From Natronogracilivirga saccharolytica (GTDB lineage Bacteria > Bacteroidota > Rhodothermia > Balneolales > Natronogracilivirgulaceae): a DNA stretch of 64,000 nucleotides. The stretch is from contig NZ_JAFIDN010000011.1 in assembly GCF_017921895.1 (NCBI RefSeq), forward strand, positions 1 to 64,000, written 5' to 3'. Made by a program: the position numbers and the translations under genes. This document shows, one piece after another, positions 1 through 64,000 of the stretch. How positions within the stretch are numbered: position 1 is the first letter of the stretch; every line of letters begins with the position of its first letter. Under the pieces are notes generated by a model that was given only the letters and a program-made list of their open reading frames with translations, had not been told where the DNA came from and did no database searches.

Positions 1-91
1 TTCTGGCAATATTGGCAGGCCGGTAATCAAATTGAATTGCGCTGCGGATGTGGTATCTTTCCCACAGTGCGAGGTGTTTGTATGGCTTCAT
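1..91 (-). CDS. IS30-family transposase, N-terminal fragment (runs off the left edge)
   Basis: Read on the minus strand from an ATG at 91-89, the frame stays open to the window edge and gives a peptide containing YKHLALWERYHIRSA followed by NIAR. This is the layout of the N-terminal helix-turn-helix of IS30-type transposases (a 'LTxEERYxI' segment, then 'xxxIAxxL'). Only about 30 residues are visible, so completeness of the element cannot be judged. A perfect 26-bp palindrome lies about 50 bp upstream of the start. The alternative, a random open frame, is possible but the motif match is good. Confidence 0.55.
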   Translation of the reverse strand, partial: MKPYKHLALWERYHIRSAIQFDYRPANIAR

Positions 92-143
92 GTGCTCGAC
101 TCTTTGGTAGGAGAAAAGACGGAAGCTGCAAAACTTCGCGAAA

Positions 144-169
144 AATCCGGGGGGCTAGCCCCCCGGATT
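144..169. repeat. perfect 26-bp palindrome
   Basis: Two 13-base arms (AATCCGGGGGGCT and its exact reverse complement) meet with no spacer. It sits between the IS30-type transposase start and the toxin-antitoxin pair. It could be part of an insertion-sequence end, a transcription barrier or an operator; the sequence does not decide. Confidence 0.7.
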
Positions 170-332
170 CAAACTTTTCTCCCAGGATCGGGCACTTCAA
201 ATGTTAATTAGCCAGAATCGAACAACAATTTCCATTTTATGTCATTATATTTAAAGAAATGTTCGCACCTAAAACTGATTGTCATTAGCTTGATTCCACA
301 TTTTCTCTCTTTGCCATAAGTCATTGAATGAT

Positions 333-551
333 ATGGACCTACAATCTTCAAAACTCGAATTGGTCAAACTGATTCTCAAGATCGATAATCAGCAAACCAT
401 CGATAAGCTCACTGAAGTGCTCAAAGAGCAAGATCACGATTTTTGGAATGAGCTCAGTGATCAGCAAAAAGAAGAAATCAAGCTCGGCATCAATCAACTC
501 GATGACGGCCAAAGAATAAGCCTGGAAGAATTTATTTCTAAACATTCTTGA
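333..551 (+). CDS. antitoxin of a ParE/RelE-type pair
   Basis: A short acidic protein of about 72 residues with the motif DFWNELSDQQKEEI followed by IxQLDxGxxISLEEF, the usual signature of small Bacteroidota addiction-module antitoxins that bind a ParE/RelE-family toxin. A TTG nine bases upstream (324) is in frame, but the ATG at 333 gives the normal family start. The toxin gene begins one base after its stop, so the two are probably translationally coupled. It is expected to neutralise the toxin and repress the operon. Family assignment is by pattern, not by search. Confidence 0.75.
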   Translation: MDLQSSKLELVKLILKIDNQQTIDKLTEVLKEQDHDFWNELSDQQKEEIKLGINQLDDGQRISLEEFISKHS

Positions 552-552
552 T

Positions 553-870
553 GTGCTTAAAGTCTACCTCTCTCCTTTGGCTGAAAAGAAGTTATCGTTA
601 CTTCTTGAATTTATTGAGCAACAATGGGCAAAAAAGGAACGAGACGAGTTCCTGCAAAAAGTATTAAACGCATTCAAAAGAGTAGCTACTCATCCTGAGA
701 GTTGTCCAAAGTCGGATACTTTCCCGAATCTGTTTAAATGCGTTGTGAGTAAACAAACATCATTTTTCTATCGATTCAACTCTGAAGAGCTTGAAATTAT
801 AACGGTTTTTGATAATCGTCAGGACCCACATAAAATTGATTCTGATATCAAAAAATATTTTAGCCAATAA
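553..870 (+). CDS. ParE/RelE-superfamily toxin
   Basis: A protein of 105 residues starting at GTG 553. The opening LSPLAEKKLSLLLEFIEQQW, the central FKCVVSKQTSFFYRF and the final ITVFDNRQDP are the three landmarks of ParE-like toxins of the RelE fold: an N-terminal helical hairpin and a C-terminal beta-sheet with the 'vfdnRqdP' end. ParE members poison DNA gyrase and RelE members cleave ribosome-bound mRNA; which applies here cannot be read from sequence. It lies directly behind its antitoxin. The pair is AT-rich compared with the right half of the window, consistent with acquisition. Confidence 0.8.
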   Translation: MLKVYLSPLAEKKLSLLLEFIEQQWAKKERDEFLQKVLNAFKRVATHPESCPKSDTFPNLFKCVVSKQTSFFYRFNSEELEIITVFDNRQDPHKIDSDIKKYFSQ

Positions 871-946
871 TGAGAATTATAAATTTTGGGATATGCGTTT
901 TAAAATCCACCCTCATCACTAATTATCTGAGTCCCCCTCCTCCAAT

Positions 947-1906
947 ATGTTCGATTTGTTTTTTCTTATCATTGGCATTGTTTTACTTACCATTGGTGGG
1001 GAGTTATTAATACGGGGTTCCTTGAGCGCTGCTTCTTTTTTTAAAGTTTCCCCTCTTTTATCAGGTCTTATAATCGTTGGCTTTGGTACATCAGCACCAG
1101 AATTCGCTGTCTCGGTGGATGCTGCAATTAATCTTCGTGCTGATATCGCAATTGGCAATGTAGTTGGTAGTAATATTGGTAATATCTTGCTCATTTTAGG
1201 TCTGTGTGCACTCATAAAACCACTAGCTGTGCGTCCCCTCGCTTTGAAACGTGATGCTTTGACTGTTATGCTTTCCAGCGTGTTGCTACTGGTATTGGTG
1301 GGAGGAAGCAGCCTCGCAAGATTTGATGCCATCATCCTTGCAATAGCATTGTTGGGTTACTTGTTATTGGCCTATTTTAGCCAGCGCCATACAAGCTCCC
1401 CATCCGCTGAGCTTCACAAAGCTGAAGCAACGGAAGTTACTGGAATTCCAGGCTCAACCCTTAAAACTATTGTTTACATACTGCTTGGTTTACTACTTTT
1501 GATTGCTGGGGCTCAGGTTTTATTATTGGGTGCCATTGGAATAGCCGAATCATTTGAGATTTCAGAAGCGTTTATAGGTTTAATTTTAGTGGCAGTAGGT
1601 ACCTCATTACCTGAATTGTCAATATCTGTATTGGCGACGATTCGGGGCCATGCGGACGTTGCCGTAGGGAACATTCTTGGTAGTAATATTTTTAACACAC
1701 TCGGTATATTGGGTGTTTCAGCAATGCTGCAACCACTTCCCGTTAACCAAAGAATACTAGATTTTGACTTATGGATAATGTTGGGTGTCTCCATGTTGCT
1801 GTTCCTTTTTTTGTACACGGGAAAAAAAGTTACCCGCAGGGAAGGGTGTATTCTACTTTTTGGATATCTCGCTTATGTATTTTTCAGTTTCACTTTGTTT
1901 AGTTAA
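947..1906 (+). CDS. calcium/sodium antiporter, CaCA family (YrbG-like)
   Basis: A membrane protein of 319 residues with the internal duplication diagnostic of the CaCA superfamily. The first alpha repeat has GFGTSAPEFAVSVDAA and IAIGNVVGSNIGNIL, and the second has AVGTSLPELSISVLATIRG and VAVGNILGSNIFN. These acidic 'GTSxPE' and 'GNxxGSNI' motifs form the ion-binding site that exchanges Na+ (or H+) for Ca2+ across the inner membrane. Length matches the bacterial YrbG type. It stands alone between the toxin pair and an attC-like sequence. The ATG at 947 gives a typical hydrophobic start with no cleavable signal needed. Confidence 0.92.
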   Translation: MFDLFFLIIGIVLLTIGGELLIRGSLSAASFFKVSPLLSGLIIVGFGTSAPEFAVSVDAAINLRADIAIGNVVGSNIGNILLILGLCALIKPLAVRPLALKRDALTVMLSSVLLLVLVGGSSLARFDAIILAIALLGYLLLAYFSQRHTSSPSAELHKAEATEVTGIPGSTLKTIVYILLGLLLLIAGAQVLLLGAIGIAESFEISEAFIGLILVAVGTSLPELSISVLATIRGHADVAVGNILGSNIFNTLGILGVSAMLQPLPVNQRILDFDLWIMLGVSMLLFLFLYTGKKVTRREGCILLFGYLAYVFFSFTLFS

Positions 1907-1937
1907 CATGACTAATCGAGAAAATTCACAAAAACGC

Positions 1938-1975
1938 ATAACAAGCGCTTCAGGCGGACTGGCAGTCGCATTTTG
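1938..1975 (+). repeat. possible integron attC half-site
   Basis: Some 30 bases after the antiporter stop, the stretch beginning AACAAGCGCTTCAGGCGG and continuing ACTGGCAGTCGC resembles the left half of Vibrio-type attC (VCR) sites. I do not find the matching right half with a terminal GTTRRRY, so this is at best a decayed or partial cassette boundary. Confidence 0.3.
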
Positions 1976-2052
1976 CCCAATTAAAACATCTCGCCCAGCC
2001 ACTTAAACGCAAGGCCGATAAATATAAGTGCCGTGCCCATCCCCAAAAATCA

Positions 2053-5000
2053 TCACCCCGCAACCAGCTTTCTTCCACTTTCCAATAAAGAAGCCGGCAT
2101 CGGTTCCTCAAGTCGCCAGGTTATGCTCATAGGTTGTGCCCCTTCATGCGTCACATATTGCACAGGGCCCAGAAAAACATAGCCAATGGTATTGCCCCAT
2201 TTCGACTTTTTCCGCTCACGTACGAAAAGCAACACGTTCTTGCCTTTATCACGTTGTTGTACATATTCCTGACCTCGACCACGATCGGGTCGGGCAGAAT
2301 TCTGTGACTGCCAGTGGAATAGTTCTTCGTTGATGGCATAATCGTGGTACATGGTGGTTGGTGAGTATTCTTTTTCACTTTTCTCCAGCGTGACAAATAG
2401 AAGCTCGGTATTGGTTTCACCAATGCGTGCTACCCCCTCTTTAATTGACTTTGATTTTCTAAAATCATTGAATCCGAAAGCTGTCAAAATCTGATCACGA
2501 TGGTAACGCGCATGAAATCTAAGGGGACAAGGGTATCCAGGTCGAAAAGTTTTTTCTTCTACTTCGATTCGGGCGATAATCCAATCCAGTACCTGCACAA
2601 TTTCAGTACACATCACAGGATGTGACCCGATATGTTCTACAGCCCGCGTCAAGGAGCTAAATCCTGCTTTAGCCGGCGGGACGCTCCATATATCGTAACA
2701 GAGCATCATAGCCATCAACGCGTGTTCTGGTTCTTTAAAATCAGAATCGTCCAGGCTGGATACCTTGTTTTGTGCGAATTTCGCCAACAGCTGCCTTATA
2801 AATCGGAAGTATCCCACACATCGATTGGGCAACCATTTCTGGAAAATAGCTTTAGTAACATTCTTTTCGAGAGATTCGGAAAATCCCGGTATTAAGCCGG
2901 CATCGGCGCACAAACGATGAAAATTTTTATCCCGCTTGTATATTTCTTCCGGGTCCAAATGGTAAAACTCCAGAAAGTTCTCAAGTGTAAGTGGTAGTGT
3001 CGACTGATGCTGAAACTGCCTGATTAGATGGCGCATATGAGCATGGGTGCGCCGTGTGTTTCGGCGGATATTTTCGATAATTCGATCTCGGGCCACTCGC
3101 TCAAGTGTAATGGAACACCCCAGTGGCAGATTCGGAAAATCACGTTCGATTTCGCGTCGTGTGGATGTGTCCGTCTTGCCTACCAATGCCCGGAACTTAT
3201 GTTCGTAATCGTACTCCTTGCGGGCATTTGCGACATAATCCAACACTGTTAAACACTCCTTGCCATCCGAATTGCGCAATCCACGCCCAAGTTGCTGCAG
3301 AAAGACAGTCAAACTCTCAGTGGGACGTAAAAACAGCACAGTGTCCACCTCCGGAATGTCGAGACCTTCATTAAACATATCCACCACAAAAAGGTAGTTA
3401 ATATCGCCTCGTGCCAACTTCAGACGCAGCTCTTCTCTCCGGATGGCATTCTTGCTGGTAAGTACAGCGGCCCGGAAACCTGCAGAGACAAAGCGTTCCG
3501 CCATAAACTCAGCATGCCTCATATCCACGCAAAAACCCAAGGCACGCACTTTGTGCTCATCGACGGTGTATTTGCGAATGCTATCAATAACCTCACCGAC
3601 ACGTGCATCAGATGCGGTGTAGACATGGGACAATTCTTCGGTCGCATAACCTCCGCGTCGCCAGGTCACGCCTGAAAGATCGACACTATCGGTGATGCCG
3701 AAGTACTGAAATGGACAGAGCAGTTTTCGGTTGAGTGCCTCAGGCAGACGGATCTCCGCGGCTATCCGATTGTCAAAATCACGCAGAATGTCTTCACCGT
3801 CCATGCGTTCGGGCGTGGCCGTGAGTCCAAGCAGCACTTTAGGTTTGAAATAGTCGATGATGGGACGGTAACTGGACGCAGCAATATGATGCACTTCATC
3901 CACTACAATGTAGTCGTAGTATTCCTTACTCAGCGAAATTTGATCCCATCGGCTATTGAGTGTCTGGACGGATGCGAATACGTAATCAACATGAGTGGGC
4001 TCATAGCGACCAGTCCATAATTCACCAAAATTCTGATCACGGAGAATACCACGGAACGTGGCCATTGCCTGCTTAAGGATCTCCTCTCGATGTGCTATGA
4101 ATAGCAATTTTGGACGAGTGGTTGTATTCGCTTGCCTTTGCAAATTTTCTTGTTCCTCTTCCTCCTTTTTACAAAACCTGCGATAATCGAATCCAGAGAT
4201 TACCGTTTTTCCCGTACCAGTTGCAGCAACTATCAGGTTACGCCAGCTGTCATGCACTGACCGACGAGCGCTGAGTGTTTCCAATATCCGCTGCTGAAAC
4301 GGGTACGGTCTCAGATCGAAATAAACGAAAGATGGTGTGGCATCATAAGACCGACGTGCATCCCGCAGTGCACTGGTAAGCCGCTTAGCTTCATAGGGCT
4401 CGAAATCGTAATCATTCCAGTATGTTTCAAAAGTCTTTATGAACTTGTCGATGATATGGCTGATTTCGCTGTTTGTGACCTTCAAGTTCCACTCCAGTCC
4501 GCTGGTGAGTGCGGATTGCGAGATGTTGGATGAACCTATATAGGCGGTATGAAAACCCGTGTTGCGCCGGAACAGATACGATTTGGCGTGAAGTCGTTCA
4601 CTGCCGGTATTGTAGGAGACTCGGATTTCGGTATTCTGAAGTTCATTCAGAAATCGGATGGCCTTTTCGTCGGTTGCACCCAGGTAAGAGGTGGTAATAA
4701 CACGCAGGCGTCCACCACGGCCGGTAAATTCCCGCAATTCTTGCTCGAAAATCCGGATACCAGTCCATTTGATAAATGAAATGAGCAAGTCAATACGGTC
4801 TGATGACAGAATCTCCTTTTTAAGCTCGCTCTCCATGGTGATTCCTGCGCGACTGCCAGTGAAAAGCTCGCTTTGAGTGAGACGTGTAACCGGAGTGATG
4901 CGCTTTAAGTGTTCTTCGAGGTTGGAAAATGGCGCATTATTCTGGTCGAAAACGGCAGTAAGTACCTGGCCACCGGCCTCAATAAGATCCTCAGATAGAT

Positions 5001-5262
5001 CCAGCCGTCGTGTGCTTTGATTCAGCCGCTCGATAAGCTCATTGCATAGTTGGATTTGCTGTTTAATACCTTCGTGATCGGACCGATATTCACCAAGGAC
5101 CGACTGCATAATCCGGGAAAGATATCGACTCAGGTATAAGGCGGCCTCTTCGGGATCAAGTGGTTCCTTTGCAATATGATATTGGCGTTGATCTTGTTCC
5201 TCAAGCTTACGTTGGAGCGTCCTGCTGATGAGTTGTTCGTAAAGTCCGTAAGTGAGAGTCAT
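2053..5262 (-). CDS. PLD-nuclease/DEAD-box helicase with DUF3427-type C-terminus
   Basis: A large protein of 1069 residues. Residues about 155-255 form a phospholipase D-like nuclease domain with one HxK motif (LHAKSYLF, residues 224-231, then YIGSSNISQSAL). A superfamily II helicase follows: Walker A AATGTGKT at 346-353, FIAHREEIL, DEVH at 455-458, LTATPERMDG, and the motif VI region LQQLGRGLRNSDGK. The C-terminal third (from roughly residue 800) matches the general layout of DUF3427, which is usually found on such proteins. Proteins of this build are common in defence islands and are thought to act on foreign or damaged DNA; the actual substrate is unknown. It is a single-gene unit, with the ATG at 5262. 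Confidence 0.85.
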   Translation of the reverse strand: MTLTYGLYEQLISRTLQRKLEEQDQRQYHIAKEPLDPEEAALYLSRYLSRIMQSVLGEYRSDHEGIKQQIQLCNELIERLNQSTRRLDLSEDLIEAGGQVLTAVFDQNNAPFSNLEEHLKRITPVTRLTQSELFTGSRAGITMESELKKEILSSDRIDLLISFIKWTGIRIFEQELREFTGRGGRLRVITTSYLGATDEKAIRFLNELQNTEIRVSYNTGSERLHAKSYLFRRNTGFHTAYIGSSNISQSALTSGLEWNLKVTNSEISHIIDKFIKTFETYWNDYDFEPYEAKRLTSALRDARRSYDATPSFVYFDLRPYPFQQRILETLSARRSVHDSWRNLIVAATGTGKTVISGFDYRRFCKKEEEEQENLQRQANTTTRPKLLFIAHREEILKQAMATFRGILRDQNFGELWTGRYEPTHVDYVFASVQTLNSRWDQISLSKEYYDYIVVDEVHHIAASSYRPIIDYFKPKVLLGLTATPERMDGEDILRDFDNRIAAEIRLPEALNRKLLCPFQYFGITDSVDLSGVTWRRGGYATEELSHVYTASDARVGEVIDSIRKYTVDEHKVRALGFCVDMRHAEFMAERFVSAGFRAAVLTSKNAIRREELRLKLARGDINYLFVVDMFNEGLDIPEVDTVLFLRPTESLTVFLQQLGRGLRNSDGKECLTVLDYVANARKEYDYEHKFRALVGKTDTSTRREIERDFPNLPLGCSITLERVARDRIIENIRRNTRRTHAHMRHLIRQFQHQSTLPLTLENFLEFYHLDPEEIYKRDKNFHRLCADAGLIPGFSESLEKNVTKAIFQKWLPNRCVGYFRFIRQLLAKFAQNKVSSLDDSDFKEPEHALMAMMLCYDIWSVPPAKAGFSSLTRAVEHIGSHPVMCTEIVQVLDWIIARIEVEEKTFRPGYPCPLRFHARYHRDQILTAFGFNDFRKSKSIKEGVARIGETNTELLFVTLEKSEKEYSPTTMYHDYAINEELFHWQSQNSARPDRGRGQEYVQQRDKGKNVLLFVRERKKSKWGNTIGYVFLGPVQYVTHEGAQPMSITWRLEEPMPASLLESGRKLVAG

Positions 5263-5464
5263 AATGGAAAAGACACGTCAAGATGGCTTAAATTTTGTCT
5301 TTCTATCCAACTTATTCCAATTTTGATTATTAACCATGGTACTTACGATGAAAAAACACTGCACCTAGAGAATCCATACATCATACTGCTTTTCTTAAGA
5401 CTTTGGGTACTCAATCAATGCTATTAATTTCATGCCTGACCAGGCAATAATTCAAAATTTTACC

Positions 5465-5562
5465 GCAGCTGTTGTCCTCGCAATATAATTTACGATTGAC
5501 CTCCAGCATAATCTACGCCACCCGCTTGTCATTGCCATACCAGGCAAGTGGCACGATGTCGC
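5465..5562 (-). pseudogene. C-terminal fragment of an N-formylglutamate amidohydrolase-like gene
   Basis: The minus strand reads DIVPLAWYGNDKRVA, a stop, then IMLEVNRKLYCED. The intact gene at 10575-11330 encodes TIVPLAWYGKDKRVA followed by SIMLEVNRKLYLED. The fragment therefore carries a nonsense codon in place of serine, and its 5' side is joined directly to a transposase-like fragment. It is one of three copies of this gene in the window, and only the one at 10575-11330 is intact. Confidence 0.8.
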
Positions 5563-5680
5563 CCTTATTGGGCGCAGATTCCTCCAGAAAGGCATTACGT
5601 TCGGCTTTCATCATGCCGTTCAGGGTCATCCCCATGACCTCATTCAGACCGTTTTCTAGTTGAAGGTGGGTGGCAATGAG
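5563..5680 (-). pseudogene. transposase fragment, IS256/mutator-like (tentative)
   Basis: The minus strand gives LQLENGLNEVMGMTLNGMMK followed by AERNAFLEESAPNKG, preceded by a stop. The pattern 'NGLxxxxxxxLNxxMKxERxxFLE' is like the N-terminal portion of IS256-type transposases. The frame runs without interruption into the amidohydrolase fragment (junction near 5563), so it is a chimeric scrap. Confidence 0.45.
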
Positions 5681-5773
5681 TTAGCTGAGTTGTACTTTTG
5701 TTATATGCATTGTCTCTTTGCGTTTGGTTTTGGTTAGTTTGGTCGCTTGCCAAACCTACGCAAGGAGATTTTT

Positions 5774-5938
5774 TTATGCTACCTCAGACACACAAAATGG
5801 TGAAGTACCTTTCAACGTTACTGGCATATCCATGGAAACTTCATGCACCTTGGCCCGATCCAGCAGCGGCAGTTTCTTCAGAACCCTTACCAGATCAGCT
5901 GTCCGGATTATAGTTTCGGCTCTATCCCCAAGGAATTG
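5774..5938 (-). pseudogene. ISL3-family transposase fragment
   Basis: About 54 codons on the minus strand read IIRTADLVRVLKKLPLLDRA followed by KVHEVSMDM, then a short unrelated tail and a stop. The segment 'xVLKxLPxxxRxKVxEVxxDM' is what ISL3-type transposases have just before the first catalytic Asp region. The rest of the transposase is absent. Confidence 0.55.
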
Positions 5939-5977
5939 ATTTAATACGAGTATTCTATCTTAAATTAAGTGGATTAC

Positions 5978-6268
5978 TTATGTGTACATTGAATAGTGTG
6001 AGCTATGTGAGCTGTGTGAGCTGTGTGAACTATGAGAGCTGTGAGAACGGTGCGAACTATGTGAAGAGTGGGATCTATGAGAGGTATGCTGATTAGATGA
6101 ATAAAATTCACTGCCATAAATCTCATTTGCATGTTTCAATACGAGTCCGTCATTTTCTTCATACTCATTATAAACAATATCTTTTGCAGATAATATGCTT
6201 GTTTTTTGAGTAATAGAAGTTCCAATAAATATAAATCCAGTAAGTAGAACAGTTAATAATCTTCTCAT
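5978..6268 (-). CDS. hxsA: HxsA, His-Xaa-Ser repeat precursor peptide
   Basis: A 96-residue protein and presumably the substrate of the two radical SAM maturases upstream. Residues 1-20 (MRRLLTVLLTGFIFIGTSIT) look like a Sec signal or membrane segment. Residues 21-60 are a polar acidic spacer. Residues 61-93 are eleven consecutive H-x-S tripeptides, x being T, R, S, S, R, S, S, S, S, S, Y, followed by MYT and the stop. The start is fixed by a strong GGAGGAG site (6271-6277), one of few good Shine-Dalgarno sites in this window, which suggests strong translation of the precursor. It is last in hxsD-B-C-A, 157 AT-rich bases after hxsC, so a separate promoter is possible. The modification and its role are not known to me. 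Confidence 0.9.
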   Translation of the reverse strand: MRRLLTVLLTGFIFIGTSITQKTSILSAKDIVYNEYEENDGLVLKHANEIYGSEFYSSNQHTSHRSHSSHSSHRSHSSHSSHSSHSSHSSHYSMYT

Positions 6269-6425
6269 ATCTCCTCCAACTACTCTTTTTTCTAATGAAT
6301 ATTAAATTTCTGTTTCGTTGCAATTTAAACTTAGATTTTTAATTTGTCAACAAACTAGTTAGCAAATATTCAGAATATATATGTTGTTGTTTATTTTTGT
6401 TTTGATCCTATATGTTTGATTAGCT

Positions 6426-7544
6426 TTAATTATTCATTACAGGTTGAATTTTTCTACTATGAAACTTTTCTGATGATGCAAAAAAACCTGGACATTCGGA
6501 TTTAATATTGCATAATTCACATTTCTGGACATAAATATTTTTCCATTCTGAAATTGATTTAACCGCAAATCTTCTTATTTTTTCTGGTAAAATGCATAAT
6601 TGGCTATTATATATTGATACATGCATATCCCTATAGTGTAATATCAGTACTGCTTTTTCTAATTGTTCGTTGTAGTCATATGGGTCAATCCAGAGTTCAT
6701 TGATATTATTAATTGCATGTCCCGTTGGCTCCATTTGCATAAATGCAATCTGATATACAAATGGCATATTTGAGTAGATAAACTCAGCTATATTTGCCAA
6801 TCTTTTATAGTTGTGCTTCATTACAACAACACGTATACCAATTTTTACATTGTAAGAAGCAAGGTTATAAATACCTTTTATTGTGTCATAGAATGTTTTT
6901 GTACCTACTATATTGTTATGTATATGATCTATATCACAATACAATGGTATTTCTATAACTGTTCTTTCATTTATACAGCTTGCATAATCATAAGCATATT
7001 TCTTATCCTTAAATTTTATACCATTTGACAATATGTTTATATGTATTTCAGGTTGTCTCTTTTTGATTTCTTTAATTATACCAAATAATTGTTCACCTAT
7101 AACAGTGGGTTCACCTCCAGTCAAGCCAATCGATTCCGTTTGTTTAGGTAGGAGTCTTATATATTCAATATTGAGTTTAAATCTATCTGCTTCCTTTTTA
7201 ACTGGTGGTTGGGAACACATTATGCAATTAGAGTTACATCTCCCAGTAATAAATATCGCATTATGTTTTGATCCTTTTTCGTAAACAACATTTATTACGC
7301 CACTGGAGTCGATTGTAACTATATCACCATTATTAAGCTCATCAGTGTTACTTACACCCGATACACCTTGCTGTTCGCTTAAAAGCTTATGACCTGTAAT
7401 TATAGCTTTATATTTCCCTTTAATATCTATTTGATCAGTTACTAGGACATAGTCTTTTCTTCTTAAAAAAGCCCTATTTTCTTTTACTATTATTCCAATA
7501 ATAGTCTCTTCTAGATTATATGGTTCCCCAAATAGTTGCTTCAT
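6426..7544 (-). CDS. hxsC: HxsC, His-Xaa-Ser system radical SAM maturase
   Basis: A radical SAM enzyme of 372 residues. The CxxxCxxC cluster motif is C-NSN-C-IM-C (Cys 103, 107, 110 from the chosen start), binding the [4Fe-4S] cluster that cleaves S-adenosylmethionine; GLTGGEPT follows as the SAM-contacting glycine motif. A C-terminal CELCNIKSECPGFF suggests an auxiliary iron-sulfur site. The roughly 100-residue N-terminal part before the cluster motif fits HxsC. I place the start at 7544 because its ATG overlaps the hxsB stop as ATGA; an in-frame ATG at 7577 would add 11 residues. It is presumed to act on the HxsA repeats together with HxsB. Composition is strongly AT-rich like the rest of the operon. 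Confidence 0.88.
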   Translation of the reverse strand: MKQLFGEPYNLEETIIGIIVKENRAFLRRKDYVLVTDQIDIKGKYKAIITGHKLLSEQQGVSGVSNTDELNNGDIVTIDSSGVINVVYEKGSKHNAIFITGRCNSNCIMCSQPPVKKEADRFKLNIEYIRLLPKQTESIGLTGGEPTVIGEQLFGIIKEIKKRQPEIHINILSNGIKFKDKKYAYDYASCINERTVIEIPLYCDIDHIHNNIVGTKTFYDTIKGIYNLASYNVKIGIRVVVMKHNYKRLANIAEFIYSNMPFVYQIAFMQMEPTGHAINNINELWIDPYDYNEQLEKAVLILHYRDMHVSIYNSQLCILPEKIRRFAVKSISEWKNIYVQKCELCNIKSECPGFFASSEKFHSRKIQPVMNN

Positions 7545-8977
7545 AATTCTATATTTCTGCGAATAATCCAACTCCAAAATATTTTGTTTATTTCAGGGTT
7601 GTCTTCTTTAAGTAGACTTAACAAGTACTGAATTATACTTTTATTTTTTTTACAGAAGTCACTAGTTGGTCTATGACCTATGAAATCTTTTTGTTCATTA
7701 TAGTTTCTTACTGGGTCTCCTCCACAATAAGACAAATAAGCACAAGTCGAACACTGAGGAAGACTTTCAGCAACTGAATATTCAATCAGCTCATGAAGAT
7801 AGTCACTATTAAATATATCTTCATACTTATCATTGTTAACATTACCTATTTTAAATGTTTTGTCCCCTGAAGAGGCTAACATTCTTCCTTCATCAGAAAC
7901 ATATACGTCACCGTCATAATCATATATAACACCTGAAATAGCTATACCACTTGGTGATTGAAGATCTACAAATCCAGTGCTAAATGGAGTTAAGATTCTA
8001 GAAAGCAATATTGTAGCATAGTCTTCACAAAAATATTCACCGGAAAGATTAATTTGAATGATATAGTCTAAACCTAACTTATACTCTTCAATAAATTTAT
8101 TTACTGGATAAGCTAAAAAATGCTCATCTCTTTTAGCAAATCCATAAGGATTTAGTGCTCTCAAAAATATTGAGTTAAAACCTAACTCCCTATATGTGTC
8201 TATGATCTCAGGAAAGTTTCCTAGGGAATAGGATGATGTTGTCATTAGTGCTGATACGCTATCTTCTCCAAGATATTCCCTACAAAGCTTTATTTTCTCT
8301 ACTACTGATTCAAAACTATTATTATTTTTTTGTAATGGTCTATTTTTATTATGAAGGTCTCTTGGTCCATCAATAGATGTTGATATGTAAACCTTGTGTT
8401 TACTTATCCACCTAAGCATCTTCTCATTAATTAATGTCAGATTTGTACAAATTACAAACTCTAGATTTTTTTTATGATATATATTTTTCCACTCTGCATA
8501 GTTTATTATATATTTGATTATTTTATAATTAAGTAAAGGCTCCCCACCTTGAAATTCTATTTTTATATTATTGCTAGGACTTTTAAAAATCATGTCTACT
8601 GTTTTTTTCGCAGTAGACTTATCCATATCGAACTGATAATCTTCTACATTTTTTTTTGATACTTGACAATAGCTACAATTTGCGTTGCACCTCAGAGATG
8701 CAACAATCATATGTAGAGAGGTAAACTCAGATAGAAAATTTTTTTTTGTTCTATATTTAGTCGCAAGTAATTCAATAACTGATTCAATATTTGTATCAGC
8801 AACAATATGCTTGCTTTTTAAATTTAGATATGCATCAGATTCTATATCAAGATTATGGTTCACAAATGAATTAAAGTCAATTGGATTCAAATAGACATAT
8901 TCTCCTATTTCGTTTGAAATGAAGTAATCGTCTTCGAATCTTTCAAATCTAAACGGCAGTATACTATAATTACTCAT
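7541..8977 (-). CDS. hxsB: HxsB, His-Xaa-Ser system radical SAM maturase
   Basis: A 478-residue radical SAM/SPASM protein. The cluster motif C-NAN-C-SY-C lies at Cys 97, 101, 104; EFQGGEPLLN supplies the SAM-binding glycines. The C-terminal CSTCAYLSYCGGDPVRNYNE and later SDFCKK are SPASM-type cysteines for auxiliary [4Fe-4S] clusters, as in peptide-modifying maturases. A GTG at 8980 is also in frame, but the ATG at 8977 shares one base with the hxsD stop (TGATG), the usual coupled arrangement. Paired HxsB/HxsC maturases next to an H-x-S precursor define this system. Which residue of the repeat is modified, and how the two enzymes divide the work, cannot be read from sequence. Confidence 0.9.
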   Translation of the reverse strand: MSNYSILPFRFERFEDDYFISNEIGEYVYLNPIDFNSFVNHNLDIESDAYLNLKSKHIVADTNIESVIELLATKYRTKKNFLSEFTSLHMIVASLRCNANCSYCQVSKKNVEDYQFDMDKSTAKKTVDMIFKSPSNNIKIEFQGGEPLLNYKIIKYIINYAEWKNIYHKKNLEFVICTNLTLINEKMLRWISKHKVYISTSIDGPRDLHNKNRPLQKNNNSFESVVEKIKLCREYLGEDSVSALMTTSSYSLGNFPEIIDTYRELGFNSIFLRALNPYGFAKRDEHFLAYPVNKFIEEYKLGLDYIIQINLSGEYFCEDYATILLSRILTPFSTGFVDLQSPSGIAISGVIYDYDGDVYVSDEGRMLASSGDKTFKIGNVNNDKYEDIFNSDYLHELIEYSVAESLPQCSTCAYLSYCGGDPVRNYNEQKDFIGHRPTSDFCKKNKSIIQYLLSLLKEDNPEINKIFWSWIIRRNIEL

Positions 8978-9288
8978 CACTTATTAATTGAAGAAAATGC
9001 TTTTTTTACCAACTGCTTTCTTATCTCTTTATACTCTCGACCTGTTGTTAATCTTATTTGCTGATCGATTACTTCATTATTAAATTCACGGGCAATAGTA
9101 TCTAAGTTAATATTTTTATCTTTTTTCTTAAGACAGACCTCTATCCCTGACTCATTCGTATTGATACTTATGTAGCACCTATCTGTAAAGATATAAGATG
9201 AATGTATAATTGAAGTAATTTCAAAAACATTTTTGTCCACATTGATCACAATCGAATCAGCGTCAATTCTTTGATTTGTATCTTCCAT
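8977..9288 (-). CDS. hxsD: HxsD, His-Xaa-Ser system accessory protein
   Basis: A 103-residue soluble protein, first gene of the operon. Its C-terminal half (FNNEVIDQQIRLTTGRE, then IRKQLVKKAFSSI) matches the pattern by which HxsD is recognised, 'LNDYxLRExIxxxTxxIRxLIxxxAFS', though the LLNDY core is degenerate here (FNNEV-IDQQ). The N-terminal half is a run of beta strands. Its role is unknown; a substrate-binding or leader-recognition function is a reasonable inference, given its constant association with the two maturases. It overlaps hxsB by one base. The preceding 190 bases are extremely AT-rich. Confidence 0.8.
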   Translation of the reverse strand: MEDTNQRIDADSIVINVDKNVFEITSIIHSSYIFTDRCYISINTNESGIEVCLKKKDKNINLDTIAREFNNEVIDQQIRLTTGREYKEIRKQLVKKAFSSINK

Positions 9289-9480
9289 GTTTTAATATTT
9301 TAATAAATAGCTAGAAACAAAATATTTTCTACGAATTAAACAAAAAAAGACAAATTTAGCAAATAATTTTACTTCTTAGCTTTTAAGACATCTCATTTTT
9401 ACAAATTAATACGTATGAATTTCATATTAACTGAATTTATTCGCCTTTATGAAATTTATCGACTAGAGGTTATTAAACTT
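9289..9480 (-). promoter_or_regulatory. AT-rich upstream region of the hxs operon
   Basis: The stretch ahead of hxsD contains no gene and is the only evident place for the operon promoter. On the minus strand, TAAATTTG (9351-9358) matches the Bacteroidota -7 element TAnnTTTG; I do not see a clear -33 element. No inverted repeat for a regulator stands out. Confidence 0.35.
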
Positions 9481-9481
9481 T

Positions 9482-9735
9482 ACCATCCTGCAATAGAGCT
9501 TGCGATCGACCTCCAACATGAATGACTGCGCAAGCGGCGCGATTGCCCGCTAGCTCAATCCCAGCAAGTATGCGCTCACTTCATCAAAACCGATGAAAGC
9601 ATCATTAAGTAAGTCGTCGGAGTGCCAGTCCGTGAGCGTGAGTAGCTCCTTTTCGATGTGGACCCCATCTACAAGAAATCTATCCAGGGACGGGATTTAC
9701 GTTGAGGTGTCCGGGATGTGTATGATATGGAGGGT
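9482..9735 (-). pseudogene. decayed N-formylglutamate amidohydrolase copy with a large internal deletion
   Basis: The DNA is a close but mutated match to the two ends of the intact gene at 10575-11330. Bases 9493-9585 correspond to the C-terminal part around the 'LEVNRKLY' and 'WYGKDKRVA' codons, and 9616-9732 correspond to the first 40 or so codons (the 'LIIHIPHAST' and 'LLTLTDWHTDDL' segments). The middle of the gene is missing. It lies immediately to the right of the Hxs island. Confidence 0.75.
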
Positions 9736-9764
9736 CTTTTCGGAGGGCATCGGCGTGTACTGCG

Positions 9765-9810
9765 GGTTCACGGGTACTCGCCTGTGCAGCGCATTTGGGA
9801 TGGCAGAGGG
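9765..9810 (-). repeat. repeat of the scrap ending the NTF2-like remnant at 15.65 kb
   Basis: Bases around 9768-9806 (for example TTCACGGGTACTCGCC, then GCGCATTTGGG) match 15644-15680 (TTCACGGATACTCGCC, then GCGCATTTGGG) with few differences. The parent gene is not recognised. The surrounding 9736-10137 holds no convincing gene. Confidence 0.5.
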
Positions 9811-10137
9811 TTGATACAAATGTTGGGCCGGTGGATATTGCCGCTTCCGACTTCGGCAAGGACGATAACCTGCAATTTGGGTGGAACTGCAGTGAGAACT
9901 CATCACCTCATCCACCATACTGCAATAGGGGACGTGGCACACTCTTTGAAACACTACCAACGATAATCCCGGCTCAGGGCTTTTAAACGTCAAATCGTGT
10001 CGTAGTGAGGCATTATTTTATGAGATACCACAGTGAAAATTCGGAATCAACACGCTGTCATCGGGCTGTCAAGATGATTATTCTTTATATTGAGCGGCAT
10101 ACACTTGCCATCCACTTCACCAAATATTTAGTGTGAC

Positions 10138-10518
10138 ATGCATCCCCCGGAACATGAGATAACAAAAGACAAACTTGTTTTGACCTGGCATGGAAAAGGT
10201 GACAACCTCTCTGATTTTATTTTCGAGTGGCGAGGCAAATTGATCCAGGTGAAATACGGTGTCAATGCTCTTTATAAAAGTACTACTGAGACTGTGACCA
10301 TTGTTTTCAGGAATAAGAGCTACAGCTTTGGTATCGGCAGATCATCTGCGGGAGGAGGGCGATTTGGAAATCAGCCCCGGATTGAGACATCGACCCATTT
10401 TTTATCATTTATTCAAGGCATAAAAAGTCTCACGATCATCGATAATTTGAGAAAAGGTGCTGTCCCAAAGCGTGAAAAGGATATTGCTTTCAAAGTTGTC
10501 AAGACACCTGAGGAATGA
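10138..10518 (+). CDS. hypothetical protein
   Basis: An open frame of 126 codons from ATG 10138. The product is mixed alpha/beta, with strands such as KLVLTWHGKG and TVTIVFRNKSYSFGIGR and a basic C-terminus. No signal peptide or membrane segment is visible and I recognise no family. It stands alone between the amidohydrolase debris and the intact amidohydrolase gene, which is on the other strand and converges on it. It could be a genuine small accessory gene or part of a broken one. Confidence 0.45.
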   Translation: MHPPEHEITKDKLVLTWHGKGDNLSDFIFEWRGKLIQVKYGVNALYKSTTETVTIVFRNKSYSFGIGRSSAGGGRFGNQPRIETSTHFLSFIQGIKSLTIIDNLRKGAVPKREKDIAFKVVKTPEE

Positions 10519-10574
10519 CAGCGCTGCAAGTCACGTGATGCAGTTTTTAAGGCAATGCTCCTGCTTTAAACGGT

Positions 10575-11330
10575 TCAGACCGTCACACTCGATGCGATTA
10601 CATCCAGATAGTCCTGAATTGTCTGTCGGACATGGTCATAATTCCCATTTTTGTCGCTGCTGCCATCCTCCAGATACAGTTTTCGATTGACCTCCAGCAT
10701 GATGGACGCCACCCGCTTGTCCTTGCCGTACCAGGCAAGCGGCACGATGGTGCCCTTGTAGGGCCAGTCCACCCCCAGCGAGTATCCGCGCGCTTCGAAA
10801 AAGCGGACGGACGCATCCACAAGTTCCTGCGGCGTGTGGAACGGGTCGGTGCCGATGTTGAAATCCGGACGGGGCCGGCGCGGGTCCAGGTCGCGCTTCA
10901 GGGGGATGTCCGGATAGGAATGCGCATCCACGATGACGGCCCGACCGACCCGGTCCAGTTCCGCCTGCACCGCCTTCTCGAGCCTGGCATGGTGCGGGTG
11001 ATAATAGCGCTCCAGGATCCGCTTCCGCAACTCCGGGGTCACATTGCGCATCGGCTCGCCGTCGTCGGTCGATTCGTAGAGCACGCCCATCCCGAATTTC
11101 GCCATGACTTCTTGACGATCGTCCGCAAACCGCTCCACGTCGCAGAAGATGCGGGAGAATCCGGCCGCGACCGGATGATCGTCACGGGCCGCATCCACAA
11201 ACAGATCGTCGGTGTGCCAGTCCGTGAGCGTGAGTAGTTCCTTTTCGATGCGGGCCCCATCCACAAGAAATCCATCCCGGGATGGGATGTGCGTTGAGGC
11301 GTGCGGGATGTGTATGATGAGGCTGGTCAT
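10575..11330 (-). CDS. N-formylglutamate amidohydrolase family protein
   Basis: A protein of 251 residues. Landmarks of the family are the opening SLIIHIPHASTHIP, the WHTDDLF segment, RIFCDVERFADD, VDAHSYPD in the middle and ASIMLEVNRKLY near the end. These supply the His, Asp and Glu residues expected at the metal site of this zinc-peptidase-like fold. The founding member hydrolyses N-formyl-L-glutamate in histidine breakdown, but no other hut gene is nearby, so the substrate here is uncertain. Its start codon abuts the stop of the PIN-like gene at 11331, so it probably shares the transcript of the DUF433/PIN-like pair. Two decayed copies lie at 5465-5562 and 9482-9735. Confidence 0.88.
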   Translation of the reverse strand: MTSLIIHIPHASTHIPSRDGFLVDGARIEKELLTLTDWHTDDLFVDAARDDHPVAAGFSRIFCDVERFADDRQEVMAKFGMGVLYESTDDGEPMRNVTPELRKRILERYYHPHHARLEKAVQAELDRVGRAVIVDAHSYPDIPLKRDLDPRRPRPDFNIGTDPFHTPQELVDASVRFFEARGYSLGVDWPYKGTIVPLAWYGKDKRVASIMLEVNRKLYLEDGSSDKNGNYDHVRQTIQDYLDVIASSVTV

Positions 11331-11576
11331 TCAATCAACCTTCTTCATTTTCCCTTTTAGTGATATTTGATATGCAAAAGGCCTCTTCTCACGATAAATG
11401 ATGTCTACAATTTGCAGCCAATTTTTAGCCAGAGCCTCAACCATTTGCCATACACTCAAACCTTGTTTTTTACTCGTTCCTTTTAAGAAAAACATTCCGA
11501 TGTTCTTCCTGCGGTAAAGTTCAAGCTCATGTTTTCTTCGGTGAATGGGCATATTTTCGTCAAGAGAGAGAATCAT
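11331..11576 (-). CDS. PIN-like (DUF5615-type) toxin, internally deleted
   Basis: An 81-residue product. It begins MILSLDENMP, the first strand and catalytic Asp motif of DUF5615/PIN-like toxins (normally about 130 residues), and passes directly into IHRRKHELELYRRKNIGMFF, which in the family lies some 60 residues later, just after the 'iiTQDxn' motif. The tail, WQMVEALAKNW then FAYQISLKG, is complete. The central part with further acidic catalytic residues is missing in frame, so nuclease activity is doubtful. It overlaps the DUF433-type gene by four bases (ATGA), the standard antitoxin-toxin coupling. Confidence 0.7.
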   Translation of the reverse strand: MILSLDENMPIHRRKHELELYRRKNIGMFFLKGTSKKQGLSVWQMVEALAKNWLQIVDIIYREKRPFAYQISLKGKMKKVD

Positions 11577-12244
11577 GCCGCTTCACAAAATTCCAGTGCA
11601 TCCTGTATCTGCTTTTCCGACAAATTGTAGACATGAGAAATGTAAGCAATGGGATCTCCTGCAATATAGTGACCGTGAATCGTTTCCGGATAAATGTTTC
11701 GGTCATCAATTACCGGATGGCCAAATTTTCGTTTCGGATCTATCAGAATGGACTTTTCCTTTCCCAGCGGCCAGAACCGGGATGCAATATTCCCGGAATC
11801 GAAGTCGAGTTTTTTAAAAAAGAATCTGATGAAGTCCATATTTAATTGTCTGGTGCCGTCGAGAGTGACTACATCCTTGTTTTTTGACAAATAGATTTTG
11901 AATCCGTCTGTTTTGATATTATCCAGAACTTCTTTCATCGCAAACGGGAAGGCGGTGTCGTATGTACCGGATAGATCCTTGTGGGCTTCGAGAACTTGCC
12001 TGGTTTTAACTCCGGCCTCCGCAAATTGCATCAAGGAATGGAACTCTACCAAGGTGTGAAAACTTACCGCCATAGAATTTTCGACCTTCCAGGAATATCG
12101 CTCAGCAAACTCTTTTCCGAGTTCGCCGTCCCAGTATTTGGTAATCCATCGGAAAACCTTTGCGTAGGGAACCCTCAGTATTTTTGCGATTTCAGAGGGA
12201 GTGTAAATACCGTTGCCTATTTCTAATTGATTTTCGAATTCCAT
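11573..12244 (-). CDS. DUF433-type antitoxin with N-terminal DNA-binding domain
   Basis: About 223 residues from the ATG at 12244; an in-frame ATG at 12301 would add 19 residues of unlikely sequence. Residues about 10-50 (YTPSEIAKILRVPYAKVFRW) form a MerR-like or winged helix-turn-helix. The C-terminal 60 residues (FGHPVIDDRNIYPETIHG, then GDPIAYISHVYNLSEKQI) are a DUF433 domain, the module that usually pairs with PIN-like toxins. It is expected to repress the operon and bind the downstream toxin. Here the toxin has lost its core, so this may be a relic antitoxin or a solo regulator. Confidence 0.75.
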   Translation of the reverse strand: MEFENQLEIGNGIYTPSEIAKILRVPYAKVFRWITKYWDGELGKEFAERYSWKVENSMAVSFHTLVEFHSLMQFAEAGVKTRQVLEAHKDLSGTYDTAFPFAMKEVLDNIKTDGFKIYLSKNKDVVTLDGTRQLNMDFIRFFFKKLDFDSGNIASRFWPLGKEKSILIDPKRKFGHPVIDDRNIYPETIHGHYIAGDPIAYISHVYNLSEKQIQDALEFCEAA

Positions 12245-12424
12245 ATGGTTTGGTTTCACGGCGATGGTAAGGATAATCGGTAAATACCATTTCTTAGTCA
12301 AACGTGAATGTAATTCTGTTGGTACCCTTTTGTGCCATATTGAATGATTATTTCAGTAGGTTAAGTCAGGCTATTCAAATTGACATGATAAAAGCATTAC
12401 AAAAAGGTCCTTTCGATCGCCCGG

Positions 12425-12660
12425 ATGATCCTGCTGAATGTTCATCCGGATATTTCCAGAGGCCGGGACTATGTGCTCGCCCTGATGTTCGACATGAACG
12501 ATCTCTGGGAGCAATATGCCGCGTTGCAGATCCGGAGGCATTTGCGGGAGCCGGTGCCATGTATTGTCGCTCAATGTGCTGGATGCGGCCGGCCGGTTGA
12601 TGCAGGGGCGGGAGTTTGTGCGGCCGTTGGGGGAGTTTGTTGCTTCTATCCGTATTTGAT
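12425..12660 (+). pseudogene. McrC-like restriction component fragment plus an unidentified tail
   Basis: From 12425 the plus strand reads LLNVHPDISRGRDYVLALMF followed by DMNDLWEQY. The pattern 'LLxxxPDIsxGRxxVLALMFDMNxLWExY' belongs to McrC-type subunits of McrBC 5-methylcytosine restriction systems. After about 45 codons the match stops. In another frame, 12560-12650 reads LDAAGRLMQGREFVRPLGEF, which I cannot place. No McrB gene is in the window. Confidence 0.6.
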
Positions 12661-12790
12661 TAAAATGGTCAGAATTGTCACGGATCACCACTATTCAGAA
12701 TTGTTGATATTCAGGGGTGAGACTTCGTTATAAGAGTAGAATATTGCAAGAAGTATTGAAAAGTGATAACTTTTGCAAAAAGTTACTATT

Positions 12791-13606
12791 ATGGGTTCGC
12801 AATCTTTCACTCGTTTGGAGCATTGGGTCGGGCATCTGCTAGCTACCGGAAAGTATGCATTTTCCTGGGAGGAGCTTAAACAAAATATGCCTCATAGTAC
12901 CACGGACGCACTTAAACAATCCCTGAATCGCGAAGTCAGGAAAAACAATATCCTTTCCATCCATAAAGGATATTATATCATTATTCCGCCGTCCTATAAG
13001 GCCCGGGGTATTCTGCCACCGACACAATTTATCGACGGGCTGATGCATTTTCTGAAACGTCCCTATTATGTCGGGCTGTTAAGTGCTGCCTCTATGCATG
13101 GAGCAGCACATCAGCAACCTCAGGAGTTTTTTGTGGTGACCGAACTACCCGTACTACGTCCAACCCGAAAAAAGGGAATCAAGGTTAATTATCTTAGCAA
13201 GAAGAACTTCCCGAAATCTTTCATCCAGCAAATAAATACGGAAACCGGCTTTATTAAAGTTTCCAGTCCACTACTTACCGCGGTGGATTTGATTCAATAC
13301 AACCACCACATCGGAGGAATCAACCGGTCTGCCGTCGTCCTGCATGAATTGATGGAGGTAGTTGGAAAAGAAGATTTCACGAATGAATTACTGGAATATG
13401 TCCCGGTTTCCGTTATGCAAAGACTGGGTTATCTGCTGGAATACAAAGTCGAATATGTCGAATGGGCAGACACACTTTTTCGTCTGTTGGATAAAAAAGG
13501 GGTTAAACTATTCCGGACGCCTTTGAAAACGGGTTCCTCTGAGAGTGGTTATTCGGCGGATAACCGCTGGAAAGTGCTTGTAAATGTGGATGTGGAAACA
13601 GACTGA
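12791..13606 (+). CDS. AbiEi-type antitoxin (type IV toxin-antitoxin)
   Basis: A protein of 271 residues from ATG 12791; a TTG at 12773 is also in frame but less likely. The first 70 residues are a winged helix-turn-helix (TRLEHWVGHLLATGKYAFSW, then IHKGYYIIIPPSY). The rest follows the AbiEi C-terminal domain with PYYVGLLSAASMHGAAHQ, FFVVTELPVLRP and SSPLLTAVDLIQYNHHIGGI. In the AbiE family this protein represses its own operon and prevents toxicity of AbiEii without tight binding. Its stop is three bases before the AbiEii start. It is intact, unlike many neighbours. Confidence 0.88.
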   Translation: MGSQSFTRLEHWVGHLLATGKYAFSWEELKQNMPHSTTDALKQSLNREVRKNNILSIHKGYYIIIPPSYKARGILPPTQFIDGLMHFLKRPYYVGLLSAASMHGAAHQQPQEFFVVTELPVLRPTRKKGIKVNYLSKKNFPKSFIQQINTETGFIKVSSPLLTAVDLIQYNHHIGGINRSAVVLHELMEVVGKEDFTNELLEYVPVSVMQRLGYLLEYKVEYVEWADTLFRLLDKKGVKLFRTPLKTGSSESGYSADNRWKVLVNVDVETD

Positions 13607-13609
13607 TCA

Positions 13610-14401
13610 ATGATACCCCGCGCATATATTACAGAATGGAGCAGTGTAGTCCCATGGCAAACGGATGAGCAGATTGAGCAGGATTTGATAATCTGTCGTG
13701 CACTTTGTGAAATTTATCAGGATGAATTCCTGTCGGAAAAACTGGCTTTCCGCGGCGGAACCGCATTGCACAAGTTGTATTTATCCCCGCAGCCGAGATA
13801 CTCCGAAGATATCGATTTAGTGCAGATAGTTGGTGAACCCATCAAACCGGTAATTCGCCGCCTTCGGGAAAGGCTGTCTTTTTTAGGTGATGCATCCATA
13901 AATCAGAAAAAGGATAACAACACCCTGTCATTCCGTGTAGCGGCGGAATCAGATCCATCGATAGTCCTGCGACTTAAAATTGAAATCAATTGTCGTGAGC
14001 ATTTTTCTATGATGGGGTATTTTCATAAACCATTTCAAGTGGCAAGTTCCTGGTTTAATGGAGAATGTGAAATTACTACATATCGGCTGGAAGAATTGAC
14101 GGGGTCAAAATTGCGAGCAATGTATCAAAGGAAAAAAGGGCGTGATTTATTTGATCTATATAAAGTCTTGATAAACCGGAAACCATTTGACGAGCAGGAA
14201 GCTATAGCCTGCTACCAACGTTATATGGAGTTATCCGGGGGTAAATCCCCAACAAAAAGACAATATTTATTGAATCTGGATAAGAAAATGACTGATTCCG
14301 AGTTTTTTGGTGATCTTGAAGCACTTGTGAGACCGGATGAATCATTTGATTGGCAGGAAGCATATGAAGTGGTGAGAGAGCGACTCATTGAACGTATTTG
14401 A
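13610..14401 (+). CDS. AbiEii-type nucleotidyltransferase toxin
   Basis: A protein of 263 residues. LAFRGGTALHKLYL followed by RYSEDIDLV is the Gly-Gly and DxD signature of the nucleotidyltransferase toxins AbiEii/AbiGii (DUF1814). Further on, RLEELTGSKLRAMYQRKKGR and DLFDLYKVL form the conserved Lys/Asp motifs III and IV. Related MenT toxins transfer nucleotides onto tRNA acceptor ends and block translation; the target here is not determined. It forms an operon with the AbiEi-type gene immediately upstream. All catalytic motifs are present, so the system is probably active and may act in phage abortive infection. Confidence 0.9.
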   Translation: MIPRAYITEWSSVVPWQTDEQIEQDLIICRALCEIYQDEFLSEKLAFRGGTALHKLYLSPQPRYSEDIDLVQIVGEPIKPVIRRLRERLSFLGDASINQKKDNNTLSFRVAAESDPSIVLRLKIEINCREHFSMMGYFHKPFQVASSWFNGECEITTYRLEELTGSKLRAMYQRKKGRDLFDLYKVLINRKPFDEQEAIACYQRYMELSGGKSPTKRQYLLNLDKKMTDSEFFGDLEALVRPDESFDWQEAYEVVRERLIERI

Positions 14402-14477
14402 TAACTGACACCTATCCTTTCAACATAGAATTCACAAGATTGATTTGAGGTTTGCAGAGCTTGCAAAATTACGAAAT

Positions 14478-14576
14478 GACGCCCGTGCCGGTCCTGCAGA
14501 ACCGGATCCGGCGCCTGCTGCTCGATTTCGAGGGGATCCGGGACTTCGCCATGGGTCCCTTCATGTTTTTTTGAAA
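14478..14576 (+). pseudogene. short coding scrap of unknown origin
   Basis: A 32-codon frame encodes PVPVLQNRIRRLLLDFEGIR followed by DFAMGP. It looks like protein rather than noise but is too short to place; a relation to the McrC fragment 2 kb upstream is possible. Confidence 0.3.
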
Positions 14577-14650
14577 ATTACGCCATTCTCAGTACTCTTC
14601 TGGTTCAAACAACCTTTTGAATCAGATGTTTTAACAGAAGGGTAACCGCC

Positions 14651-15583
14651 TTGGATAACGATCTGCAGCAATATGCCCGGCAGTACATGGACCGGCAAAA
14701 CAACCGACCGATTCCGGAATTCGAAGGATATTCTCCCAACGAAATGCAATATCTGCTGCATGATCCATTCGGGCCGGACAGCCCGTTGAAACTGAATCTC
14801 CTTGATGAAGCCGATTACCGCTTGATTCCCATGCTGAACATGATTCGGTATCTCGGAGGACGCCTGAAAAAGACCGGGGAGATGAAGCTCACGGCCAAAG
14901 GGTTTCTGCCGGTAAAAATCGTCGCCGACCTGTACGAACAGGGTTTTTATAAAGAAGAAATGATTGAATCGGGTATTGTCAAGCTTTATAAGCAGACCGA
15001 TTCGCATTCGATCGATCTGGCCAGGAAACTCTCCGATATCGCCGGCCTCACGAAAAAGCGCAATAACAAGCTCAGCCTGACCAAAAACGGTGAAAAACTG
15101 CTTGGAAACAATGCCGAACTTTTGCGTCAATTATTGTTGACATTCTGCTACAAATTCAATTGGGCCTACTATGACAGGTACGAATCGGAGAGAATCGGCC
15201 AAATCGGTTTTGCATTTTCCCTGGTTCTGCTCAAACGTTACGGAGATAAAAAGAGACGAGATACTTTCTACGCCAAAAAGTACTTCAGGGCCTTCCCGGA
15301 TTTATACGAGGGCGGGGATGCCCAGACTGAAATCGAAGAAAATCCATGGAACCCCGCCAGCAGATGTTATTTTATTCGAACATTCGAGCGGTTTTTACAT
15401 CTGTTCGGTCTGGTCGAAATCGAAACAGAGAAAGTATCCATGAAAGAGCGATGGTCACCCGAGAAGCATTACATCACGCGCACCGCTCTGTTTCACCGGC
15501 TGATCTCGTGTGCACCCCACCGGAAGTTTCCGTCGGGCCATGTGCCGCCGGGTGTGCCAAAAATTAACGGAAACCCTCTTTAG
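14651..15583 (+). CDS. uncharacterised protein, paralogue of 28513-29433
   Basis: About 310 residues starting at TTG 14651. The same TTG with the same following codons (DNDLQQ versus ENDLQQ) opens the paralogue, which supports this start. The N-terminus has PEFEGYSPNEMQYLLHDPF, an opening I associate with uncharacterised Bacteroidota proteins. The middle (LTAKGFLPVKIVADLY, then LSLTKNGEKLL) looks like a winged-helix segment. The C-terminal half contains FNWAYYDRYESE, then FAFSLVLLKRYG and NPWNPASRCYFIRTFERFL. No catalytic motif is evident. The paralogues are about three-quarters identical, and both sit among defence or TA genes. Function unknown. Confidence 0.75.
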   Translation: MDNDLQQYARQYMDRQNNRPIPEFEGYSPNEMQYLLHDPFGPDSPLKLNLLDEADYRLIPMLNMIRYLGGRLKKTGEMKLTAKGFLPVKIVADLYEQGFYKEEMIESGIVKLYKQTDSHSIDLARKLSDIAGLTKKRNNKLSLTKNGEKLLGNNAELLRQLLLTFCYKFNWAYYDRYESERIGQIGFAFSLVLLKRYGDKKRRDTFYAKKYFRAFPDLYEGGDAQTEIEENPWNPASRCYFIRTFERFLHLFGLVEIETEKVSMKERWSPEKHYITRTALFHRLISCAPHRKFPSGHVPPGVPKINGNPL

Positions 15584-15645
15584 CCATGACCCACTCTCCA
15601 TTTTCTGACACTAAAAAGTAGAGACTCGGGGCTTTATTGGCGGTT

Positions 15646-15807
15646 TCACGGATACTCGCCGGTGGGGCGCATTTGGGTTGGCGGCGGGATGACCATCTGG
15701 GAGGCGTAGTGGAAGTTATCGGCCAGGAGCGGCTCCAGGTGGGACACGTCCAGCGTGTTCATCATGCGGGCATAAGCGCGCAGGGCGTCTTCTTTGGTGA
15801 GTTACAT
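15646..15807 (-). pseudogene. NTF2-like (SnoaL-type) protein remnant with a nonsense second codon
   Basis: The minus strand begins ATG TAA, then continues LTKEDALRAYARMMNTLDVS followed by HLEPLLADNFHYASQMV, the N-terminus of small NTF2-fold proteins that normally begin 'MTLTKEEAL'. After about 42 codons the family sequence ends and a short foreign tail (PPPTQMRPTGEYP) leads to a stop. The early TAA and truncation mark it as dead. Part of the foreign tail recurs at about 9770. Confidence 0.7.
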
Positions 15808-15866
15808 GGTGGTTTCCTGTGTAATAGTTTCGGGGTGATGGCGGGTATGATAACGTTTTCTACAGG

Positions 15867-16000
15867 CCGCATCCACCCGGCAAATGGATTTTGTGTTTGC
15901 TTCAACAGGACTGGCGGACCGGATGCGCGTGAGGGCGCTCAATGATCCGGCGGACTGGGGGCCGAGCGATTATTGCCGGATTGAAATTGATTTTGGATAG
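15867..16000 (+). pseudogene. endonuclease/exonuclease/phosphatase family, C-terminal remnant
   Basis: The plus strand reads STRQMDFVFASTGLADRMRV, then RALNDPADWGPSDYCRIEID and a stop. 'RQLDYVFAS...WGPSDHCRI' is the end of EEP-fold phosphodiesterases, whose final active-site motif is SDH; here it is SDY. Nothing of the N-terminal part is present. A second copy of the same gene end is at 17983-18048. Confidence 0.65.
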
Positions 16001-16158
16001 ACCAGGCAAACTCATCGAAAAAACGTTGTAAGGATTCCAGAAGTTACGTGTCTATAAAATGACACCATTATTGTTGCAATCGGACAATAATAGACTCATT
16101 AATCGGATTAAATCTCGATTTTTTTTGAGCTATTCATCTTCATCTTTACAACTTTCGG

Positions 16159-16391
16159 ATGCCAACGGTACTAAGAACCCGGGGATATCGTCTTTTTTCT
16201 TCAGTAATGAAGGGAATGAACCCATCCACATACACGTTGAAAGTGGAAATGGATATTGTAAATTCTGGATTAAACCAGTTATACTTGTATATACAAGCGG
16301 ATACAGTGCAACGGAATTGAACAAAATCCAAAAACTGATTGAAGAACATACCAACCTGATCGAATCTTCCTGGAATGAGTACCTCGGCTGA
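16159..16391 (+). pseudogene. DUF4160 protein, frameshifted near its start
   Basis: The start MPTVLRTRGYR (16159-16191) and the body FFFSNEGNEPIHIHVESGNG, then YCKFWIKPV and LIEEHTNLIESSWNEYLG, form one DUF4160 protein, but they lie in different frames. The shift falls in the T-rich run at 16191-16200. A longer open frame from 16059 reads through the body but with an unrelated start. DUF4160 proteins usually sit before a DUF2442 gene, as here. Whether the shift is a mutation, a sequencing slip or programmed slippage on the T-run cannot be told from one sequence. Confidence 0.7.
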
Positions 16392-16638
16392 CATAAAAAC
16401 CCCGCTGGCAAGGAACATCCGGTTTACCGATCGCATGATGGTGATCCAACTGGATGACGGCCGGGAGCTGGCCGTTCCTATCGACTGGTTCCCGAAACTG
16501 CGCAATGCCGGTGCAATCGACCGGAACAACTGGCGGCTGATTGGAAACGGCATCGGAATCCACTGGGAAGCCCTCGACGAGGACCTGTCCGTGGAACGCC
16601 TGCTACTTGACGGAAAGCCCGTCAGAAAACAGCGGTAA
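16375..16638 (+). CDS. DUF2442 domain protein
   Basis: An 87-residue product with RNIRFTDRMMVIQLDDGREL followed by VPIDWFPKL and IHWEALDEDLSVERLLL, the standard DUF2442 pattern. It overlaps the DUF4160 gene by 17 bases. DUF4160/DUF2442 pairs are widespread in bacteria and behave like two-gene accessory or TA-type modules, but no biochemical role is established to my knowledge. A decayed copy of the pair's junction lies at 21142-21229. Confidence 0.82.
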   Translation: MSTSADIKTPLARNIRFTDRMMVIQLDDGRELAVPIDWFPKLRNAGAIDRNNWRLIGNGIGIHWEALDEDLSVERLLLDGKPVRKQR

Positions 16639-16676
16639 CCCGGCGCTCGGAATCCCGATTATGTCTCACAGGTGGT

Positions 16677-16703
16677 AAACTGGTCGCAAATTGCGACCGG
16701 TTT
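16677..16703. repeat. 27-bp near-perfect palindrome
   Basis: Arms AAACTGGTCGCAA and TTGCGACCGGTTT flank a single A, with one mismatch. It lies between the convergent DUF2442 and Fic genes. The loop is too short for a normal terminator hairpin, so a dimeric protein-binding site is as likely. Confidence 0.6.
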
Positions 16704-16743
16704 CAGAGCCTGAAACATGCCCCTTAACCCGCACGGTGTGCGT

Positions 16744-17880
16744 TCAATACGACAGGATCTCGACCAGTGCCGGGTTGATGTAGTAGTGCCGGCCCCTGAT
16801 CTCTCTTTTCTCCAGGATTTGTAATTCCGCCAGCTCATTCAGGTAGTTGCGGGCTGTGTTTTCGGCATAAATCCCGCGATCGACCAGATGTTGCACCTTG
16901 ACATAAGGCTGGGTGAAAATCGCTTCGGCGAGATCCCCGGGCCGACGGATGTCCGTCTGTTCCCGCAGCACGTCAAGTATATCCTCCCTTGTTTCAATGA
17001 TGTCATTGACCTTCCGGAGGGTAAGCTGCGAAGTCCACTCCACTGCTTTCAGCATGTAGAGCAACCAAGCCTTCCAATCACCGCGCTGGGATACGCCCGC
17101 GAGGTACTCGTAATAATCCTGCTTGTGCTCAAGGATGTACCGGCTCAGGTAAAGAATGGGCAGTTCCAGCTGATGGCTCCGGGTGATGATGTGCAAATTC
17201 ATGATTCGTCCCACCCGTCCGTTACCGTCCCGGAACGGGTGGATCACCTCGAACTGGTAGTGGGCAATGCACATTTTAAGCAGTACATCATCCGGCTGCG
17301 ACTGCTCATCGTTCAGAAAGTCGATCAGATTGTCGAGTTTGGCTTCCACCACTCCCTTGCCGCGAGGCGGGGTAAAGACAGGTTTTCCCGCGTTCGGACC
17401 GCTTCCTCCCATCCGGATGAATGTCCTGGCAAACGGCGGACGAATGCCATCCCCGCTCTCCTGGATGATCTGATACAGTTTGATAAAATAGTCCCGGTCG
17501 AATGCGCCTTTCTTTTTCAGATAGTGATACCCCTCCCAAAGGGCCTCACGGTATCGGAGCACCTCTTTGGCAGGTCCCGCAGATTCACCACCGGTTTTTG
17601 AATCGCTCATCGCCCTGTAGAGGTCGTCATCGGTGGTGAACACGTTTTCGATGGCACTTGAAACCTTGGCCTCCTGGAGTGTGATGGAATTGATAAGCAT
17701 CCCTGGATTTGGAATGGCAATACTTCGTCCTGCCAGCAACGCCAGCGCTTCTTTTGCCCGACCGAGCTGCTCGTAGATATCCACATCTCTGTAGAGATCC
17801 GGTGCAATCGGCAAATCAGGCAGAGCATTCCACGGCTGTGTCCGGTCCGGGTTTACTGTGTATTGCTGTGCTTTTGGCAT
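16744..17880 (-). CDS. Fic family protein (AMP-transferase type)
   Basis: A protein of 378 residues. The Fic catalytic motif HPFRDGNGR lies at 214-222, with His214 as the expected catalytic base and the Asp/Gly-Asn loop for the nucleotide. N-terminal to it, S74-SAI-E78-N matches the class II inhibitory motif [S/T]xxxE[G/N], whose Glu blocks productive ATP binding, so the enzyme is self-inhibited. Residues about 300-378 form a winged helix (FTQPYVKVQHLVDRGIYAEN). Such proteins modify a target hydroxyl with AMP from ATP. It is a single gene; the target is unknown. Confidence 0.9.
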   Translation of the reverse strand: MPKAQQYTVNPDRTQPWNALPDLPIAPDLYRDVDIYEQLGRAKEALALLAGRSIAIPNPGMLINSITLQEAKVSSAIENVFTTDDDLYRAMSDSKTGGESAGPAKEVLRYREALWEGYHYLKKKGAFDRDYFIKLYQIIQESGDGIRPPFARTFIRMGGSGPNAGKPVFTPPRGKGVVEAKLDNLIDFLNDEQSQPDDVLLKMCIAHYQFEVIHPFRDGNGRVGRIMNLHIITRSHQLELPILYLSRYILEHKQDYYEYLAGVSQRGDWKAWLLYMLKAVEWTSQLTLRKVNDIIETREDILDVLREQTDIRRPGDLAEAIFTQPYVKVQHLVDRGIYAENTARNYLNELAELQILEKREIRGRHYYINPALVEILSY

Positions 17881-17982
17881 TAAAATTCCGGGTTTTTAAT
17901 GTATGCGTCCAAATCCGACCTCAAAATAAGACATTCCACCCAAACAAACATTAAATTTTCCGTTTTTTAATGTCTGGGTCCA

Positions 17983-18048
17983 GATCCGGCGGACTGGAGA
18001 CCGAGCGATCACTGCCGCATCAGGATAGATTTTGTCCCGGCTGTGTAA
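17983..18048 (+). pseudogene. second endonuclease/exonuclease/phosphatase C-terminal remnant
   Basis: The plus strand encodes DPADWRPSDHCRIRIDFV and a stop four codons later, the same gene end as at 15867-16000 but with the SDH motif retained. The neighbouring 17890-17980 carries an imperfect direct repeat (TTTTTAATGTATGCGTCCAA at 17893 and TTTTTTAATGTCTGGGTCCA at 17962), which may mark how the fragment arrived. Confidence 0.6.
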
Positions 18049-18115
18049 ACCAAATCGAAACACTTGCATATAGCTCTATTGTATTATTGAGTAAAAAAGG
18101 TATATATTTCATACC

Positions 18116-18382
18116 ATGATTGAATTTGAGTTTGATGAAAATAAAAGCAGGGCTAACCGGGAAAAGCACGGTATAGATTTCTATCAGGCGCTGGATCTGT
18201 GGAAAGATCCGGATGTACTGGAAATCCCGGCAATAACTTCAGATGAACCAAGGTTTTTAATAATCGGGAAGCTTGATCAGAAAATCTGGTCGGCAGTCAT
18301 AACGTATCGAAAAAATAACATCCGGATCATTTCCGTTCGAAGAGCACGTAAAGAGGAAATAGAACTATATGAAAGCTTCTGA
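18116..18382 (+). CDS. brnT: BrnT-family toxin
   Basis: An 88-residue product opening with FEFDENKSRANREKHGIDF and ending with SVRRARKEEIELYE. These are the defining features of BrnT, a RelE-fold ribonuclease that stops translation: 'F.wD..Kn..N..KHgi.F' and the catalytic 'isaRrA...E...Y' segment. The ATG at 18116 gives the normal start. The antitoxin gene follows with a 14-base overlap, the usual BrnT-then-BrnA order. Confidence 0.9.
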   Translation: MIEFEFDENKSRANREKHGIDFYQALDLWKDPDVLEIPAITSDEPRFLIIGKLDQKIWSAVITYRKNNIRIISVRRARKEEIELYESF

Positions 18383-18593
18383 TTTTGATAAAAAATTTGA
18401 TGATGGTGAGGATATCACCAGTCTGCTTGACCTGAAAAAAGCCAAAAGGTCTTCTCAGGTTCAAAAGAGGATCAATGTGGACATGCCAGAATGGATGGTG
18501 CGCCAACTGGACAAGGAAGCCAAGCGTACGGGAGTCACCAGGCAGTCTGTGATCAAGTTCTGGCTTTCTGAAAAACTGAAAGATACTTCTTGA
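18369..18593 (+). CDS. brnA: BrnA-type antitoxin
   Basis: A 74-residue product. Its C-terminal part (RINVDMPEWMVRQLDKEAKR, then TGVTRQSVIKFWL) is a ribbon-helix-helix DNA-binding domain of the CopG/MetJ type. The N-terminal part (FDDGEDITSLLDLKKAK) is the segment that wraps BrnT in known complexes. It overlaps brnT and should repress the shared promoter just upstream of 18116. Confidence 0.85.
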   Translation: MKASDFDKKFDDGEDITSLLDLKKAKRSSQVQKRINVDMPEWMVRQLDKEAKRTGVTRQSVIKFWLSEKLKDTS

Positions 18594-18594
18594 A

Positions 18595-18760
18595 TATCTC
18601 TTTCAGGGGCAAACCGAGTTGTGTTTATCCGCAGGTTTTCCTTAATAACATCCTTCATCCGAAAAAGCATCCGTGTGGATCGTTTTTGACCTCAATTAAT
18701 GCCTCCGAAAGGGTCGGGAAGATCGGTTTCGGTTCATATCCATGCCATTTCAGGTCCGAC
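18595..18760 (-). pseudogene. unidentified gene remnant with a frameshift
   Basis: The minus strand gives MSDLKWHGYEPKPIFPTLSE, then ALIEVKNDPHGCFF, and in the next frame RMKDVIKENLRINTTRFAPE. Joined, they look like the C-terminal 60 residues of one protein broken by a one-base shift near 18660. I do not recognise the family. Confidence 0.4.
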
Positions 18761-18812
18761 ATTATCTCATTTTGCCTGCTTTATCAGCGTTGGAAGCAGC
18801 GAATGATAGAAA

Positions 18813-20645
18813 CTACATATATCTCACACGGTCTGAAAATACCTGTTCCAGTTCTTCTTTCATTGCCCGCCGTGTCGGATACTCCTCTATCAATCTCCTG
18901 ACAATATTTCGCACTCGCCCCAGTCCACCCCGCCATTTGATCATAGCACGCAGTTCGTTTGCAATGTCCCGGTAATACTTGCGCCCGACATTTTCAGCGG
19001 CGTATGCTTCAATGGCCTGCTGCATTACATTACCGGCTCCCTCAGGCCGCATCTCAGCCATTTTCGGGGCAAATACGCAGATACTGTTAAAACCAGAGGG
19101 ATTGCCGGCTTCATTCATAAGCATTTCTTCCAGCCGGTCAAAGCGTTTTTCTTCAACATAGATCTCCGCCAAAAAATGGTCGACATGAAAAACATCTTTT
19201 CGTTTCTTTTGCTTGGCTATGATTTTTTCCAGCTCTCGCGGCCATTCCGCTTCCGGCCATGTTTTTTTGTACTCCCTGAACCATTTCATATGCCGGTAAT
19301 CGTCAAAAATGAGTTTTTCCAGCCATGTTCTCATGTCGGCCGGACTGTTTTCGCCCTCTGCTATTTCATAGAGCAGTTTATACCAGGTTGTTGATTGCGA
19401 CCCGTCATCCTCCAAGGATATCGTCATCCTGTCCCCCTCATCGGCTTTCTTCAACCCCTCCGCACTTAATTGCTTCGCCTCTGCGAAGTGCTTTTTTTCG
19501 ATGTAATACCTGACCAGCATCAGACAGAACTTCGGATCATCTTTCATGGACAGCATCACTTCAACGGCTTCTTTTTCCCGTCCCAAATGCTGCAGATACT
19601 CGATCTTGATTTCTTGCACCTGATGTTCGCCTATGAAGGATTGTTCGCCGTTTCTGAACTCATCGGTAAGACGATCCAACAGCTGCAGGTACCGCTCGAC
19701 TCTGCTCGCATCCGTGGCCGAAAGCCCCATGGCGTGCAGCAAATGATCCGGCACGTCACCGATGTGCAACTTTTCATCCGGAAACATGTTCCAGATGGAA
19801 TCAAACAGGTTGTTCTTCAGCTCCTCATTACCGGATTCCACTATTTTGCAAAGCTCTTCGGCTGCTGACTCCATGAATCCGTCTGCATCCGGCAGTTCAT
19901 AGTAATCATTCCCGTCCTCTATCAATTCCTCCAGGCTGACCGGCACCTCCTCGAGAATCGCTTTCGCAATGAGAAGGGCTTCCTCCGGCCTGTTTTCCTC
20001 ACGATGCTTCTTTGACAGATCAAGCAGCCAGTCCGTTTGAGCCATCAGCTGATCCGACAGCATATCCATATCCTCGAAATCCCGATACTCCGGATATTCA
20101 GCAAAATGCCGGTTTCTGAAGGCGGATCGAACCGCTTTCGATACAATGCGCCGGTACCTTTCCGATTTTTGATGTTCCGGCAGCCGGTACAAAAACTCAC
20201 TTTCGAAAACACTTGCAAGCTGGTGATCTTGTTCCAGCTTACTGCGTAAAAATCCAATCAACTCTTCATTGTCGAGTACTTCGAAAAGCTGATCAATTAT
20301 CAAACGCGACTCAAAAGCCGGCAGCTTGTATAAGTCCCCCGCTCGGGCAACCCCCGGATATTTGTCTCCGGCAACCTGAAGCACCGCGAAACACGCAGCT
20401 ACAACATGTTTGCACACCGGCCCGTCAAACGGACAGTCACAATGCCACTCGTCGTCACCTTCGGGATTGAAAGTGAGCGATACCTCGTAAACCCGCCTGC
20501 CCATTGCACGGGTCACCCATTTATGCTCCGATACTCTTTCGGGAGATTCTATGAAGTCGTTTCTGAAGTAGTCCAGGCCCCGGTCGAAAATCTTCGGACT
20601 CACGTATTCGGGCAGCCTGACGAGCATATCTTCCGGCATAATCAT
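18813..20645 (-). CDS. SWIM zinc-finger protein with TPR-like helical region
   Basis: A 610-residue protein. WHCDCPFDGPVCKHVVAACF is a SWIM zinc finger with ligands Cys69, Cys71, Cys78 and His80. The N-terminus (ISPRxFxRGxxYF-type; here VSPKIFDRGLDYF) is the usual opening of SWIM proteins. From about residue 190 onward it is a helical repeat region (HREENRPEEALLIAKAILEE and similar), likely protein-binding. SWIM proteins often accompany SNF2 helicases; here the nearest helicase is 3 kb away and not co-transcribed. The molecular role is unknown. It is a complete gene facing the BrnTA pair. Confidence 0.82.
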   Translation of the reverse strand: MIMPEDMLVRLPEYVSPKIFDRGLDYFRNDFIESPERVSEHKWVTRAMGRRVYEVSLTFNPEGDDEWHCDCPFDGPVCKHVVAACFAVLQVAGDKYPGVARAGDLYKLPAFESRLIIDQLFEVLDNEELIGFLRSKLEQDHQLASVFESEFLYRLPEHQKSERYRRIVSKAVRSAFRNRHFAEYPEYRDFEDMDMLSDQLMAQTDWLLDLSKKHREENRPEEALLIAKAILEEVPVSLEELIEDGNDYYELPDADGFMESAAEELCKIVESGNEELKNNLFDSIWNMFPDEKLHIGDVPDHLLHAMGLSATDASRVERYLQLLDRLTDEFRNGEQSFIGEHQVQEIKIEYLQHLGREKEAVEVMLSMKDDPKFCLMLVRYYIEKKHFAEAKQLSAEGLKKADEGDRMTISLEDDGSQSTTWYKLLYEIAEGENSPADMRTWLEKLIFDDYRHMKWFREYKKTWPEAEWPRELEKIIAKQKKRKDVFHVDHFLAEIYVEEKRFDRLEEMLMNEAGNPSGFNSICVFAPKMAEMRPEGAGNVMQQAIEAYAAENVGRKYYRDIANELRAMIKWRGGLGRVRNIVRRLIEEYPTRRAMKEELEQVFSDRVRYM

Positions 20646-20781
20646 AATCCGTTATTCATATCTTATTGGCTTGATACACCTGCCTAAAATCATAATTTAT
20701 CCTTTATGATCTAAAAAAAATGATCATGAACCAATATGATCATATGCTGTCAGAATCTACACCCAGGCCGAGGACATCTTA

Positions 20782-21139
20782 ATGATCCCGCATTTGATGC
20801 TGTCTTTTGAGGAACGGGAAAACCTGGAGACGGAAGAACGGAAAAAGCTGAAAGAACTCGGATTCTAGTTTCGGGGCAAGGGAGGATGGCCTGTACTGAG
20901 CAAGATCACACCTGGGCATCCGCCTCTGTTTCCGGAGCTGGAACAGTTGCACGTCCTGGATACGGTTATCGAACAAACCATACTTGTGGCAGGGCGCGCC
21001 GCCATGGAAGCGCTTCCATTACTCCGGGTCAACGGCAACGATGAAGTCACCGGACAGGGACCCGCCCTATTTTCCTTTTATCCTTCTGGTCCTTGACAAG
21101 GAGTCCGGGTACATTATGTATTACGAGCTGCACATCTGA
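20782..21139 (+). pseudogene. DUF6930-like protein remnant (stop codon plus frameshift)
   Basis: The plus-strand frame from ATG 20782 runs EERKKLKELGF, TAG at 20866-20868, then FRGKGGWPVLSKITPGHPPL and LDTVIEQTILVAGR. In the next frame it continues DPPYFPFILLVLDKESGYIM and YYELHI with a stop at 21137-21139. 'FRGxxxWPxFRSxxPGYxPWxL' is what I associate with DUF6930 proteins. At least two inactivating changes are visible. Confidence 0.5.
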
Positions 21140-21141
21140 CA

Positions 21142-21229
21142 TTAAAACTCATTGAAGAACACACCAATCTGATCGAACCTTTCTGGAATGAGTTTTTCGG
21201 CTGATATAAAAACCCTGCTGGCAAAATAA
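21142..21229 (+). pseudogene. remnant of a second DUF4160/DUF2442 pair
   Basis: LKLIEEHTNLIEPFWNEFFG with a stop at 21202-21204, overlapped by MSFSADIKTLLAK and a stop at 21227-21229, reproduces the junction of the pair at 16325-16420. Only the end of the first gene and the first 13 codons of the second survive. Confidence 0.7.
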
Positions 21230-21230
21230 T

Positions 21231-21422
21231 GGCAAGAAACACATTGGAATATACCCGCTTTTGAAAGATCACACTTCCTGGTTTATTACTGCTGAATTCG
21301 ACGGTAATAAAGCACGTAACGAGGCATACCGGGTGCTTTCAATCCTTGAGAATGATTCACTACCTGTTTATATGGAGCGGTCAGAGAATGTGCTGCTTCA
21401 AAAAAGCACTTGCGATCTTTGA
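21231..21422 (+). pseudogene. fragment of a TOTE-type archaeo-eukaryotic primase domain
   Basis: The plus strand encodes KKHIGIYPLLKDHTSWFITA, then EFDGNKARNEAYRVLSIL and LPVYMERSEN before a stop at 21420. This matches the primase core of TOTE conflict systems as I recall it: 'vGvYPLLxDxTCwFLAxDFD', then 'gxPxYLERSRSGxGxHxW'. The alignment breaks just at the second motif. The 3' end overlaps the end of hipT on the other strand. No helicase or nuclease partner of a TOTE system is present. Confidence 0.5.
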
Positions 21423-22339
21423 TCAAGTATGGAAAGGTATTTCGATTTCATCTCATTATTTAGAAACGATCGACTTATGATCTCTTTAAAAGCCGGTAAC
21501 TTTGCCTCCAGATTGCTGATCGCATTGGCAACCTGGCGCTGATTCAGTCCAATATTCCTGCCAAAGGAAATAAAAACGGCACGATTGAAATTGCTTTTTT
21601 TGCCTCCGATTGTCAGCGCCAGTTCCTCCGGATCTTTATTGGCCGGCATAACCAGCCTTGTATTGATCAGGTCATAAGCATTGGCCAGTTTCCATCCGGA
21701 TTCCTGCTCCTTCAGGAGTGAGAAATTTTTCAGATGCATATCAGCGTTTCCAGTCAGGTAGCAGAACAATATGAGATCAAAATACCGGGTAAGATCAAAG
21801 CCGGGGTTGTCAGAGTACTTTTTTATAATCCCGGAAATCTGTTCATGTGAACCCTTGTATTTGTCTTCGGTCAACCGTTCTGTGAGCTGACACATATCCT
21901 CCATGGCCATTTTTTGCCCAGTGCTTCTGCGATCGATTCTCCTGGTCAGGAACGAAAGCTCCCCGCTTCGCAAGCGCACAAGTCCAAACGGAACCGTTTG
22001 TATTCCAGCTGCATCGGCCAGAGAAAGCGTAGTATGTTCGTTTTCAGGAAGCTGATCCCATTGTTGGGACGGTGGCTTCAGGATATATCGTCCCCAAAGG
22101 CCTGTAATTGTTATTTTCGGATGACGACCTGCCTGTTTTTGTACCTCCATAGACATTTTTGCCTGAACGCCGGGTATGGTAACCCGCTGTCTGACGACCT
22201 GACTTGCCAGCTGATTTAGCTCTTCAAGATCATAGGGGATTTCCGGAACATGTGGACTTTCGAACAAACGCCGGGCACATTTTGTATGATATTCTCCAGT
22301 ATCTCCCGTTTCCCGGGTGCATATCAGACATTTACTCAT
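21398..22339 (-). CDS. hipT: HipT-like kinase toxin (HipA C-terminal part)
   Basis: About 313 residues from ATG 22339; an in-frame ATG at 22411 is less likely. The start MSKCLICTRETGDTGEYHTK is the small N-terminal element typical of stand-alone HipA-C proteins. VTIPGVQAKMS is the Gly-rich loop region, YLTGNADMHLKNFSLL is the catalytic loop (Asp and Asn), and NAYDLIN is the metal-binding Asp. In HipBST of E. coli O127, HipT phosphorylates tryptophanyl-tRNA synthetase and is restrained by HipS. The start overlaps the hipS stop by eight bases. All kinase motifs look intact. Confidence 0.85.
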   Translation of the reverse strand: MSKCLICTRETGDTGEYHTKCARRLFESPHVPEIPYDLEELNQLASQVVRQRVTIPGVQAKMSMEVQKQAGRHPKITITGLWGRYILKPPSQQWDQLPENEHTTLSLADAAGIQTVPFGLVRLRSGELSFLTRRIDRRSTGQKMAMEDMCQLTERLTEDKYKGSHEQISGIIKKYSDNPGFDLTRYFDLILFCYLTGNADMHLKNFSLLKEQESGWKLANAYDLINTRLVMPANKDPEELALTIGGKKSNFNRAVFISFGRNIGLNQRQVANAISNLEAKLPAFKEIISRSFLNNEMKSKYLSILDQRSQVLF

Positions 22340-22709
22340 GATGTCCCTCTGATTCATCATCGCGGCCACTGGATGGTCCCCAGCCGACAGATGGTTCCCG
22401 TACACTGACATTCCCGATGCAGTCCCGGCAACTGACCAGGAGCAGGCCCATTCTGTCCCGCGGGTTCACCTTCCAGGTTTCCGTCACCACATCCAGAAGC
22501 CATCCCTCCGGAATCAATCCATCAAAAAACGGAAACATGACATTGGATTGATACGGCTCCCGGCGAAGCGGGAGTGTCAGACTGACCGGAGCGACATCGC
22601 CTGAATCCAGATATTCAGCCGCATAGGCAAATTCATATCCGGTTTCGGTTTCCTTCAGAATACCCGCAAACGCTTCATGGACATAAATATGTGCTATTCT
22701 ATGCATCAT
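22332..22709 (-). CDS. hipS: HipS-like antitoxin (HipA N-terminal domain)
   Basis: A 125-residue protein corresponding to the N-terminal subdomain of HipA on its own. It reads AHIYVHEAFAGILKETETGY, then EFAYAAEYL, PVSLTLPLRREPY, LFPFFDGLIPEGW-like FPFFDGLIPEGWLLD, and finally NPRDRMGLLLVSCRDCIGNV. In tripartite HipBST systems this split-off domain is the actual antitoxin. It lies between hipB (12-base gap) and hipT (8-base overlap). The last 25 residues are a polar tail. Confidence 0.85.
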   Translation of the reverse strand: MMHRIAHIYVHEAFAGILKETETGYEFAYAAEYLDSGDVAPVSLTLPLRREPYQSNVMFPFFDGLIPEGWLLDVVTETWKVNPRDRMGLLLVSCRDCIGNVSVREPSVGWGPSSGRDDESEGHHE

Positions 22710-22721
22710 CTTGCCTAATAT

Positions 22722-22940
22722 CTACTCTTGATCTTTTACGGGAACCGGCCCCACCTTGTGCCCGAATAAACCCAGCACCTGATTTACTTTATCCATGCGA
22801 AGACTCTCCTTTCCTTGCTCCATATCTCTGATGAAGCGCAAACCCACTCCGGCACGGCGAGATAGCTCTTCCTGGGTTATACCCAGCTGCTTTCTTCGAT
22901 TTTTGACAAAACGTATAATTGCATCGCTATTCGCATTCAT
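22722..22940 (-). CDS. hipB: HipB-like helix-turn-helix repressor
   Basis: A 72-residue Xre/Cro-type regulator. IIRFVKNRRKQLGITQEELS and RRAGVGLRFIRDMEQGKESL form the five-helix HTH with recognition helix in the second block. It is the first gene of the hipB-hipS-hipT operon and should autoregulate it, with help from the other two proteins. Inverted TATACCC/GGGTATA half-sites lie directly upstream. Length is normal for HipB. Confidence 0.88.
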   Translation of the reverse strand: MNANSDAIIRFVKNRRKQLGITQEELSRRAGVGLRFIRDMEQGKESLRMDKVNQVLGLFGHKVGPVPVKDQE

Positions 22941-22942
22941 AT

Positions 22943-23029
22943 TATACCCTATAAGATATAAAATTTCCTAAATATAGTATATTATATCAATTTGGGTATA
23001 ATAAAACAATATAGTTCGGAAGTATACCC
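22943..23029. promoter_or_regulatory. putative hipBST operator region
   Basis: Three copies of one 7-base half-site lie upstream of hipB: TATACCC at 22943-22949, its reverse complement GGGTATA at 22994-23000, and TATACCC again at 23023-23029. The intervening DNA is AT-rich and suited to a promoter. HipB proteins bind inverted TATCC-type sites, so an operator role is a fair inference. Confidence 0.5.
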
Positions 23030-23085
23030 GATGCAGCATAATAATCTTCGGTACAGGACGCTGCTAACCAGCATTAACTTACCGA

Positions 23086-23477
23086 TCAATTGCGACCGCC
23101 GGACAAAAACAAAAGCAGAACGTTTTTTACAACAATTACAAGAGCAATAAATAAGCGAAGCTTTCCCCGAAGACTGCCTTTCAAATGAAGAAAGAATTTG
23201 CCCGTAACCAGCTCCTGGCGCAGCAAAAGCAGTTTCTTGTCGAAGTTTTCTTTGTTCAGGATGATGTCGCTGAAAAGCTTTTCTTGCAAATACTTCAGCC
23301 TGTGTCGATCCGCTCTGAAAGCGATGCTGAATGAAAACAGGAGTATATCCAGCCAGATGGTATAAGGAGTAGCTTTGCGGCAAATCGCATCGATAAAAAA
23401 ACAATTTTTTTCTGTTCTTTTTGGATGATGATATTGCGCGTATGAAGATCTCCGTGCACACAGATGTCGGGGGTCAC
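23086..23477 (-). pseudogene. APH-type/LPS-kinase-like phosphotransferase remnant, frameshifted
   Basis: The minus strand from about 23477 reads PDICVHGDLHTRNIIIQKEQ, the catalytic HGDxHxxN loop of aminoglycoside-phosphotransferase-fold kinases. In another frame it continues FFIDAICRKATPYTIWLDIL and onward to a hydrophobic end (LFIALVIVVKNVLLLFL). The shift is near 23390, and the N-lobe is absent. The metal-binding DFG-like Asp is the one in FIDA. Confidence 0.6.
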
Positions 23478-23549
23478 GACTATTCCCCACCCCGGGCCAC
23501 CAAGATTCCCCAGGCGGGGTCATTAAGATTCCCCACCCCGGGTCATAAG
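23471..23549. repeat. three imperfect 23-24 bp direct repeats, IS21-like end (tentative)
   Basis: Units sharing ATTCCCCACCCCGGG with TCA(T/C) spacers recur at 23472, 23496 and 23519 (the middle unit reads ATTCCCCAGGCGGGG). On the minus strand they read as TGACCC...GGGGAATCTT arrays, reminiscent of the multiple terminal repeats at IS21-family ends. No istA/istB gene is present. Confidence 0.4.
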
Positions 23550-23619
23550 GTGATGCCCGGTATGTTGGTCTGGTTATGTTATGGTGTAAACGGAACTTGT
23601 GTATAGTGATATCTTCCGC

Positions 23620-26600
23620 TCATCTGCTGCCGGCCACACCTATAATCATGGACATCACCCGTCGATCGACCGGTTCGATCACGGGCAATCCGTCCAGAAC
23701 ATGGGCCAGCGCATCTTCGTCGAGCGGATTTTTATGCAAATACCGGTTGATGTTTTTGAGCCGGATGTTCTGGTATTTCCGGTTTTTCCGTTCGGTTTCA
23801 ATCCAGCGGATCAGCTCCGGCTGGGCCACATCAAGCCAGCGGTTGGCCAGTTCATACCAGTCGACGCCCGGGCTGGACTTGCCCGAATTGCCTGCGGCGC
23901 GCCTGTCTTCCCGATGCATTACCAGATCGTGCAACCGATGCACATACTGGTGCCACTCCCTGCTGCCGTGATCTTCCATTTTTTTCCATTTCGGCAATAA
24001 ATAACGCATCTGTTCAATAGCATGTCGCTTTTTATTAGGCAGGGTCTGCTGCTCGTAATTATACAGCCAGGCCATGTGTCGTTGCATCAGCGCTTCGGCA
24101 TTCCGGTCGAATTCAGCAGGTTCGGATTCCGGAAGCAGTTTGCGCAGCTTCTCAGTAATTTTATGGATGTCCTGGTGAATTTCACTGCCTCTGCCCCTGG
24201 AACTACCGCTACTCCTGTCGCTGGCACCGCCCCTGGCACTGGCACTGTCACTGGAACTATCACTATCTCTGGCACTACTACCACTTTTGTAACCGCTATC
24301 TCTCTCACCGCTTCGACCCGCGTTGCTGTCTCGGCCGGCATCCGTTTCATCTTCCTGTGCATGGTCATCACCGTCTTCCGACCGGCCGGCACCCGCTTTC
24401 TCTTCCTGTGCTTTTCCTCCATTTTCTGTCCGGCGGTCCATATCTGCTTTTTCCGTACGTAAGATCCACCAGGGAGCGGTGCTTTCGGAGCCCCGGACCG
24501 CCGCAAAGACAAATGGTTCATTGGTACGGACGACACTGATCCAGGCTCCGGCGCTGTCGCCATGCCGTACGGCCTCATCGTAGAGCGTTCTTTCGATCAG
24601 CGGTTCCGGCCCGAACACCATATTGCGCATGGATGTGAATGCATCTTCAAAGCCTTCCCACGACCGTTCGGCCTGCCGGTGTTCTTCAAACTCGGCGATC
24701 ACTTCGTCTGTACTGAGCGTCTCTTCCGCGAACGTTTCTCCACGTACCGCCATTTGTTCAGGCAGGTTGATATTGCTGCCAATGAGCTCCTCGACCATCT
24801 GGTGCCGATGAAAAAACTGCCGGTCTGTTTTCAGGCGGAATGCTTCGGAGTCATCCGGCCAGTAAACCGTTATCTCCGGGTGGGGACTGTCCAGCCGGTC
24901 TACCCGCCCGATTCGCTGCTCGGCCACCCGAATGACAGTGGGCATATCCAGGAACACTACCGCCGACGCGCGCTGCAGGTTGATCCCCTCGGCCAGGGCG
25001 TCGCTGCACAGAGCGACCATCGGCCGGTTTTCGGCTTCCAGGGCAAACGCTTTTTTCAGCTGCTTTCGGGTGTCGTCCGAGCTGCCGGTCACTACCATCG
25101 TCTGTTCATCGTACCCCAGATCCTTCAACTTTTGGCGGATTACCTGCAGGGTGATGAGGGCCGTATCGTAGGCCAGTACCATGCCTTCTTTTTCAATAAG
25201 CCGGGCCACCATTTTCGCCTTATCCGTCTCCCGGCTGCCGCTGATTCGCCGTGCAAGTTCGGCAATCTCTTCCAGCGCCTCCACCTCCTCATCACAAGCC
25301 TGTTGCCAACGGTCACGGTCGCTGATCCAGTCCGGTAAGGGAATATCCAGGTTCGTGTCGGGTGGATTTTTACGGAGCTCCCGGATCCGTCCGATAATAT
25401 CGCCCGTCGGGTTTCTCTTGAAATCCCTGACACCAAACGTTTCCCTGGCTGCATCGGTACCCTCGAGATGCTCGATGAGAGCGGCACGGCTGGATCGCAG
25501 CATATTCCGGATGTTGTAGCGCGTCAGGGCCGGTCCCATTGTCAGCCGCTTTTTCAAAAACGACTGCTGGCGTTCTTTGTTGAACAGATCGTATTTATCG
25601 GCTTTCAAGCGGGAAAGATAGATGATGCCCCGCAACCGGTCGATGAGCCGCTCGATCCGGCCGGCCAGCTCCACATCATCAGTGGTCTCGCCGGTCTTGT
25701 AGATTTTGGAGCGATGGACCGGATAGCGGCAGAGATTGCCGAACTCATCGCGGTAAGCCTCCGGCTCCTCATCGATCGCCTCGTTGAGTTCACGCTTGGT
25801 ACGCCGGACCATGAACCGGTGGACATAATTGCGCAGCTGTTCCATCTTTTCGGGGCTGCGCGCATCCCGGCTGGTCATCAGCTGGCGATAGGTCCGGTAG
25901 GCCTCATCGCTCAGGTTATCCAGCCCCAGTATTTCCACCAGTCGCAGCAGATCCTCGCTTCGGCGGTTGAGCGGGGTCGCGGTGAATAATATTACGTGGT
26001 CTGCGCGGTTGACCACGATCGAGCGGCTGCGGGTGGAGGCTTTGTTAAGGTAGTTGTGCGCCTCATCGACCAGCAAAATGTTTGCCTGGCGGATTTGCTG
26101 CAAAACCTCCCGGGCTTTATCGCCGTCGGATGAACTCAGTATTCCGTGCGAAACCGGCCCGGACATCGACTGCGGCAGGTATCCGAGTTCTTTGTTCCAG
26201 GTATCGATGACCAGTGGCGGGCAGATGATCTGATAATTGGCACGGAACCAGGCCGACCGGCTCCATAACCGATTCAGCAGGGATTCAAGCAGACGCGCTC
26301 CCATGCGTGTTTTGCCGGAGCCGGTGGGATCGGCGATCAGGACGCTGCCTTGCCGTTCAAGCAGATAGAGTGCCTGGGCGATGGATCGTTTCTGAGTGGG
26401 CCAAAGTGATGCTATGTTCCGGCGCAGCCAGCGGTTCGGATACTCTTCTATCCACTGGCCTTCGTTGATCATTGCGATTGCCCGGGCCAGGGACTCCTGC
26501 CAGCTCACATTGCGCAACAACGATTCCAGCAGTTCAATGACAGCGTCATTCCAGGGTGTCGCCCCGTGGCGAAAATGATCGGCAATATCGCTGATGTCGT

Positions 26601-27285
26601 TATAGCCCTCGGTGCCCCAGCTTCGGCGAACGTTGGCCTCTCCCTGGGTCAACATGCCGGGCCGAGTAAAATTGCTCGAACCCAGCATGGCATGCAGATC
26701 ACCGCGGTAGATTTTGGCGTGCAGATTCGGACGATATAAAAAAGCCACCAGTTCAAAACGAATTTTTTCGATCAGTCGCAATACCGGTCCGTTCAACAAC
26801 ACCGATATACCTCGCTGCAGCCAGTACTGCCGGATTTGATCGGGCAGCGAAAGTCCGGACGATCCGTCTTTTGTCCGCAACTCTGCTGCATATCTGTCGG
26901 CACCGGAACTGTGTCGGTCTGACCTGTGACCGGCGGATTTATGGTTGACGGACCCAAAACTGCCCGTTCCAGGATCACCGGTTCCAAGATTCACCATTCC
27001 GGGACTGCCGGAGAGCCCGTCCGGCTGAAGAGGGGAAACCGGCTCGTTGCCAAGTACGATCTCGATGCGGGAACGGGCCTGCAGTCTGCTTCCGAGCTGC
27101 TCTGCCAGAAATGCCAGTGAAGAATATCCGGTGATAATCAGATATGTATCCGATTCTGCTATGTCACGACGAATCACATTCCAAACCACTTCCTCCCCGC
27201 CGCGGTTCATGGGATAATCGGCATGTTCGGGCAGTTGAGAGTCGAAAAGCGATCCTTGCGGAGCGGATGGATGTTCTTTGGTCAT
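23620..27285 (-). CDS. PLD-domain plus SNF2-type helicase
   Basis: A 1221-residue protein. Residues about 35-210 are a phospholipase D-like domain (LHAKIYRGDLHAMLGSSNF around 188), interrupted by a Gly/Ser/His-rich insertion at 85-135. A superfamily II helicase follows: ADPTGSGKT at 318-326, LLVDEAHNYLN (DEAH at 407-410), LFTATPLNRRSED, then EGINLQRASAVVFLD and EQRIGRVDRLDSP. Residues about 940-1030 are a low-complexity Ser/Gly/Asp/Arg linker before a short helical C-terminus. It resembles RapA/HepA-type and defence-island helicases. It is the second PLD-helicase of the window but from a different subfamily than 2053-5262. Probable role: nucleic-acid surveillance or defence. Confidence 0.85.
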   Translation of the reverse strand: MTKEHPSAPQGSLFDSQLPEHADYPMNRGGEEVVWNVIRRDIAESDTYLIITGYSSLAFLAEQLGSRLQARSRIEIVLGNEPVSPLQPDGLSGSPGMVNLGTGDPGTGSFGSVNHKSAGHRSDRHSSGADRYAAELRTKDGSSGLSLPDQIRQYWLQRGISVLLNGPVLRLIEKIRFELVAFLYRPNLHAKIYRGDLHAMLGSSNFTRPGMLTQGEANVRRSWGTEGYNDISDIADHFRHGATPWNDAVIELLESLLRNVSWQESLARAIAMINEGQWIEEYPNRWLRRNIASLWPTQKRSIAQALYLLERQGSVLIADPTGSGKTRMGARLLESLLNRLWSRSAWFRANYQIICPPLVIDTWNKELGYLPQSMSGPVSHGILSSSDGDKAREVLQQIRQANILLVDEAHNYLNKASTRSRSIVVNRADHVILFTATPLNRRSEDLLRLVEILGLDNLSDEAYRTYRQLMTSRDARSPEKMEQLRNYVHRFMVRRTKRELNEAIDEEPEAYRDEFGNLCRYPVHRSKIYKTGETTDDVELAGRIERLIDRLRGIIYLSRLKADKYDLFNKERQQSFLKKRLTMGPALTRYNIRNMLRSSRAALIEHLEGTDAARETFGVRDFKRNPTGDIIGRIRELRKNPPDTNLDIPLPDWISDRDRWQQACDEEVEALEEIAELARRISGSRETDKAKMVARLIEKEGMVLAYDTALITLQVIRQKLKDLGYDEQTMVVTGSSDDTRKQLKKAFALEAENRPMVALCSDALAEGINLQRASAVVFLDMPTVIRVAEQRIGRVDRLDSPHPEITVYWPDDSEAFRLKTDRQFFHRHQMVEELIGSNINLPEQMAVRGETFAEETLSTDEVIAEFEEHRQAERSWEGFEDAFTSMRNMVFGPEPLIERTLYDEAVRHGDSAGAWISVVRTNEPFVFAAVRGSESTAPWWILRTEKADMDRRTENGGKAQEEKAGAGRSEDGDDHAQEDETDAGRDSNAGRSGERDSGYKSGSSARDSDSSSDSASARGGASDRSSGSSRGRGSEIHQDIHKITEKLRKLLPESEPAEFDRNAEALMQRHMAWLYNYEQQTLPNKKRHAIEQMRYLLPKWKKMEDHGSREWHQYVHRLHDLVMHREDRRAAGNSGKSSPGVDWYELANRWLDVAQPELIRWIETERKNRKYQNIRLKNINRYLHKNPLDEDALAHVLDGLPVIEPVDRRVMSMIIGVAGSR

Positions 27286-27482
27286 GCGATGGTGCCGGTA
27301 GGGATACTGGAAAAAAACTGGATTCTCAAAGGATCACATGCGGGCAATATACAAAATTTACAATCCGGCGTAGTTTCGGGGTTATTCTGCTCCACATGTT
27401 GATTGCATTACTTCTGAAACTCTTTTGCCTATACATTCAGGCTTTATCGAAATAATCTATACCCTGCAGTCCACATCATATT

Positions 27483-28241
27483 TCAATGCTCGTAAATCAT
27501 CTTCCGGGTCATTCCGCCGTCGATAACCAGATTTTCTCCGGTAATGAAATCATTTTCAGGGTCGCACAGAAACAGGCAGGCCCTGGCAATATCATCCGGT
27601 CTACCGACTCGTCCGGTCAGGTGCTGGCGGTGATCCTTCTCCCGCAGCGATTTCGGATCCCCCGTATGTATCCAGCCCGGACTGACCGCGTTTACCCGGA
27701 TTCGCTTATCCTGAAGGGATACCGCCAGGGCATGCGTCAGCGCCAGCAAGCCGCCTTTTGATGCCGCATAGGCCTCTGATCCCGGCTCCGACATCAGCGC
27801 GCGGGTGGAGCTGATATTGACGACCGCACTCCTCTCCGGCATCACTTTCGCTGCTTCTTTTGCGCACAAAAAGGCACCGCGCAGGTTGGTGTTCAGCACG
27901 CGGTCCCAGTCGGTCACGTCCGTTTCAAAAAGCGGCTTGAATTCCGATATGCCGGCATTGTTGATCAGGATGTCCACGCTTCCGAAAGTATTTTTTACAT
28001 CCGAAATCATCGCTGCCGCAGCATCCGGTTGGCTGATGTCGCAGGCGAAGAAAGCTGCTTCATGTCCTTCCTGCCGGAGCGATTCGCAGAGCGCTGCGCC
28101 GTTTTCAGAGTCCGCATCGGCAACGGCAACCTGCGCCCGGCGTTCGGCAAACCTTTTTGCAATGGCCTTGCCGATTCCATTGGCTCCGCCGGTGACGATG
28201 ATAACTTTTTGATGAAAAGGAGAGGTTTCCGGCTTGTTCAT
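27483..28241 (-). CDS. short-chain dehydrogenase/reductase (SDR)
   Basis: A protein of 252 residues from ATG 28241; an in-frame ATG at 28295 would add 18 residues. The Rossmann motif TGGANGIG opens the NAD(P) site, NNAGIS follows, and catalysis is by Ser in VNISSTRA, Tyr and Lys in YAASKGG, then VNAVSPGWIHT. The C-terminus ends GENLVIDGGMTRKM, typical of classical SDRs. The acidic residue after the second strand (VADADSEN) suggests preference for NAD(H). Substrate is not predictable. It stands alone at the border between the accessory region and the more regular right half. Confidence 0.9.
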   Translation of the reverse strand: MNKPETSPFHQKVIIVTGGANGIGKAIAKRFAERRAQVAVADADSENGAALCESLRQEGHEAAFFACDISQPDAAAAMISDVKNTFGSVDILINNAGISEFKPLFETDVTDWDRVLNTNLRGAFLCAKEAAKVMPERSAVVNISSTRALMSEPGSEAYAASKGGLLALTHALAVSLQDKRIRVNAVSPGWIHTGDPKSLREKDHRQHLTGRVGRPDDIARACLFLCDPENDFITGENLVIDGGMTRKMIYEH

Positions 28242-28512
28242 ATCCTGACGGGTTTTGTTGAGGGCAGATTTTTGACAGCCGAATTCCGGCAACATGACTC
28301 ATAACCGGAAAAGGATCTTGCTTTCCAAAAGAATACAAATAATTTCGGATTGATCCCCAAAATTAGCGACTTCCGGCCCTTTTTCCGGAATGATGTGCGG
28401 TTTCGGGTTCAAGGTAAATATTTCCCATTCTTGTTTTTGAAAAAAACACCAATATCGGTACACTTCTTTTTATAGTACAATTGCGAATTATAAATCAAAC
28501 AAACAAACCGTC

Positions 28513-29433
28513 TTGGAAAACGATCTGCAGCAATTTGCACGCCAATACATGGACAGGCAGAATAACCGACCGATTCCTGAGTTCGAAGGATATTCTCCAA
28601 ACGAAATGCAGCACATGCTTCACGACCCTTTCGGTCCGGACAGCCCGTTGCAAATCAATGTCCTTAGGGAAGACGACTACCGCTCAATCCCATTGTTGAA
28701 CCAGATCAGGTATCTTGGAGACCAGCTTAAAAAGTCTGGTGAATTGAAGCTCACGGCTAAAGGCTTTCTGCCGGTAAAGGTCGTTGCCGACATGTATGGT
28801 CAGGGTTTTTACAAAGAAGAAACAATTGAGTCGGGCATTGTCAAACTCTATAAACAGACCGATTCACACACGATAGACTTGTCCGCCAAACTTTGCGAGA
28901 TGTCCGGTATTACGAAGAAACGCAAAAACAAGCTCAGTCTGACAAAAAAGGGTGAAAAGCTGCTGGAAAACAATGACAAACTGTTGCGACACATTTTGCT
29001 GACGTTCGGTTTGAAATTCAACTGGGCTTACTATGACGGGTATGAGTCAGAGCAGGCCGGTCAGCTCGGTTTTGCATTTTCCCTGATTCTGCTCAAGCGC
29101 TATGGTGGAAAAAGGCGGCGGGATATTTTCTACGCACAAAAGTACTACAGAGCCTTTCCGGATCTGTACCAGGGCGAGGATGCATATAAAGAATTACAGG
29201 AAAACCCCTGGAATTCCGCGCTTCGCTGCTATTACATCCGGACATTTGAGCGGTTTATGGATCTTTTCGGACTTGTTGAAATTGAAAAAGAAAAAATTAC
29301 CGGTATGGATATGTGGCCGCACGAAATACATTACATCACGCAAACCGATCTGTTTAACAGGCTGATTTCCTGCGCGCCCCACCGTGAATTTCCGGCGGGA
29401 CACACCCCTCCGGGTGTGCCAAAATTTGACTGA
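28513..29433 (+). CDS. uncharacterised protein, paralogue of 14651-15583
   Basis: About 306 residues, again starting at TTG (28513) with ENDLQQFARQYMDRQNNRPI. It is roughly three-quarters identical to the product of 14651-15583 along the whole length, differing mostly by conservative exchanges, so both copies appear to be under selection. The conserved blocks are PEFEGYSPNEMQHMLHDPFG, LTAKGFLPVKVVADMYGQGF, LSLTKKGEKLL and FNWAYYDGYESEQAGQLGFA. A winged-helix-like middle is likely. No enzymatic motif is recognised. Confidence 0.75.
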   Translation: MENDLQQFARQYMDRQNNRPIPEFEGYSPNEMQHMLHDPFGPDSPLQINVLREDDYRSIPLLNQIRYLGDQLKKSGELKLTAKGFLPVKVVADMYGQGFYKEETIESGIVKLYKQTDSHTIDLSAKLCEMSGITKKRKNKLSLTKKGEKLLENNDKLLRHILLTFGLKFNWAYYDGYESEQAGQLGFAFSLILLKRYGGKRRRDIFYAQKYYRAFPDLYQGEDAYKELQENPWNSALRCYYIRTFERFMDLFGLVEIEKEKITGMDMWPHEIHYITQTDLFNRLISCAPHREFPAGHTPPGVPKFD

Positions 29434-29473
29434 TTCATACGTTGGAGACCGGTGTTCTGCTCGTTGCGGGGAA

Positions 29474-30208
29474 TCAGCCCGCAGCTGCCTGGCTCGTGTA
29501 AGCCCCCACGAATCCGTGAATTATGCCTGCGAATAAGACCAGGAACAGGATGAGCAGGGTAGCCAGAAATACGGAAGCCACAGTCTTGAAGACGGTCTTG
29601 ATCCATGTCTGGCCAAAAAATTGCTTGTAGCTGAATAACGTATAGAAAATGGTCACGGCGTAAAGCAAGCTTGATGAAATGATATTAATTACCGCAGAAT
29701 TGAATAGTCCAATCAGCATAAAGATGATGGTCAGCAGGACTATTTGTGCGGTGATGGCGATGTTCAGAACCAGGTTTTCAGCGAGGTTGAATCCCGTTTT
29801 CTTTCTGAACAGCAGGTAGCTGAACAGTGACACGAAGAAAGCAAAGATCACAAGCCAGATATTCATGTAGGAGATGAATATTTGTATTACCGGATCATCA
29901 ATTGCAGGAGCGGGTTGATCGGTTGCGGACTCCCTGTCAAAGACCCGGTAATAGAGAAACAGGTAAATACTGACAGAGATCAGGTAATATTTAAAAGGAT
30001 TGGTGTAGGTAAACCGGTCTGCGTCCAGAAACCTGATGATTGTGGTGCCCGGTCTGAGTGCCAGGTCGCGTATCGTAAGCAGCAATCCCCGCTCCAGGTT
30101 GAAAAACTGCATTACAGAATGCGCGATACTCCGGACCGAAACCCTTTGAATCCGCCTGGTTTCCGTCACATCGACGTGCCCATCCTCCCATATCTTTAGT
30201 TTTTTCAT
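29474..30208 (-). CDS. DUF3667-type membrane protein
   Basis: A 244-residue protein with about five membrane segments (for example YYLISVSIYLFLYYRVF and IAITAQIVLLTIIFMLIGLF). The N-terminal FNLERGLLLTIRDLALRPG and the FLDADRFTYTNPFKYY block are the hallmark of DUF3667, a common Bacteroidota inner-membrane family of unknown function. A loop with negative charges lies between the first and second membrane segments. It is a single gene; the N-terminal cytoplasmic part is basic. Confidence 0.82.
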   Translation of the reverse strand: MKKLKIWEDGHVDVTETRRIQRVSVRSIAHSVMQFFNLERGLLLTIRDLALRPGTTIIRFLDADRFTYTNPFKYYLISVSIYLFLYYRVFDRESATDQPAPAIDDPVIQIFISYMNIWLVIFAFFVSLFSYLLFRKKTGFNLAENLVLNIAITAQIVLLTIIFMLIGLFNSAVINIISSSLLYAVTIFYTLFSYKQFFGQTWIKTVFKTVASVFLATLLILFLVLFAGIIHGFVGAYTSQAAAG

Positions 30209-30645
30209 AGACGTAATAATATCAAAAACAGCCGGATAATGAAATGTTTTTGTGACAAGTCAAGACAAGTAACGCGCTGCGAACACTGGTGTTGAAGTGC
30301 AATACCAGTATGGTTTGGATCAGACTGATCAGCTGTGAGGCTTGTATGAAAACACACTTTCAGGTACTTTATGTTTAGTCTTGCAAAATCAACTGTGTTG
30401 ATGCCGGATAACACAAGGAATAATGTTCCTGACCGGGCAGTTTACAGGCAACGGGGGAGGATGTATCTGCAAGACAAAACCGATTGCCGGGAGCAGGAGG
30501 GGCCAGGGTGATGATGTCGTATGCACGTCCCCGGTCTTTGCCATTTCCAAAGAAAAAACGGGTCGAAGAGAGCACGCAGGTCGACCGGATAAACCGGTCT
30601 GTAAAATGCAGATGCTGTAATTCAGCAAACATTGATTAAAAATTC
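30209..30645. other. intergenic stretch without recognised gene
   Basis: Some 440 bases between the DUF3667 gene and a small membrane protein. Several short frames exist on both strands, but none has a start, length and composition that I would call a gene, and no strong hairpin was seen. Confidence 0.5.
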
Positions 30646-30831
30646 ATGAACCGAAGTATTATGGACTCAGATGAAATGACGCTGTCAGAAAAATTTTCAA
30701 AGAAATGGAAGAGCCTGAACCGTCTTGAAAGGACCGCAATTTGTGTGCTTGCCATTTTCGTGATGGGAGTTATTATTTTTACTTTAGGTACAAATATCGG
30801 GGAGGCCTTTTACCGGGCTTTCAGCGGGTAG
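30646..30831 (+). CDS. small single-pass membrane protein
   Basis: A 61-residue product with a basic amphipathic start (EKFSKKWKSLNRLERTA) followed by one membrane helix (ICVLAIFVMGVIIFTLGTNI) and a short C-terminal tail. The charge pattern predicts the N-terminus in the cytoplasm. No family recognised. It is isolated between DUF3667 and DoxX-like genes. Confidence 0.55.
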   Translation: MNRSIMDSDEMTLSEKFSKKWKSLNRLERTAICVLAIFVMGVIIFTLGTNIGEAFYRAFSG

Positions 30832-31039
30832 GAAAATTCTATTATGGATGTACCTGAAGACACCTGTGTCCTGAGCCGTGATAACCGGGGAAAGGGGTTA
30901 TTCTGTTCTTCACCTGGTTGACGAAAATCCATGCAATCTGAAACAAATAACGGCCAACGGTGGTTGTATACCTGAACACGTTCGCGTCAGGAGTTGCAGC
31001 TAATAACGGAATCCCAGCCAAACAAGAACAGCACCACAC

Positions 31040-31471
31040 ATGGATACCGCACAAATCGATTCGACCACCCTCAGAGACCGCCGGATGGGGTTTGCCATCC
31101 TCAGAATAATCCTGGGCATCAATATGCTCGGACGCAGCATGGTCCGCATCCCCGAATTGAACGAGTTTGCCTCGGGCATGGCCGGCAACTTTGCGGATAC
31201 CATCCTCCCCGCACCGTTCGTCCACGTGTACGCATTTGTGATCGTCTTCGCGGAGGCGGTGATCGGTGTTCTGCTTATTGCCGGGTGGAAAACACGCTGG
31301 GCGCTGCTCACCATGGGAATCCTTCTGGCGACTCTGACATTCGGCATGCTTTTGCAGCAAAACTTCGGGACCGTCGCCAATATTCTGATTTACACCATCG
31401 CCGTCGCATTCCTGCTGTTCAACACGCGGTACGACTATTTCGGCGTCGACAGGGGATTCCGGGTGCGCTGA
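31040..31471 (+). CDS. DoxX-like membrane protein
   Basis: A 143-residue membrane protein with four hydrophobic segments. FAILRIILGINMLGRSMVRI at the start, HVYAFVIVFAEAVIGVLLIA with the conserved Glu, and later WALLTMGILLATLTFGMLL, follow the DoxX/DoxD layout. Such proteins are linked to quinone or thiol redox chemistry in a few bacteria; no such partner is next to it here. It converges with the following gene, with an inverted repeat in between. Confidence 0.75.
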   Translation: MDTAQIDSTTLRDRRMGFAILRIILGINMLGRSMVRIPELNEFASGMAGNFADTILPAPFVHVYAFVIVFAEAVIGVLLIAGWKTRWALLTMGILLATLTFGMLLQQNFGTVANILIYTIAVAFLLFNTRYDYFGVDRGFRVR

Positions 31472-31525
31472 GCGGTGTGCGGCGTTTGGCGTACGGCGAT
31501 GGATACGACGAAAGGAACGTCAGTA

Positions 31526-31588
31526 CCTGACAGAGCCGGCTGCATCTTAAGATCATGCAGTTGATGCAAAGCCGGCTGATCTGTCAGG
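31526..31588. terminator. long interrupted inverted repeat between convergent genes
   Basis: CCTGACAGA-GCCGGCT-GCATC (31526-31546) can pair with GATGCA-AAGCCGGCTGA-TCTGTCAGG (31563-31588), with small bulges. It lies between the DoxX-like gene and the minus-strand surface protein, so it could stop transcription from both sides, although there is no clear T-run. Confidence 0.4.
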
Positions 31589-31629
31589 GCCAGCAGAAAA
31601 TGCTGTGCCGGGTGAAAGAAGCAGCTTTC

Positions 31630-33972
31630 CTATTTCACCAGGGTCATGGTGCCGCTCAGAACGCTGTTTTCGGTCTGCAGACGATAGATGTAAAGGCCGG
31701 AGGACAGCTGCGATGCGTCAAAGTGAACCTGGTGTCGTCCGGCTGACATCTGCCCGCTGACCAGAACCGTAACTCTGCGTCCAAGCATGTCAAACACACT
31801 CATTTCGACATGAGAGTCCACCGGCAGGGCAAAGCGGATCGTTGTTGACGGATTGAACGGGTTGGGATAGTTCTGATCCAGTTCCAGTACGGCGGGAATC
31901 CCGGTGAGAATTTCTGTCCCAGTCGGAACGCGGGTGGCAAACCGCCAGACGTCACTCCAGTCTGAAGCTCCGTCACCATTTGAAGCCTGAACACGCCACC
32001 AGTAAGCGCTGTTGTACTCCAGCGGAGCATCAGGGCTGATCGTAAAAGAGGTGTCGGCAACAAGACTGTCAACCACGAGTTCAGAAAAGAGGGAGTCGGA
32101 AGCAAGGTGAAGGATGTAAGAATCCGCGTCGGCCGAGGGCGTCCATGTCAGTGCCGGCATGCGGGACAGGTTTCCGGACTCATTCTCCGGTAACAGAAGT
32201 GTCACCGGACCGGGCGGCTCCAGGGGAATTTTTGTGGTAAAGCTGCGCTGCTGGCTCCATTCCCCGATGCCCCGGGGATCTTCGACACGCACCCGCCAGT
32301 AATAGGTTGTTCCGGCAGCAAGTTCCTCAGGGATTTGAAATTCGGTCCCACCGACCAGGGTATCCACAAATACGGGGTTCAGGAAAGGAGAGGTGGATAC
32401 CTGCACGCGGAACTCCACGAACCCCTCCGCCTCATTCCAGCTCAATGTTGGTGTAAGGGAAACTCCTGACGCGTTGCTGAACGGGCTGGAGAGGCTTGCC
32501 TGCGGAGCCGGTATGATTTCCTCTCCGATTCGCCAGAGGGTACTTCGTGCTAACATGGACGCTCTTGCGGAAAACCAGGGCTTCCCGTCAACAATACCCA
32601 AGTCGCGTGCGATAAATAGCTCTTCGGGTTCCATCATAATGGTTCCTTCACTGGTACCGTCTGTATAGAAGATGTTATTGCCGTTCGTTATCCATGCGGC
32701 ATTGTCAACGGAGGCATAGCTGCCCCGGATCGATGTAGAGATACCAATATGATTGCCATCGACCAACAGGGGCTGCACGCTTGCTGATGTAGTGCCTGCC
32801 CGCCACCAGATTCTGCCCGGATCAGCTGAAAAGGGGGTCGTGAATATCAGATAATCACCCGCTGCCGTCATGCCCAGATTGAGTGCATCCTGCGCGCCGG
32901 TAAGGCCCAGATCTTCACTTAAGAGCCTTGTGGTTCCATTTCCAGCCGAATAGTAGAGTCCGGATCCGAAGTGAAAATCATTGGTGTCGCTATTCCAGGG
33001 CTGGGAAAAGAAGTATACCCGGTCACGGACGGCCGTGAGATTGTAGACGTTTCTGTGCTGCTGATCTTCCGGATCCGGACTGAACATGCGATTGGCTGAT
33101 CCGTTTTTGTAAGCCCAAAGGGCAAAGCCTTCTCCGTCATTGCCAATCATAAAAATATGCTCACCCGCGGGTGTCAGGCTGTAGATGGAGCGGTTGGCCG
33201 TGCCGTTGACCGGCATCTGCCAGGACCGGCTGGCTTGCCCGGTTTCGGTAACGGTGGTTAAATACCGCGAAGCTCCGGAAGACTCTACTGTATAGAGTGA
33301 ATCATTATGAACCACGATCTTCGGCGGCACTCCGCCGTTAAAGACCCGTTCAACCCCGGTGACTTTCATGGCGCCGTTGGTATTGCTGTTGATCAGATAG
33401 ACCCGGTCCAGCGATTCGTCCGGTGAGAATGCAACGAACGCGACGCCATCCCCATACGGAATCATTTCACGGATGGTCATAAAATTATCTTCACTGCCGA
33501 CAGCTTCGGAACGGGTTCCCTCCAGGGTGCCGTCGCTGGACCATACCTGCCATCCGCCATCAACCTGGGTGCCGAAATAAATACGGTCGCCCGATACTGC
33601 CGACTGGCGCTGATTCAGGTAGAGGTTTGTCACCTCAGGTAACGGAATTTCAAAGGTGCCTCCCTCGAAACCATTACTGATCCAGAGCGAGGGCGGGAAA
33701 GTGCTGATGGTGAATACACCGGTGCCGTTCAGGTCATGAAAGTCTCTCGGTGTACCTCCGAAGAAAAAATGCGGAGCTACTTCAACCCCCATGTATGATG
33801 AGATACCTCCGGAGGACGTACTGTAATCCGCTGCAGCGGCTTGTGCCTGAAGTGCCGGAAAGCCGGGATGGATGATCAGCACAGTCAGCAACGGCATAAT
33901 ACACCGGAAAAGGATCCGGCAGATCGGGGAAGGGGCAGGCAAGCACACCTTCCCGGGTTGATTGGAATTCAT
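31630..33972 (-). CDS. secreted ELWxxDGT/FN3 protein with YPNPFNP sorting tail
   Basis: A 780-residue protein. After a polar start, the hydrophobic stretch RCIMPLLTVLIIHPGFPALQ and AQAAA form a signal peptide. Residues about 60-480 contain degenerate ELWxxDGTxxGT propeller repeats (WQVWSSDGTLEGT, IFYTDGTSEGTIM). Two fibronectin-III-like domains follow, with LSWNEAEGFVEFRVQVSTS and LTWTPSADADSYILHLASD. The end is the sorting domain LDQNYPNPFNPSTTIRFALP, FDMLGRRVTVLV, GLYIYRLQT. Such tails direct outer-membrane translocation and surface anchoring in type IX-like secretion. Likely a cell-surface adhesin or structural protein; ligand unknown. Confidence 0.85.
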   Translation of the reverse strand: MNSNQPGKVCLPAPSPICRILFRCIMPLLTVLIIHPGFPALQAQAAAADYSTSSGGISSYMGVEVAPHFFFGGTPRDFHDLNGTGVFTISTFPPSLWISNGFEGGTFEIPLPEVTNLYLNQRQSAVSGDRIYFGTQVDGGWQVWSSDGTLEGTRSEAVGSEDNFMTIREMIPYGDGVAFVAFSPDESLDRVYLINSNTNGAMKVTGVERVFNGGVPPKIVVHNDSLYTVESSGASRYLTTVTETGQASRSWQMPVNGTANRSIYSLTPAGEHIFMIGNDGEGFALWAYKNGSANRMFSPDPEDQQHRNVYNLTAVRDRVYFFSQPWNSDTNDFHFGSGLYYSAGNGTTRLLSEDLGLTGAQDALNLGMTAAGDYLIFTTPFSADPGRIWWRAGTTSASVQPLLVDGNHIGISTSIRGSYASVDNAAWITNGNNIFYTDGTSEGTIMMEPEELFIARDLGIVDGKPWFSARASMLARSTLWRIGEEIIPAPQASLSSPFSNASGVSLTPTLSWNEAEGFVEFRVQVSTSPFLNPVFVDTLVGGTEFQIPEELAAGTTYYWRVRVEDPRGIGEWSQQRSFTTKIPLEPPGPVTLLLPENESGNLSRMPALTWTPSADADSYILHLASDSLFSELVVDSLVADTSFTISPDAPLEYNSAYWWRVQASNGDGASDWSDVWRFATRVPTGTEILTGIPAVLELDQNYPNPFNPSTTIRFALPVDSHVEMSVFDMLGRRVTVLVSGQMSAGRHQVHFDASQLSSGLYIYRLQTENSVLSGTMTLVK

Positions 33973-34100
33973 CGCATTAGCAGGTTTTGAGAATCGTTAT
34001 GTTCGTTGGCGACCCTGATCCGGGTCTTTCTGCGCCATAATTATAGCAAAACTTTACACATATTTACAAGTTATTACAAAAAAATAACATAAGGCAGGAT

Positions 34101-34133
34101 GTGCTTCCGGTGGGGGTGGTGAGCCGGAAGCAC
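34101..34133 (-). terminator. hairpin downstream of the quinone oxidoreductase gene
   Basis: GTGCTTCCGG (34101-34110) and CCGGAAGCAC (34124-34133) are perfect complements around a 13-base loop. On the minus strand it follows the gene ending at 34185, and T-rich sequence occurs a little further on, so it may act as its terminator. Confidence 0.5.
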
Positions 34134-34184
34134 CGGCCAAGGTGGGTGAACCTCCGCAGGGCGGCCGGTTGCCGCCCGCATCAT

Positions 34185-35171
34185 TCAGAACCCGGTGAGG
34201 ACCAGTTTGCCGGCATTGAGATTCTGTTCCATTCGCTGATGGGCTTTTTCGGCTTCGGTCCAGTCGTAAACCTTGTCGATGACCGGTTTGAGCCGTCCCT
34301 GTGCAATCAACTCCCGGTTTTTTTCCCGGAAATCCTGTGTCAGGGCGATTTTATAGTCCGGCGGACGGTTGCGTAATGTGGAACCGCGAACGGTCAGTCG
34401 TTTGCGTAACAGGCTGCTCAGACGGACCTCGTTCACCCGGCTGCCTCCCATAAACGCCAGATAAACCAGTCGTCCGTCCATATCCAGCAAATCAATATTC
34501 CGCTCCCAGTATGGCGCGCCAACGGGGTCGATGATCAGGTTGAGGCAGGCCGGACCCCATTTTCCGGAAATGACCTCCCTGAAATCCTGCTCACGGTAGT
34601 TCACGGCCATGTCAGCGCCCAGTTCCCGGCACAAATCCACCTTTTCTGCGGAACCGGCGGTTACCGCTACATTGCATTTCAGCCGGAGTTTAGCCAACAG
34701 GATTGCTGCCGTGCCCACACCGCTGGCTCCGGCATGGATGAGTACACGTTCTCCATCAGCGGCATTAACCAGCCATGACAGCGCCTGCCAGGCCGTCAGA
34801 AAAGCCTCAGGTATGGCAGCAGCCTCTTTGAACGTCATTGTTTCCGGCACGGGCATGGCCATCTCTTCGTGGATCACGCAGCGTGAGGCATATCCGCCGC
34901 CGGAAAGCAGGCCGAAAACACAGTCACCGGGGCTGTACCGTGTCACACCCCGGCCGGTTTGCTCTACCACGCCGGACATCTCAAGTCCGAGCAGTGGAGA
35001 GGCGCCCTCGGGCGGGGGGTACTTTCCAGCTTTTTGAGCAAGATCGAGGCGATTCACCGCGGCTGCTTTCACATCGATCAGCAGCTCCTGTTCACCGGGG
35101 ACCGGATCGGGGTGCTCGCCCGGAACCATGACGGGGCGGTCGCCGGATGTATCCACAAGAAGTGCACGCAT
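34185..35171 (-). CDS. NAD(P)H:quinone oxidoreductase (PIG3/QOR family, MDR superfamily)
   Basis: A protein of 328 residues from ATG 35171; an upstream in-frame ATG at 35243 gives an unlikely 24-residue extension. It is a medium-chain reductase without zinc ligands. Residues 30-130 form the GroES-like fold (AAAVNRLDLAQKAGKYPPP, GLEMSGVVEQTG, PGDCVFGLLSGGGYA). The Rossmann part carries VLIHAGASGVGTAAILLAK, the AxxGVG nucleotide motif, then FREVISGKWGPACLNLIIDP. This pattern is the TP53I3/PIG3-type quinone reductase using NADPH. Single gene with its own hairpin downstream. Confidence 0.88.
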   Translation of the reverse strand: MRALLVDTSGDRPVMVPGEHPDPVPGEQELLIDVKAAAVNRLDLAQKAGKYPPPEGASPLLGLEMSGVVEQTGRGVTRYSPGDCVFGLLSGGGYASRCVIHEEMAMPVPETMTFKEAAAIPEAFLTAWQALSWLVNAADGERVLIHAGASGVGTAAILLAKLRLKCNVAVTAGSAEKVDLCRELGADMAVNYREQDFREVISGKWGPACLNLIIDPVGAPYWERNIDLLDMDGRLVYLAFMGGSRVNEVRLSSLLRKRLTVRGSTLRNRPPDYKIALTQDFREKNRELIAQGRLKPVIDKVYDWTEAEKAHQRMEQNLNAGKLVLTGF

Positions 35172-35461
35172 ATGTTTTAATAATTTCGATTCAAAATGAG
35201 AGATGTAATGACAGATAATACCGTGACCGTCTCTGGTTCGCATGGGTGCGCCCGGGTCTCACCGGTACTTCCAGACGATTCCATTTTAATAAGCAAATGC
35301 GACATATAAAAAGAAGATGTGCGTAACAGGCCGGTTTTTCCGGGAAAACATGATGTGATGTTACATCTAAACAATTATTTATAAATGTATATGTAGATCT
35401 GACTGACTGAATGATATCAAAAGAAGTTATGTTCGTCACTTTTATTCATAACAGTCTCGCC

Positions 35462-37492
35462 ATGCGGATTTTCCTCGACGCCACAACCATATCGCCCGTA
35501 CAAAGTGGCACTGGTGCGTATACGCGCAACCTGCTGCAATCACTTCCGCATGTGTCTGGTGCAGAGCATGTATATGCGGCTGTGGGTCCGGAAACCGGAA
35601 AGTTTCTGTCTCTTCCGGAAAAAACAACGCTGCTAAACAAACACTGCTCACCGCACCGTGTGCTGAATCACCAGCTAATCGGTAACCGTGACCGTATTCC
35701 AGCCGATCTGGCGATATTTCCAAACTATTTCATGCCTTTATTCTGGGAAATTCCATCCGCAGTTACGGTGCATGATCTCTCCTTTCTCTCCCATCCGCAT
35801 TATTATTCATTCAAAATGCGGCAGTGGTACCGGCGGCGAATACGGCACAGCGTTGATAAAGCCAGTTTATTCCTGACAGTGAGTGAGGCTTCGGCCCGGC
35901 AGATTAACCGGCACCTTGGTGTTCCGTACGACCGTATTCTTGTTCACCCGCCTTGCTGGCTGGAATCAAAACCCATTGTACCGCACGAGCAGCGCTCAAA
36001 GACGCTGCTTTATCTGGGCAACATGGAGCCCAAGAAAAATATCCTGACGCTCATCGAGGCGTTCAACCGCAGCGGCCTGACCCAATATTGCCTTGAGCTG
36101 GTAGGCAAGCTGCATGCCGGCGGATCCTGGGCGCGCGCGTTCCGGCATCTCGCAGATGCATCAGACCGCGTCACCTGGACAGGGTATCTTTCTGATGACG
36201 AGGTGAAGCGTCGCCTGTCGGAGGCATTCGGATTTATTAATCTGAGCCATATTGAAGGATTTGGCCTGCCTCACGCAGAGGCACTTTCCTGCGGTACTCC
36301 TTGCCTGATTTCACATGATGCCGCGATGCAGGAGGTCAGCGGCGGCCGGTCACTTGTGACCGATCCTGACGACACAGCGCAGATTGCCGGGCAAATGCGG
36401 GCGCTTGCCGAATATGATTTTGACAAAGCCCGGGAGCATGCCGCTGAAATGTGGGAGAGATTTTCCCGCAAAAAGTACATGGAAAGCCTGGAGAAAATTA
36501 CCAACCGCCTTACATCCGAAAACGCCCCGTTATTTCCCGGTTTTGGTGCAGGACGCCCGAACAAAACAACCGCAGTCCTGGCCACGGCATCCTATGCTGC
36601 CGTGTTTGGTGAGCCGCTTTCCGTTTCCAAAATGTATCTGGCTTTTCCGCTGCCGGTCACCGCAGAGCGGGAAGTGCGTAATGAGGCCGCCCGCCTGGCA
36701 AAACAGTATCCCGGACTTGTCTCAATGCGCCGGGGTCAATTCCACATTCTGCAACCCGACGCGGTTTCCAACATAAGAAAATTGGACGGGCAGAAAGTCC
36801 ACTCCCTGGTCCGGCGCAGGCATCAGCTGCTCCTCCGGCTGCTTGGACGTGTGCCGCTGATCAGGGCGGTTTACTACTCCGGCGGCACCGCCCATCAGAC
36901 CAGCCTTTACGACAAACCTGATCTTGACCTGTTTATAGTCACCCGGAAAAATTCGGTATGGATTTCCTACCTGATCATCCGGCTGTTGAGTATGATGATG
37001 CTTCGCAAAGACAGCTGCTGCAGCAATTATCTGGTTGATGAGCACGCCCAGGAGATCTTTTGGCAGCGGGATTATTACACGGCATTTCAGCTTTTGTTTT
37101 TGAAGCAGGTTTTCCGCAAACCGGGAACAAGGCATATCCGGCAGTGCAATCCGTGGATTAGACAATTTTTCCCGAATGCACCGGTCACATACAATACCGC
37201 GGAAAATACGCATGAATCAGAGAATAAATCCGCTGGCACAAAATCATTGATCTCCGGGCTCGTATTTGCCGCCAATCTTGCTGTCATGCGCCTGTTTGCA
37301 AAAAAATGGGAAATGAACGGCAGGAAGAACCGCAGCGGAGGACTGATGTGGGATGCATTCCGTATCAAATTGCATAGCAACGATCATCGTCCATGGGTTT
37401 ACCGGATATACGATCACATTTTGCAGAACACATTAAGCCGAATCCGGTCCTCCAACCGGGAAAACGTCCGGAAAGTATCCGGCAGCTGGTAA
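35462..37492 (+). CDS. GT4-type glycosyltransferase fused to a nucleotidyltransferase-like domain
   Basis: A 676-residue protein from ATG 35462 (MRIFLDATTISPVQSGTGAY). Residues 1-360 are a GT-B glycosyltransferase of family GT4, with LLYLGNMEPKKNILTLIEAF as the donor-domain opening and HIEGFGLPHAEALSCGTP carrying the EX7E motif. From about residue 430 a second module begins. AVYYSGGTAHQTSLYDKPDL, then DLFIVTRKNSVW, resembles minimal nucleotidyltransferases ('SGSxA...SDIDLFIIT'), with the GS changed to GG-T. The end contains a short hydrophobic segment and a basic tail. It is followed 12 bases later by an epimerase, suggesting surface-glycan or glycolipid assembly. Confidence 0.82.
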   Translation: MRIFLDATTISPVQSGTGAYTRNLLQSLPHVSGAEHVYAAVGPETGKFLSLPEKTTLLNKHCSPHRVLNHQLIGNRDRIPADLAIFPNYFMPLFWEIPSAVTVHDLSFLSHPHYYSFKMRQWYRRRIRHSVDKASLFLTVSEASARQINRHLGVPYDRILVHPPCWLESKPIVPHEQRSKTLLYLGNMEPKKNILTLIEAFNRSGLTQYCLELVGKLHAGGSWARAFRHLADASDRVTWTGYLSDDEVKRRLSEAFGFINLSHIEGFGLPHAEALSCGTPCLISHDAAMQEVSGGRSLVTDPDDTAQIAGQMRALAEYDFDKAREHAAEMWERFSRKKYMESLEKITNRLTSENAPLFPGFGAGRPNKTTAVLATASYAAVFGEPLSVSKMYLAFPLPVTAEREVRNEAARLAKQYPGLVSMRRGQFHILQPDAVSNIRKLDGQKVHSLVRRRHQLLLRLLGRVPLIRAVYYSGGTAHQTSLYDKPDLDLFIVTRKNSVWISYLIIRLLSMMMLRKDSCCSNYLVDEHAQEIFWQRDYYTAFQLLFLKQVFRKPGTRHIRQCNPWIRQFFPNAPVTYNTAENTHESENKSAGTKSLISGLVFAANLAVMRLFAKKWEMNGRKNRSGGLMWDAFRIKLHSNDHRPWVYRIYDHILQNTLSRIRSSNRENVRKVSGSW

Positions 37493-37504
37493 CCGCTATC
37501 TGCA

Positions 37505-38551
37505 ATGGCTTCATCGGAAGATACAATCAGCGTCAGCAACCGGTCACCACATATAATGGTGATCGGCGCGAGCGGATTCATCGGCTCCCGGATAGTGCGC
37601 ATACTGACAGCCCGGAGATGCCGGGTCACAGCGTTGCATCATCGCAATCCGGTTCGGGGGGATGGGGTCCGAAGCGTGAAAGGCGATTTGCGAACTTTTG
37701 ACTGGACCCGGCTGGAGGATGATCTGCCTGAAGTGATTATTCACAGCGGACGAATTTCCGGACGCACCTTGCCCGGGCGTATTCTGGCCGGCATGCAGGG
37801 CCGGAGGGCTAACAGGCGGCTGGTCAGCTGGCTGAGCGGGTTTCCTGATCCGCCTTCACTGGTATTCGTTTCAGGCACTTTGGTTTACGGTTCGCGGGGT
37901 GAGCTTGAGACGTATGAATCCGCGCCGCTGAATCCCACCGGATTTCAAAAATACTATGTTCAGGCGGAATATCCCGTACGTGATGCGTCCAGAGCGGGAA
38001 CCCTGCCTGTATATATCATGCGGATTCCCTGGGTACTTGGTCCGGACTCCTGGTTCCGGCAATTTTACTGGCGCGCCATGCAGAAACGGCACGAAATTCC
38101 GTGCTTTGGAGACGGTAAAAATGTGATGTCTGTTGTCCATATAAGGGATTGTGCCGGCCTGATTGTGCGGATATCAGAAAGTGCAGCCGAAAGGAGGAAG
38201 ATACTGTGGACAAAGGGTTCCGGCAGGGATGTTCTGCAGGATGGTTTGCAGGATGATTTCGCAGGGCCCGGAGTGTACAACATCACAACTATGCCGGCGA
38301 TTTCGCAGCGTACGTTTTGTGAGACGCTTTCCGGAATCTGCGGCATTCCGGTGAGGTATTATGACAAGCGGCAGCTGAAAAGCCGATATGGCAAAACTGT
38401 TACAGAGGCGCTTACATTTTCACTTTCGCTGGCATCCGCACAGGATGCGGTAAATACATGGCAGCCTGAATTTCCTGCGGTCGATGCTGCCTTGGAAGAT
38501 GTGGTCCGGAGCCTGGAGCGCCGGAATGCTGAAACAAGTGATGCCGGATGA
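37505..38551 (+). CDS. NAD-dependent epimerase/dehydratase (extended SDR)
   Basis: A 348-residue protein. IMVIGASGFIGSRIVRIL holds the GxxGxxG cofactor motif, VIIHSGRISG and SLVFVSGTLVYGS are the central strands, and YYVQAEYPV is the position of the catalytic YxxxK, here with Ala/Glu in place of the usual spacing and no obvious Lys, so activity should be treated with caution. VVHIRDCAGLIVRI is typical of sugar-nucleotide epimerases. It lies 12 bases after the fused glycosyltransferase and probably shares its transcript and pathway. Confidence 0.75.
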   Translation: MASSEDTISVSNRSPHIMVIGASGFIGSRIVRILTARRCRVTALHHRNPVRGDGVRSVKGDLRTFDWTRLEDDLPEVIIHSGRISGRTLPGRILAGMQGRRANRRLVSWLSGFPDPPSLVFVSGTLVYGSRGELETYESAPLNPTGFQKYYVQAEYPVRDASRAGTLPVYIMRIPWVLGPDSWFRQFYWRAMQKRHEIPCFGDGKNVMSVVHIRDCAGLIVRISESAAERRKILWTKGSGRDVLQDGLQDDFAGPGVYNITTMPAISQRTFCETLSGICGIPVRYYDKRQLKSRYGKTVTEALTFSLSLASAQDAVNTWQPEFPAVDAALEDVVRSLERRNAETSDAG

Positions 38552-38584
38552 CAGGGTGTCCGGCAATGCGCCGGATGGGTACAT

Positions 38585-39406
38585 TCAGGAAGAAGCACGG
38601 GGCTTCATCACATAAAGGCTGTATTCGCCGATGTTCCAGAGCGGTGTCCGGGACACCAGCCGGTCAAGCTTCCATAATTTTTCAGAAAAGCTACCAAGCC
38701 GGGGGAGCAGATGTGACCGGTACCATGCAGGATAGAAAATGCTGTATCCGCGTTTTGAAGTGATACTGAAATGGGGTCCGAAAGCTCTTTTTATATCCCC
38801 ATGAGACAGGACACGACTCGGAATCTTCCGCAGATCCGAATAGCCTCGCCATTTTTTGAAGACGCGTTCAAAGGCTTTGTCGAACCTTCCCTTGGCCAGC
38901 CAAAGCGGAATCTCGGTGATATAGAAGCGATTGACAAAAGTCAGTACCAGGACAGCATCATCCGTACAAAATGAGGCTATTTCACGGGCAGCCGCTTCCA
39001 GATCAAACACGGTGTTGAGTCCGCCGAAAAAAACATAGACCAGATCGAACTTTTGATCCGGAAACAGCCTGGGTACATCCTCAACGGAACCCGTCCCGGT
39101 ACGGATATTTTCCAGGCCCCGGGACCGGGCATTTTCTTGCGTGAGCCGGATCATTTCCGGCGATACGTCAAGGGCATAAACTGTACTTCCGGGATTACGG
39201 CCGGCAAAATAGCACACATCAAAACCGGGGCCGCAGCCGATTTCCAGTGCATTTCGGAACGGATATTTATCGGCCTCCTTTCGAAAAGAGGTCCGGACTT
39301 TCTTAAGTACCGGATTTTCTTCGTATCGCTGCTCAAAATCGCGGGCATCGTCGTCATAGTAGGATGCCACTTCCGCGTAGTAGGTTTCGGGTTGATGGTA
39401 CGGCAT
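38585..39406 (-). CDS. class I SAM-dependent methyltransferase
   Basis: A protein of 273 residues. ALEIGCGPGFDVCYFAG is motif I (SAM-binding glycines), VYALDVSPEMIRLTQENAR is motif II with the acidic ribose contact, and FDLVYVFFGGLNTVFD is motif IV. The N-terminus (ASYYDDDARDFEQRYEENPV) is common to UbiE-like small-molecule methyltransferases. The C-terminal 100 residues are basic and aromatic-rich, perhaps for a lipid substrate. It converges on the epimerase gene. Confidence 0.85.
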   Translation of the reverse strand: MPYHQPETYYAEVASYYDDDARDFEQRYEENPVLKKVRTSFRKEADKYPFRNALEIGCGPGFDVCYFAGRNPGSTVYALDVSPEMIRLTQENARSRGLENIRTGTGSVEDVPRLFPDQKFDLVYVFFGGLNTVFDLEAAAREIASFCTDDAVLVLTFVNRFYITEIPLWLAKGRFDKAFERVFKKWRGYSDLRKIPSRVLSHGDIKRAFGPHFSITSKRGYSIFYPAWYRSHLLPRLGSFSEKLWKLDRLVSRTPLWNIGEYSLYVMKPRASS

Positions 39407-39682
39407 ATTTCTTCCGCAGCGTGTTTACTGTTTACTATTTCAGTTCCGGGTAAGGTTGGCCAGCATTGTTTAATATGCAGCACGTAAATAACCCATCCAG
39501 AACAGTTGTTTATTACATATCGTTCCGGTTGTAAATTAATGAATATCAAGGAACTGGATCAGGTGTTTCTTCGTTCAGCTCCAGACATTAACAATGACTT
39601 TGTTACTCCGGGACCCGGGCGGACTGCAAGTCCGGCTTTGCATCCGGAGCTGAAATATAAATCAAAACCAGCGGGTAGTCTC

Positions 39683-42352
39683 ATGTACAAATTTTTACAA
39701 TTCCGGTTTTTGACCGGCTATCTATCGATTCTTGCTCTTGCGTTATTTTTAAATCCAGATTTTGCAGCAGCGCAAAATGGAGATGCTGATTTCCGGGTCT
39801 CCACTGCGTCTGTGGACGAATCCTATCCCAACTTTGACGATGCCCACCCTGTTGTCTATACAATAAATGGTGTGCAGGGCAAAGAACTCACACTTTACCG
39901 GGGTCAGACGTACACCTTTGAAATTGATGCATCCGGCCATCCTTTTTTCTTTACAACGGAACAAGGCGGTGCCAATAATTACGCCGGAGAAATCACCAAT
40001 GGTGTGGAAAACAGTCGTGCCCAGGATGGTGTGGTGACCGTTACCGTGGATGAAGATTTGCCCGATGAGATATACTACGAATGCGGGTTTCATACCAACA
40101 TGGGCGGGGTAATTCAGGTACAGAATCTTCCGGAACCGGCCATAACCGAGTATCGTGCACGTCTTTCCGGTGCCAATGAAGTCCCGCCGGTATTTACCAC
40201 CGCCACTGGCCATATAACGGCATCGCTTGATGGTGCCGAATTGACCCTTTCGGGAAGTTTTGAGGGACTCGAAAGTCCGGTCGAACCGATTGCCGAAACC
40301 GGTGTACATATTCATGCCGGATTTGCGGGACAGAATGGTGGCGTAGAGGTTGTACTTACTCCACAACTCAGCGACGGTGACACTGCGGGAGATATCGATG
40401 AGACCATCACACTGACCGGCGAACAGCTCAACATGCTTGAAAACCGCCGGCTCTATATCAATATCCATACAGAAGGAAATCCTGCAGGCGAACTGCGCGG
40501 ACAACTGGTGCCCGACGGACCGGCCGGCTTCCAGGCCTATGCTTCCGGCGGTTATGAAGTTCCTGCCAATGTCAGCCTTGCCCAGGGCGGACTTTTCCTG
40601 GAGTGGGACGGATCTGATCTGGTGGTGTCCGGAGCTTTCGAAGGCCTCAGTGAACCATATATTGAGGAGGTGGGCGAGACCGGTTCCGGCGCACATCTTC
40701 ATGTCGGGTTTGCGGGAGAAAACGGACCTGTCGAACTTTCACTAACCGCCCAAACTTCTGACGATGGACTGTCGGGTGTATTTCATCCCATGGAAAATAC
40801 TTTTGAGGATGTGGACAGCGATATTGCTGAACGACTGGCCGGACGACAGCATTACCTTAATATTCACAGCGAAGCGTATCCTGCCGGAGAAATTCGCGGA
40901 CAGGTAGTTCCGGAAGCGGATATCTATTTCTATGCGCCGCTTTCATCCGGTATCGAGAAGTTCGGCAACACCAGCGAAGGCCGTGGTGCCGTACTTGTTG
41001 AGTGGTATGCGGATGAAAGTGAGATTGTCCTGACCGGCGCCTTCAGTGATTTGGGATCCGATTACGACACGGGAATCGGTTCACACATCCATGTCGGTTA
41101 TGCCGGGCAGTCCGGTGGCGTCCTCGTTGCCAATCCGGCAAGCGTTGGAGACGATGACCGGAGCGGTTTCTACCAACCTGATGAAAACACGTTCACGCTC
41201 GAGCCTGAGGATGTGGCACTGCTGGTCAATCGCCAGACCTATTTTAATGTGCACACGGCCGAGTGGCCGGGAGGTGAAATCCGCGGAAGCCTGCTTCCGT
41301 TTGCTCAGCACTATTTTGCTGCCAATCTGACCGGAGAGGCAGAGGTTCAGCCTGTGTTTACCGATGCCTTCGGCGGAATTGCAGCAGAACTGCGTGGTAA
41401 CCGGCTCACCGTTTCCGGGTCCTTTTCCGATCTTGGTAGCAATTTTAATGAATCACCGGGGGCGCACATCCACTATGGTCGTGCTGGTGAGAACGGTAGC
41501 GTTGCTTTTCCTTTTGATGTTGATACCGGTGACGCAGAAGATGCACGGGACGGAGTCGTTGCCGGGCCGGCCAATACCTTCGAATTGACAGAGCATGATA
41601 TCCTTGCTCTGGCTGCGGGTGAACTCTATGTCAATATCCATTCTGAAGAAAATCAGCCCGGGGAAATTCGCGGACAATTACTGCTGGATCCCAACAGTGC
41701 ACCGGTGGATGATCCCGCTATAACGGCTCCTGGCGACGGCGCAGAAATAGTAATCGAGGGCGATGCCGGTACGCCATTTGTGCCACAGTGGAACAGCTCT
41801 GAAGATCCGGACGGCGACCGCGTGGTTTATGTATGGCAACTGGCCCTGGATGAAGATTTTGAGAATGTCGTTTTTGCCGCAAACGCTGGCGAAGAGGAAG
41901 AGCTCAATCTTACGTTTGCAGATGTTGACGGATTGCTGGATGATCTTGGTGTTGAACCGGGAACGGAAGCTGTTGTCTATCACCGTGCATTAGCTACCGA
42001 TGGTAGTTACTTCCACATCGGTTCAGGTGCTTCGGTGACAATCGAGCGGGGAGTGTTAACCTCCGGACAGGAGGAACCTCAGCTGGCCGACCGGTTTGAA
42101 CTGCGCCAAAACTATCCGAACCCGTTTAATCCGGCCACAACTATTCAATTTGTGCTTCCTGAGCGGGCACAGACTACACTGCGTGTGTATAATGCTATCG
42201 GAAGGGAGGTGGCGACGCTGGTAGATGAGAATCTTTCGGCAGGTACACATGAAGTGACCTTTGATGCCGCGTCCCTTTCCAGCGGTATATACCTGTACCG
42301 CCTCGAGGCAGGTTCCTTCCGTCAGACCCAAAAAATGATCCTGGCCAAGTAG
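39683..42352 (+). CDS. secreted multi-CHRD protein with cupredoxin-like domain and sorting tail
   Basis: About 889 residues from ATG 39683, chosen because it gives a clear signal peptide (FLTGYLSILALALFLNPDFA, cleaved near AAAQ). Upstream in-frame ATGs add up to 59 unlikely residues. Residues about 20-150 are cupredoxin-like (GQTYTFEIDASGHPFFF, IYYECGFHTNMGGVIQV), with His and Cys that could bind copper. Four CHRD domains follow, each with the same core, for example ARLSGANEVPPVFTTATG, GVHIHAGFAGQNGGVEV, LYINIHTEGNPAGELRGQL. The end is RQNYPNPFNPATTIQFVLP with ARGxV-like and GIYLYRLEAG parts. Likely surface-exposed; the CHRD role is unknown. Confidence 0.87.
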   Translation: MYKFLQFRFLTGYLSILALALFLNPDFAAAQNGDADFRVSTASVDESYPNFDDAHPVVYTINGVQGKELTLYRGQTYTFEIDASGHPFFFTTEQGGANNYAGEITNGVENSRAQDGVVTVTVDEDLPDEIYYECGFHTNMGGVIQVQNLPEPAITEYRARLSGANEVPPVFTTATGHITASLDGAELTLSGSFEGLESPVEPIAETGVHIHAGFAGQNGGVEVVLTPQLSDGDTAGDIDETITLTGEQLNMLENRRLYINIHTEGNPAGELRGQLVPDGPAGFQAYASGGYEVPANVSLAQGGLFLEWDGSDLVVSGAFEGLSEPYIEEVGETGSGAHLHVGFAGENGPVELSLTAQTSDDGLSGVFHPMENTFEDVDSDIAERLAGRQHYLNIHSEAYPAGEIRGQVVPEADIYFYAPLSSGIEKFGNTSEGRGAVLVEWYADESEIVLTGAFSDLGSDYDTGIGSHIHVGYAGQSGGVLVANPASVGDDDRSGFYQPDENTFTLEPEDVALLVNRQTYFNVHTAEWPGGEIRGSLLPFAQHYFAANLTGEAEVQPVFTDAFGGIAAELRGNRLTVSGSFSDLGSNFNESPGAHIHYGRAGENGSVAFPFDVDTGDAEDARDGVVAGPANTFELTEHDILALAAGELYVNIHSEENQPGEIRGQLLLDPNSAPVDDPAITAPGDGAEIVIEGDAGTPFVPQWNSSEDPDGDRVVYVWQLALDEDFENVVFAANAGEEEELNLTFADVDGLLDDLGVEPGTEAVVYHRALATDGSYFHIGSGASVTIERGVLTSGQEEPQLADRFELRQNYPNPFNPATTIQFVLPERAQTTLRVYNAIGREVATLVDENLSAGTHEVTFDAASLSSGIYLYRLEAGSFRQTQKMILAK

Positions 42353-42353
42353 A

Positions 42354-43790
42354 TCATGGTCCGGAAAGCCGTTTGACGGTCTGCTCGAAATCAATGAGCT
42401 GTCCGGGATATGCTGCCGGGGGATGCACTGTTTTCCATGGTTCGTGGATGTGCTCCTCCGGCAGGCCGGCCAGTTCGGGCAGCCAGTGACGAACGTAGTC
42501 TCCCTTGGGATCATACTTGCGGGCCTGATTGAGGATATGAAAATACCGGTCCCGAGGATCATTGCCCACTCCGCTTACATAAGCCCAGTTGCCCCAGTTG
42601 GAATGAACGTCGTAGTCGATGAGCATGGATTCGAACCACTCCGCGCCCATCCGCCAGTCAATGCCGAGATATTTGCTCAGATAGGAAGCCACATTCTGCC
42701 GTCCGCGGTTGGACATATACCCCGTCGCGGCAAGTTCCCTCATATTGGCATCGATAAACGGAATGCCGGTTTCTCCGTCCCGCCACTTCTGAAAACGTTC
42801 CGGATCGGTGCTCCAGCTGCCGGGCTCTGATGACAGGCCGTCGCGATGGAAAAGCCGGGCGCCGTACTTTTCCATGATGAAATGAAAATAGTCGCGCCAG
42901 ATGAGTTCGAAAATGAGCCAGTACGTCGAGACGTTTTTCTTCCGTTCGGATTCGTACAATTTCACCTGGTCATGGATTGTTCTGGGAGACAGGCAGCCGT
43001 TGGCCAGCCAGGCGGAGAATTTGGAGCTGTAATCCGGCCCGAGCAGTCCGTTCCGCTTGAATTTGTATTTCTGCAGCTCGTCGGTTTTCCAGAAATAATG
43101 ATCAAGTCGTGCCAGTGCCTGATCCTCTCCGCCCCGGAATACGATGGCAGCTCGCGGATCCGGCTCTGTATACGTTTGCGGCAAAGCATGATCCAGCGAA
43201 GCCTTTCCGGTGCCGATGGTTCCCGGTGCATGTTCCAACGATTCCGGAAGGGGTGGAAGCGGCGGAAACTCAGGGGCAGGCAGCGCCGGCCTGATTTCAG
43301 AATATTTTTCCACCCGTTTGCGGAACTGCGTAAAGACGTCGGGCGTCCCGGAGACCGGCATGGGCAGGTCATCCGGATGAAACAGGGTGAATGACCGGAA
43401 TGTGCGGAGGGAAATACCACGGGCCGAAAGGACTTCCCTTATAGCCCGTTCCGTCTCTTTTTCTTCCGGTGCTATTTCCTCCTGAAAAGTGACCAGCGAA
43501 ATATCCATGGCATCACACAAGGATGCGATGATCTCATGAGGCCGGCCGGTTGCGACAAGCAGTCCGGAACCGTTTGCCTGCAAACTCTTATCCAGCTGAG
43601 ATAGTGATTCACGGAGAAATCGCTGCCGGTGAGGGCCTGTTTTCGGAAAGCCGAACCGGGTTTTACCTGTCACCCTTTCATCCAATACATACAGAGGGAT
43701 CAGGTGGCTGCCATTTTGTGCCGCATGCGTGAGTGCCGGATTGTCGAGCAGTCGCAGATCGTTTCGAAATAAGTGGAGAGTGATAGTCAT
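42354..43790 (-). CDS. DASH-type cryptochrome/photolyase
   Basis: A 478-residue flavoprotein. The alpha/beta antenna domain opens LHLFRNDLRLLDNPAL. The FAD domain holds YKFKRNGLLGPDYSSKFSAW, CLSPRTIHDQV, LIWRDYFHFIMEKYG, PFIDANMRELAATGYMSNRG and WGNWAYVSGVGNDPRDRYF, the last two diagnostic for the DASH group. DASH proteins repair cyclobutane pyrimidine dimers, mainly in single-stranded DNA, using blue light with FAD and a folate antenna. Its stop lies two bases from the stop of the convergent CHRD gene, so no space for a terminator remains between them. Confidence 0.93.
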   Translation of the reverse strand: MTITLHLFRNDLRLLDNPALTHAAQNGSHLIPLYVLDERVTGKTRFGFPKTGPHRQRFLRESLSQLDKSLQANGSGLLVATGRPHEIIASLCDAMDISLVTFQEEIAPEEKETERAIREVLSARGISLRTFRSFTLFHPDDLPMPVSGTPDVFTQFRKRVEKYSEIRPALPAPEFPPLPPLPESLEHAPGTIGTGKASLDHALPQTYTEPDPRAAIVFRGGEDQALARLDHYFWKTDELQKYKFKRNGLLGPDYSSKFSAWLANGCLSPRTIHDQVKLYESERKKNVSTYWLIFELIWRDYFHFIMEKYGARLFHRDGLSSEPGSWSTDPERFQKWRDGETGIPFIDANMRELAATGYMSNRGRQNVASYLSKYLGIDWRMGAEWFESMLIDYDVHSNWGNWAYVSGVGNDPRDRYFHILNQARKYDPKGDYVRHWLPELAGLPEEHIHEPWKTVHPPAAYPGQLIDFEQTVKRLSGP

Positions 43791-43874
43791 CAGTTAAAAT
43801 GGATTCATAAGTTCAGGATAAGTGGCCATGATAAAAATAATCAAGACTCTGACTGCCACAGGCTGTCATGGCAA

Positions 43875-44786
43875 TCAATCCACCTCCCCGATAATCGCTC
43901 GGGCCAGCGCTTCAGCGGCTTCGGGATGATGACGCAGCCAAAGTTCGGGCTCGATGATCTCCAGCTCCATGACCAGCCACTGTCCGCGTTCATCGCGGAC
44001 CAGATCAACCCGGCCATAGGCGGGCGGGGACGGACATGCCGCCATTGCGCGTTCAGCGATTTCCACCTGTCCGGATGTGGGCTTCCAGTGATGAACCGAG
44101 CCCCCGTGATCATCCTGTACCCGGAAATCACCGGGTTTTGCCACCTTTCGAACCGCATGGGTATACCGGCCGCCAATTACCATCAGAGTGATTTCGCCCG
44201 TATGAAGGACATCCTCAATGAAGGGTTGCAGCATGAAGGATTCCTGCGCCATGAGCGGTTCGATGGCGGCAGACAGTTCGCGGGCGTTGCCCCGGTCAAC
44301 GCGCCAGGTGTGACGCGCACCACCGGATATGCACGGTTTGACAACAGCCTCACTCCATCCGGCCTTTTCCAGCAGCCGGCTGAGGTCGGGTGCCGTGCCG
44401 GCTTCCAGAAAAAGCGAGGGTACGACGGGGACACCCCGGGACTCCAGATCAGCGAGATAATGCTTGTCCATGTTCCATCGTACCAGCGAAGCGGGATTGC
44501 AGAGACGGGTTTGCGGTTCGATGCGATCCAGCCAGCCGGAAAATTCCGGAATCCTTTCGTAATAATCCCATGTGGTGCGGAAAACGGCACAGCGGAAGCC
44601 GGACCAGTCGGCATCCGGATCAGCCCAGTCCAGACGGACGGATGAAAATCCGGCCCGGGCAAGGGCATTCTGAAGCAGCTGGTCCTCCCGCAGGATATTG
44701 GCGACATACCAGTCGCCGGGCGGGGCGTCGGATCCGGCATATCTGCGGTCGGTGAGCAGGGCGATATCGGCGGAACGGGATCGCAA
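43875..44786 (-). CDS. ATP-grasp domain protein
   Basis: A protein of 303 residues. The pre-ATP-grasp part has DIALLTDRRYAG and FRTTWDYYERIPEFSGWLD, typical of a RimK/DcsG-like subfamily. The ATP-grasp part has WNMDKHYLADLESRGVPVVP, AVVKPCISGGARHTWRV and FIEDVLHTGEITLMVIGG, then GRVDLVRDERGQWLVMELEI with the Mg-binding acidic residues. These enzymes join a carboxylate to an amine through an acylphosphate. The related DcsG makes D-cycloserine, but its partner genes are not here, so the product is unknown. Confidence 0.82.
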   Translation of the reverse strand: MRSRSADIALLTDRRYAGSDAPPGDWYVANILREDQLLQNALARAGFSSVRLDWADPDADWSGFRCAVFRTTWDYYERIPEFSGWLDRIEPQTRLCNPASLVRWNMDKHYLADLESRGVPVVPSLFLEAGTAPDLSRLLEKAGWSEAVVKPCISGGARHTWRVDRGNARELSAAIEPLMAQESFMLQPFIEDVLHTGEITLMVIGGRYTHAVRKVAKPGDFRVQDDHGGSVHHWKPTSGQVEIAERAMAACPSPPAYGRVDLVRDERGQWLVMELEIIEPELWLRHHPEAAEALARAIIGEVD

Positions 44787-44835
44787 AACAGTTGGTGTCA
44801 GTTAATTGATGCGATTGTTCTGATCCGGGAAAGAA

Positions 44836-45828
44836 TCATGGCCGGACCCGGTTCTCCACTTCTTCACCTGCCTCAAAGGCGGAAAGGTTATTCAGGGTCG
44901 TTTTTGCAATTTCATTCAGGGCCTCTTTCGTCAGGAATGCCTGATGGCCGGTGATCAGCACATTGGGAAATGCCATCAGCCGTGCGATTTCGTCATCCTC
45001 GATAACTTGTTCAGAAAGATCCTGAAAGAAGATATGCTCTTCCTGTTCGTATACATCAATGCCCAGTGACCCGATTTTTTTCTCTTTGAGCCCCTCGATC
45101 ACATCAGCTGTATTGATGAGCGCGCCCCGGCTGGTGTTGATGAGCATGGGGCTGTTGTTCATCTTATCTATAGCCTGCTTGTCGATAATATGCTTGGTTT
45201 CGTGCATCAGGGGGCAGTGGAGCGAAATGATGTTGCTGTTGGCCAGCAGCTCGTCCAGTTCCATGTACTTCCCGCCCATTTCGATCACCTCTTCGTTCTG
45301 CCAGGGATCAAAGGCATTGATAGTACAGCCCATTCCACGCATGATCCGGCAAAAAGCCACGCCGATTTTCCCGGTACCGATCACGCCGACCGCCTTGCCG
45401 TGGATATTGAATCCGGTAAGGCTTTCAAGTGAGAAATTATTTTCCCGGACCCGGTTGTAGGCTTTATGGGTTTTTCTGTTCAGTGTCAGAATCAGCGCTG
45501 CGGTATGTTCGGCAACGGCTTCCGGGGAGTATGCCGGAACACGGAACACGTGCAGCCCGGCGTCATCGGCCGCCTGAAGATCGATATTGTTGACTCCTGC
45601 CGATCTCAGAGCAACCGCTTTGACACCATAACCGGCAATCAGCTCGATAGTTTCGCGATCGACCTGATTATTGACAAATACGCAAACCGCATCAAAACCA
45701 CGTGTAAGCACGGCTGTTTCAGTGTTCAGCGCATCTTCAAAATAGGTGATTTCATGGCTGGTGCCGGAAAGCTGCTGATTGAAATAATATTTGTCGTACG
45801 ACTTGGCCGTGAAGAATGCAATTTTCAT
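44836..45828 (-). CDS. ldhA: D-lactate dehydrogenase (D-2-hydroxyacid dehydrogenase)
   Basis: A 330-residue enzyme starting MKIAFFTAKSYDKYYFNQQL, closely matching bacterial LdhA starts; a TTG two codons upstream is in frame. VGVIGTGKIGVAFCRIM is the NAD motif GxGxxG. The catalytic Arg lies in INTSRGALINT, the Glu in the segment GIDVYEQEE, and the His in ITGHQAFLTKEAL. The early SAGVNNIDLQAADDAGLHVF is the substrate-loop region. It reduces pyruvate to D-lactate with NADH, regenerating NAD in fermentation. Single gene. Confidence 0.92.
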   Translation of the reverse strand: MKIAFFTAKSYDKYYFNQQLSGTSHEITYFEDALNTETAVLTRGFDAVCVFVNNQVDRETIELIAGYGVKAVALRSAGVNNIDLQAADDAGLHVFRVPAYSPEAVAEHTAALILTLNRKTHKAYNRVRENNFSLESLTGFNIHGKAVGVIGTGKIGVAFCRIMRGMGCTINAFDPWQNEEVIEMGGKYMELDELLANSNIISLHCPLMHETKHIIDKQAIDKMNNSPMLINTSRGALINTADVIEGLKEKKIGSLGIDVYEQEEHIFFQDLSEQVIEDDEIARLMAFPNVLITGHQAFLTKEALNEIAKTTLNNLSAFEAGEEVENRVRP

Positions 45829-45938
45829 AAGCAATAGTAACAGGTTTCATTTATCCGGGAATCATCCGGACAGGGCAAGCAGCAAAAAGATGACACATCA
45901 TTTCTGGCTGCCTGTCTGATTACGGATTTGTATCATGG

Positions 45939-45957
45939 GCCCGGGGCTTGCCCGGGC
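45939..45957. terminator. short GC-rich hairpin upstream of ldhA
   Basis: GCCCGGG (45939-45945) and CCCGGGC (45951-45957) flank a 5-base loop GCTTG. It lies in the 283 bases between the start of ldhA and the end of the EamA-type gene, so on the minus strand it is downstream of the transporter. A weak terminator is likely; no other feature was seen in this gap. Confidence 0.4.
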
Positions 45958-46111
45958 AACATTGCTGTTTTCAATCTTATTACAACACTTTCGGCTCATT
46001 CGTTCTGCAGGGGTTGTCCCCGGCAAGCTTGCTTCCTTATTAAGCCGCAGTAATCCTGATTATCGTGCAAAGATATGAACAACAGGGTTGTGACAGTACT
46101 TCTGAGCGGAC

Positions 46112-46999
46112 CTATCGTCTCTGGCTTAACAAAACTCCTGCCATGACCACACCCAGTCCAACCAGGTCCGTTGGCAGCAATTGATCGCCGAATGCGACCC
46201 AGGCCATGAGCATGGTGACGGGCGGACCCAGATAAAACAGGCTTGCTACCCTGGTTGCGTCAATACGGTTCAGGAGGTTCCACATCAGTGCGTATGCCAG
46301 AAGCGAAACGGCAAGCATCAGCCATATCGTGGTGGCAATGAATTCCGGTACCCATTCAACGGCAAGCTGTTCGAAGGCAATGGCTGGAATGGTCACCACG
46401 AGTGCGGTACCGAGGCACTGGTAAAAAAGGGCCAGAGGCAGCGGGAGGAGGTCATCATTGCCGGTGACTTGCATTCTGCGCCGGTAGAGGCTTGCCGCTG
46501 TGATGGCAATCACTGATCCGAAGGGTATGAAGTAGCCAAAAATGGACTCTGTATCGGAAAAATCGGTTCGGTAAAGCACGGCAATCATCACCCCGATGAA
46601 ACCAATGATCAGTCCGACCCACCGGTGCAGCGGAGTGTGCTCATTGGTGATCAAACCGGAAAAGGCGCCGGTTACCATGGGCTGGAGTGCTACTACCAGG
46701 GCGACGATGCCCGCTGGAACTCCGTAATCAAGCGAAAGTTTCACGCACCCCAGCCAGACACCGTGTGCAAGGATGCCGATAACCATGGATGTAAGTGCCG
46801 CATTGCGTCCCGGCCAGACAAAATGTCCCCGTATCAGAAGCCAGCTCAGAAGCAGGAGCGTAAGCGGCCAGTATCTCCAGAAAAGCAGTGTGAACGGGCC
46901 GGAATTGGGCAGGGCGTAGTCGGCTCCGATAAACCCGGAGTTCCAGAACAGCACAAAAGCCACTGCCATAACCCAGGTTGTACTTCGCAAAGATTTCAA
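46112..46999 (-). CDS. EamA/DMT-family transporter
   Basis: A protein of 295 residues with ten predicted membrane helices in two EamA repeats. The first starts WVMAVAFVLFWNSGFIGADY and ends FSGLITNEHTPLHRWVGLII; the second runs to FLYLGPPVTMLMAWVAFGDQ and LGVVMAGVLLSQRR. The 'LxxPP...AxxFGE'-type helix near the end, here LGPPVTMLMAWVAFGDQ, is a hallmark of drug/metabolite exporters. The substrate cannot be read from sequence. Upstream is a 340-base gene-free stretch. Confidence 0.88.
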   Translation of the reverse strand: MKSLRSTTWVMAVAFVLFWNSGFIGADYALPNSGPFTLLFWRYWPLTLLLLSWLLIRGHFVWPGRNAALTSMVIGILAHGVWLGCVKLSLDYGVPAGIVALVVALQPMVTGAFSGLITNEHTPLHRWVGLIIGFIGVMIAVLYRTDFSDTESIFGYFIPFGSVIAITAASLYRRRMQVTGNDDLLPLPLALFYQCLGTALVVTIPAIAFEQLAVEWVPEFIATTIWLMLAVSLLAYALMWNLLNRIDATRVASLFYLGPPVTMLMAWVAFGDQLLPTDLVGLGVVMAGVLLSQRR

Positions 47000-47339
47000 T
47001 TCAGTATACGTTTTTTGATAATGCCTGAGTTGTTGACTGGTGTTTTAAAGATAAATAAACTAAAAAAAACGGCTTGCAGTTACATTTTAAATTTATTTTA
47101 AAAAATCAATGCAGAAATTTAGATAACCGGTTTACTTGTACTACATGGAACAGAGCAGCAGGGTTAAAGCAAGTGAGATGAATTGCTGTGATTCTCTATT
47201 GATTTAACTTTAACACCAAAAAAAGAGCTAATCCGCAGAATCGGAGTGAGAAATAATTATTGACAATACGTAAAATCGGGCAATTGTATTGTTTAAGGTT
47301 TTTTAATATTCCATCGGCTGCCTGAAACGGCGCAGCCCC
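47000..47339. other. gene-free AT-rich stretch
   Basis: About 340 bases separating the EamA-type gene start from the end of the radical SAM gene. The first 110 bases are strongly AT-rich and probably hold the transporter promoter. No coding frame, strong hairpin or repeat was seen. Confidence 0.5.
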
Positions 47340-48434
47340 TTACCTTCGCAGCCAACCACGTCTCTGGATGTCCAGATTGGTAAGCCCCAGCTCCTTTGCA
47401 TGATCGACAACGGCATTGTACTCATCCGTGGTGATACGCCGGGAAATCTCCGGATAGTCGTAGGCCTTGTGCTGCGGATTGTACTGTGACATGATGTTGA
47501 CATAGGTGTCTTTTGGCAGGTTTTCGGCAATCCAGTCCATGATCTCTGCCGATCCGCTTGTTTCGTTCGGCATAACCAGATGCCGGATCATCAGACCCCG
47601 GTGCATGATGCCGTTTTCATCCGGCTTGGCCACACCGACCTGGCGGTGCATCTCCAGGATCGCTTTTTTGGTGATCTCCGGATACGTTTCGGCCTGACCG
47701 GTGAGTTCCTTCGACAGGTCGCTGTCCCAGAACTTGAAGTCGGGGAGGTAGATGTCAATGACGCCATCCAGCAGGGACAGGGTCTCAAGACGCTCCCATC
47801 CGCAGGTGTTGTATACGATCGGCAGCCGGAACCCGTTTTCCACTGCCTTGTCGATCGCCTTCACTATGAAGGCAGGATAATGAGTTGGTGTGACCATGTT
47901 GACGTTATGGCACCCCATTTGCTGCAGCTGAAGCATCAGTCCGGCCATTTCCTGAATGCTTCTTTCGCTTCCGCGTCCGCGATGGCTGATCTCCCAGTTC
48001 TGGCAAAAAACGCACCGCAGGCTGCAATGGGCTAAAAATATGGTGCCGGAGCCGCCGTCTCCGACCAGCGGACGTTCCTCACCGAAATGGGGCATTGCCG
48101 ATGAGATATGGAGTTCCGTGCCGGGTGACTGGCAGTATCCGGTCTCTCCGTCATGACGATTGACGCCGCATTCTCTCGGACACGTACGGCAGTTCTCCAT
48201 CATGGCCCAGAGCTTGTCTCCCCGCTCTTTCAGCTCGCCTGTCCGGTGAAGCTTCAGGTATCCCGGTTCAAAATCAGGATTTATGGCCGGAGTCCCGTCG
48301 GATCTGCCCGGTGCCGCGAAACTGCTGCCCAGTGTTCCGAGCATGATGCAGCCCACACCGGCCTGACAACACATTTTTGCCGTGTTTTGAAGAAATGCGC
48401 GTCTGCTGAGGTTTTTATATTCAGAGGTATCCAT
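47340..48434 (-). CDS. radical SAM protein of the PflA-like group with a twin-arginine leader
   Basis: A 364-residue protein. NLSRRAFLQNTAK (8-20) is a textbook Tat motif, followed by a hydrophobic stretch and FAAPG, a plausible cleavage site. The radical SAM cluster is C137-SLR-C141-VF-C144. Ahead of it, C-RT-C-PRE-C (82-89) and Cys101 are conserved cysteines of this PflA-like group. VYNTCGWERLETLSLLDGVI and IYLPDFKFWDSDLSKELTGQ continue the barrel. Export of a SAM-dependent enzyme is odd, since SAM is cytoplasmic, so the leader may be an anchor. It lies 15 bases after the spermidine-synthase-like gene, probably in one transcript. Confidence 0.82.
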   Translation of the reverse strand: MDTSEYKNLSRRAFLQNTAKMCCQAGVGCIMLGTLGSSFAAPGRSDGTPAINPDFEPGYLKLHRTGELKERGDKLWAMMENCRTCPRECGVNRHDGETGYCQSPGTELHISSAMPHFGEERPLVGDGGSGTIFLAHCSLRCVFCQNWEISHRGRGSERSIQEMAGLMLQLQQMGCHNVNMVTPTHYPAFIVKAIDKAVENGFRLPIVYNTCGWERLETLSLLDGVIDIYLPDFKFWDSDLSKELTGQAETYPEITKKAILEMHRQVGVAKPDENGIMHRGLMIRHLVMPNETSGSAEIMDWIAENLPKDTYVNIMSQYNPQHKAYDYPEISRRITTDEYNAVVDHAKELGLTNLDIQRRGWLRR

Positions 48435-48449
48435 AATAATCCTTGTCTG

Positions 48450-50804
48450 TTATTTATTTGGAACAGGTGCAGCGGTTTTCCGGTTACCGCCGGATACAGT
48501 TGCCATCATGATCAAACTTGTGAGCTTGACCAGGGCCACGGTGATGCAGGTGCCGGTCAGACCCATGACCGGAAGCAGAAGTACGCCGCCCAGGATGCCG
48601 CCAAGCCATCCGCCCAGCAAATCCGAGCCGTAAATCAATCCGGCCGTTTTGCTCAGTCCCTCCGGATTTTTCAGATAGAGTTTGTTGGCCAGCGGAAACT
48701 GTCCGCCTACAAGCATTCCGCTCACAAATGCAACGGCCAGGAACAGTATCCGCACGAAAATCAGGCTGGCCTGCGTGTCCGGAAGTGCCCGGGCGGCCAG
48801 GAAAATCAGCGGCAGGGCGATGGCAAAGCCGATGATGGCCGCCTCCAGGTAAAGGAACAGCCGGCGACCGTGCTCTTCGCCGGAAGTGATGCGGGTCAGA
48901 AAGAGCGCCCCGATGCCGGCACCCGCCATAAATGCGGCCACGAGCAGACCGACCCATGAAAACACGTGACCGTATGTGATCTGAAACATGAATATCACAA
49001 CGAGACTGAATATCATCCCCGCAAAGCCGCTTGCAAAAATGGCAAAGGGGATGGCGCCCCGTGCATATGTTCCGGTTGCGAATCTGATCAGGAAGTGGAT
49101 CAGCAGAATGACCACCAGCACCGGAATGATGACATTCAGCCCGATGCGGTCCAGCTGGTTGAACCAGGAGCCGAATTCCGGGGCATGCAGCGTATTCCAG
49201 TGGGCGATGTGATAAAACATGCCGATCGGCTTGAAATCGTAATTGATTTCGGTGGTGTGTCCGTCGATGTAGTTTTTGAACCATTGCTGCCATCCGGCAT
49301 GCAGTTTTTTTTCAATGTCCCAGGGCACCATCTCCTCTGCAGTGATATCCCGCGCCTCAAGCCGCTCCATGAGCTTCATCATGTCCAGCTGCATGACCTC
49401 CTCTGAATCGGAGGAGAGATAAATGTGCTTGCTTTCTCCCGGACTCACCCGGACATGGGAAAACACGCTGCTGAGAGTATGAAAGACGTTGCTGTTGAGA
49501 TCCCGGATCTCATCGCTTGTATAGGTCAGTGACCCGGGTGCTCCGAGGACCAGAATTCCATCCTCGCTTAGTCGTTTTTTGGCCAGCTCGAAAAACTCCC
49601 GTGTATAAAACCGGTTCGCCTGCAGATTTGACGGCTCCATCACGCCGATGAAAATCAGGTCATACCGCCCGGAGGTTTTTGAAAGGAACAGGCGGCCGTC
49701 CGTATGTTCCAGGTTCACCCGTTCATCGTCAAGCTCCGATTCTGTCAGGGGCGTCGGGTGCTTGCGGATGATGTCGATCAGCCTGGGATCGTGCTCGGCA
49801 TAATCGATGTTTTGGACGGACGGATGTTTCAGCGCTTCGTTGATGATGCCGCCGGCGCCGCCTCTCAGGATAAGTATTTCCTGCGGATCCGGATGGGCCA
49901 GCAGCGGCATATGAACAAACTCTTCTACAAACTGGATGTCCGGCACCGGCGTGATAAGTTCGCGAATGCCATCCAGAAAGAACAGATATTGTTCGTCCCG
50001 CTCGACCACGCTGATGTTGCTGTAGCGGGAGTTTTCGTAGTGTACGACATTGTGTCTCTCCCACTGCATATCGACCGAACGGCTGTGCAGTGCGTCTGCC
50101 GGTCCGCCCGCCAGGGCGTATCCGGTTACAACCAGCAGAACAGCAAGGGCGCCCTTCAGGAATTTCCGGAACGTGCCGTTTATCTCTGCGGGACGCATTA
50201 GTGCCGCAGCCCGGGGCCAAAGCAGGTAGAGGCAGGCCAGGATGTTAATCAAGGCGATACCTGCGGCTATCTGGAAGGTATGCAGAAATGGAATGAGCAG
50301 AAATGTGCTGATGACTCCTCCCAGTACGGTCCCGGCTGTTTCATACACATAGACCTTTGCGGCCGAACTGCTGTCATTATCCGAGTACATTGCGTAAATG
50401 CGGCACCCGATGGTGAACAGGGCGCCGTGGAGGATGCAGACGGGCAGCAGGATCAGAAACGAGGAGTAAAACATGGGGAGCAGCTCCACATTTTCCCCGA
50501 TCGAAACGCCAAGCAATCCTTTGAGGATGCGCGTGAAAAATATCGCGGCTATGAATGCGGCAGAGAAGAGGACCGCAATAATGGTGTATGTTTCGAGCCT
50601 GAATCTGGTTTTATCGGCGATTCTGCCGAGGGTGAGGCATCCTGCAGCTTCCAGAATCAGCCAGTTGGCCAGGATGATGCCGATGCTCAGTTCGATCCCC
50701 GCGAAGACGATCATCAGCTCACGCAGCAAAAGCACTTCGGCCACAAGTCCGCTGAAGCCCATCACCAAAACAGCTATGCGAATACGTCTGTGCATCGTCT
50801 TCAC
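48450..50804 (-). CDS. membrane protein with fused spermidine-synthase-like domain
   Basis: A 784-residue protein. Residues 1-225 have about seven membrane helices (MGFSGLVAEVLLLRELMIVF). Residues about 230-500 form a spermidine-synthase-type Rossmann domain with SNISVVERDEQYLFFLDGIR, ILILRGGAGGIINEALKHPS, NIDYAEHDPRLIDIIRKHPT and YDLIFIGVMEPSNLQANRFY. The rest is another membrane block (LFLAVAFVSGMLVGGQFPLA). The 'GGxxG' loop is GGAGG, and the polyamine-binding Asp positions are only partly kept, so the reaction may differ from polyamine synthesis. It is first in an operon with the Tat-leader radical SAM gene. Confidence 0.82.
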   Translation of the reverse strand: MKTMHRRIRIAVLVMGFSGLVAEVLLLRELMIVFAGIELSIGIILANWLILEAAGCLTLGRIADKTRFRLETYTIIAVLFSAAFIAAIFFTRILKGLLGVSIGENVELLPMFYSSFLILLPVCILHGALFTIGCRIYAMYSDNDSSSAAKVYVYETAGTVLGGVISTFLLIPFLHTFQIAAGIALINILACLYLLWPRAAALMRPAEINGTFRKFLKGALAVLLVVTGYALAGGPADALHSRSVDMQWERHNVVHYENSRYSNISVVERDEQYLFFLDGIRELITPVPDIQFVEEFVHMPLLAHPDPQEILILRGGAGGIINEALKHPSVQNIDYAEHDPRLIDIIRKHPTPLTESELDDERVNLEHTDGRLFLSKTSGRYDLIFIGVMEPSNLQANRFYTREFFELAKKRLSEDGILVLGAPGSLTYTSDEIRDLNSNVFHTLSSVFSHVRVSPGESKHIYLSSDSEEVMQLDMMKLMERLEARDITAEEMVPWDIEKKLHAGWQQWFKNYIDGHTTEINYDFKPIGMFYHIAHWNTLHAPEFGSWFNQLDRIGLNVIIPVLVVILLIHFLIRFATGTYARGAIPFAIFASGFAGMIFSLVVIFMFQITYGHVFSWVGLLVAAFMAGAGIGALFLTRITSGEEHGRRLFLYLEAAIIGFAIALPLIFLAARALPDTQASLIFVRILFLAVAFVSGMLVGGQFPLANKLYLKNPEGLSKTAGLIYGSDLLGGWLGGILGGVLLLPVMGLTGTCITVALVKLTSLIMMATVSGGNRKTAAPVPNK

Positions 50805-51170
50805 TGCAATATCTGTCCTGCCTGAAATAATGTATTTGACATCGGCCTGACAGTCAGACCGCTGCTGAATACCTTTTCTTTAACTGCCCGGAGTATTGCT
50901 GTGCCACCATTAATTAAAAAAGTAATAAAAGAGGGCTCATGAGTCAGCAATACGCACCGTCACAATACAAAAAAATGATTTTACTGATGATTGTACGTTC
51001 AAAATATAAATCTGGAATTATATTACGAACGAAAAAAGATGGCTGGCATTTTAAGACAGGAAAAATCCGGCTGCAAAATCTGCGATCATCAGATCCTGCA
51101 AAATGCTGTTGGAATAGTTTTTATCCGGTTTTCAATGGAGTTCAGGGCACAGAAAAACAGTGTACTGAAT
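50805..51170. other. gene-free stretch upstream of the membrane protein
   Basis: Some 365 bases between divergently placed ends. The part 50905-51060 is AT-rich and contains short frames without family resemblance. Likely holds the promoter for the minus-strand spermidine-synthase-like gene. Confidence 0.45.
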
Positions 51171-51209
51171 ATAAAATAAAAAGCCTTGCAGATAGTACCT
51201 GCAAGGCTT
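51171..51209 (-). terminator. rho-independent terminator of the fasciclin gene
   Basis: CTGCAAGGCTT (51199-51209) and AAGCCTTGCAG (51181-51191) form a perfect 11-bp stem with a 7-base loop; on the minus strand it is followed by a T-rich tract (51171-51180 complement). It starts 19 bases past the fasciclin stop. Confidence 0.85.
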
Positions 51210-51227
51210 CGAAGGTTATGGACTTTG

Positions 51228-51860
51228 TTATCTCCTGCCGTTCCCCCTGTGGGCTCTGTTGCCCGGGTTGAATTCCTCCGGCGGAAGCATGACGGTGTCT
51301 ATTACATGGATGACTCCGTTGCTGGCCTCGATATCCACAGCAATTAACTCTGCGAATCTGTCTTCGTTGCCTGTAAAGAAACTATCATCTTCACTCATTA
51401 TTTTAATGAATGAGCCTTGCTGTGTTCTGATCTGCTTCGAGCTGACCACATCACCGGACATCCGGTTGCCGGCGGCAACGTGGTAGAGCAGAATATCCGT
51501 GACCAGTTCCTTCCTTTCTTCTGACAGTAATTCTTCGGCAGTTAAGCCAAGTTCATCGAGAAGATTTACAAAGGCTTCATCGGTCGGGGCGAAAACCGTG
51601 AATTGCCGTTTGCCGCTCAGTACACCATCAAGTCCGGCAAACAGAACAGCTTCGACAAGGATGTTGAAATCATCATTATCAACTGCGATATCGACAATTG
51701 TGGAGCTGCTTTCCGTACCGGCGATGTTTGTCAATAATGCCGGCAAATTGTTGTCTTTCCGGAGATCCGGTCCGTCAGTGGTTTCACTGACGTTGGTCAC
51801 ATCACATGCACTCACAACAATCAGAAGTGCAGACAGAATGAAAGGGGCTAGATTTTTCAT
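51228..51860 (-). CDS. fasciclin-domain lipoprotein
   Basis: A protein of 210 residues. FILSALLIVVSAC is a lipoprotein signal with the cysteine at position 19, so it should be lipid-anchored. One fasciclin (FAS1) domain follows with its two conserved blocks: GKRQFTVFAPTDEAFVNLLD (H1) and VIHVIDTVMLPPEEF (H2), with LLYHVAAGNRMSGD between them. FAS1 domains mediate cell adhesion or matrix contacts. The C-terminal RAHRGNGRR is a short basic tail. Followed by a clear terminator. Confidence 0.9.
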   Translation of the reverse strand: MKNLAPFILSALLIVVSACDVTNVSETTDGPDLRKDNNLPALLTNIAGTESSSTIVDIAVDNDDFNILVEAVLFAGLDGVLSGKRQFTVFAPTDEAFVNLLDELGLTAEELLSEERKELVTDILLYHVAAGNRMSGDVVSSKQIRTQQGSFIKIMSEDDSFFTGNEDRFAELIAVDIEASNGVIHVIDTVMLPPEEFNPGNRAHRGNGRR

Positions 51861-52062
51861 GGCTTGAATTAGTTATTATAAGTTAAGGGAGTGGTTTTTA
51901 CATATGATGCACTGCACTTTTTCCAGAACCTCAGATTTGGCAGAATAGTTCCCGGTCTGATAGCGTAAAATCATGATTGCTATGAATTTACGCTAACAAT
52001 GTGTTAGGGTTTGCTGCCTTTTCCCCCTTGATGGCATTGCATTGAGGCAAAAACGGTCCGGT

Positions 52063-52209
52063 TCACCATCCGGGCGTAAACTGGAATCCGAAATGAGTGC
52101 CCCTTTCGGGTCGCTGAAACGGATACGCCACATAGAATTCCAGCACGATGGCTCCAAGGATGTTAAACCGGCTGGAAACGCCTGTGCTGAAGACGGGTAT
52201 GGCCATTCC
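52063..52209 (-). pseudogene. C-terminal fragment of an outer-membrane barrel protein
   Basis: The minus strand encodes AIPVFSTGVSSRFNILGAIV, then LEFYVAYPFQRPERGTHFGF and QFTPGW with a stop. The last strands of BamA/TolB-like Bacteroidota barrels read 'GvSlRfNlFGalVLEpYYAiPFQR...FglnFtPGW'. The beginning is replaced by unrelated sequence. The neighbouring 51861-52062 contains no gene. Confidence 0.6.
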
Positions 52210-52289
52210 GACTGAATGTTGTCCGGGTGAACAATGTTGAAATAAGAGAAACGGACACAAAGAATTTCAGAAAGAGAACTAAATGTGCT

Positions 52290-53114
52290 ATGGTCATCCG
52301 GGAACAAAAAAATCACCTGCTTTTGGTTACCCAGCCGGCTCATGCATGGCTGTCCGGACAAATTGCAGAACATTGGGGTGGAAACGGCTATGTACGGCCG
52401 GAACCATGGAAGGAGATGTGCCTGGCAGCTGCCCGGCACGATCACGGGTGGACCGGGCGGGATATGCGCCTTGTCCGGAATCCTGCAACCGGCGCGCCCT
52501 ATGATTTTCGGAATATGCCGATTGGAGAGCATATGGACATTTGGGATCGGTCGGTGACGCTGGTTGCAGAATCGAACCGTTATGCCGCACTGTTGGTATC
52601 CAGGCATGTGATGAACCTTTTTTCCATGCACGATTTCTCCGGGGAACCGGATGATATTCGAAGCAAAGCGAAGCAATTCAAAGAGAAACAGCAGGAGCTT
52701 CAGGAGAGATTGATCACCAGCTGCAAACGGGATGAGTTTTACAGCAGCTTTCTTACCGATGACACCCTTGAAAAGCATCGCAGGCTTCTGTCCGCCTTCG
52801 ATTACTTGTCCCTTTATGTGATTCTCGGGAATGCGGAGAAATCGGCGCTGTCCGATGTGCCTTCCGGCAAGAGCGGATCCGGAACAATTCAATTGGAAAA
52901 TAAAGAGGAAGCTGCCGGAAACGATGCCGGTCCGGAAGCCAATGGCCTTCTGCAAACATGTGCTGTTTCGCCCTGGCCGTTTCTTACCGACCGCCTGTCA
53001 TTGCGCTGTGATGCCATCCGGTTAAAAACGTTTTGTGCTGATCAGGAGGAGCTTGACCGGGTCATGGAACAGGGGGACCGGGTGCTGTTTACCGTGGAGC
53101 TGGTCCCGGAATGA
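52290..53114 (+). CDS. DUF3891 family protein
   Basis: A protein of 274 residues from ATG 52290 (MVIREQKNHLLLVTQPAHAW); an in-frame ATG at 52227 adds 21 implausible residues. DUF3891 features are QPAHAWLSGQIAEHWG at the start, AARHDHGWTGRD with clustered His/Asp like an HD-type metal site, and SRHVMNLFSM in the middle. A cytoplasmic helical protein; function unknown. The stretch around 200-230 (SDVPSGKSGSGTIQLENKEE) is low-complexity. The CIA30-deaminase gene follows after 77 bases on the same strand. Confidence 0.78.
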   Translation: MVIREQKNHLLLVTQPAHAWLSGQIAEHWGGNGYVRPEPWKEMCLAAARHDHGWTGRDMRLVRNPATGAPYDFRNMPIGEHMDIWDRSVTLVAESNRYAALLVSRHVMNLFSMHDFSGEPDDIRSKAKQFKEKQQELQERLITSCKRDEFYSSFLTDDTLEKHRRLLSAFDYLSLYVILGNAEKSALSDVPSGKSGSGTIQLENKEEAAGNDAGPEANGLLQTCAVSPWPFLTDRLSLRCDAIRLKTFCADQEELDRVMEQGDRVLFTVELVPE

Positions 53115-53191
53115 TCCCAATGAGGGAAATGTTCTGATCGGCCTGCAGCAGATACGTTCAAAGCAACTTCAATGCAACCCGGTAAGCCATC

Positions 53192-54262
53192 ATGAAAAAC
53201 CGTCATAAGAGCACATCTTCGCGAAATCCCGGGGAGATTCCGGAACACGACTATCTCGCGATGCTAACCGGTCTGACCCATTCCGGTATCCTCTGGGAGC
53301 CGGTCAATGACACGGTGATGGGAGGCCGTTCACATTCCAATGCCGGCTTCAACAGTTCCGGGCAGCTTTGTTTTCACGGGCAGGTTTCACTGGAAAACAA
53401 CGGAGGTTTTGCATCCGTGCGGACTCGCTGCCGCCTTGGCCTTGGTGGTTTTGCCGGGTTTCGTTTGCGGCTTGCTGGTGACGGAAAGCGATACAGCTTC
53501 AGGATCAAAACCGGAAAGGACGGACAGCTGCACCGGTTTTCGTACGAGGCCGTTTTTGACACACGCGACGCATTGCATTCGGATCATTCCGGTTGTTGGA
53601 AAAATCCGGGTACCACCGGTTTGTCAGACCGCTCGCTGTCACTTGCTGACGATAGCCATGAGGAAATATGGCTGCCTTTTGACCGGTTTCGTCCGGTATT
53701 CCGGGGACGTCAGGTTCCGGATGCGCCGGACCTGGATCCGTCGGACAGCGGAGAAGTGTCGCTGATGATCAAAGACGGTCAGGAAGGCTCTTTTGAATTA
53801 CAGGTCAGTGATATTGCAGCTTATCGCTTGCCGCAGGAAAACGAGCAGCAATGGATGGAGCTGGCACTGGCCATGGCCGGTGAGTCCGGTACACCGTACG
53901 GTGCTGTAATTGTGGGGCCGGATGACCGGATCATTAGCAAGGCCGGCAACCGGGTTGGAGCGGCCAGTGACGCCTCTGCACATGCTGAAATAGAGGCGAT
54001 ACGCAAGGCCGGAAAAAAACAGGGCAGTGCCGGTTTGTCCGGATGCAGGCTGTTTACAACAGTGGAGCCCTGTCCGATGTGTATGAGTGCGGTGATATGG
54101 GCCGGAATTTCAGAAGTGTACTACGGCGCCGGCATACCGGATGTCGTTGCAGCCGGCGGCAAACAGATCATGATGCGGGCTGCAGAGCTGGCCGGACGGA
54201 CTCCGGATTCGCCGGTATTGTACGAAGGACTTTGCCGCGATGCGTGTATCCGGAAGCTCTGA
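53192..54262 (+). CDS. CIA30 domain fused to a cytidine/guanine-type deaminase
   Basis: A 356-residue protein with two modules. Residues about 25-205 are a CIA30/NDUFAF1 domain (ILWEPVNDTVMGGRSHSNAG, GFASVRTRC, then FRLRLAGDGKRYSFRIKT), a carbohydrate-binding-like jelly roll linked to complex I assembly in mitochondria. Residues about 210-356 are a CMP/dCMP-type deaminase. Zinc ligands are in AHAEIEAI (His, catalytic Glu) and VEPCPMCMSAVIW (two Cys), and GGKQIMMRAAEL follows. The deaminase half resembles guanine deaminase/TadA relatives. I do not know this domain combination from elsewhere. No internal stop or frameshift separates the modules. Confidence 0.85.
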   Translation: MKNRHKSTSSRNPGEIPEHDYLAMLTGLTHSGILWEPVNDTVMGGRSHSNAGFNSSGQLCFHGQVSLENNGGFASVRTRCRLGLGGFAGFRLRLAGDGKRYSFRIKTGKDGQLHRFSYEAVFDTRDALHSDHSGCWKNPGTTGLSDRSLSLADDSHEEIWLPFDRFRPVFRGRQVPDAPDLDPSDSGEVSLMIKDGQEGSFELQVSDIAAYRLPQENEQQWMELALAMAGESGTPYGAVIVGPDDRIISKAGNRVGAASDASAHAEIEAIRKAGKKQGSAGLSGCRLFTTVEPCPMCMSAVIWAGISEVYYGAGIPDVVAAGGKQIMMRAAELAGRTPDSPVLYEGLCRDACIRKL

Positions 54263-54396
54263 CCTGCTATAATGATTTTTGGACAAAAACTAAGTATTCA
54301 AACCAGAAGCCCGGGCAAACAAGAATCACTGTGTAAAATATTGTAAACATAGCTGTTTGTTTAGTATTTTGATTTAAGTAATGTGCATCCGGGCGG

Positions 54397-54443
54397 CCTG
54401 TAATTCTGCTATTTATTGATGGAATTCCGCAATTCATTACAGG
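54397..54443. repeat. inverted repeat upstream of the subtilase gene
   Basis: CCTGTAAT (54397-54404) and ATTACAGG (54436-54443) are exact inverted copies 31 bases apart. It lies 90 bases before the subtilase start, so an operator or the end of the deaminase transcript are both possible. Confidence 0.35.
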
Positions 54444-54532
54444 TTTAAAAAAACCGCTCCGGATGATTTCGGGCAGCTTTTCTGCCGCAATGCATGAGTG
54501 GCTTTACCGGACAGATATCGGGAGGTTTCATC

Positions 54533-57500
54533 ATGAATATCAGGCATTTTGTACGCCCCTCAGCCCTCCTTTGCCTTTTTTTGTTTCTTATTACCTCAGC
54601 AAAAGGAACATCACTTGAGGTTCGGGTACAGGACAATTATACCGCCAGGCCGTTGCATTCAGCATGGGTGACGCTGTTCAGCGATGGCGAAGAAATCGGG
54701 TCAGGGTATACTGACAACCGGGGTTATGTTGTTTTATCCCTGCCCACCGGCAGTGATGAACCGCCGGATCTTCCTGCCGCACTTGCACTCAGCCCCAACT
54801 ATCCCAATCCTTTTCAGGATGAGACACGAGTCGACATAGCCGTGCCGGAAGATCAGACCATCACCGTAACCGTTTACAACATTCTGGGCCGGCGCGTGGC
54901 CACCCGGCAAATGCCGGTCCGTTCGGGATATCATACCCTCACCATGTCGCTGGGTCATCTGGCTACAGGAGTCTATTTCCTTCGGGTGGATGGAAACGAG
55001 TCCCGGACAGTAAGCATGTTCCGAATGGGAAGCGGGGTACACCGGGGCGGACCTGCGTTTTCGATGGCGCCGGGACGTGCACCTGAAGTGCATGGCCAGG
55101 TGCCTGTCCGTACCCGGCAGGATTATGACGCGTCAGACCATTCCGGCGCCTCACCCGAGACCACTGCCGCCAGCTATACCATCCGGGTGGAAAAGGACCG
55201 GTACGATACCTATCAGGCCGATCTGAACATACCGGCAAGCAGGCATGTAACACTGTCGATATCGCGCAACAATCTTGTCGAATTTTTGGTCACCGATACG
55301 GATGGAACCGGACTTCCCATGCCTTTGGATATTACATCCGGACATTTCCACACATCCATAAACACTCCTGAGACCCTGACACTTAAATCGGGTGTATACA
55401 GGGCATCAGGAGCGATCGGCAGCGGCTTGAAATTGGCGCACGAAATTGAGGTTGCATCGGTGGATACTACCGTGGTTTTGCGGTTTGATGAGGCGGGAGT
55501 GCTGCTTCCGGGCGAACCGCAGGCGCGTGCGGGTGACGCGGCCTATGATCTGGATATCAGGATACTCTATCCCGGGAATGCGGTTACTGAGGACCCGGAA
55601 CTGCTCTATGGCGGACAAGTACTGCGTACCGAAATTGAGCTTATTGTGGATCCGGATGCAACCGTGGGCCAGATGAACGAATTGCTGGATACTTATGACG
55701 CGCAGATTGTGAGTATGCTTTCGGATAATATCATCTTCGTCATCCGTGTGCCGGATCCCGGAAGCATTGATGCACTCAACAATCTCATTGATCAGATCCG
55801 CAATGAACCTGTCGTCTGGATGGCGTCCAAATCCGTAATTGTAGAAGGCCCTGACTCGATCAATGACGCGAATCAGCAGCCCGGCGGCATCCAGCAGATA
55901 CCGGGGCACACGACGTCCATGGTTCGGATTGACCATCATCTTGCTGCCCGCGCTCACGCCGCATGGAATATGCGGAGTACCATTGCGGATATGGATCGTC
56001 GTCCGCAAATTGTAATTGCTGATTATTTCGGAGATGGTGTGCCGGGTATAGGATATAATGCCAGTTTTCGCAACGCTGATTTTGCCACCGGAGCCACTTC
56101 CAATCACGGATATCACGTACTGGGCATTATCAGCGGCATGTATGACCCGGTGGAGACGCTGGAATCCGGACCGAACGACGTGACCGGCATGTTCCCGGAG
56201 CGGCTTCACGTACGGGCCGTGGACCTCGCGGATACGCTGCTGAATACCTGGCCAAGACGCATGAATCAGATCATATCCACGATCCGGGAGATCATTGCCG
56301 GTGATGAACAAGCCAGGATTGTCGTCAATACAAGCCTGAACAGCCGGAATATTGCCAACCAGAAAGAGTCTGCCATCAGGTGGATCACACGTATAAGAGG
56401 TGAGAACATCCACACATTCAACGCCGGTCTGGAAACCAGATTTGTTCACTTCACATCGGCAGGCAACAATCGTTATGACAACGGGAATATTGTTTCATGG
56501 CCGGCGTCTGACAACAGCATGTTCGCCTATGCGACAATTCGTGACATGCTATTCGATAACCGGCCTGTCCCAAGGCTGAGAAATACCATTGTAATCGAAA
56601 ACCGTGTCCACACAGGGCATCTTGATTCGGAAGAGGCGCGGAGCAGACCCATGCCCGGATGCGCCAGTTACAGCTCGATCATGGGCGGATCACTATCGGC
56701 CATGGGAACCGATATCTGGTCTTTCGGAGACTGCCTTTTTGAGTCAGATGGTGAATGTATTGTTCCCGTTTCTGACCCCCGCACTTCGTACATGACCGGC
56801 ACTTCGATGGCTACCCCGCAGGCGGCAGGTCTGGCAGCCTATGTGTGGGCGGTGAACCCGGAGCTGTCCGTAAATGATGTTATGGACATCATGTTCAGCA
56901 CCTCGGTGGCGGACACCTCCCGCAATACACCGGGCTTCAGCTGCCATCAGCAGATGCCGAAGCCGGTGATTGATGCCTATGCCGCGGTACTGGCAGGCGG
57001 GGGCGAAAACGCGCGTCTTGCACTGCTGGATGTAAACGATGACGGCGTATTTGATCATCACGACCTGAGAATCATTATCGATTCGCTGCGGCTGCGCGAT
57101 GGTGCCCTGGACTACTCGCGGTTCGACCTGAACGGCGATGGATTTACAGGCGGCGACAGCACCGACCGCTTCGATCTCGACATGAACAGCCAGTACACCG
57201 TCGTCTGGGAATTCATAGACGGCGAACCGGTATCCTTCGACGAAAGCCATCTGACCGATATGGATATTCTGTGCTATTACGCCTGGTCGGATCTTTATCA
57301 GGGCGACCCGGATCAGCGGGAGGAGTCGCTCTTCGGGTTGTGCCGCGAGCCCGAAACAGATGTTGTCATAGACATCGACGGAAATGTTTATCCCATCGTC
57401 CGGGCCGGCACTCAATGGTGGATGGCAGAAAACCTGAGGGTGAGCCATTACCGTAACGGTGATCCCATCCCCAATATCACGGATGCAGATGAATGGACTG

Positions 57501-57967
57501 ATTTGTCGACCGGAGCCTGGGCGGTGTATTACAACGATATGTCCAACGATACCAAATACGGCAAGCTCTACAACTGGTACGCCGTGTCAGATCCCCGCGG
57601 GTTGTGTCCGGTTGGATGGCATCCTGCGAGCAGGGATCCCGGCAGCCCCTACTCATGGAGCCGGCTTTCTGTGGAACTCGGCGAAAGAGAGGTAGCCGGG
57701 GAAAAGATGAAAAGCACCCATGGCTGGATACATAACGGCAACGGCACCAACGAAAGCGGTTATAATGGTCTTCCGGGCGGACTCCGGCTCGCAAACGGCA
57801 CCTTCAGCGGCAAGAGTTACTACGGCTTCTGGTGGACTGATACCGATGGTTTTGGTTCCCGGCCACACGAAGCCTGGTATTACCGGCTTTATTATGGAGA
57901 TTCTGAGATTCTGGGAAGAGACGGGGACAAGACGGCCGGATTGTCGGTGCGGTGCGTCAGGCAGTAA
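54533..57967 (+). CDS. secreted subtilase with N-terminal sorting-like domain, dockerin-like repeats and FISUMP end
   Basis: A 1144-residue protein; GGAGG at 54521-54525 fixes the ATG at 54533. A signal peptide (SALLCLFLFLITSAKG) precedes a YPNPFQD sorting-like domain (about residues 75-165), which normally sits at the C-terminus. The S8 peptidase has Asp497 (IADYFGDG), His525 (NHGYHVLGIISG) and Ser758 (GTSMATPQAAGLAAY). Two Ca-binding dockerin-like loops follow (LDVNDDGVFDHHDL, LNGDGFTGGDSTD), then a FISUMP domain (WWMAENLRVSHYRNGDPIP, GLCPVGWHPAS, GLSVRCVRQ at the very end). An extracellular or surface protease; substrate unknown. Confidence 0.88.
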   Translation: MNIRHFVRPSALLCLFLFLITSAKGTSLEVRVQDNYTARPLHSAWVTLFSDGEEIGSGYTDNRGYVVLSLPTGSDEPPDLPAALALSPNYPNPFQDETRVDIAVPEDQTITVTVYNILGRRVATRQMPVRSGYHTLTMSLGHLATGVYFLRVDGNESRTVSMFRMGSGVHRGGPAFSMAPGRAPEVHGQVPVRTRQDYDASDHSGASPETTAASYTIRVEKDRYDTYQADLNIPASRHVTLSISRNNLVEFLVTDTDGTGLPMPLDITSGHFHTSINTPETLTLKSGVYRASGAIGSGLKLAHEIEVASVDTTVVLRFDEAGVLLPGEPQARAGDAAYDLDIRILYPGNAVTEDPELLYGGQVLRTEIELIVDPDATVGQMNELLDTYDAQIVSMLSDNIIFVIRVPDPGSIDALNNLIDQIRNEPVVWMASKSVIVEGPDSINDANQQPGGIQQIPGHTTSMVRIDHHLAARAHAAWNMRSTIADMDRRPQIVIADYFGDGVPGIGYNASFRNADFATGATSNHGYHVLGIISGMYDPVETLESGPNDVTGMFPERLHVRAVDLADTLLNTWPRRMNQIISTIREIIAGDEQARIVVNTSLNSRNIANQKESAIRWITRIRGENIHTFNAGLETRFVHFTSAGNNRYDNGNIVSWPASDNSMFAYATIRDMLFDNRPVPRLRNTIVIENRVHTGHLDSEEARSRPMPGCASYSSIMGGSLSAMGTDIWSFGDCLFESDGECIVPVSDPRTSYMTGTSMATPQAAGLAAYVWAVNPELSVNDVMDIMFSTSVADTSRNTPGFSCHQQMPKPVIDAYAAVLAGGGENARLALLDVNDDGVFDHHDLRIIIDSLRLRDGALDYSRFDLNGDGFTGGDSTDRFDLDMNSQYTVVWEFIDGEPVSFDESHLTDMDILCYYAWSDLYQGDPDQREESLFGLCREPETDVVIDIDGNVYPIVRAGTQWWMAENLRVSHYRNGDPIPNITDADEWTDLSTGAWAVYYNDMSNDTKYGKLYNWYAVSDPRGLCPVGWHPASRDPGSPYSWSRLSVELGEREVAGEKMKSTHGWIHNGNGTNESGYNGLPGGLRLANGTFSGKSYYGFWWTDTDGFGSRPHEAWYYRLYYGDSEILGRDGDKTAGLSVRCVRQ

Positions 57968-58011
57968 GCCGGGCTTGGCCCGGTTCGTGTCGTGTTGTCC
58001 TGTGGATCACA

Positions 58012-58422
58012 TCAGAACTCCTCACGGATGAACATCAGAATGGCTGAATGAGGCACAATAACATAGTTTTCCTTGCCGAATTCGATCTCGTGGGCATGAT
58101 CCTGCAGATAAATGGCAAGGTCGCCTTCGTGCGCCTGCAGCGGGATATACTGCACCTTCTCGTTATTCTGCTTCCATGGCTCATTATCCTCCAGTCCGGC
58201 CATGGTCGGGTAGCCGGGGCCGGCTTTGATAACGTATCCGCTGTGAATTTTTTCCTTCTTCCCAACTCCCGGAGGCAGATACAGACCTGACTCGGTACGG
58301 CTGTCCATTTCGCGTGGCTTCAGCAGTACACGGTCGCCGACTATGACAAATTTATTTACATCGTTATGATAAGATTGAATCATATCCTCAAAACGTTCTG
58401 TTCGGAAAGTTGTTTTTTTCAT
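58012..58422 (-). CDS. GroES-like co-chaperone family protein
   Basis: A protein of 136 residues, longer than typical GroES (about 95). FVIVGDRVLLKPREMDSRTE and SGLYLPPGVGKKEKIHSG hold the cpn10 opening with the mobile-loop position, and YVIVPHSAILMFI is the end of the fold. The N-terminal 25 residues and a middle insertion (GLEDNEPWKQNNEKVQYIPL) are extra. No groEL gene is adjacent. Such divergent GroES-like proteins are common in this phylum; role unproven. It lies 27 bases from the TauE-type gene on the same strand. Confidence 0.82.
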   Translation of the reverse strand: MKKTTFRTERFEDMIQSYHNDVNKFVIVGDRVLLKPREMDSRTESGLYLPPGVGKKEKIHSGYVIKAGPGYPTMAGLEDNEPWKQNNEKVQYIPLQAHEGDLAIYLQDHAHEIEFGKENYVIVPHSAILMFIREEF

Positions 58423-58449
58423 CCCGAAAATAACGATTTGCAGAAGTAA

Positions 58450-59370
58450 TTAAATGATCAGCAGCACGGCAAACAGAATCAGCACCGTACCGACAACTCT
58501 GCTGAACAGAACTTCATCAATTTTCAGGAAAACCCGGTTGCCGATATACAACCCTGCTAAGAGGCCCGGCATTCCGGCAGCAAAAAACGTCACCGCCTCG
58601 GTGGTAACCAGTCCGGCAACCGAAAATGATACAATTCGTGCAACAGCGGCAAAAACAAAAACCACAATAAGCAGATCCCGGAAAACGTGCATCTGAAAGC
58701 GCCGGCCGAGGTGCCAGATGATAGGCGGCCCGCTGATGCCGAAGAGTCCGCCTAATACACCCGAAGCACCTGCAAAACCAATATCCTTGCGGTCGCATTT
58801 TTCGGGAAGTTGCGCCTCAAGTTTTCCCGGGGACATTTTGGTACGGAAAACGGCGAACCACAGCCCAAGGATAAAAACCGCCAGGCCCAGCAGAACACGA
58901 AAAGTATCCGCCGGGAAATAACTGAGCAGGAATACGCCGGCAGCGGTTCCCGCGGCCATGGCTGCAATGATCCCGGCCAGGAACGGAAGGCTTTGCACGC
59001 TGCGGACCGTCCGCCACATCAAAAGCCCAGCTATCAGATCCAGAAACGAGCTTGCCACAATAACAGATTGCGGGGCAAAAAACAGCGCACCGACAGGAAT
59101 AAAAATCAGTGCCGGACCAAATCCGGTCAGCCCCTTGATGAAGAAGGCAGCGGCGGCAATTGCAGTAATGATCAGGAAAAAAAGGCTGTCCAATGGCTTT
59201 TGTACCAGTGAGGAACCGGTACGTGTTTTATACGGATGTATTGGTGAAGGTGACTGTACGCACCCGGGAATATACGGCAATTCAGTCAGAATGGCGCTTT
59301 GATTGGGAAATTCCACAACTGCATGGTGGATAATGCGATTACCAAACAGGGCACAGTAAGCAAAACGCAT
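58450..59370 (-). CDS. TauE/SafE-family sulfite/anion exporter
   Basis: An open frame of 306 residues. From about residue 60 it is a TauE/SafE protein with eight or so membrane helices (AIAAAAFFIKGLTGFGPALI, then GFAGASGVLGGLFGISGPPI). The 'GxxxGxxGxxxGP' glycine-rich helices are the family core. The first 60 residues from ATG 59370 look unlike protein N-termini of this family, so translation may begin near 59190 from a non-ATG codon. It is proposed to export sulfite, sulfoacetate or similar anions. Part of this gene has been copied into the chimeric ORF just upstream (59392-59742). Confidence 0.8.
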   Translation of the reverse strand: MRFAYCALFGNRIIHHAVVEFPNQSAILTELPYIPGCVQSPSPIHPYKTRTGSSLVQKPLDSLFFLIITAIAAAAFFIKGLTGFGPALIFIPVGALFFAPQSVIVASSFLDLIAGLLMWRTVRSVQSLPFLAGIIAAMAAGTAAGVFLLSYFPADTFRVLLGLAVFILGLWFAVFRTKMSPGKLEAQLPEKCDRKDIGFAGASGVLGGLFGISGPPIIWHLGRRFQMHVFRDLLIVVFVFAAVARIVSFSVAGLVTTEAVTFFAAGMPGLLAGLYIGNRVFLKIDEVLFSRVVGTVLILFAVLLII

Positions 59371-59391
59371 TTGCCGGATGCCCTGTCTGAA

Positions 59392-59742
59392 TCAAACGAG
59401 CACGGCTCTGTAGTACTCCAGGTCGTCCAGCACGGCGCCGGTTCCCCGAACCACGACCGCCAGCGCGTCTTCCGCTAGGTTAACTGGCAGGCCGGTCCGC
59501 TCTGCAACACGCTTGTCAAGATTTTTCAGCAGGGCTCCGCCTCCGGCAAGCACAATTCCTTCTTCCAGGATATCGCCGGCAAAACCAATATCCTTGCGGC
59601 TGCACTTGTCCGGAAGCTGCTCTTTTAGCCGGTCGAAGGATGTTTTGGTGCGAAACAGGGCATGGCAAAGTCCCGGGATGAAAAAGGTACCAGCCAGCAG
59701 GATACCGGGTAAGTATGCAACCAACGGTAATCTCGGCATCAC
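59392..59742 (-). pseudogene. TauE-MreB chimeric ORF
   Basis: The 116-codon frame is a join of two genes. Residues 30-56 (FRTKTSFDRLKEQLPDKCSR, then KDIGFAG) copy the neighbouring TauE/SafE gene, which reads FRTKMSPGKLEAQLPEKCDR and KDIGFAG; the preceding membrane segment is also similar. Residues 57-116 (DILEEGIVLAGGGALLKNLD, then KRVAERTGLPVNLAEDALAV) are the C-terminus of the actin-like rod protein MreB. The switch occurs near 59574. The product cannot be a working transporter or MreB, though the frame is intact. Confidence 0.75.
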
Positions 59743-59840
59743 TCTTCAGGCTGCAGGGATCTCGCCACAAACCGTTTGATATTTATGCAAATCAAACGTA
59801 ATTAAGAGGGTACATATAACGCGAATAACAGAATCCTGTA

Positions 59841-61802
59841 ATGAACAGCAGTAAAACAGACCTGCAATACCTGCAGCTTCTATCAAGGCAGTACCCGACC
59901 ATCAGTGCGGCGTCCACAGAAATCATTACCCTCAGCCCGATTTTACAGCTTCCAAAGGGTACCGAGCATTTTGTATCGGATATCCACGGGGAGTATGAGT
60001 CGTTCATACATGTGCTGCGAAACGGTTCGGGTTCCATAAAAAGAAGAATCGATGAGATTTACGGGGCCACACTCACGGACCAGGAGAGGCGGAATCTTGC
60101 CACCATTATCTACTATCCGGAGCAGAAAATTCCTCTGATGATGAAAGATCTGGATGATCCGGCTGACTGGTGCCGGAGAATTTTGTTCCAGCTTGTCAGG
60201 CTGTGCCGCATATTCTCATCCAAGTATACCCGGAACCGGGTAAAGCAAATTCTGCCCGAAGATTTTCATTATATCATCGAAGAGCTGCTCCATGAACAGG
60301 AGAGTGCCAAAAACCGGCAGGATTATTTTAACTCCATCATCCGGACCATTATCGAAACGGGAAGGGCAGTGACATTCATGACTGCACTTGCACGGCTTAT
60401 TCAGCGGCTGACCATTTCCCGGTTGCATGTGATAGGGGATGTGTACGACCGGGGACCCGGTGCCCACATTATCATGGATACGCTGCTTGAGCATCACGCC
60501 GTGGATTTCCAGTGGGGCAATCACGATATCGTGTGGATGGGGGCCGCGGCCGGCAGTGAGGCGTGCATGGCCAATGTGATCCGCGTTTCGCTGCGCTACT
60601 CCAATATGGAAACTCTTGAAAACGGCTATGCTATCTCCATGCTGCCGCTGGTCTCACTCGCTATGGATGAGTATGGTGACGACCCCTGTACGCAGTTTCG
60701 TCTAAAGAATGCCGGGAGCGAGCTTACCGAAAACGATCAGCTGCTGATGGCAAGGATGCACAAGGCGATCACTATCATCCAGCTGAAGCTCGAAGGGCAG
60801 GTCATAAAAAGACGATCGCAGTACAAGATGCAAGACCGGCTGCTGCTGGACAGGATTGACTTCGGCAAGGGAGTGATCAGCATCGACGGGAAAGAGCATG
60901 CACTGATCGATACCCATTTTCCCACCATTGATCCGGATAACCCTAACAGGCTTTCTGACCATGAAAAATCAGTGATGGATAAAATCGGCCAGTCTTTCAC
61001 CAACAGTGAGCGGCTTAAAAAACATGTACGGTTTCTCTTTTCAAAGGGCAGCATGTACCTCACTTACAACAACAACCTGCTCTACCACGGCTGCATACCC
61101 ATGACTTCAGACGGCAAATTGTTCCGTTTCAAGCTCAACGGGAAATATCTGAGTCCGAAAGCGTTCATGGACCACCTTGAACGGCTCGCGCGACAAGGTT
61201 TTTTTGCCAAACATGATCCGGAAAAAAAGCAGCATGGCCAGGATACCATGTGGTATCTCTGGAGCGGGGCGCAGTCTCCGCTGTTCGGAAAGGAAAAGAT
61301 GGCCACATTTGAACGCTATTTCATCGATGATCCGGAAACCCACAAGGAAAAGATGAATCCCTATTATGAATTCAGAACCCGCAGGAATGTGGCCGAAGAG
61401 ATTCTCAGGGAGTTCGGGCTGGATCCCCGAAAGGGGCATATCATCAACGGTCATGTCCCGGTAAAGGTGAAGAAAGGGGAGAACCCGGTGAAGGCCGGCG
61501 GCAAGCTGATTGTGATTGACGGCGGGTTTGCCAAAGCTTATCAGGAGAAAACCGGGATAGCCGGTTACACGTTGATTTTCAATTCATACGGACTCCTGTT
61601 GGCAGCACACCAGCCGTTTGAGTCAACCCGCAAGGCAATCCAGTCGGAAGAAGACATCCACTCCACGACGAAAATCCTGGAGCAGAACACGAAAAGAATC
61701 CGCATGCGCGACACCGACGACGGTAAAGAGATACAAAAACGCATCGACGATCTTAAAAAGCTGATGGAGGCGTACCGCTCGGGCCTGATCAAGGAATCTT
61801 GA
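59841..61802 (+). CDS. fbp: fructose-1,6-bisphosphatase, class III
   Basis: A protein of 653 residues, the normal size for class III FBPase. It has the metallophosphatase core: HFVSDIHGEYESFIHVLRNG (first Asp-His pair), VIGDVYDRGPGAHIIMD (GDxxDRG), FQWGNHDIVWMGAAAGSEA (GNHD), and INGHVPVKVKKGENPVKAGG (GHxPV) with the GGFAKAYQEKTGIAGYTL end. It removes the 1-phosphate of fructose-1,6-bisphosphate, the committed step of gluconeogenesis, in the cytoplasm with Mn/Mg. The ATG at 59841 matches family starts. Single gene, with nothing co-directional close upstream. Confidence 0.95.
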   Translation: MNSSKTDLQYLQLLSRQYPTISAASTEIITLSPILQLPKGTEHFVSDIHGEYESFIHVLRNGSGSIKRRIDEIYGATLTDQERRNLATIIYYPEQKIPLMMKDLDDPADWCRRILFQLVRLCRIFSSKYTRNRVKQILPEDFHYIIEELLHEQESAKNRQDYFNSIIRTIIETGRAVTFMTALARLIQRLTISRLHVIGDVYDRGPGAHIIMDTLLEHHAVDFQWGNHDIVWMGAAAGSEACMANVIRVSLRYSNMETLENGYAISMLPLVSLAMDEYGDDPCTQFRLKNAGSELTENDQLLMARMHKAITIIQLKLEGQVIKRRSQYKMQDRLLLDRIDFGKGVISIDGKEHALIDTHFPTIDPDNPNRLSDHEKSVMDKIGQSFTNSERLKKHVRFLFSKGSMYLTYNNNLLYHGCIPMTSDGKLFRFKLNGKYLSPKAFMDHLERLARQGFFAKHDPEKKQHGQDTMWYLWSGAQSPLFGKEKMATFERYFIDDPETHKEKMNPYYEFRTRRNVAEEILREFGLDPRKGHIINGHVPVKVKKGENPVKAGGKLIVIDGGFAKAYQEKTGIAGYTLIFNSYGLLLAAHQPFESTRKAIQSEEDIHSTTKILEQNTKRIRMRDTDDGKEIQKRIDDLKKLMEAYRSGLIKES

Positions 61803-62065
61803 GCCGGAAAGCCAACTTGTTTATGTATGCGCTCCCGGGCGTACTGACAATGAAGCTTATGGTACTTACAATCATTTCGAACCATTACCGGTGTGACTTA
61901 CATGCAGAGCGTTCACCAGAGACCCCACGGCTTTCCATTTTTATTTGCAGGCATTTATTCAGAAATTAATTCCGGAATGCCGCTTAGAAGGAAGCTCAGA
62001 GCGGCTCATCCGAATGACCTGTTCAGATTATTATTTTCCTGACTCTCCTTAATCTTTATTCCACC
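61803..62065. other. gene-free stretch
   Basis: About 260 bases after fbp with only short frames and no strong hairpin. No family resemblance was seen. Confidence 0.45.
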
Positions 62066-62161
62066 ATGTACATCGGGCTGCAGCACCTGCACTCTTTTTT
62101 ATCCTACCTTGTGATAGCCGGACTGATACTGACCCGCATCCCCTGGGCAGCCTGGCCGTAA
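62066..62161 (+). pseudogene. possible start fragment of a small membrane protein
   Basis: ATG 62066 opens MYIGLQHLHSFLSYLVIAGL, then ILTRIPWAAWP and a stop after 31 codons. The beginning is like Bacteroidota membrane proteins starting 'MYxGLLHLHSxLxYxVL'; the rest is missing. It could also be chance. Confidence 0.35.
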
Positions 62162-62315
62162 GTACGCTTTATCAGTCTGAAGCATGTGCAGTTGCAGATA
62201 TTTATGACGAAGCAGCAGACAGGCAGCGGGATACACGCAAATAAATAAAATTGTTGACTTTTGTTTGCGCGAACACGAGATTTGGAGCTTGTTTTAAAAG
62301 AGAGCACCAAACACA

Positions 62316-64000
62316 ATGACTATGCGCAAACGATACAACTGGTTATCTTTTCTTTCCCTTCTTTTTTTCTTCTTTCTGCATACTTCCGCGGACGCACAGA
62401 CGCAATGGCAAGGCGAATTCGGCCTGGGGCTTTCGAATGAAGGTTATGCCATGGTGGAAGGACCTGACGGGGATATTTACGTCGGTGGTGAATTTGATCA
62501 GGCAGGACCATATACCACATCCGGACTTGCCCGCTGGGACGGAGAACACTGGCATCCGGTCGCCGATTTTGACGGGGATCTGCGGGCGCTGCACATCCAC
62601 GGAGACATGCTCTATGCGGGCGGAAATTTTGACTCTGTAACACCGCACGGCGATGCCGAAATAACAACTTCGAATATTGTCCGGAAAAACCTTGATACAG
62701 GCAGCTGGTCCGAAATGGACGGCGGACTCCAAGGCGGCAGTGTGGAAACCTTTGCAGATGATGCCGATAACAGCTTGTATGCCGGCGGATGTTTTCGTGA
62801 AAATGATGGCCGTTCTCTTGACCGTATTGCCCGCTGGGACGGAAACAACTGGCGCCCGCTTAAGGCCGGTACGGATGATCGGAACGGTGTCAGTGCCTGT
62901 GTTTATGACATGCAGTATGATGAAGATAATGGACGGCTGTATCTCGGCGGCAACTTTCGGGCGGCCGTGAATTATGATGCCATAGAGGATGAGAATCAGA
63001 CCATAGTTATTGGCGGAGTGGCCTACTACGATGGGCGCTGGCGACAAATCGGCGGTGGAATCAGTGATGAGTATCCCGGGCTTCCCAATCCGCGGGTCAG
63101 CTCCATTCATCTGCATGATAACGGTAATCTCTATGTAGGCGGAACGCTCTGGAAAGCATATAACGATGCAGACCGGGAGGTGGAAGTGGAAATCCGCACC
63201 TTCGCCCGCTGGGACGGATCAGAATGGCAGAGTATTTTCGATCAAAACTATGGCACCATGCATGTTATTGTCGCATCAGGTGACATACTTCATCTCGGCG
63301 GTTACTTTGAAAATGCCGGAACGGACGGACAAGAGACTTTCAAGGTCAATTCATATGCGCAGTATAACACACAAACCGGCGAACTGCTGACCAATGAGGT
63401 TGACGAGAGTCCTTTTGGCGAAGGATTCACCGATGCCGACGGAACGATTCGGCGGCAGGGCTTGATCCGCGACATTCTTATACCGGAGAACGGGGATGAT
63501 GTCTTTGTAACCGGACGTTTCGATCGTGCTCATATTGATGACGGTCTCACGGATCAGCGTGAAATTGACCGGATCGCCCGCTGGGACGGCGATACCTGGC
63601 ATGCGCTTGGCACCGGTTTCTCCGACGAGGTCACCAGTCTGGATGCCGTGGGTGACACCTTGTTCATAGCCGGCGGGTTCCATCATATCGCGAACCGCGG
63701 TGAGATGTTTGCATCCCCGCACCTTGCGGTTTTCGACCGGAGTACAGGGCTGTTTGTGCCTTCTGAAACGGCTGCAACCCCTTACGACGGCGGACGCGGT
63801 TATGAGGTGACTACCGATCCGGTCACCGGAACAGCTTATGCCGCCCTCAGCACCCGCACGATCACCCTGCCGGACGGCGAGACCGAAAGCGGGAATATCC
63901 TGAAGTGGAATCCTGTCGCCGAACGATGGGACCCGCTTGGCCGCGTTCGGCAAAGCCAGCAGCAGGACCACTGGATACGCGATATGGAGTTTGCCGGCGG
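62316..64000 (+). CDS. secreted repeat protein with 'ARWDGxxW' propeller-like repeats (partial, runs off the right edge)
   Basis: The frame from ATG 62316 (or 62322) stays open to the edge, more than 560 codons. WLSFLSLLFFFFLHTSADAQ is a signal peptide. The rest is a series of repeats of about 50-60 residues, each with a strand like IYVGGEFDQAG followed by LARWDGEHWHPV; others read IARWDGNNWRPL, YYDGRWRQIGGG, FARWDGSEWQSI and IARWDGDTWHALGTGF. This is a beta-propeller-type surface repeat common in sorted Bacteroidota proteins, so a sorting tail is expected beyond the window. Function unknown, probably cell-surface binding. Confidence 0.8.
   Translation, partial: MTMRKRYNWLSFLSLLFFFFLHTSADAQTQWQGEFGLGLSNEGYAMVEGPDGDIYVGGEFDQAGPYTTSGLARWDGEHWHPVADFDGDLRALHIHGDMLYAGGNFDSVTPHGDAEITTSNIVRKNLDTGSWSEMDGGLQGGSVETFADDADNSLYAGGCFRENDGRSLDRIARWDGNNWRPLKAGTDDRNGVSACVYDMQYDEDNGRLYLGGNFRAAVNYDAIEDENQTIVIGGVAYYDGRWRQIGGGISDEYPGLPNPRVSSIHLHDNGNLYVGGTLWKAYNDADREVEVEIRTFARWDGSEWQSIFDQNYGTMHVIVASGDILHLGGYFENAGTDGQETFKVNSYAQYNTQTGELLTNEVDESPFGEGFTDADGTIRRQGLIRDILIPENGDDVFVTGRFDRAHIDDGLTDQREIDRIARWDGDTWHALGTGFSDEVTSLDAVGDTLFIAGGFHHIANRGEMFASPHLAVFDRSTGLFVPSETAATPYDGGRGYEVTTDPVTGTAYAALSTRTITLPDGETESGNILKWNPVAERWDPLGRVRQSQQQDHWIRDMEFAG

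Follow-up and report, generated by a model that had tools for sequence, protein, structure and literature searches.

An acquired His-Xaa-Ser peptide-modification operon in Natronogracilivirga saccharolytica: constrained His/Ser repeats and a tentative cross-linking chemistry

The His-Xaa-Ser (Hxs) system, covered by the NCBIfam models TIGR03976-TIGR03979, was reportedly recognised by Haft and Basu through comparative genomics. A literature search for the product or function of any Hxs system turned up none, in line with the original prediction, and the operon described here is a further case of a system type already recognised, the product of which is unsolved. A D-B-C gene block with an H-x-S precursor is also found in Klebsiella pneumoniae conjugative plasmids, the Leptospira phage LnoZ_CZ214 and Nostoc and Methylobacter plasmids, although in these copies HxsB shows ~31-49% identity and the precursors differ in length, some having additional C-terminal portions. 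Among the closest described systems are the triceptides and their cyclophane formers (XncB, OscB, MscB, HaaB, YhhB); their motif, like the Hxs unit, spans residues i to i+2 and opens with an aromatic residue. Three-residue cyclophanes made by radical SAM enzymes include C2(His)-Cbeta(Ala or Arg) and C4(Phe)-Cbeta(Ser) bonds, which gives one precedent for His and another for Ser (PMC11002830). The Hxs system differs from the triceptide systems in its two radical SAM enzymes plus HxsD, its long tandem array and its one auxiliary cluster, and HxsB scores far under the cut-offs of the tested families. The PapB ranthipeptide maturase and the anaerobic sulfatase maturase (anSME) are also close to HxsB, but act on Cys, or on Ser/Cys, in other contexts.

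The window, a stretch of 64,000 nucleotides from N. saccharolytica, carries all four hxs genes within positions 5978-9288 on the minus strand (Table 1), in the order hxsD-hxsB-hxsC-hxsA that had been predicted with the strand unstated. Family assignment was based on NCBIfam profile models with their own cut-offs. The profile matches of HxsB, HxsC and HxsD all exceeded these cut-offs and a tandem H-x-S precursor gene adjoins the D-B-C block, as in the described system; because of these three matches, the sequence supports a complete, intact Hxs operon. The expectation that TIGR03976-TIGR03979 would recognise the whole set held for these three proteins but not for HxsA, which scored 31 bits against the TIGR03979 cut-off of 122 and was also below the A4 (34 against 55 bits), A2 (26 against 48) and A3 (21 against 65) models; ten precursors from related loci were likewise below all four. 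Other differences from the described system are the last place of the precursor gene and the eleven units. The tight coupling of the genes proposed earlier applies to hxsD/hxsB and hxsB/hxsC, which overlap by 1 and 4 bases, respectively, when the ATG starts are taken, but not to hxsA, which is separated from hxsC by 157 nt. Among ~90 related loci from many phyla the D-B-C synteny is kept in nearly all, and the precursor gene is found on either side of the block. A strong ribosome site belonging to hxsA itself, also part of the original prediction, was found. Promoter-like sites in the hxs region, including the one within the 157-nt gap, were not above chance in a scan, and a terminator scan of the region found none.

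Table 1. Coordinates of the hxs genes, their elements and the flanking amidohydrolase sequences in the window.
Feature	Position	Strand	Details
hxsD	8977..9288	-	103 aa accessory protein; TIGR03976 71.8 bits, cut-off 50
hxsB	7541..8977	-	478 aa radical SAM enzyme; TIGR03978 621 bits, cut-off 370
hxsC	6426..7544	-	372 aa radical SAM enzyme; TIGR03977 361 bits, cut-off 267.9
hxsA	5978..6268	-	96 aa precursor; below HxsA4, TIGR03979, A2 and A3 cut-offs
Promoter-like TTGACA-17-TAAATT before hxsA	6322..6350	-	10/12 positions match
hxsA ribosome site GGAGGAG	6271..6277	-	just 5' of ATG
Signal-peptide-like N-terminus, HxsA residues 1-28	6185..6268	-	basic start, then hydrophobic stretch
Candidate leader motif LVLKHA, HxsA residues 42-47	6128..6145	-	aligned across clade
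Core, eleven tandem H-x-S units (residues 61-93)	5990..6088	-	sequence
Broken N-formylglutamate amidohydrolase fragment (residues 190-239, in-frame stop), hxsA side	5423..5572	-	tblastn 70% identity, E 5e-16
Short N-formylglutamate amidohydrolase remnant (~residues 209-219)	9493..9525	-	weak tblastn E 0.009; 40-base blastn E 2e-5
Broken N-formylglutamate amidohydrolase fragment (residues 5-47, in-frame stop), hxsD side	9598..9726	-	tblastn 77% identity, E 2e-15
Intact N-formylglutamate amidohydrolase paralogue, outside the hxs system	10575..11330	-	PF05013 160 bits

The operon was horizontally acquired from a distant source. Its foreign origin is evident because its GC content is low (29-34%, against 41-60% in neighbouring genes), because it is the sole occurrence among 98 related genomes, with HxsB above cut-off in one of them, and because it is flanked by broken amidohydrolase fragments. 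GC3 was 21-27% in the operon and 35-75% in its neighbours, and HxsC exceeded its cut-off in one of 395 genomes of the phylum. A quick tree placed HxsB with those of two related loci (L034 and L035) with a support of 100, and a single-protein scan of viral contigs found no relative. The fragments were compared with the intact paralogue at 10575-11330; since residues 209-219 are present on both sides of the operon, at least two degraded amidohydrolase copies likely flank it, and insertion of the operon into just one such gene was rejected. Foreign composition, the amidohydrolase fragments and the export signature described below are matters on which the original prediction was silent. A sodium/calcium exchanger is encoded at 947-1906, 4 kb from the operon. 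The stops in the flanking fragments, together with a genome that has no nuclease partner, would suit an operon that was acquired and is no longer used; we consider such a relic highly improbable, given that the four frames are open, every conserved cysteine is retained and the array keeps its Ser and His amid free synonymous variation.

The arrays of relatives indicate which residues of the unit matter. In period-3 His arrays, found by a search keyed on His in which Thr and Ala were permitted at +2, 573 of 575 units had Ser at that position, with a variable middle residue (S 231, R 92, Y 89, A 68, G 34). Repeating the search without any +2 condition gave the same outcome, the seven non-Ser arrays resembling unrelated His-rich frames. 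Ser codons were 488 TCN versus 74 AGY at +2 and 102 TCN versus 123 AGY at the middle position. As the +2 Ser is near-invariant while the middle residue varies, the His/Ser pair is, at the level of sequence, the constrained and presumptive target of the unit. The eleven uninterrupted tripeptides predicted for HxsA were confirmed and are the most among 87 precursors compared, the others having 4-10. Their His codons are mixed (6 CAC and 5 CAT) and their +2 Ser residues span all four TCN codons, and for this reason the array is no recent slippage product.

Both maturases retain the radical SAM cysteines (C97, C101 and C104 in HxsB; C103, C107 and C110 in HxsC), as had been predicted, but the full SPASM set claimed alongside them was not borne out in HxsB, the auxiliary cysteines of which (C409, C412, C418, C442) match one anSME auxiliary cluster, AuxII-type. 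The remaining anSME ligand cysteines (AuxI) had no Cys counterpart in HxsB in the sequence comparison, with anSME cysteines allotted to individual clusters according to the general understanding of that enzyme. HxsB therefore falls outside a SPASM domain defined by AuxI plus AuxII cysteines, while still scoring 22.9 on Pfam SPASM (cut-off 21.5); its cysteine columns are conserved in 89-91 of 91 homologues. In HxsC the auxiliary cysteines are C317, C342, C345 and C351, and all seven of its cysteines are present in 38 of 38 homologues. The AlphaFold2 model of HxsC (pLDDT 92.8) had SkfB as its top PDB match, with SuiB also among the best; structure prediction was run on input rows other than those from annotated plasmid and phage records. 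Because HxsB is without the AuxI cysteines, HxsB and HxsC should each carry one auxiliary cluster. The same lack makes the mechanistic analogy with anSME loose, even though HxsB matches anSME, one of its top hits among solved sequences, over 364 residues. This match, and a +2 position that admits neither Ala nor Thr as if a hydroxyl were required, would suit enzymes that oxidise or otherwise alter Ser alone (e.g., to formylglycine, the reaction of anaerobic sulfatase maturases), with His as a recognition element or metal ligand. We regard this as rather unlikely, since it does not demand a His that is equally invariant (an argument weaker than that for Ser, the search having been keyed on His), since formylglycine formation does not usually involve two maturases or tandem arrays, and since the AuxI ligands are missing.

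The reading that we favour, tentatively and with somewhat less than even confidence, is that of an intact, acquired Hxs system that places tandem radical cross-links between His(i) and Ser(i+2) on an exported repeat and that is partnered by nucleases in relatives. HxsB and HxsC, presumably dividing the labour between them and aided by HxsD, would bind the HxsA leader and proceed along the array, using a 5'-deoxyadenosyl radical to couple the His and Ser side chains of every unit, with the single auxiliary [4Fe-4S] cluster accepting the second electron. The bond would most likely be a three-residue cyclophane-type carbon-carbon bond; the i to i+2 spacing, the precedents for both halves of the bond and a sub-cut-off similarity of HxsB to cyclophane formers support a His-Ser cross-link. 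A +2 position restricted to Ser exceeds what a simple Cbeta-H donor would require, and is also compatible with chemistry at the hydroxyl of that Ser. By profile, the next-best family of HxsB is PapB, a thioether former, at 139 bits, which is above the best cyclophane former, YhhB (94 bits, cut-off 445); GrrM/OscB (74.5, cut-off 310), AmcB (72, cut-off 425) and XyeB (61.5, cut-off 450) are lower still, and HxsB is thus outside the known cyclophane-forming families. A link through oxygen or nitrogen (an ether C2(His)-O-Ser, or N-Cbeta) would account for the Ser-only +2 position by way of its oxygen bond, and in darobactin ether links are reported to be formed by radical SAM enzymes (PMC9055067). 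It is nonetheless decidedly unlikely, as it has no homologue-level support and the His precedents found here with radical SAM enzymes are carbon-carbon bonds (PMC11002830).

The accessory protein HxsD is predicted to have a beta-beta-alpha-beta-beta-long alpha fold (AlphaFold2 pLDDT 89.9). Comparison of the model with the PDB gave no match at E<=0.001 and weak Rpb11-like leads; an RRE (PqqD-like winged helix) was not supported, as the predicted fold is different and no RRE was among the best 50 PDB matches. The HxsD and HxsA sequences gave only chance-level matches to solved structures. HxsA shares 46% identity over 84 residues with its counterpart in the nearest-relative genome (L034). Of the 87 precursors, 64 have a hydrophobic-hydrophobic-Leu motif ahead of the core, against a mean of 16.7 and a maximum of 27 in shuffles, which makes LVLKHA a likely recognition element in HxsA. 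By a crude hydropathy test the N-terminus of HxsA has a mean hydropathy of 2.68 over LLTVLLTGFIFI; a hydrophobic N-terminal stretch was present in 78 of 87 precursors, preceded by a basic start in 69 of these. Several long precursors of relatives also carry PG_binding_1, PKD, Big_9 or PEGA domains. Given the signal-peptide-like starts and these envelope-type domains (peptidoglycan-binding, PKD, Ig, PEGA), Hxs products are probably exported, and modified HxsA would leave by the general secretion (Sec) route and remain at or outside the envelope.

Secreted-type nucleases of two families, SNase and Endonuclease_NS (DNA/RNA non-specific endonuclease), flank 13 of 44 related loci (14 genes, where 0.15 would be expected), and with one methyltransferase-like family they are the recurrent neighbours that look genuine; most recurrent 'neighbour families' were discounted, as they resembled hxsB and hxsC read antisense or in the wrong frame. 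The present genome was found to contain no SNase or Endonuclease_NS gene, so that the partner would be one present in many relatives and missing here. Because an exported nuclease is encoded adjacent in many relatives, the Hxs product probably works alongside nucleic-acid cleavage outside the cell or guards against it; the linkage, at ~30% of loci, may also reflect shared mobile or defence islands. A more specific proposal, unlikely in our estimation, is that the secreted nucleases are partnered by an exported peptide held at the envelope, which a run of His-Ser cross-links, a new bond among natural peptides, would stiffen or enable to bind metal or DNA, and that this pairing was gained repeatedly and independently. 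Eleven evenly spaced His residues on a probably exported peptide, and secreted-type nucleases beside the operons of relatives, would also agree with an exported metal-binding array whose affinity is tuned by the radical SAM enzymes and which supplies metal to metal-dependent nucleases. We hold this to be quite improbable, for it leaves the invariant Ser unexplained and no metal-specific regulator was recognised beside the operon.

What is new here is the foreign origin of the operon, the His/Ser constraint, the export signature and the nuclease linkage in relatives. With its 96-residue precursor and eleven equal units, the present copy is a compact and regular test case for the family, and comparison with relatives supplies three clues: within the unit His and Ser alone are fixed, the product is probably exported, with envelope-domain fusions in several relatives, and roughly one in three of the related loci examined has a secreted-type nuclease. 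If confirmed, this picture would account for a mobile system of wide occurrence and would add a new type of peptide bond to those made by radical enzymes.

The results showed that the window carries a genuine, intact and foreign operon of the already recognised Hxs type. The four genes were found where the original prediction placed them, all intact on the minus strand. The tight coupling claimed for them holds for hxsD/hxsB and hxsB/hxsC, which overlap by 1 and 4 bases, respectively, but not for hxsA, which follows hxsC after 157 nt and has, as claimed, a ribosome site of its own (GGAGGAG). A promoter-like TTGACA-17-TAAATT also precedes hxsA, in an AT-rich stretch where such sites are not above chance. 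The GC content of the operon genes is 29.5-34% (GC3 21-27%) versus 41-60% (GC3 35-75%) for nearby genes. HxsB exceeded its cut-off in the window genome alone among 98 related genomes. Of 395 genomes in the phylum, the window genome was likewise the sole one with HxsC over cut-off, and a partial second match to HxsC stayed under it. In a quick HxsB tree the window sequence clustered at support 100 with those of a Bacteroidetes MAG and a Patescibacteria-binned contig, and the wider tree set around it also includes Bacteroidales, Gastranaerophilales and Syntrophobacterales. Broken, stop-bearing pieces of N-formylglutamate amidohydrolase lie on both sides of the operon, and an intact paralogue stands beside it. 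Since amidohydrolase residues 209-219 are present on both sides, there were probably two or more degraded copies, and the event was no simple insertion into a single such gene. The intact hxs frames amid these decayed pieces argue for maintenance of the hxs genes by selection.

Toxin-antitoxin type genes are abundant around the operon in the first 23 kb, and the protein adjoining it next to hxsA resembles a helicase of the defence type. Two large open frames (610 and 780 aa) gave no Pfam match at E 1e-10. Two proteins elsewhere in the window are perhaps located at the surface: one matches the CHRD domain four times, and the other is a subtilase that ends in a Fibrobacter succinogenes major domain.

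Coordinates of features in the window and in related hxs loci (L numbers)
Feature	Position	Strand	Remark
hxsD	9288-8977	minus	intact
hxsB	8977-7541	minus	intact
hxsC	7544-6426	minus	intact
hxsA	6268-5978	minus	intact
N-formylglutamate amidohydrolase	10575-11330		intact paralogue, beside operon
ParE-like, AbiEi/AbiEii, Fic, HipA-like genes	553-870, 12773-14401, 16744-17880, 21398-22411		
PLD-like domain + ResIII/DEAD helicase + DUF3427	2053-5262		1069 residues, directly adjoins hxsA side
Open frames	18813-20645, 31630-33972		610 aa, 780 aa
CHRD protein	39506-42352		
Subtilase	54494-57967		
Methyltransferase-like gene, example	L059:8522-9202		
Two precursors of the Patescibacteria-binned relative	L035:2575-2823, 4634-4900		flank hxsC on either side
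hxs loci with flank nuclease	L024, L025, L034, L043, L053, L054, L055, L056, L059, L061, L077, L080, L087, L099, L103		

The family assignments of HxsB, HxsC and HxsD were confirmed, all three scoring well over the NCBIfam cut-offs. Across 91 HxsB sequences, near-universal cysteine conservation is confined to seven columns, namely C97, C101 and C104 of the SAM cluster and C409, C412, C418 and C442, which align onto the CxxCxxxxxC...C close to the chain end of the anaerobic sulfatase maturase anSME. We take the anSME cysteines so matched to be the AuxII ligands; the other anSME ligand cysteines, presumably those of AuxI, have no counterpart in HxsB in this alignment, so that the predicted full CxxxCxxC and SPASM-type set stands for the SAM cluster and is incomplete beyond it. 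HxsC likewise conserves three plus four cysteines (the latter C317, C342, C345 and C351) in 38 of 38 sequences, and from this shared pattern each enzyme should hold two clusters, not three. The HxsC structure was predicted with high confidence (pLDDT 92.8), and among the radical SAM enzymes that match its barrel are the peptide maturases SkfB and SuiB. The predicted HxsD fold (beta-beta-alpha-beta-beta-alpha; pLDDT 89.9) is unlike a winged-helix recognition domain, which disfavours that identity; it matched no solved structure at E 0.001, with weak leads being Rpb11-like.

For comparison, a named genome collection was scanned and the best 80 of at least 519 relatives, picked by similarity to the window HxsB, were kept together with ten plasmid and phage loci. 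In this set D, B and C are found together at nearly every locus. The precursor gene lies upstream of hxsD in 55 loci; in 27, the window's among them, it follows hxsC (three on the opposite strand), and its position is clustered on the HxsB tree. In eight loci (L042, L052, L054, L059, L091, L093, L107 and L112) a methyltransferase-like gene is a recurrent neighbour of hxs. The window HxsA (96 residues) has the predicted eleven uninterrupted H-x-S units, the maximum among the 87 precursors compared, followed by three residues to the C-terminus. Its core uses both His codons and all four TCN codons for the third-position Ser, so the repeat did not arise by slippage of the DNA in recent times. HxsA resembled the four HxsA models (TIGR03979, HxsA2, HxsA3 and HxsA4) and fell below every cut-off in the NCBIfam search; since ten precursors of related loci also stayed under all of them, this precursor branch lies outside the coverage of present models. 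Like its relatives, the window HxsA has a hydrophobic beginning, a leader motif of LVLxHA type and a core that in most cases closes with HYS. The Patescibacteria-binned relative encodes two precursors.

In period-3 His arrays of the compared loci, found by a search that also permitted Thr and Ala at the third position, Ser occupies +2 in 573 of 575 units and the middle residue is free; the picture did not change when the third residue was left unrestricted. Ser codons are 488 TCN versus 74 AGY at +2 and 102 TCN versus 123 AGY at the middle position, the pattern that rare loss of the +2 Ser would produce. As in triceptides, the unit begins with an aromatic residue and the spacing is i to i+2. 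Radical SAM enzymes have been reported to join His C2 to Cbeta of Ala or Arg, and Phe C4 to Cbeta of Ser (PMC11002830). Given this spacing and these bonds, the simplest proposal would be a His-Ser three-residue cyclophane in each unit. Against it, Ala and Thr are excluded at +2, which points to a role for the Ser hydroxyl and would also fit Ser oxidation or an ether bond. Also against it, HxsB scored below the cut-offs of the cyclophane-forming families tested and resembles PapB more than these. A 2 Da loss per unit is common to cross-linking and formylglycine, so mass loss alone cannot separate them. In the papers searched, mentions of HxsB and HxsC are limited to annotated families or putative motif maturases (PMC9062424) and to a gene list covering the blaSPM-1 genetic context in Pseudomonas aeruginosa (PMC8446631); our search found no Hxs product described, and a report in subscription papers is possible.

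By a crude test, a strongly hydrophobic stretch lies near the N-terminus of 78 of 87 precursors, preceded in 69 of these by a basic start. In 7 of 10 longer precursors scanned, the core is followed by peptidoglycan-binding, PKD, bacterial Ig/cadherin or PEGA domains. These features suggest that the Hxs product is probably exported and retained at the envelope, in contrast to a small diffusible antibiotic.

In many phyla, hxs operons have secreted-type SNase or DNA/RNA non-specific endonuclease genes as recurrent neighbours. Of 44 genome loci tested, 13 have a Pfam SNase or Endonuclease_NS gene in the flanks covered; the flanks examined (364 kb of 174 Mb) hold 14 of the 61 such genes in those genomes, whereas the rates of the individual genomes predict 0.15 (Poisson P ~2e-23). 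Thermonuclease genes also occur at two plasmid loci (L024 and L025). Several of the nuclease genes directly adjoin hxs: in L025 the gene lies 14 nt after hxsC. The spacing is a few nt after hxsC in L061 and within ~45 nt after hxsA in L034, the window's closest relative by identity, and in L103 the gene immediately precedes hxsA. The linked nucleases belong to two unrelated families, and the majority begin, as judged by eye, with signal- or lipoprotein-like sequence. A search of the window genome found no member of either family. Because the association was picked out post hoc, from clustering of all neighbour genes, and could owe something to shared mobile or defence islands, we regard it as a lead, short of proof. 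The comparison offers three clues, namely the fixed His and Ser of the unit, probable export and the nuclease linkage, and the window operon is valuable as a clean test system.
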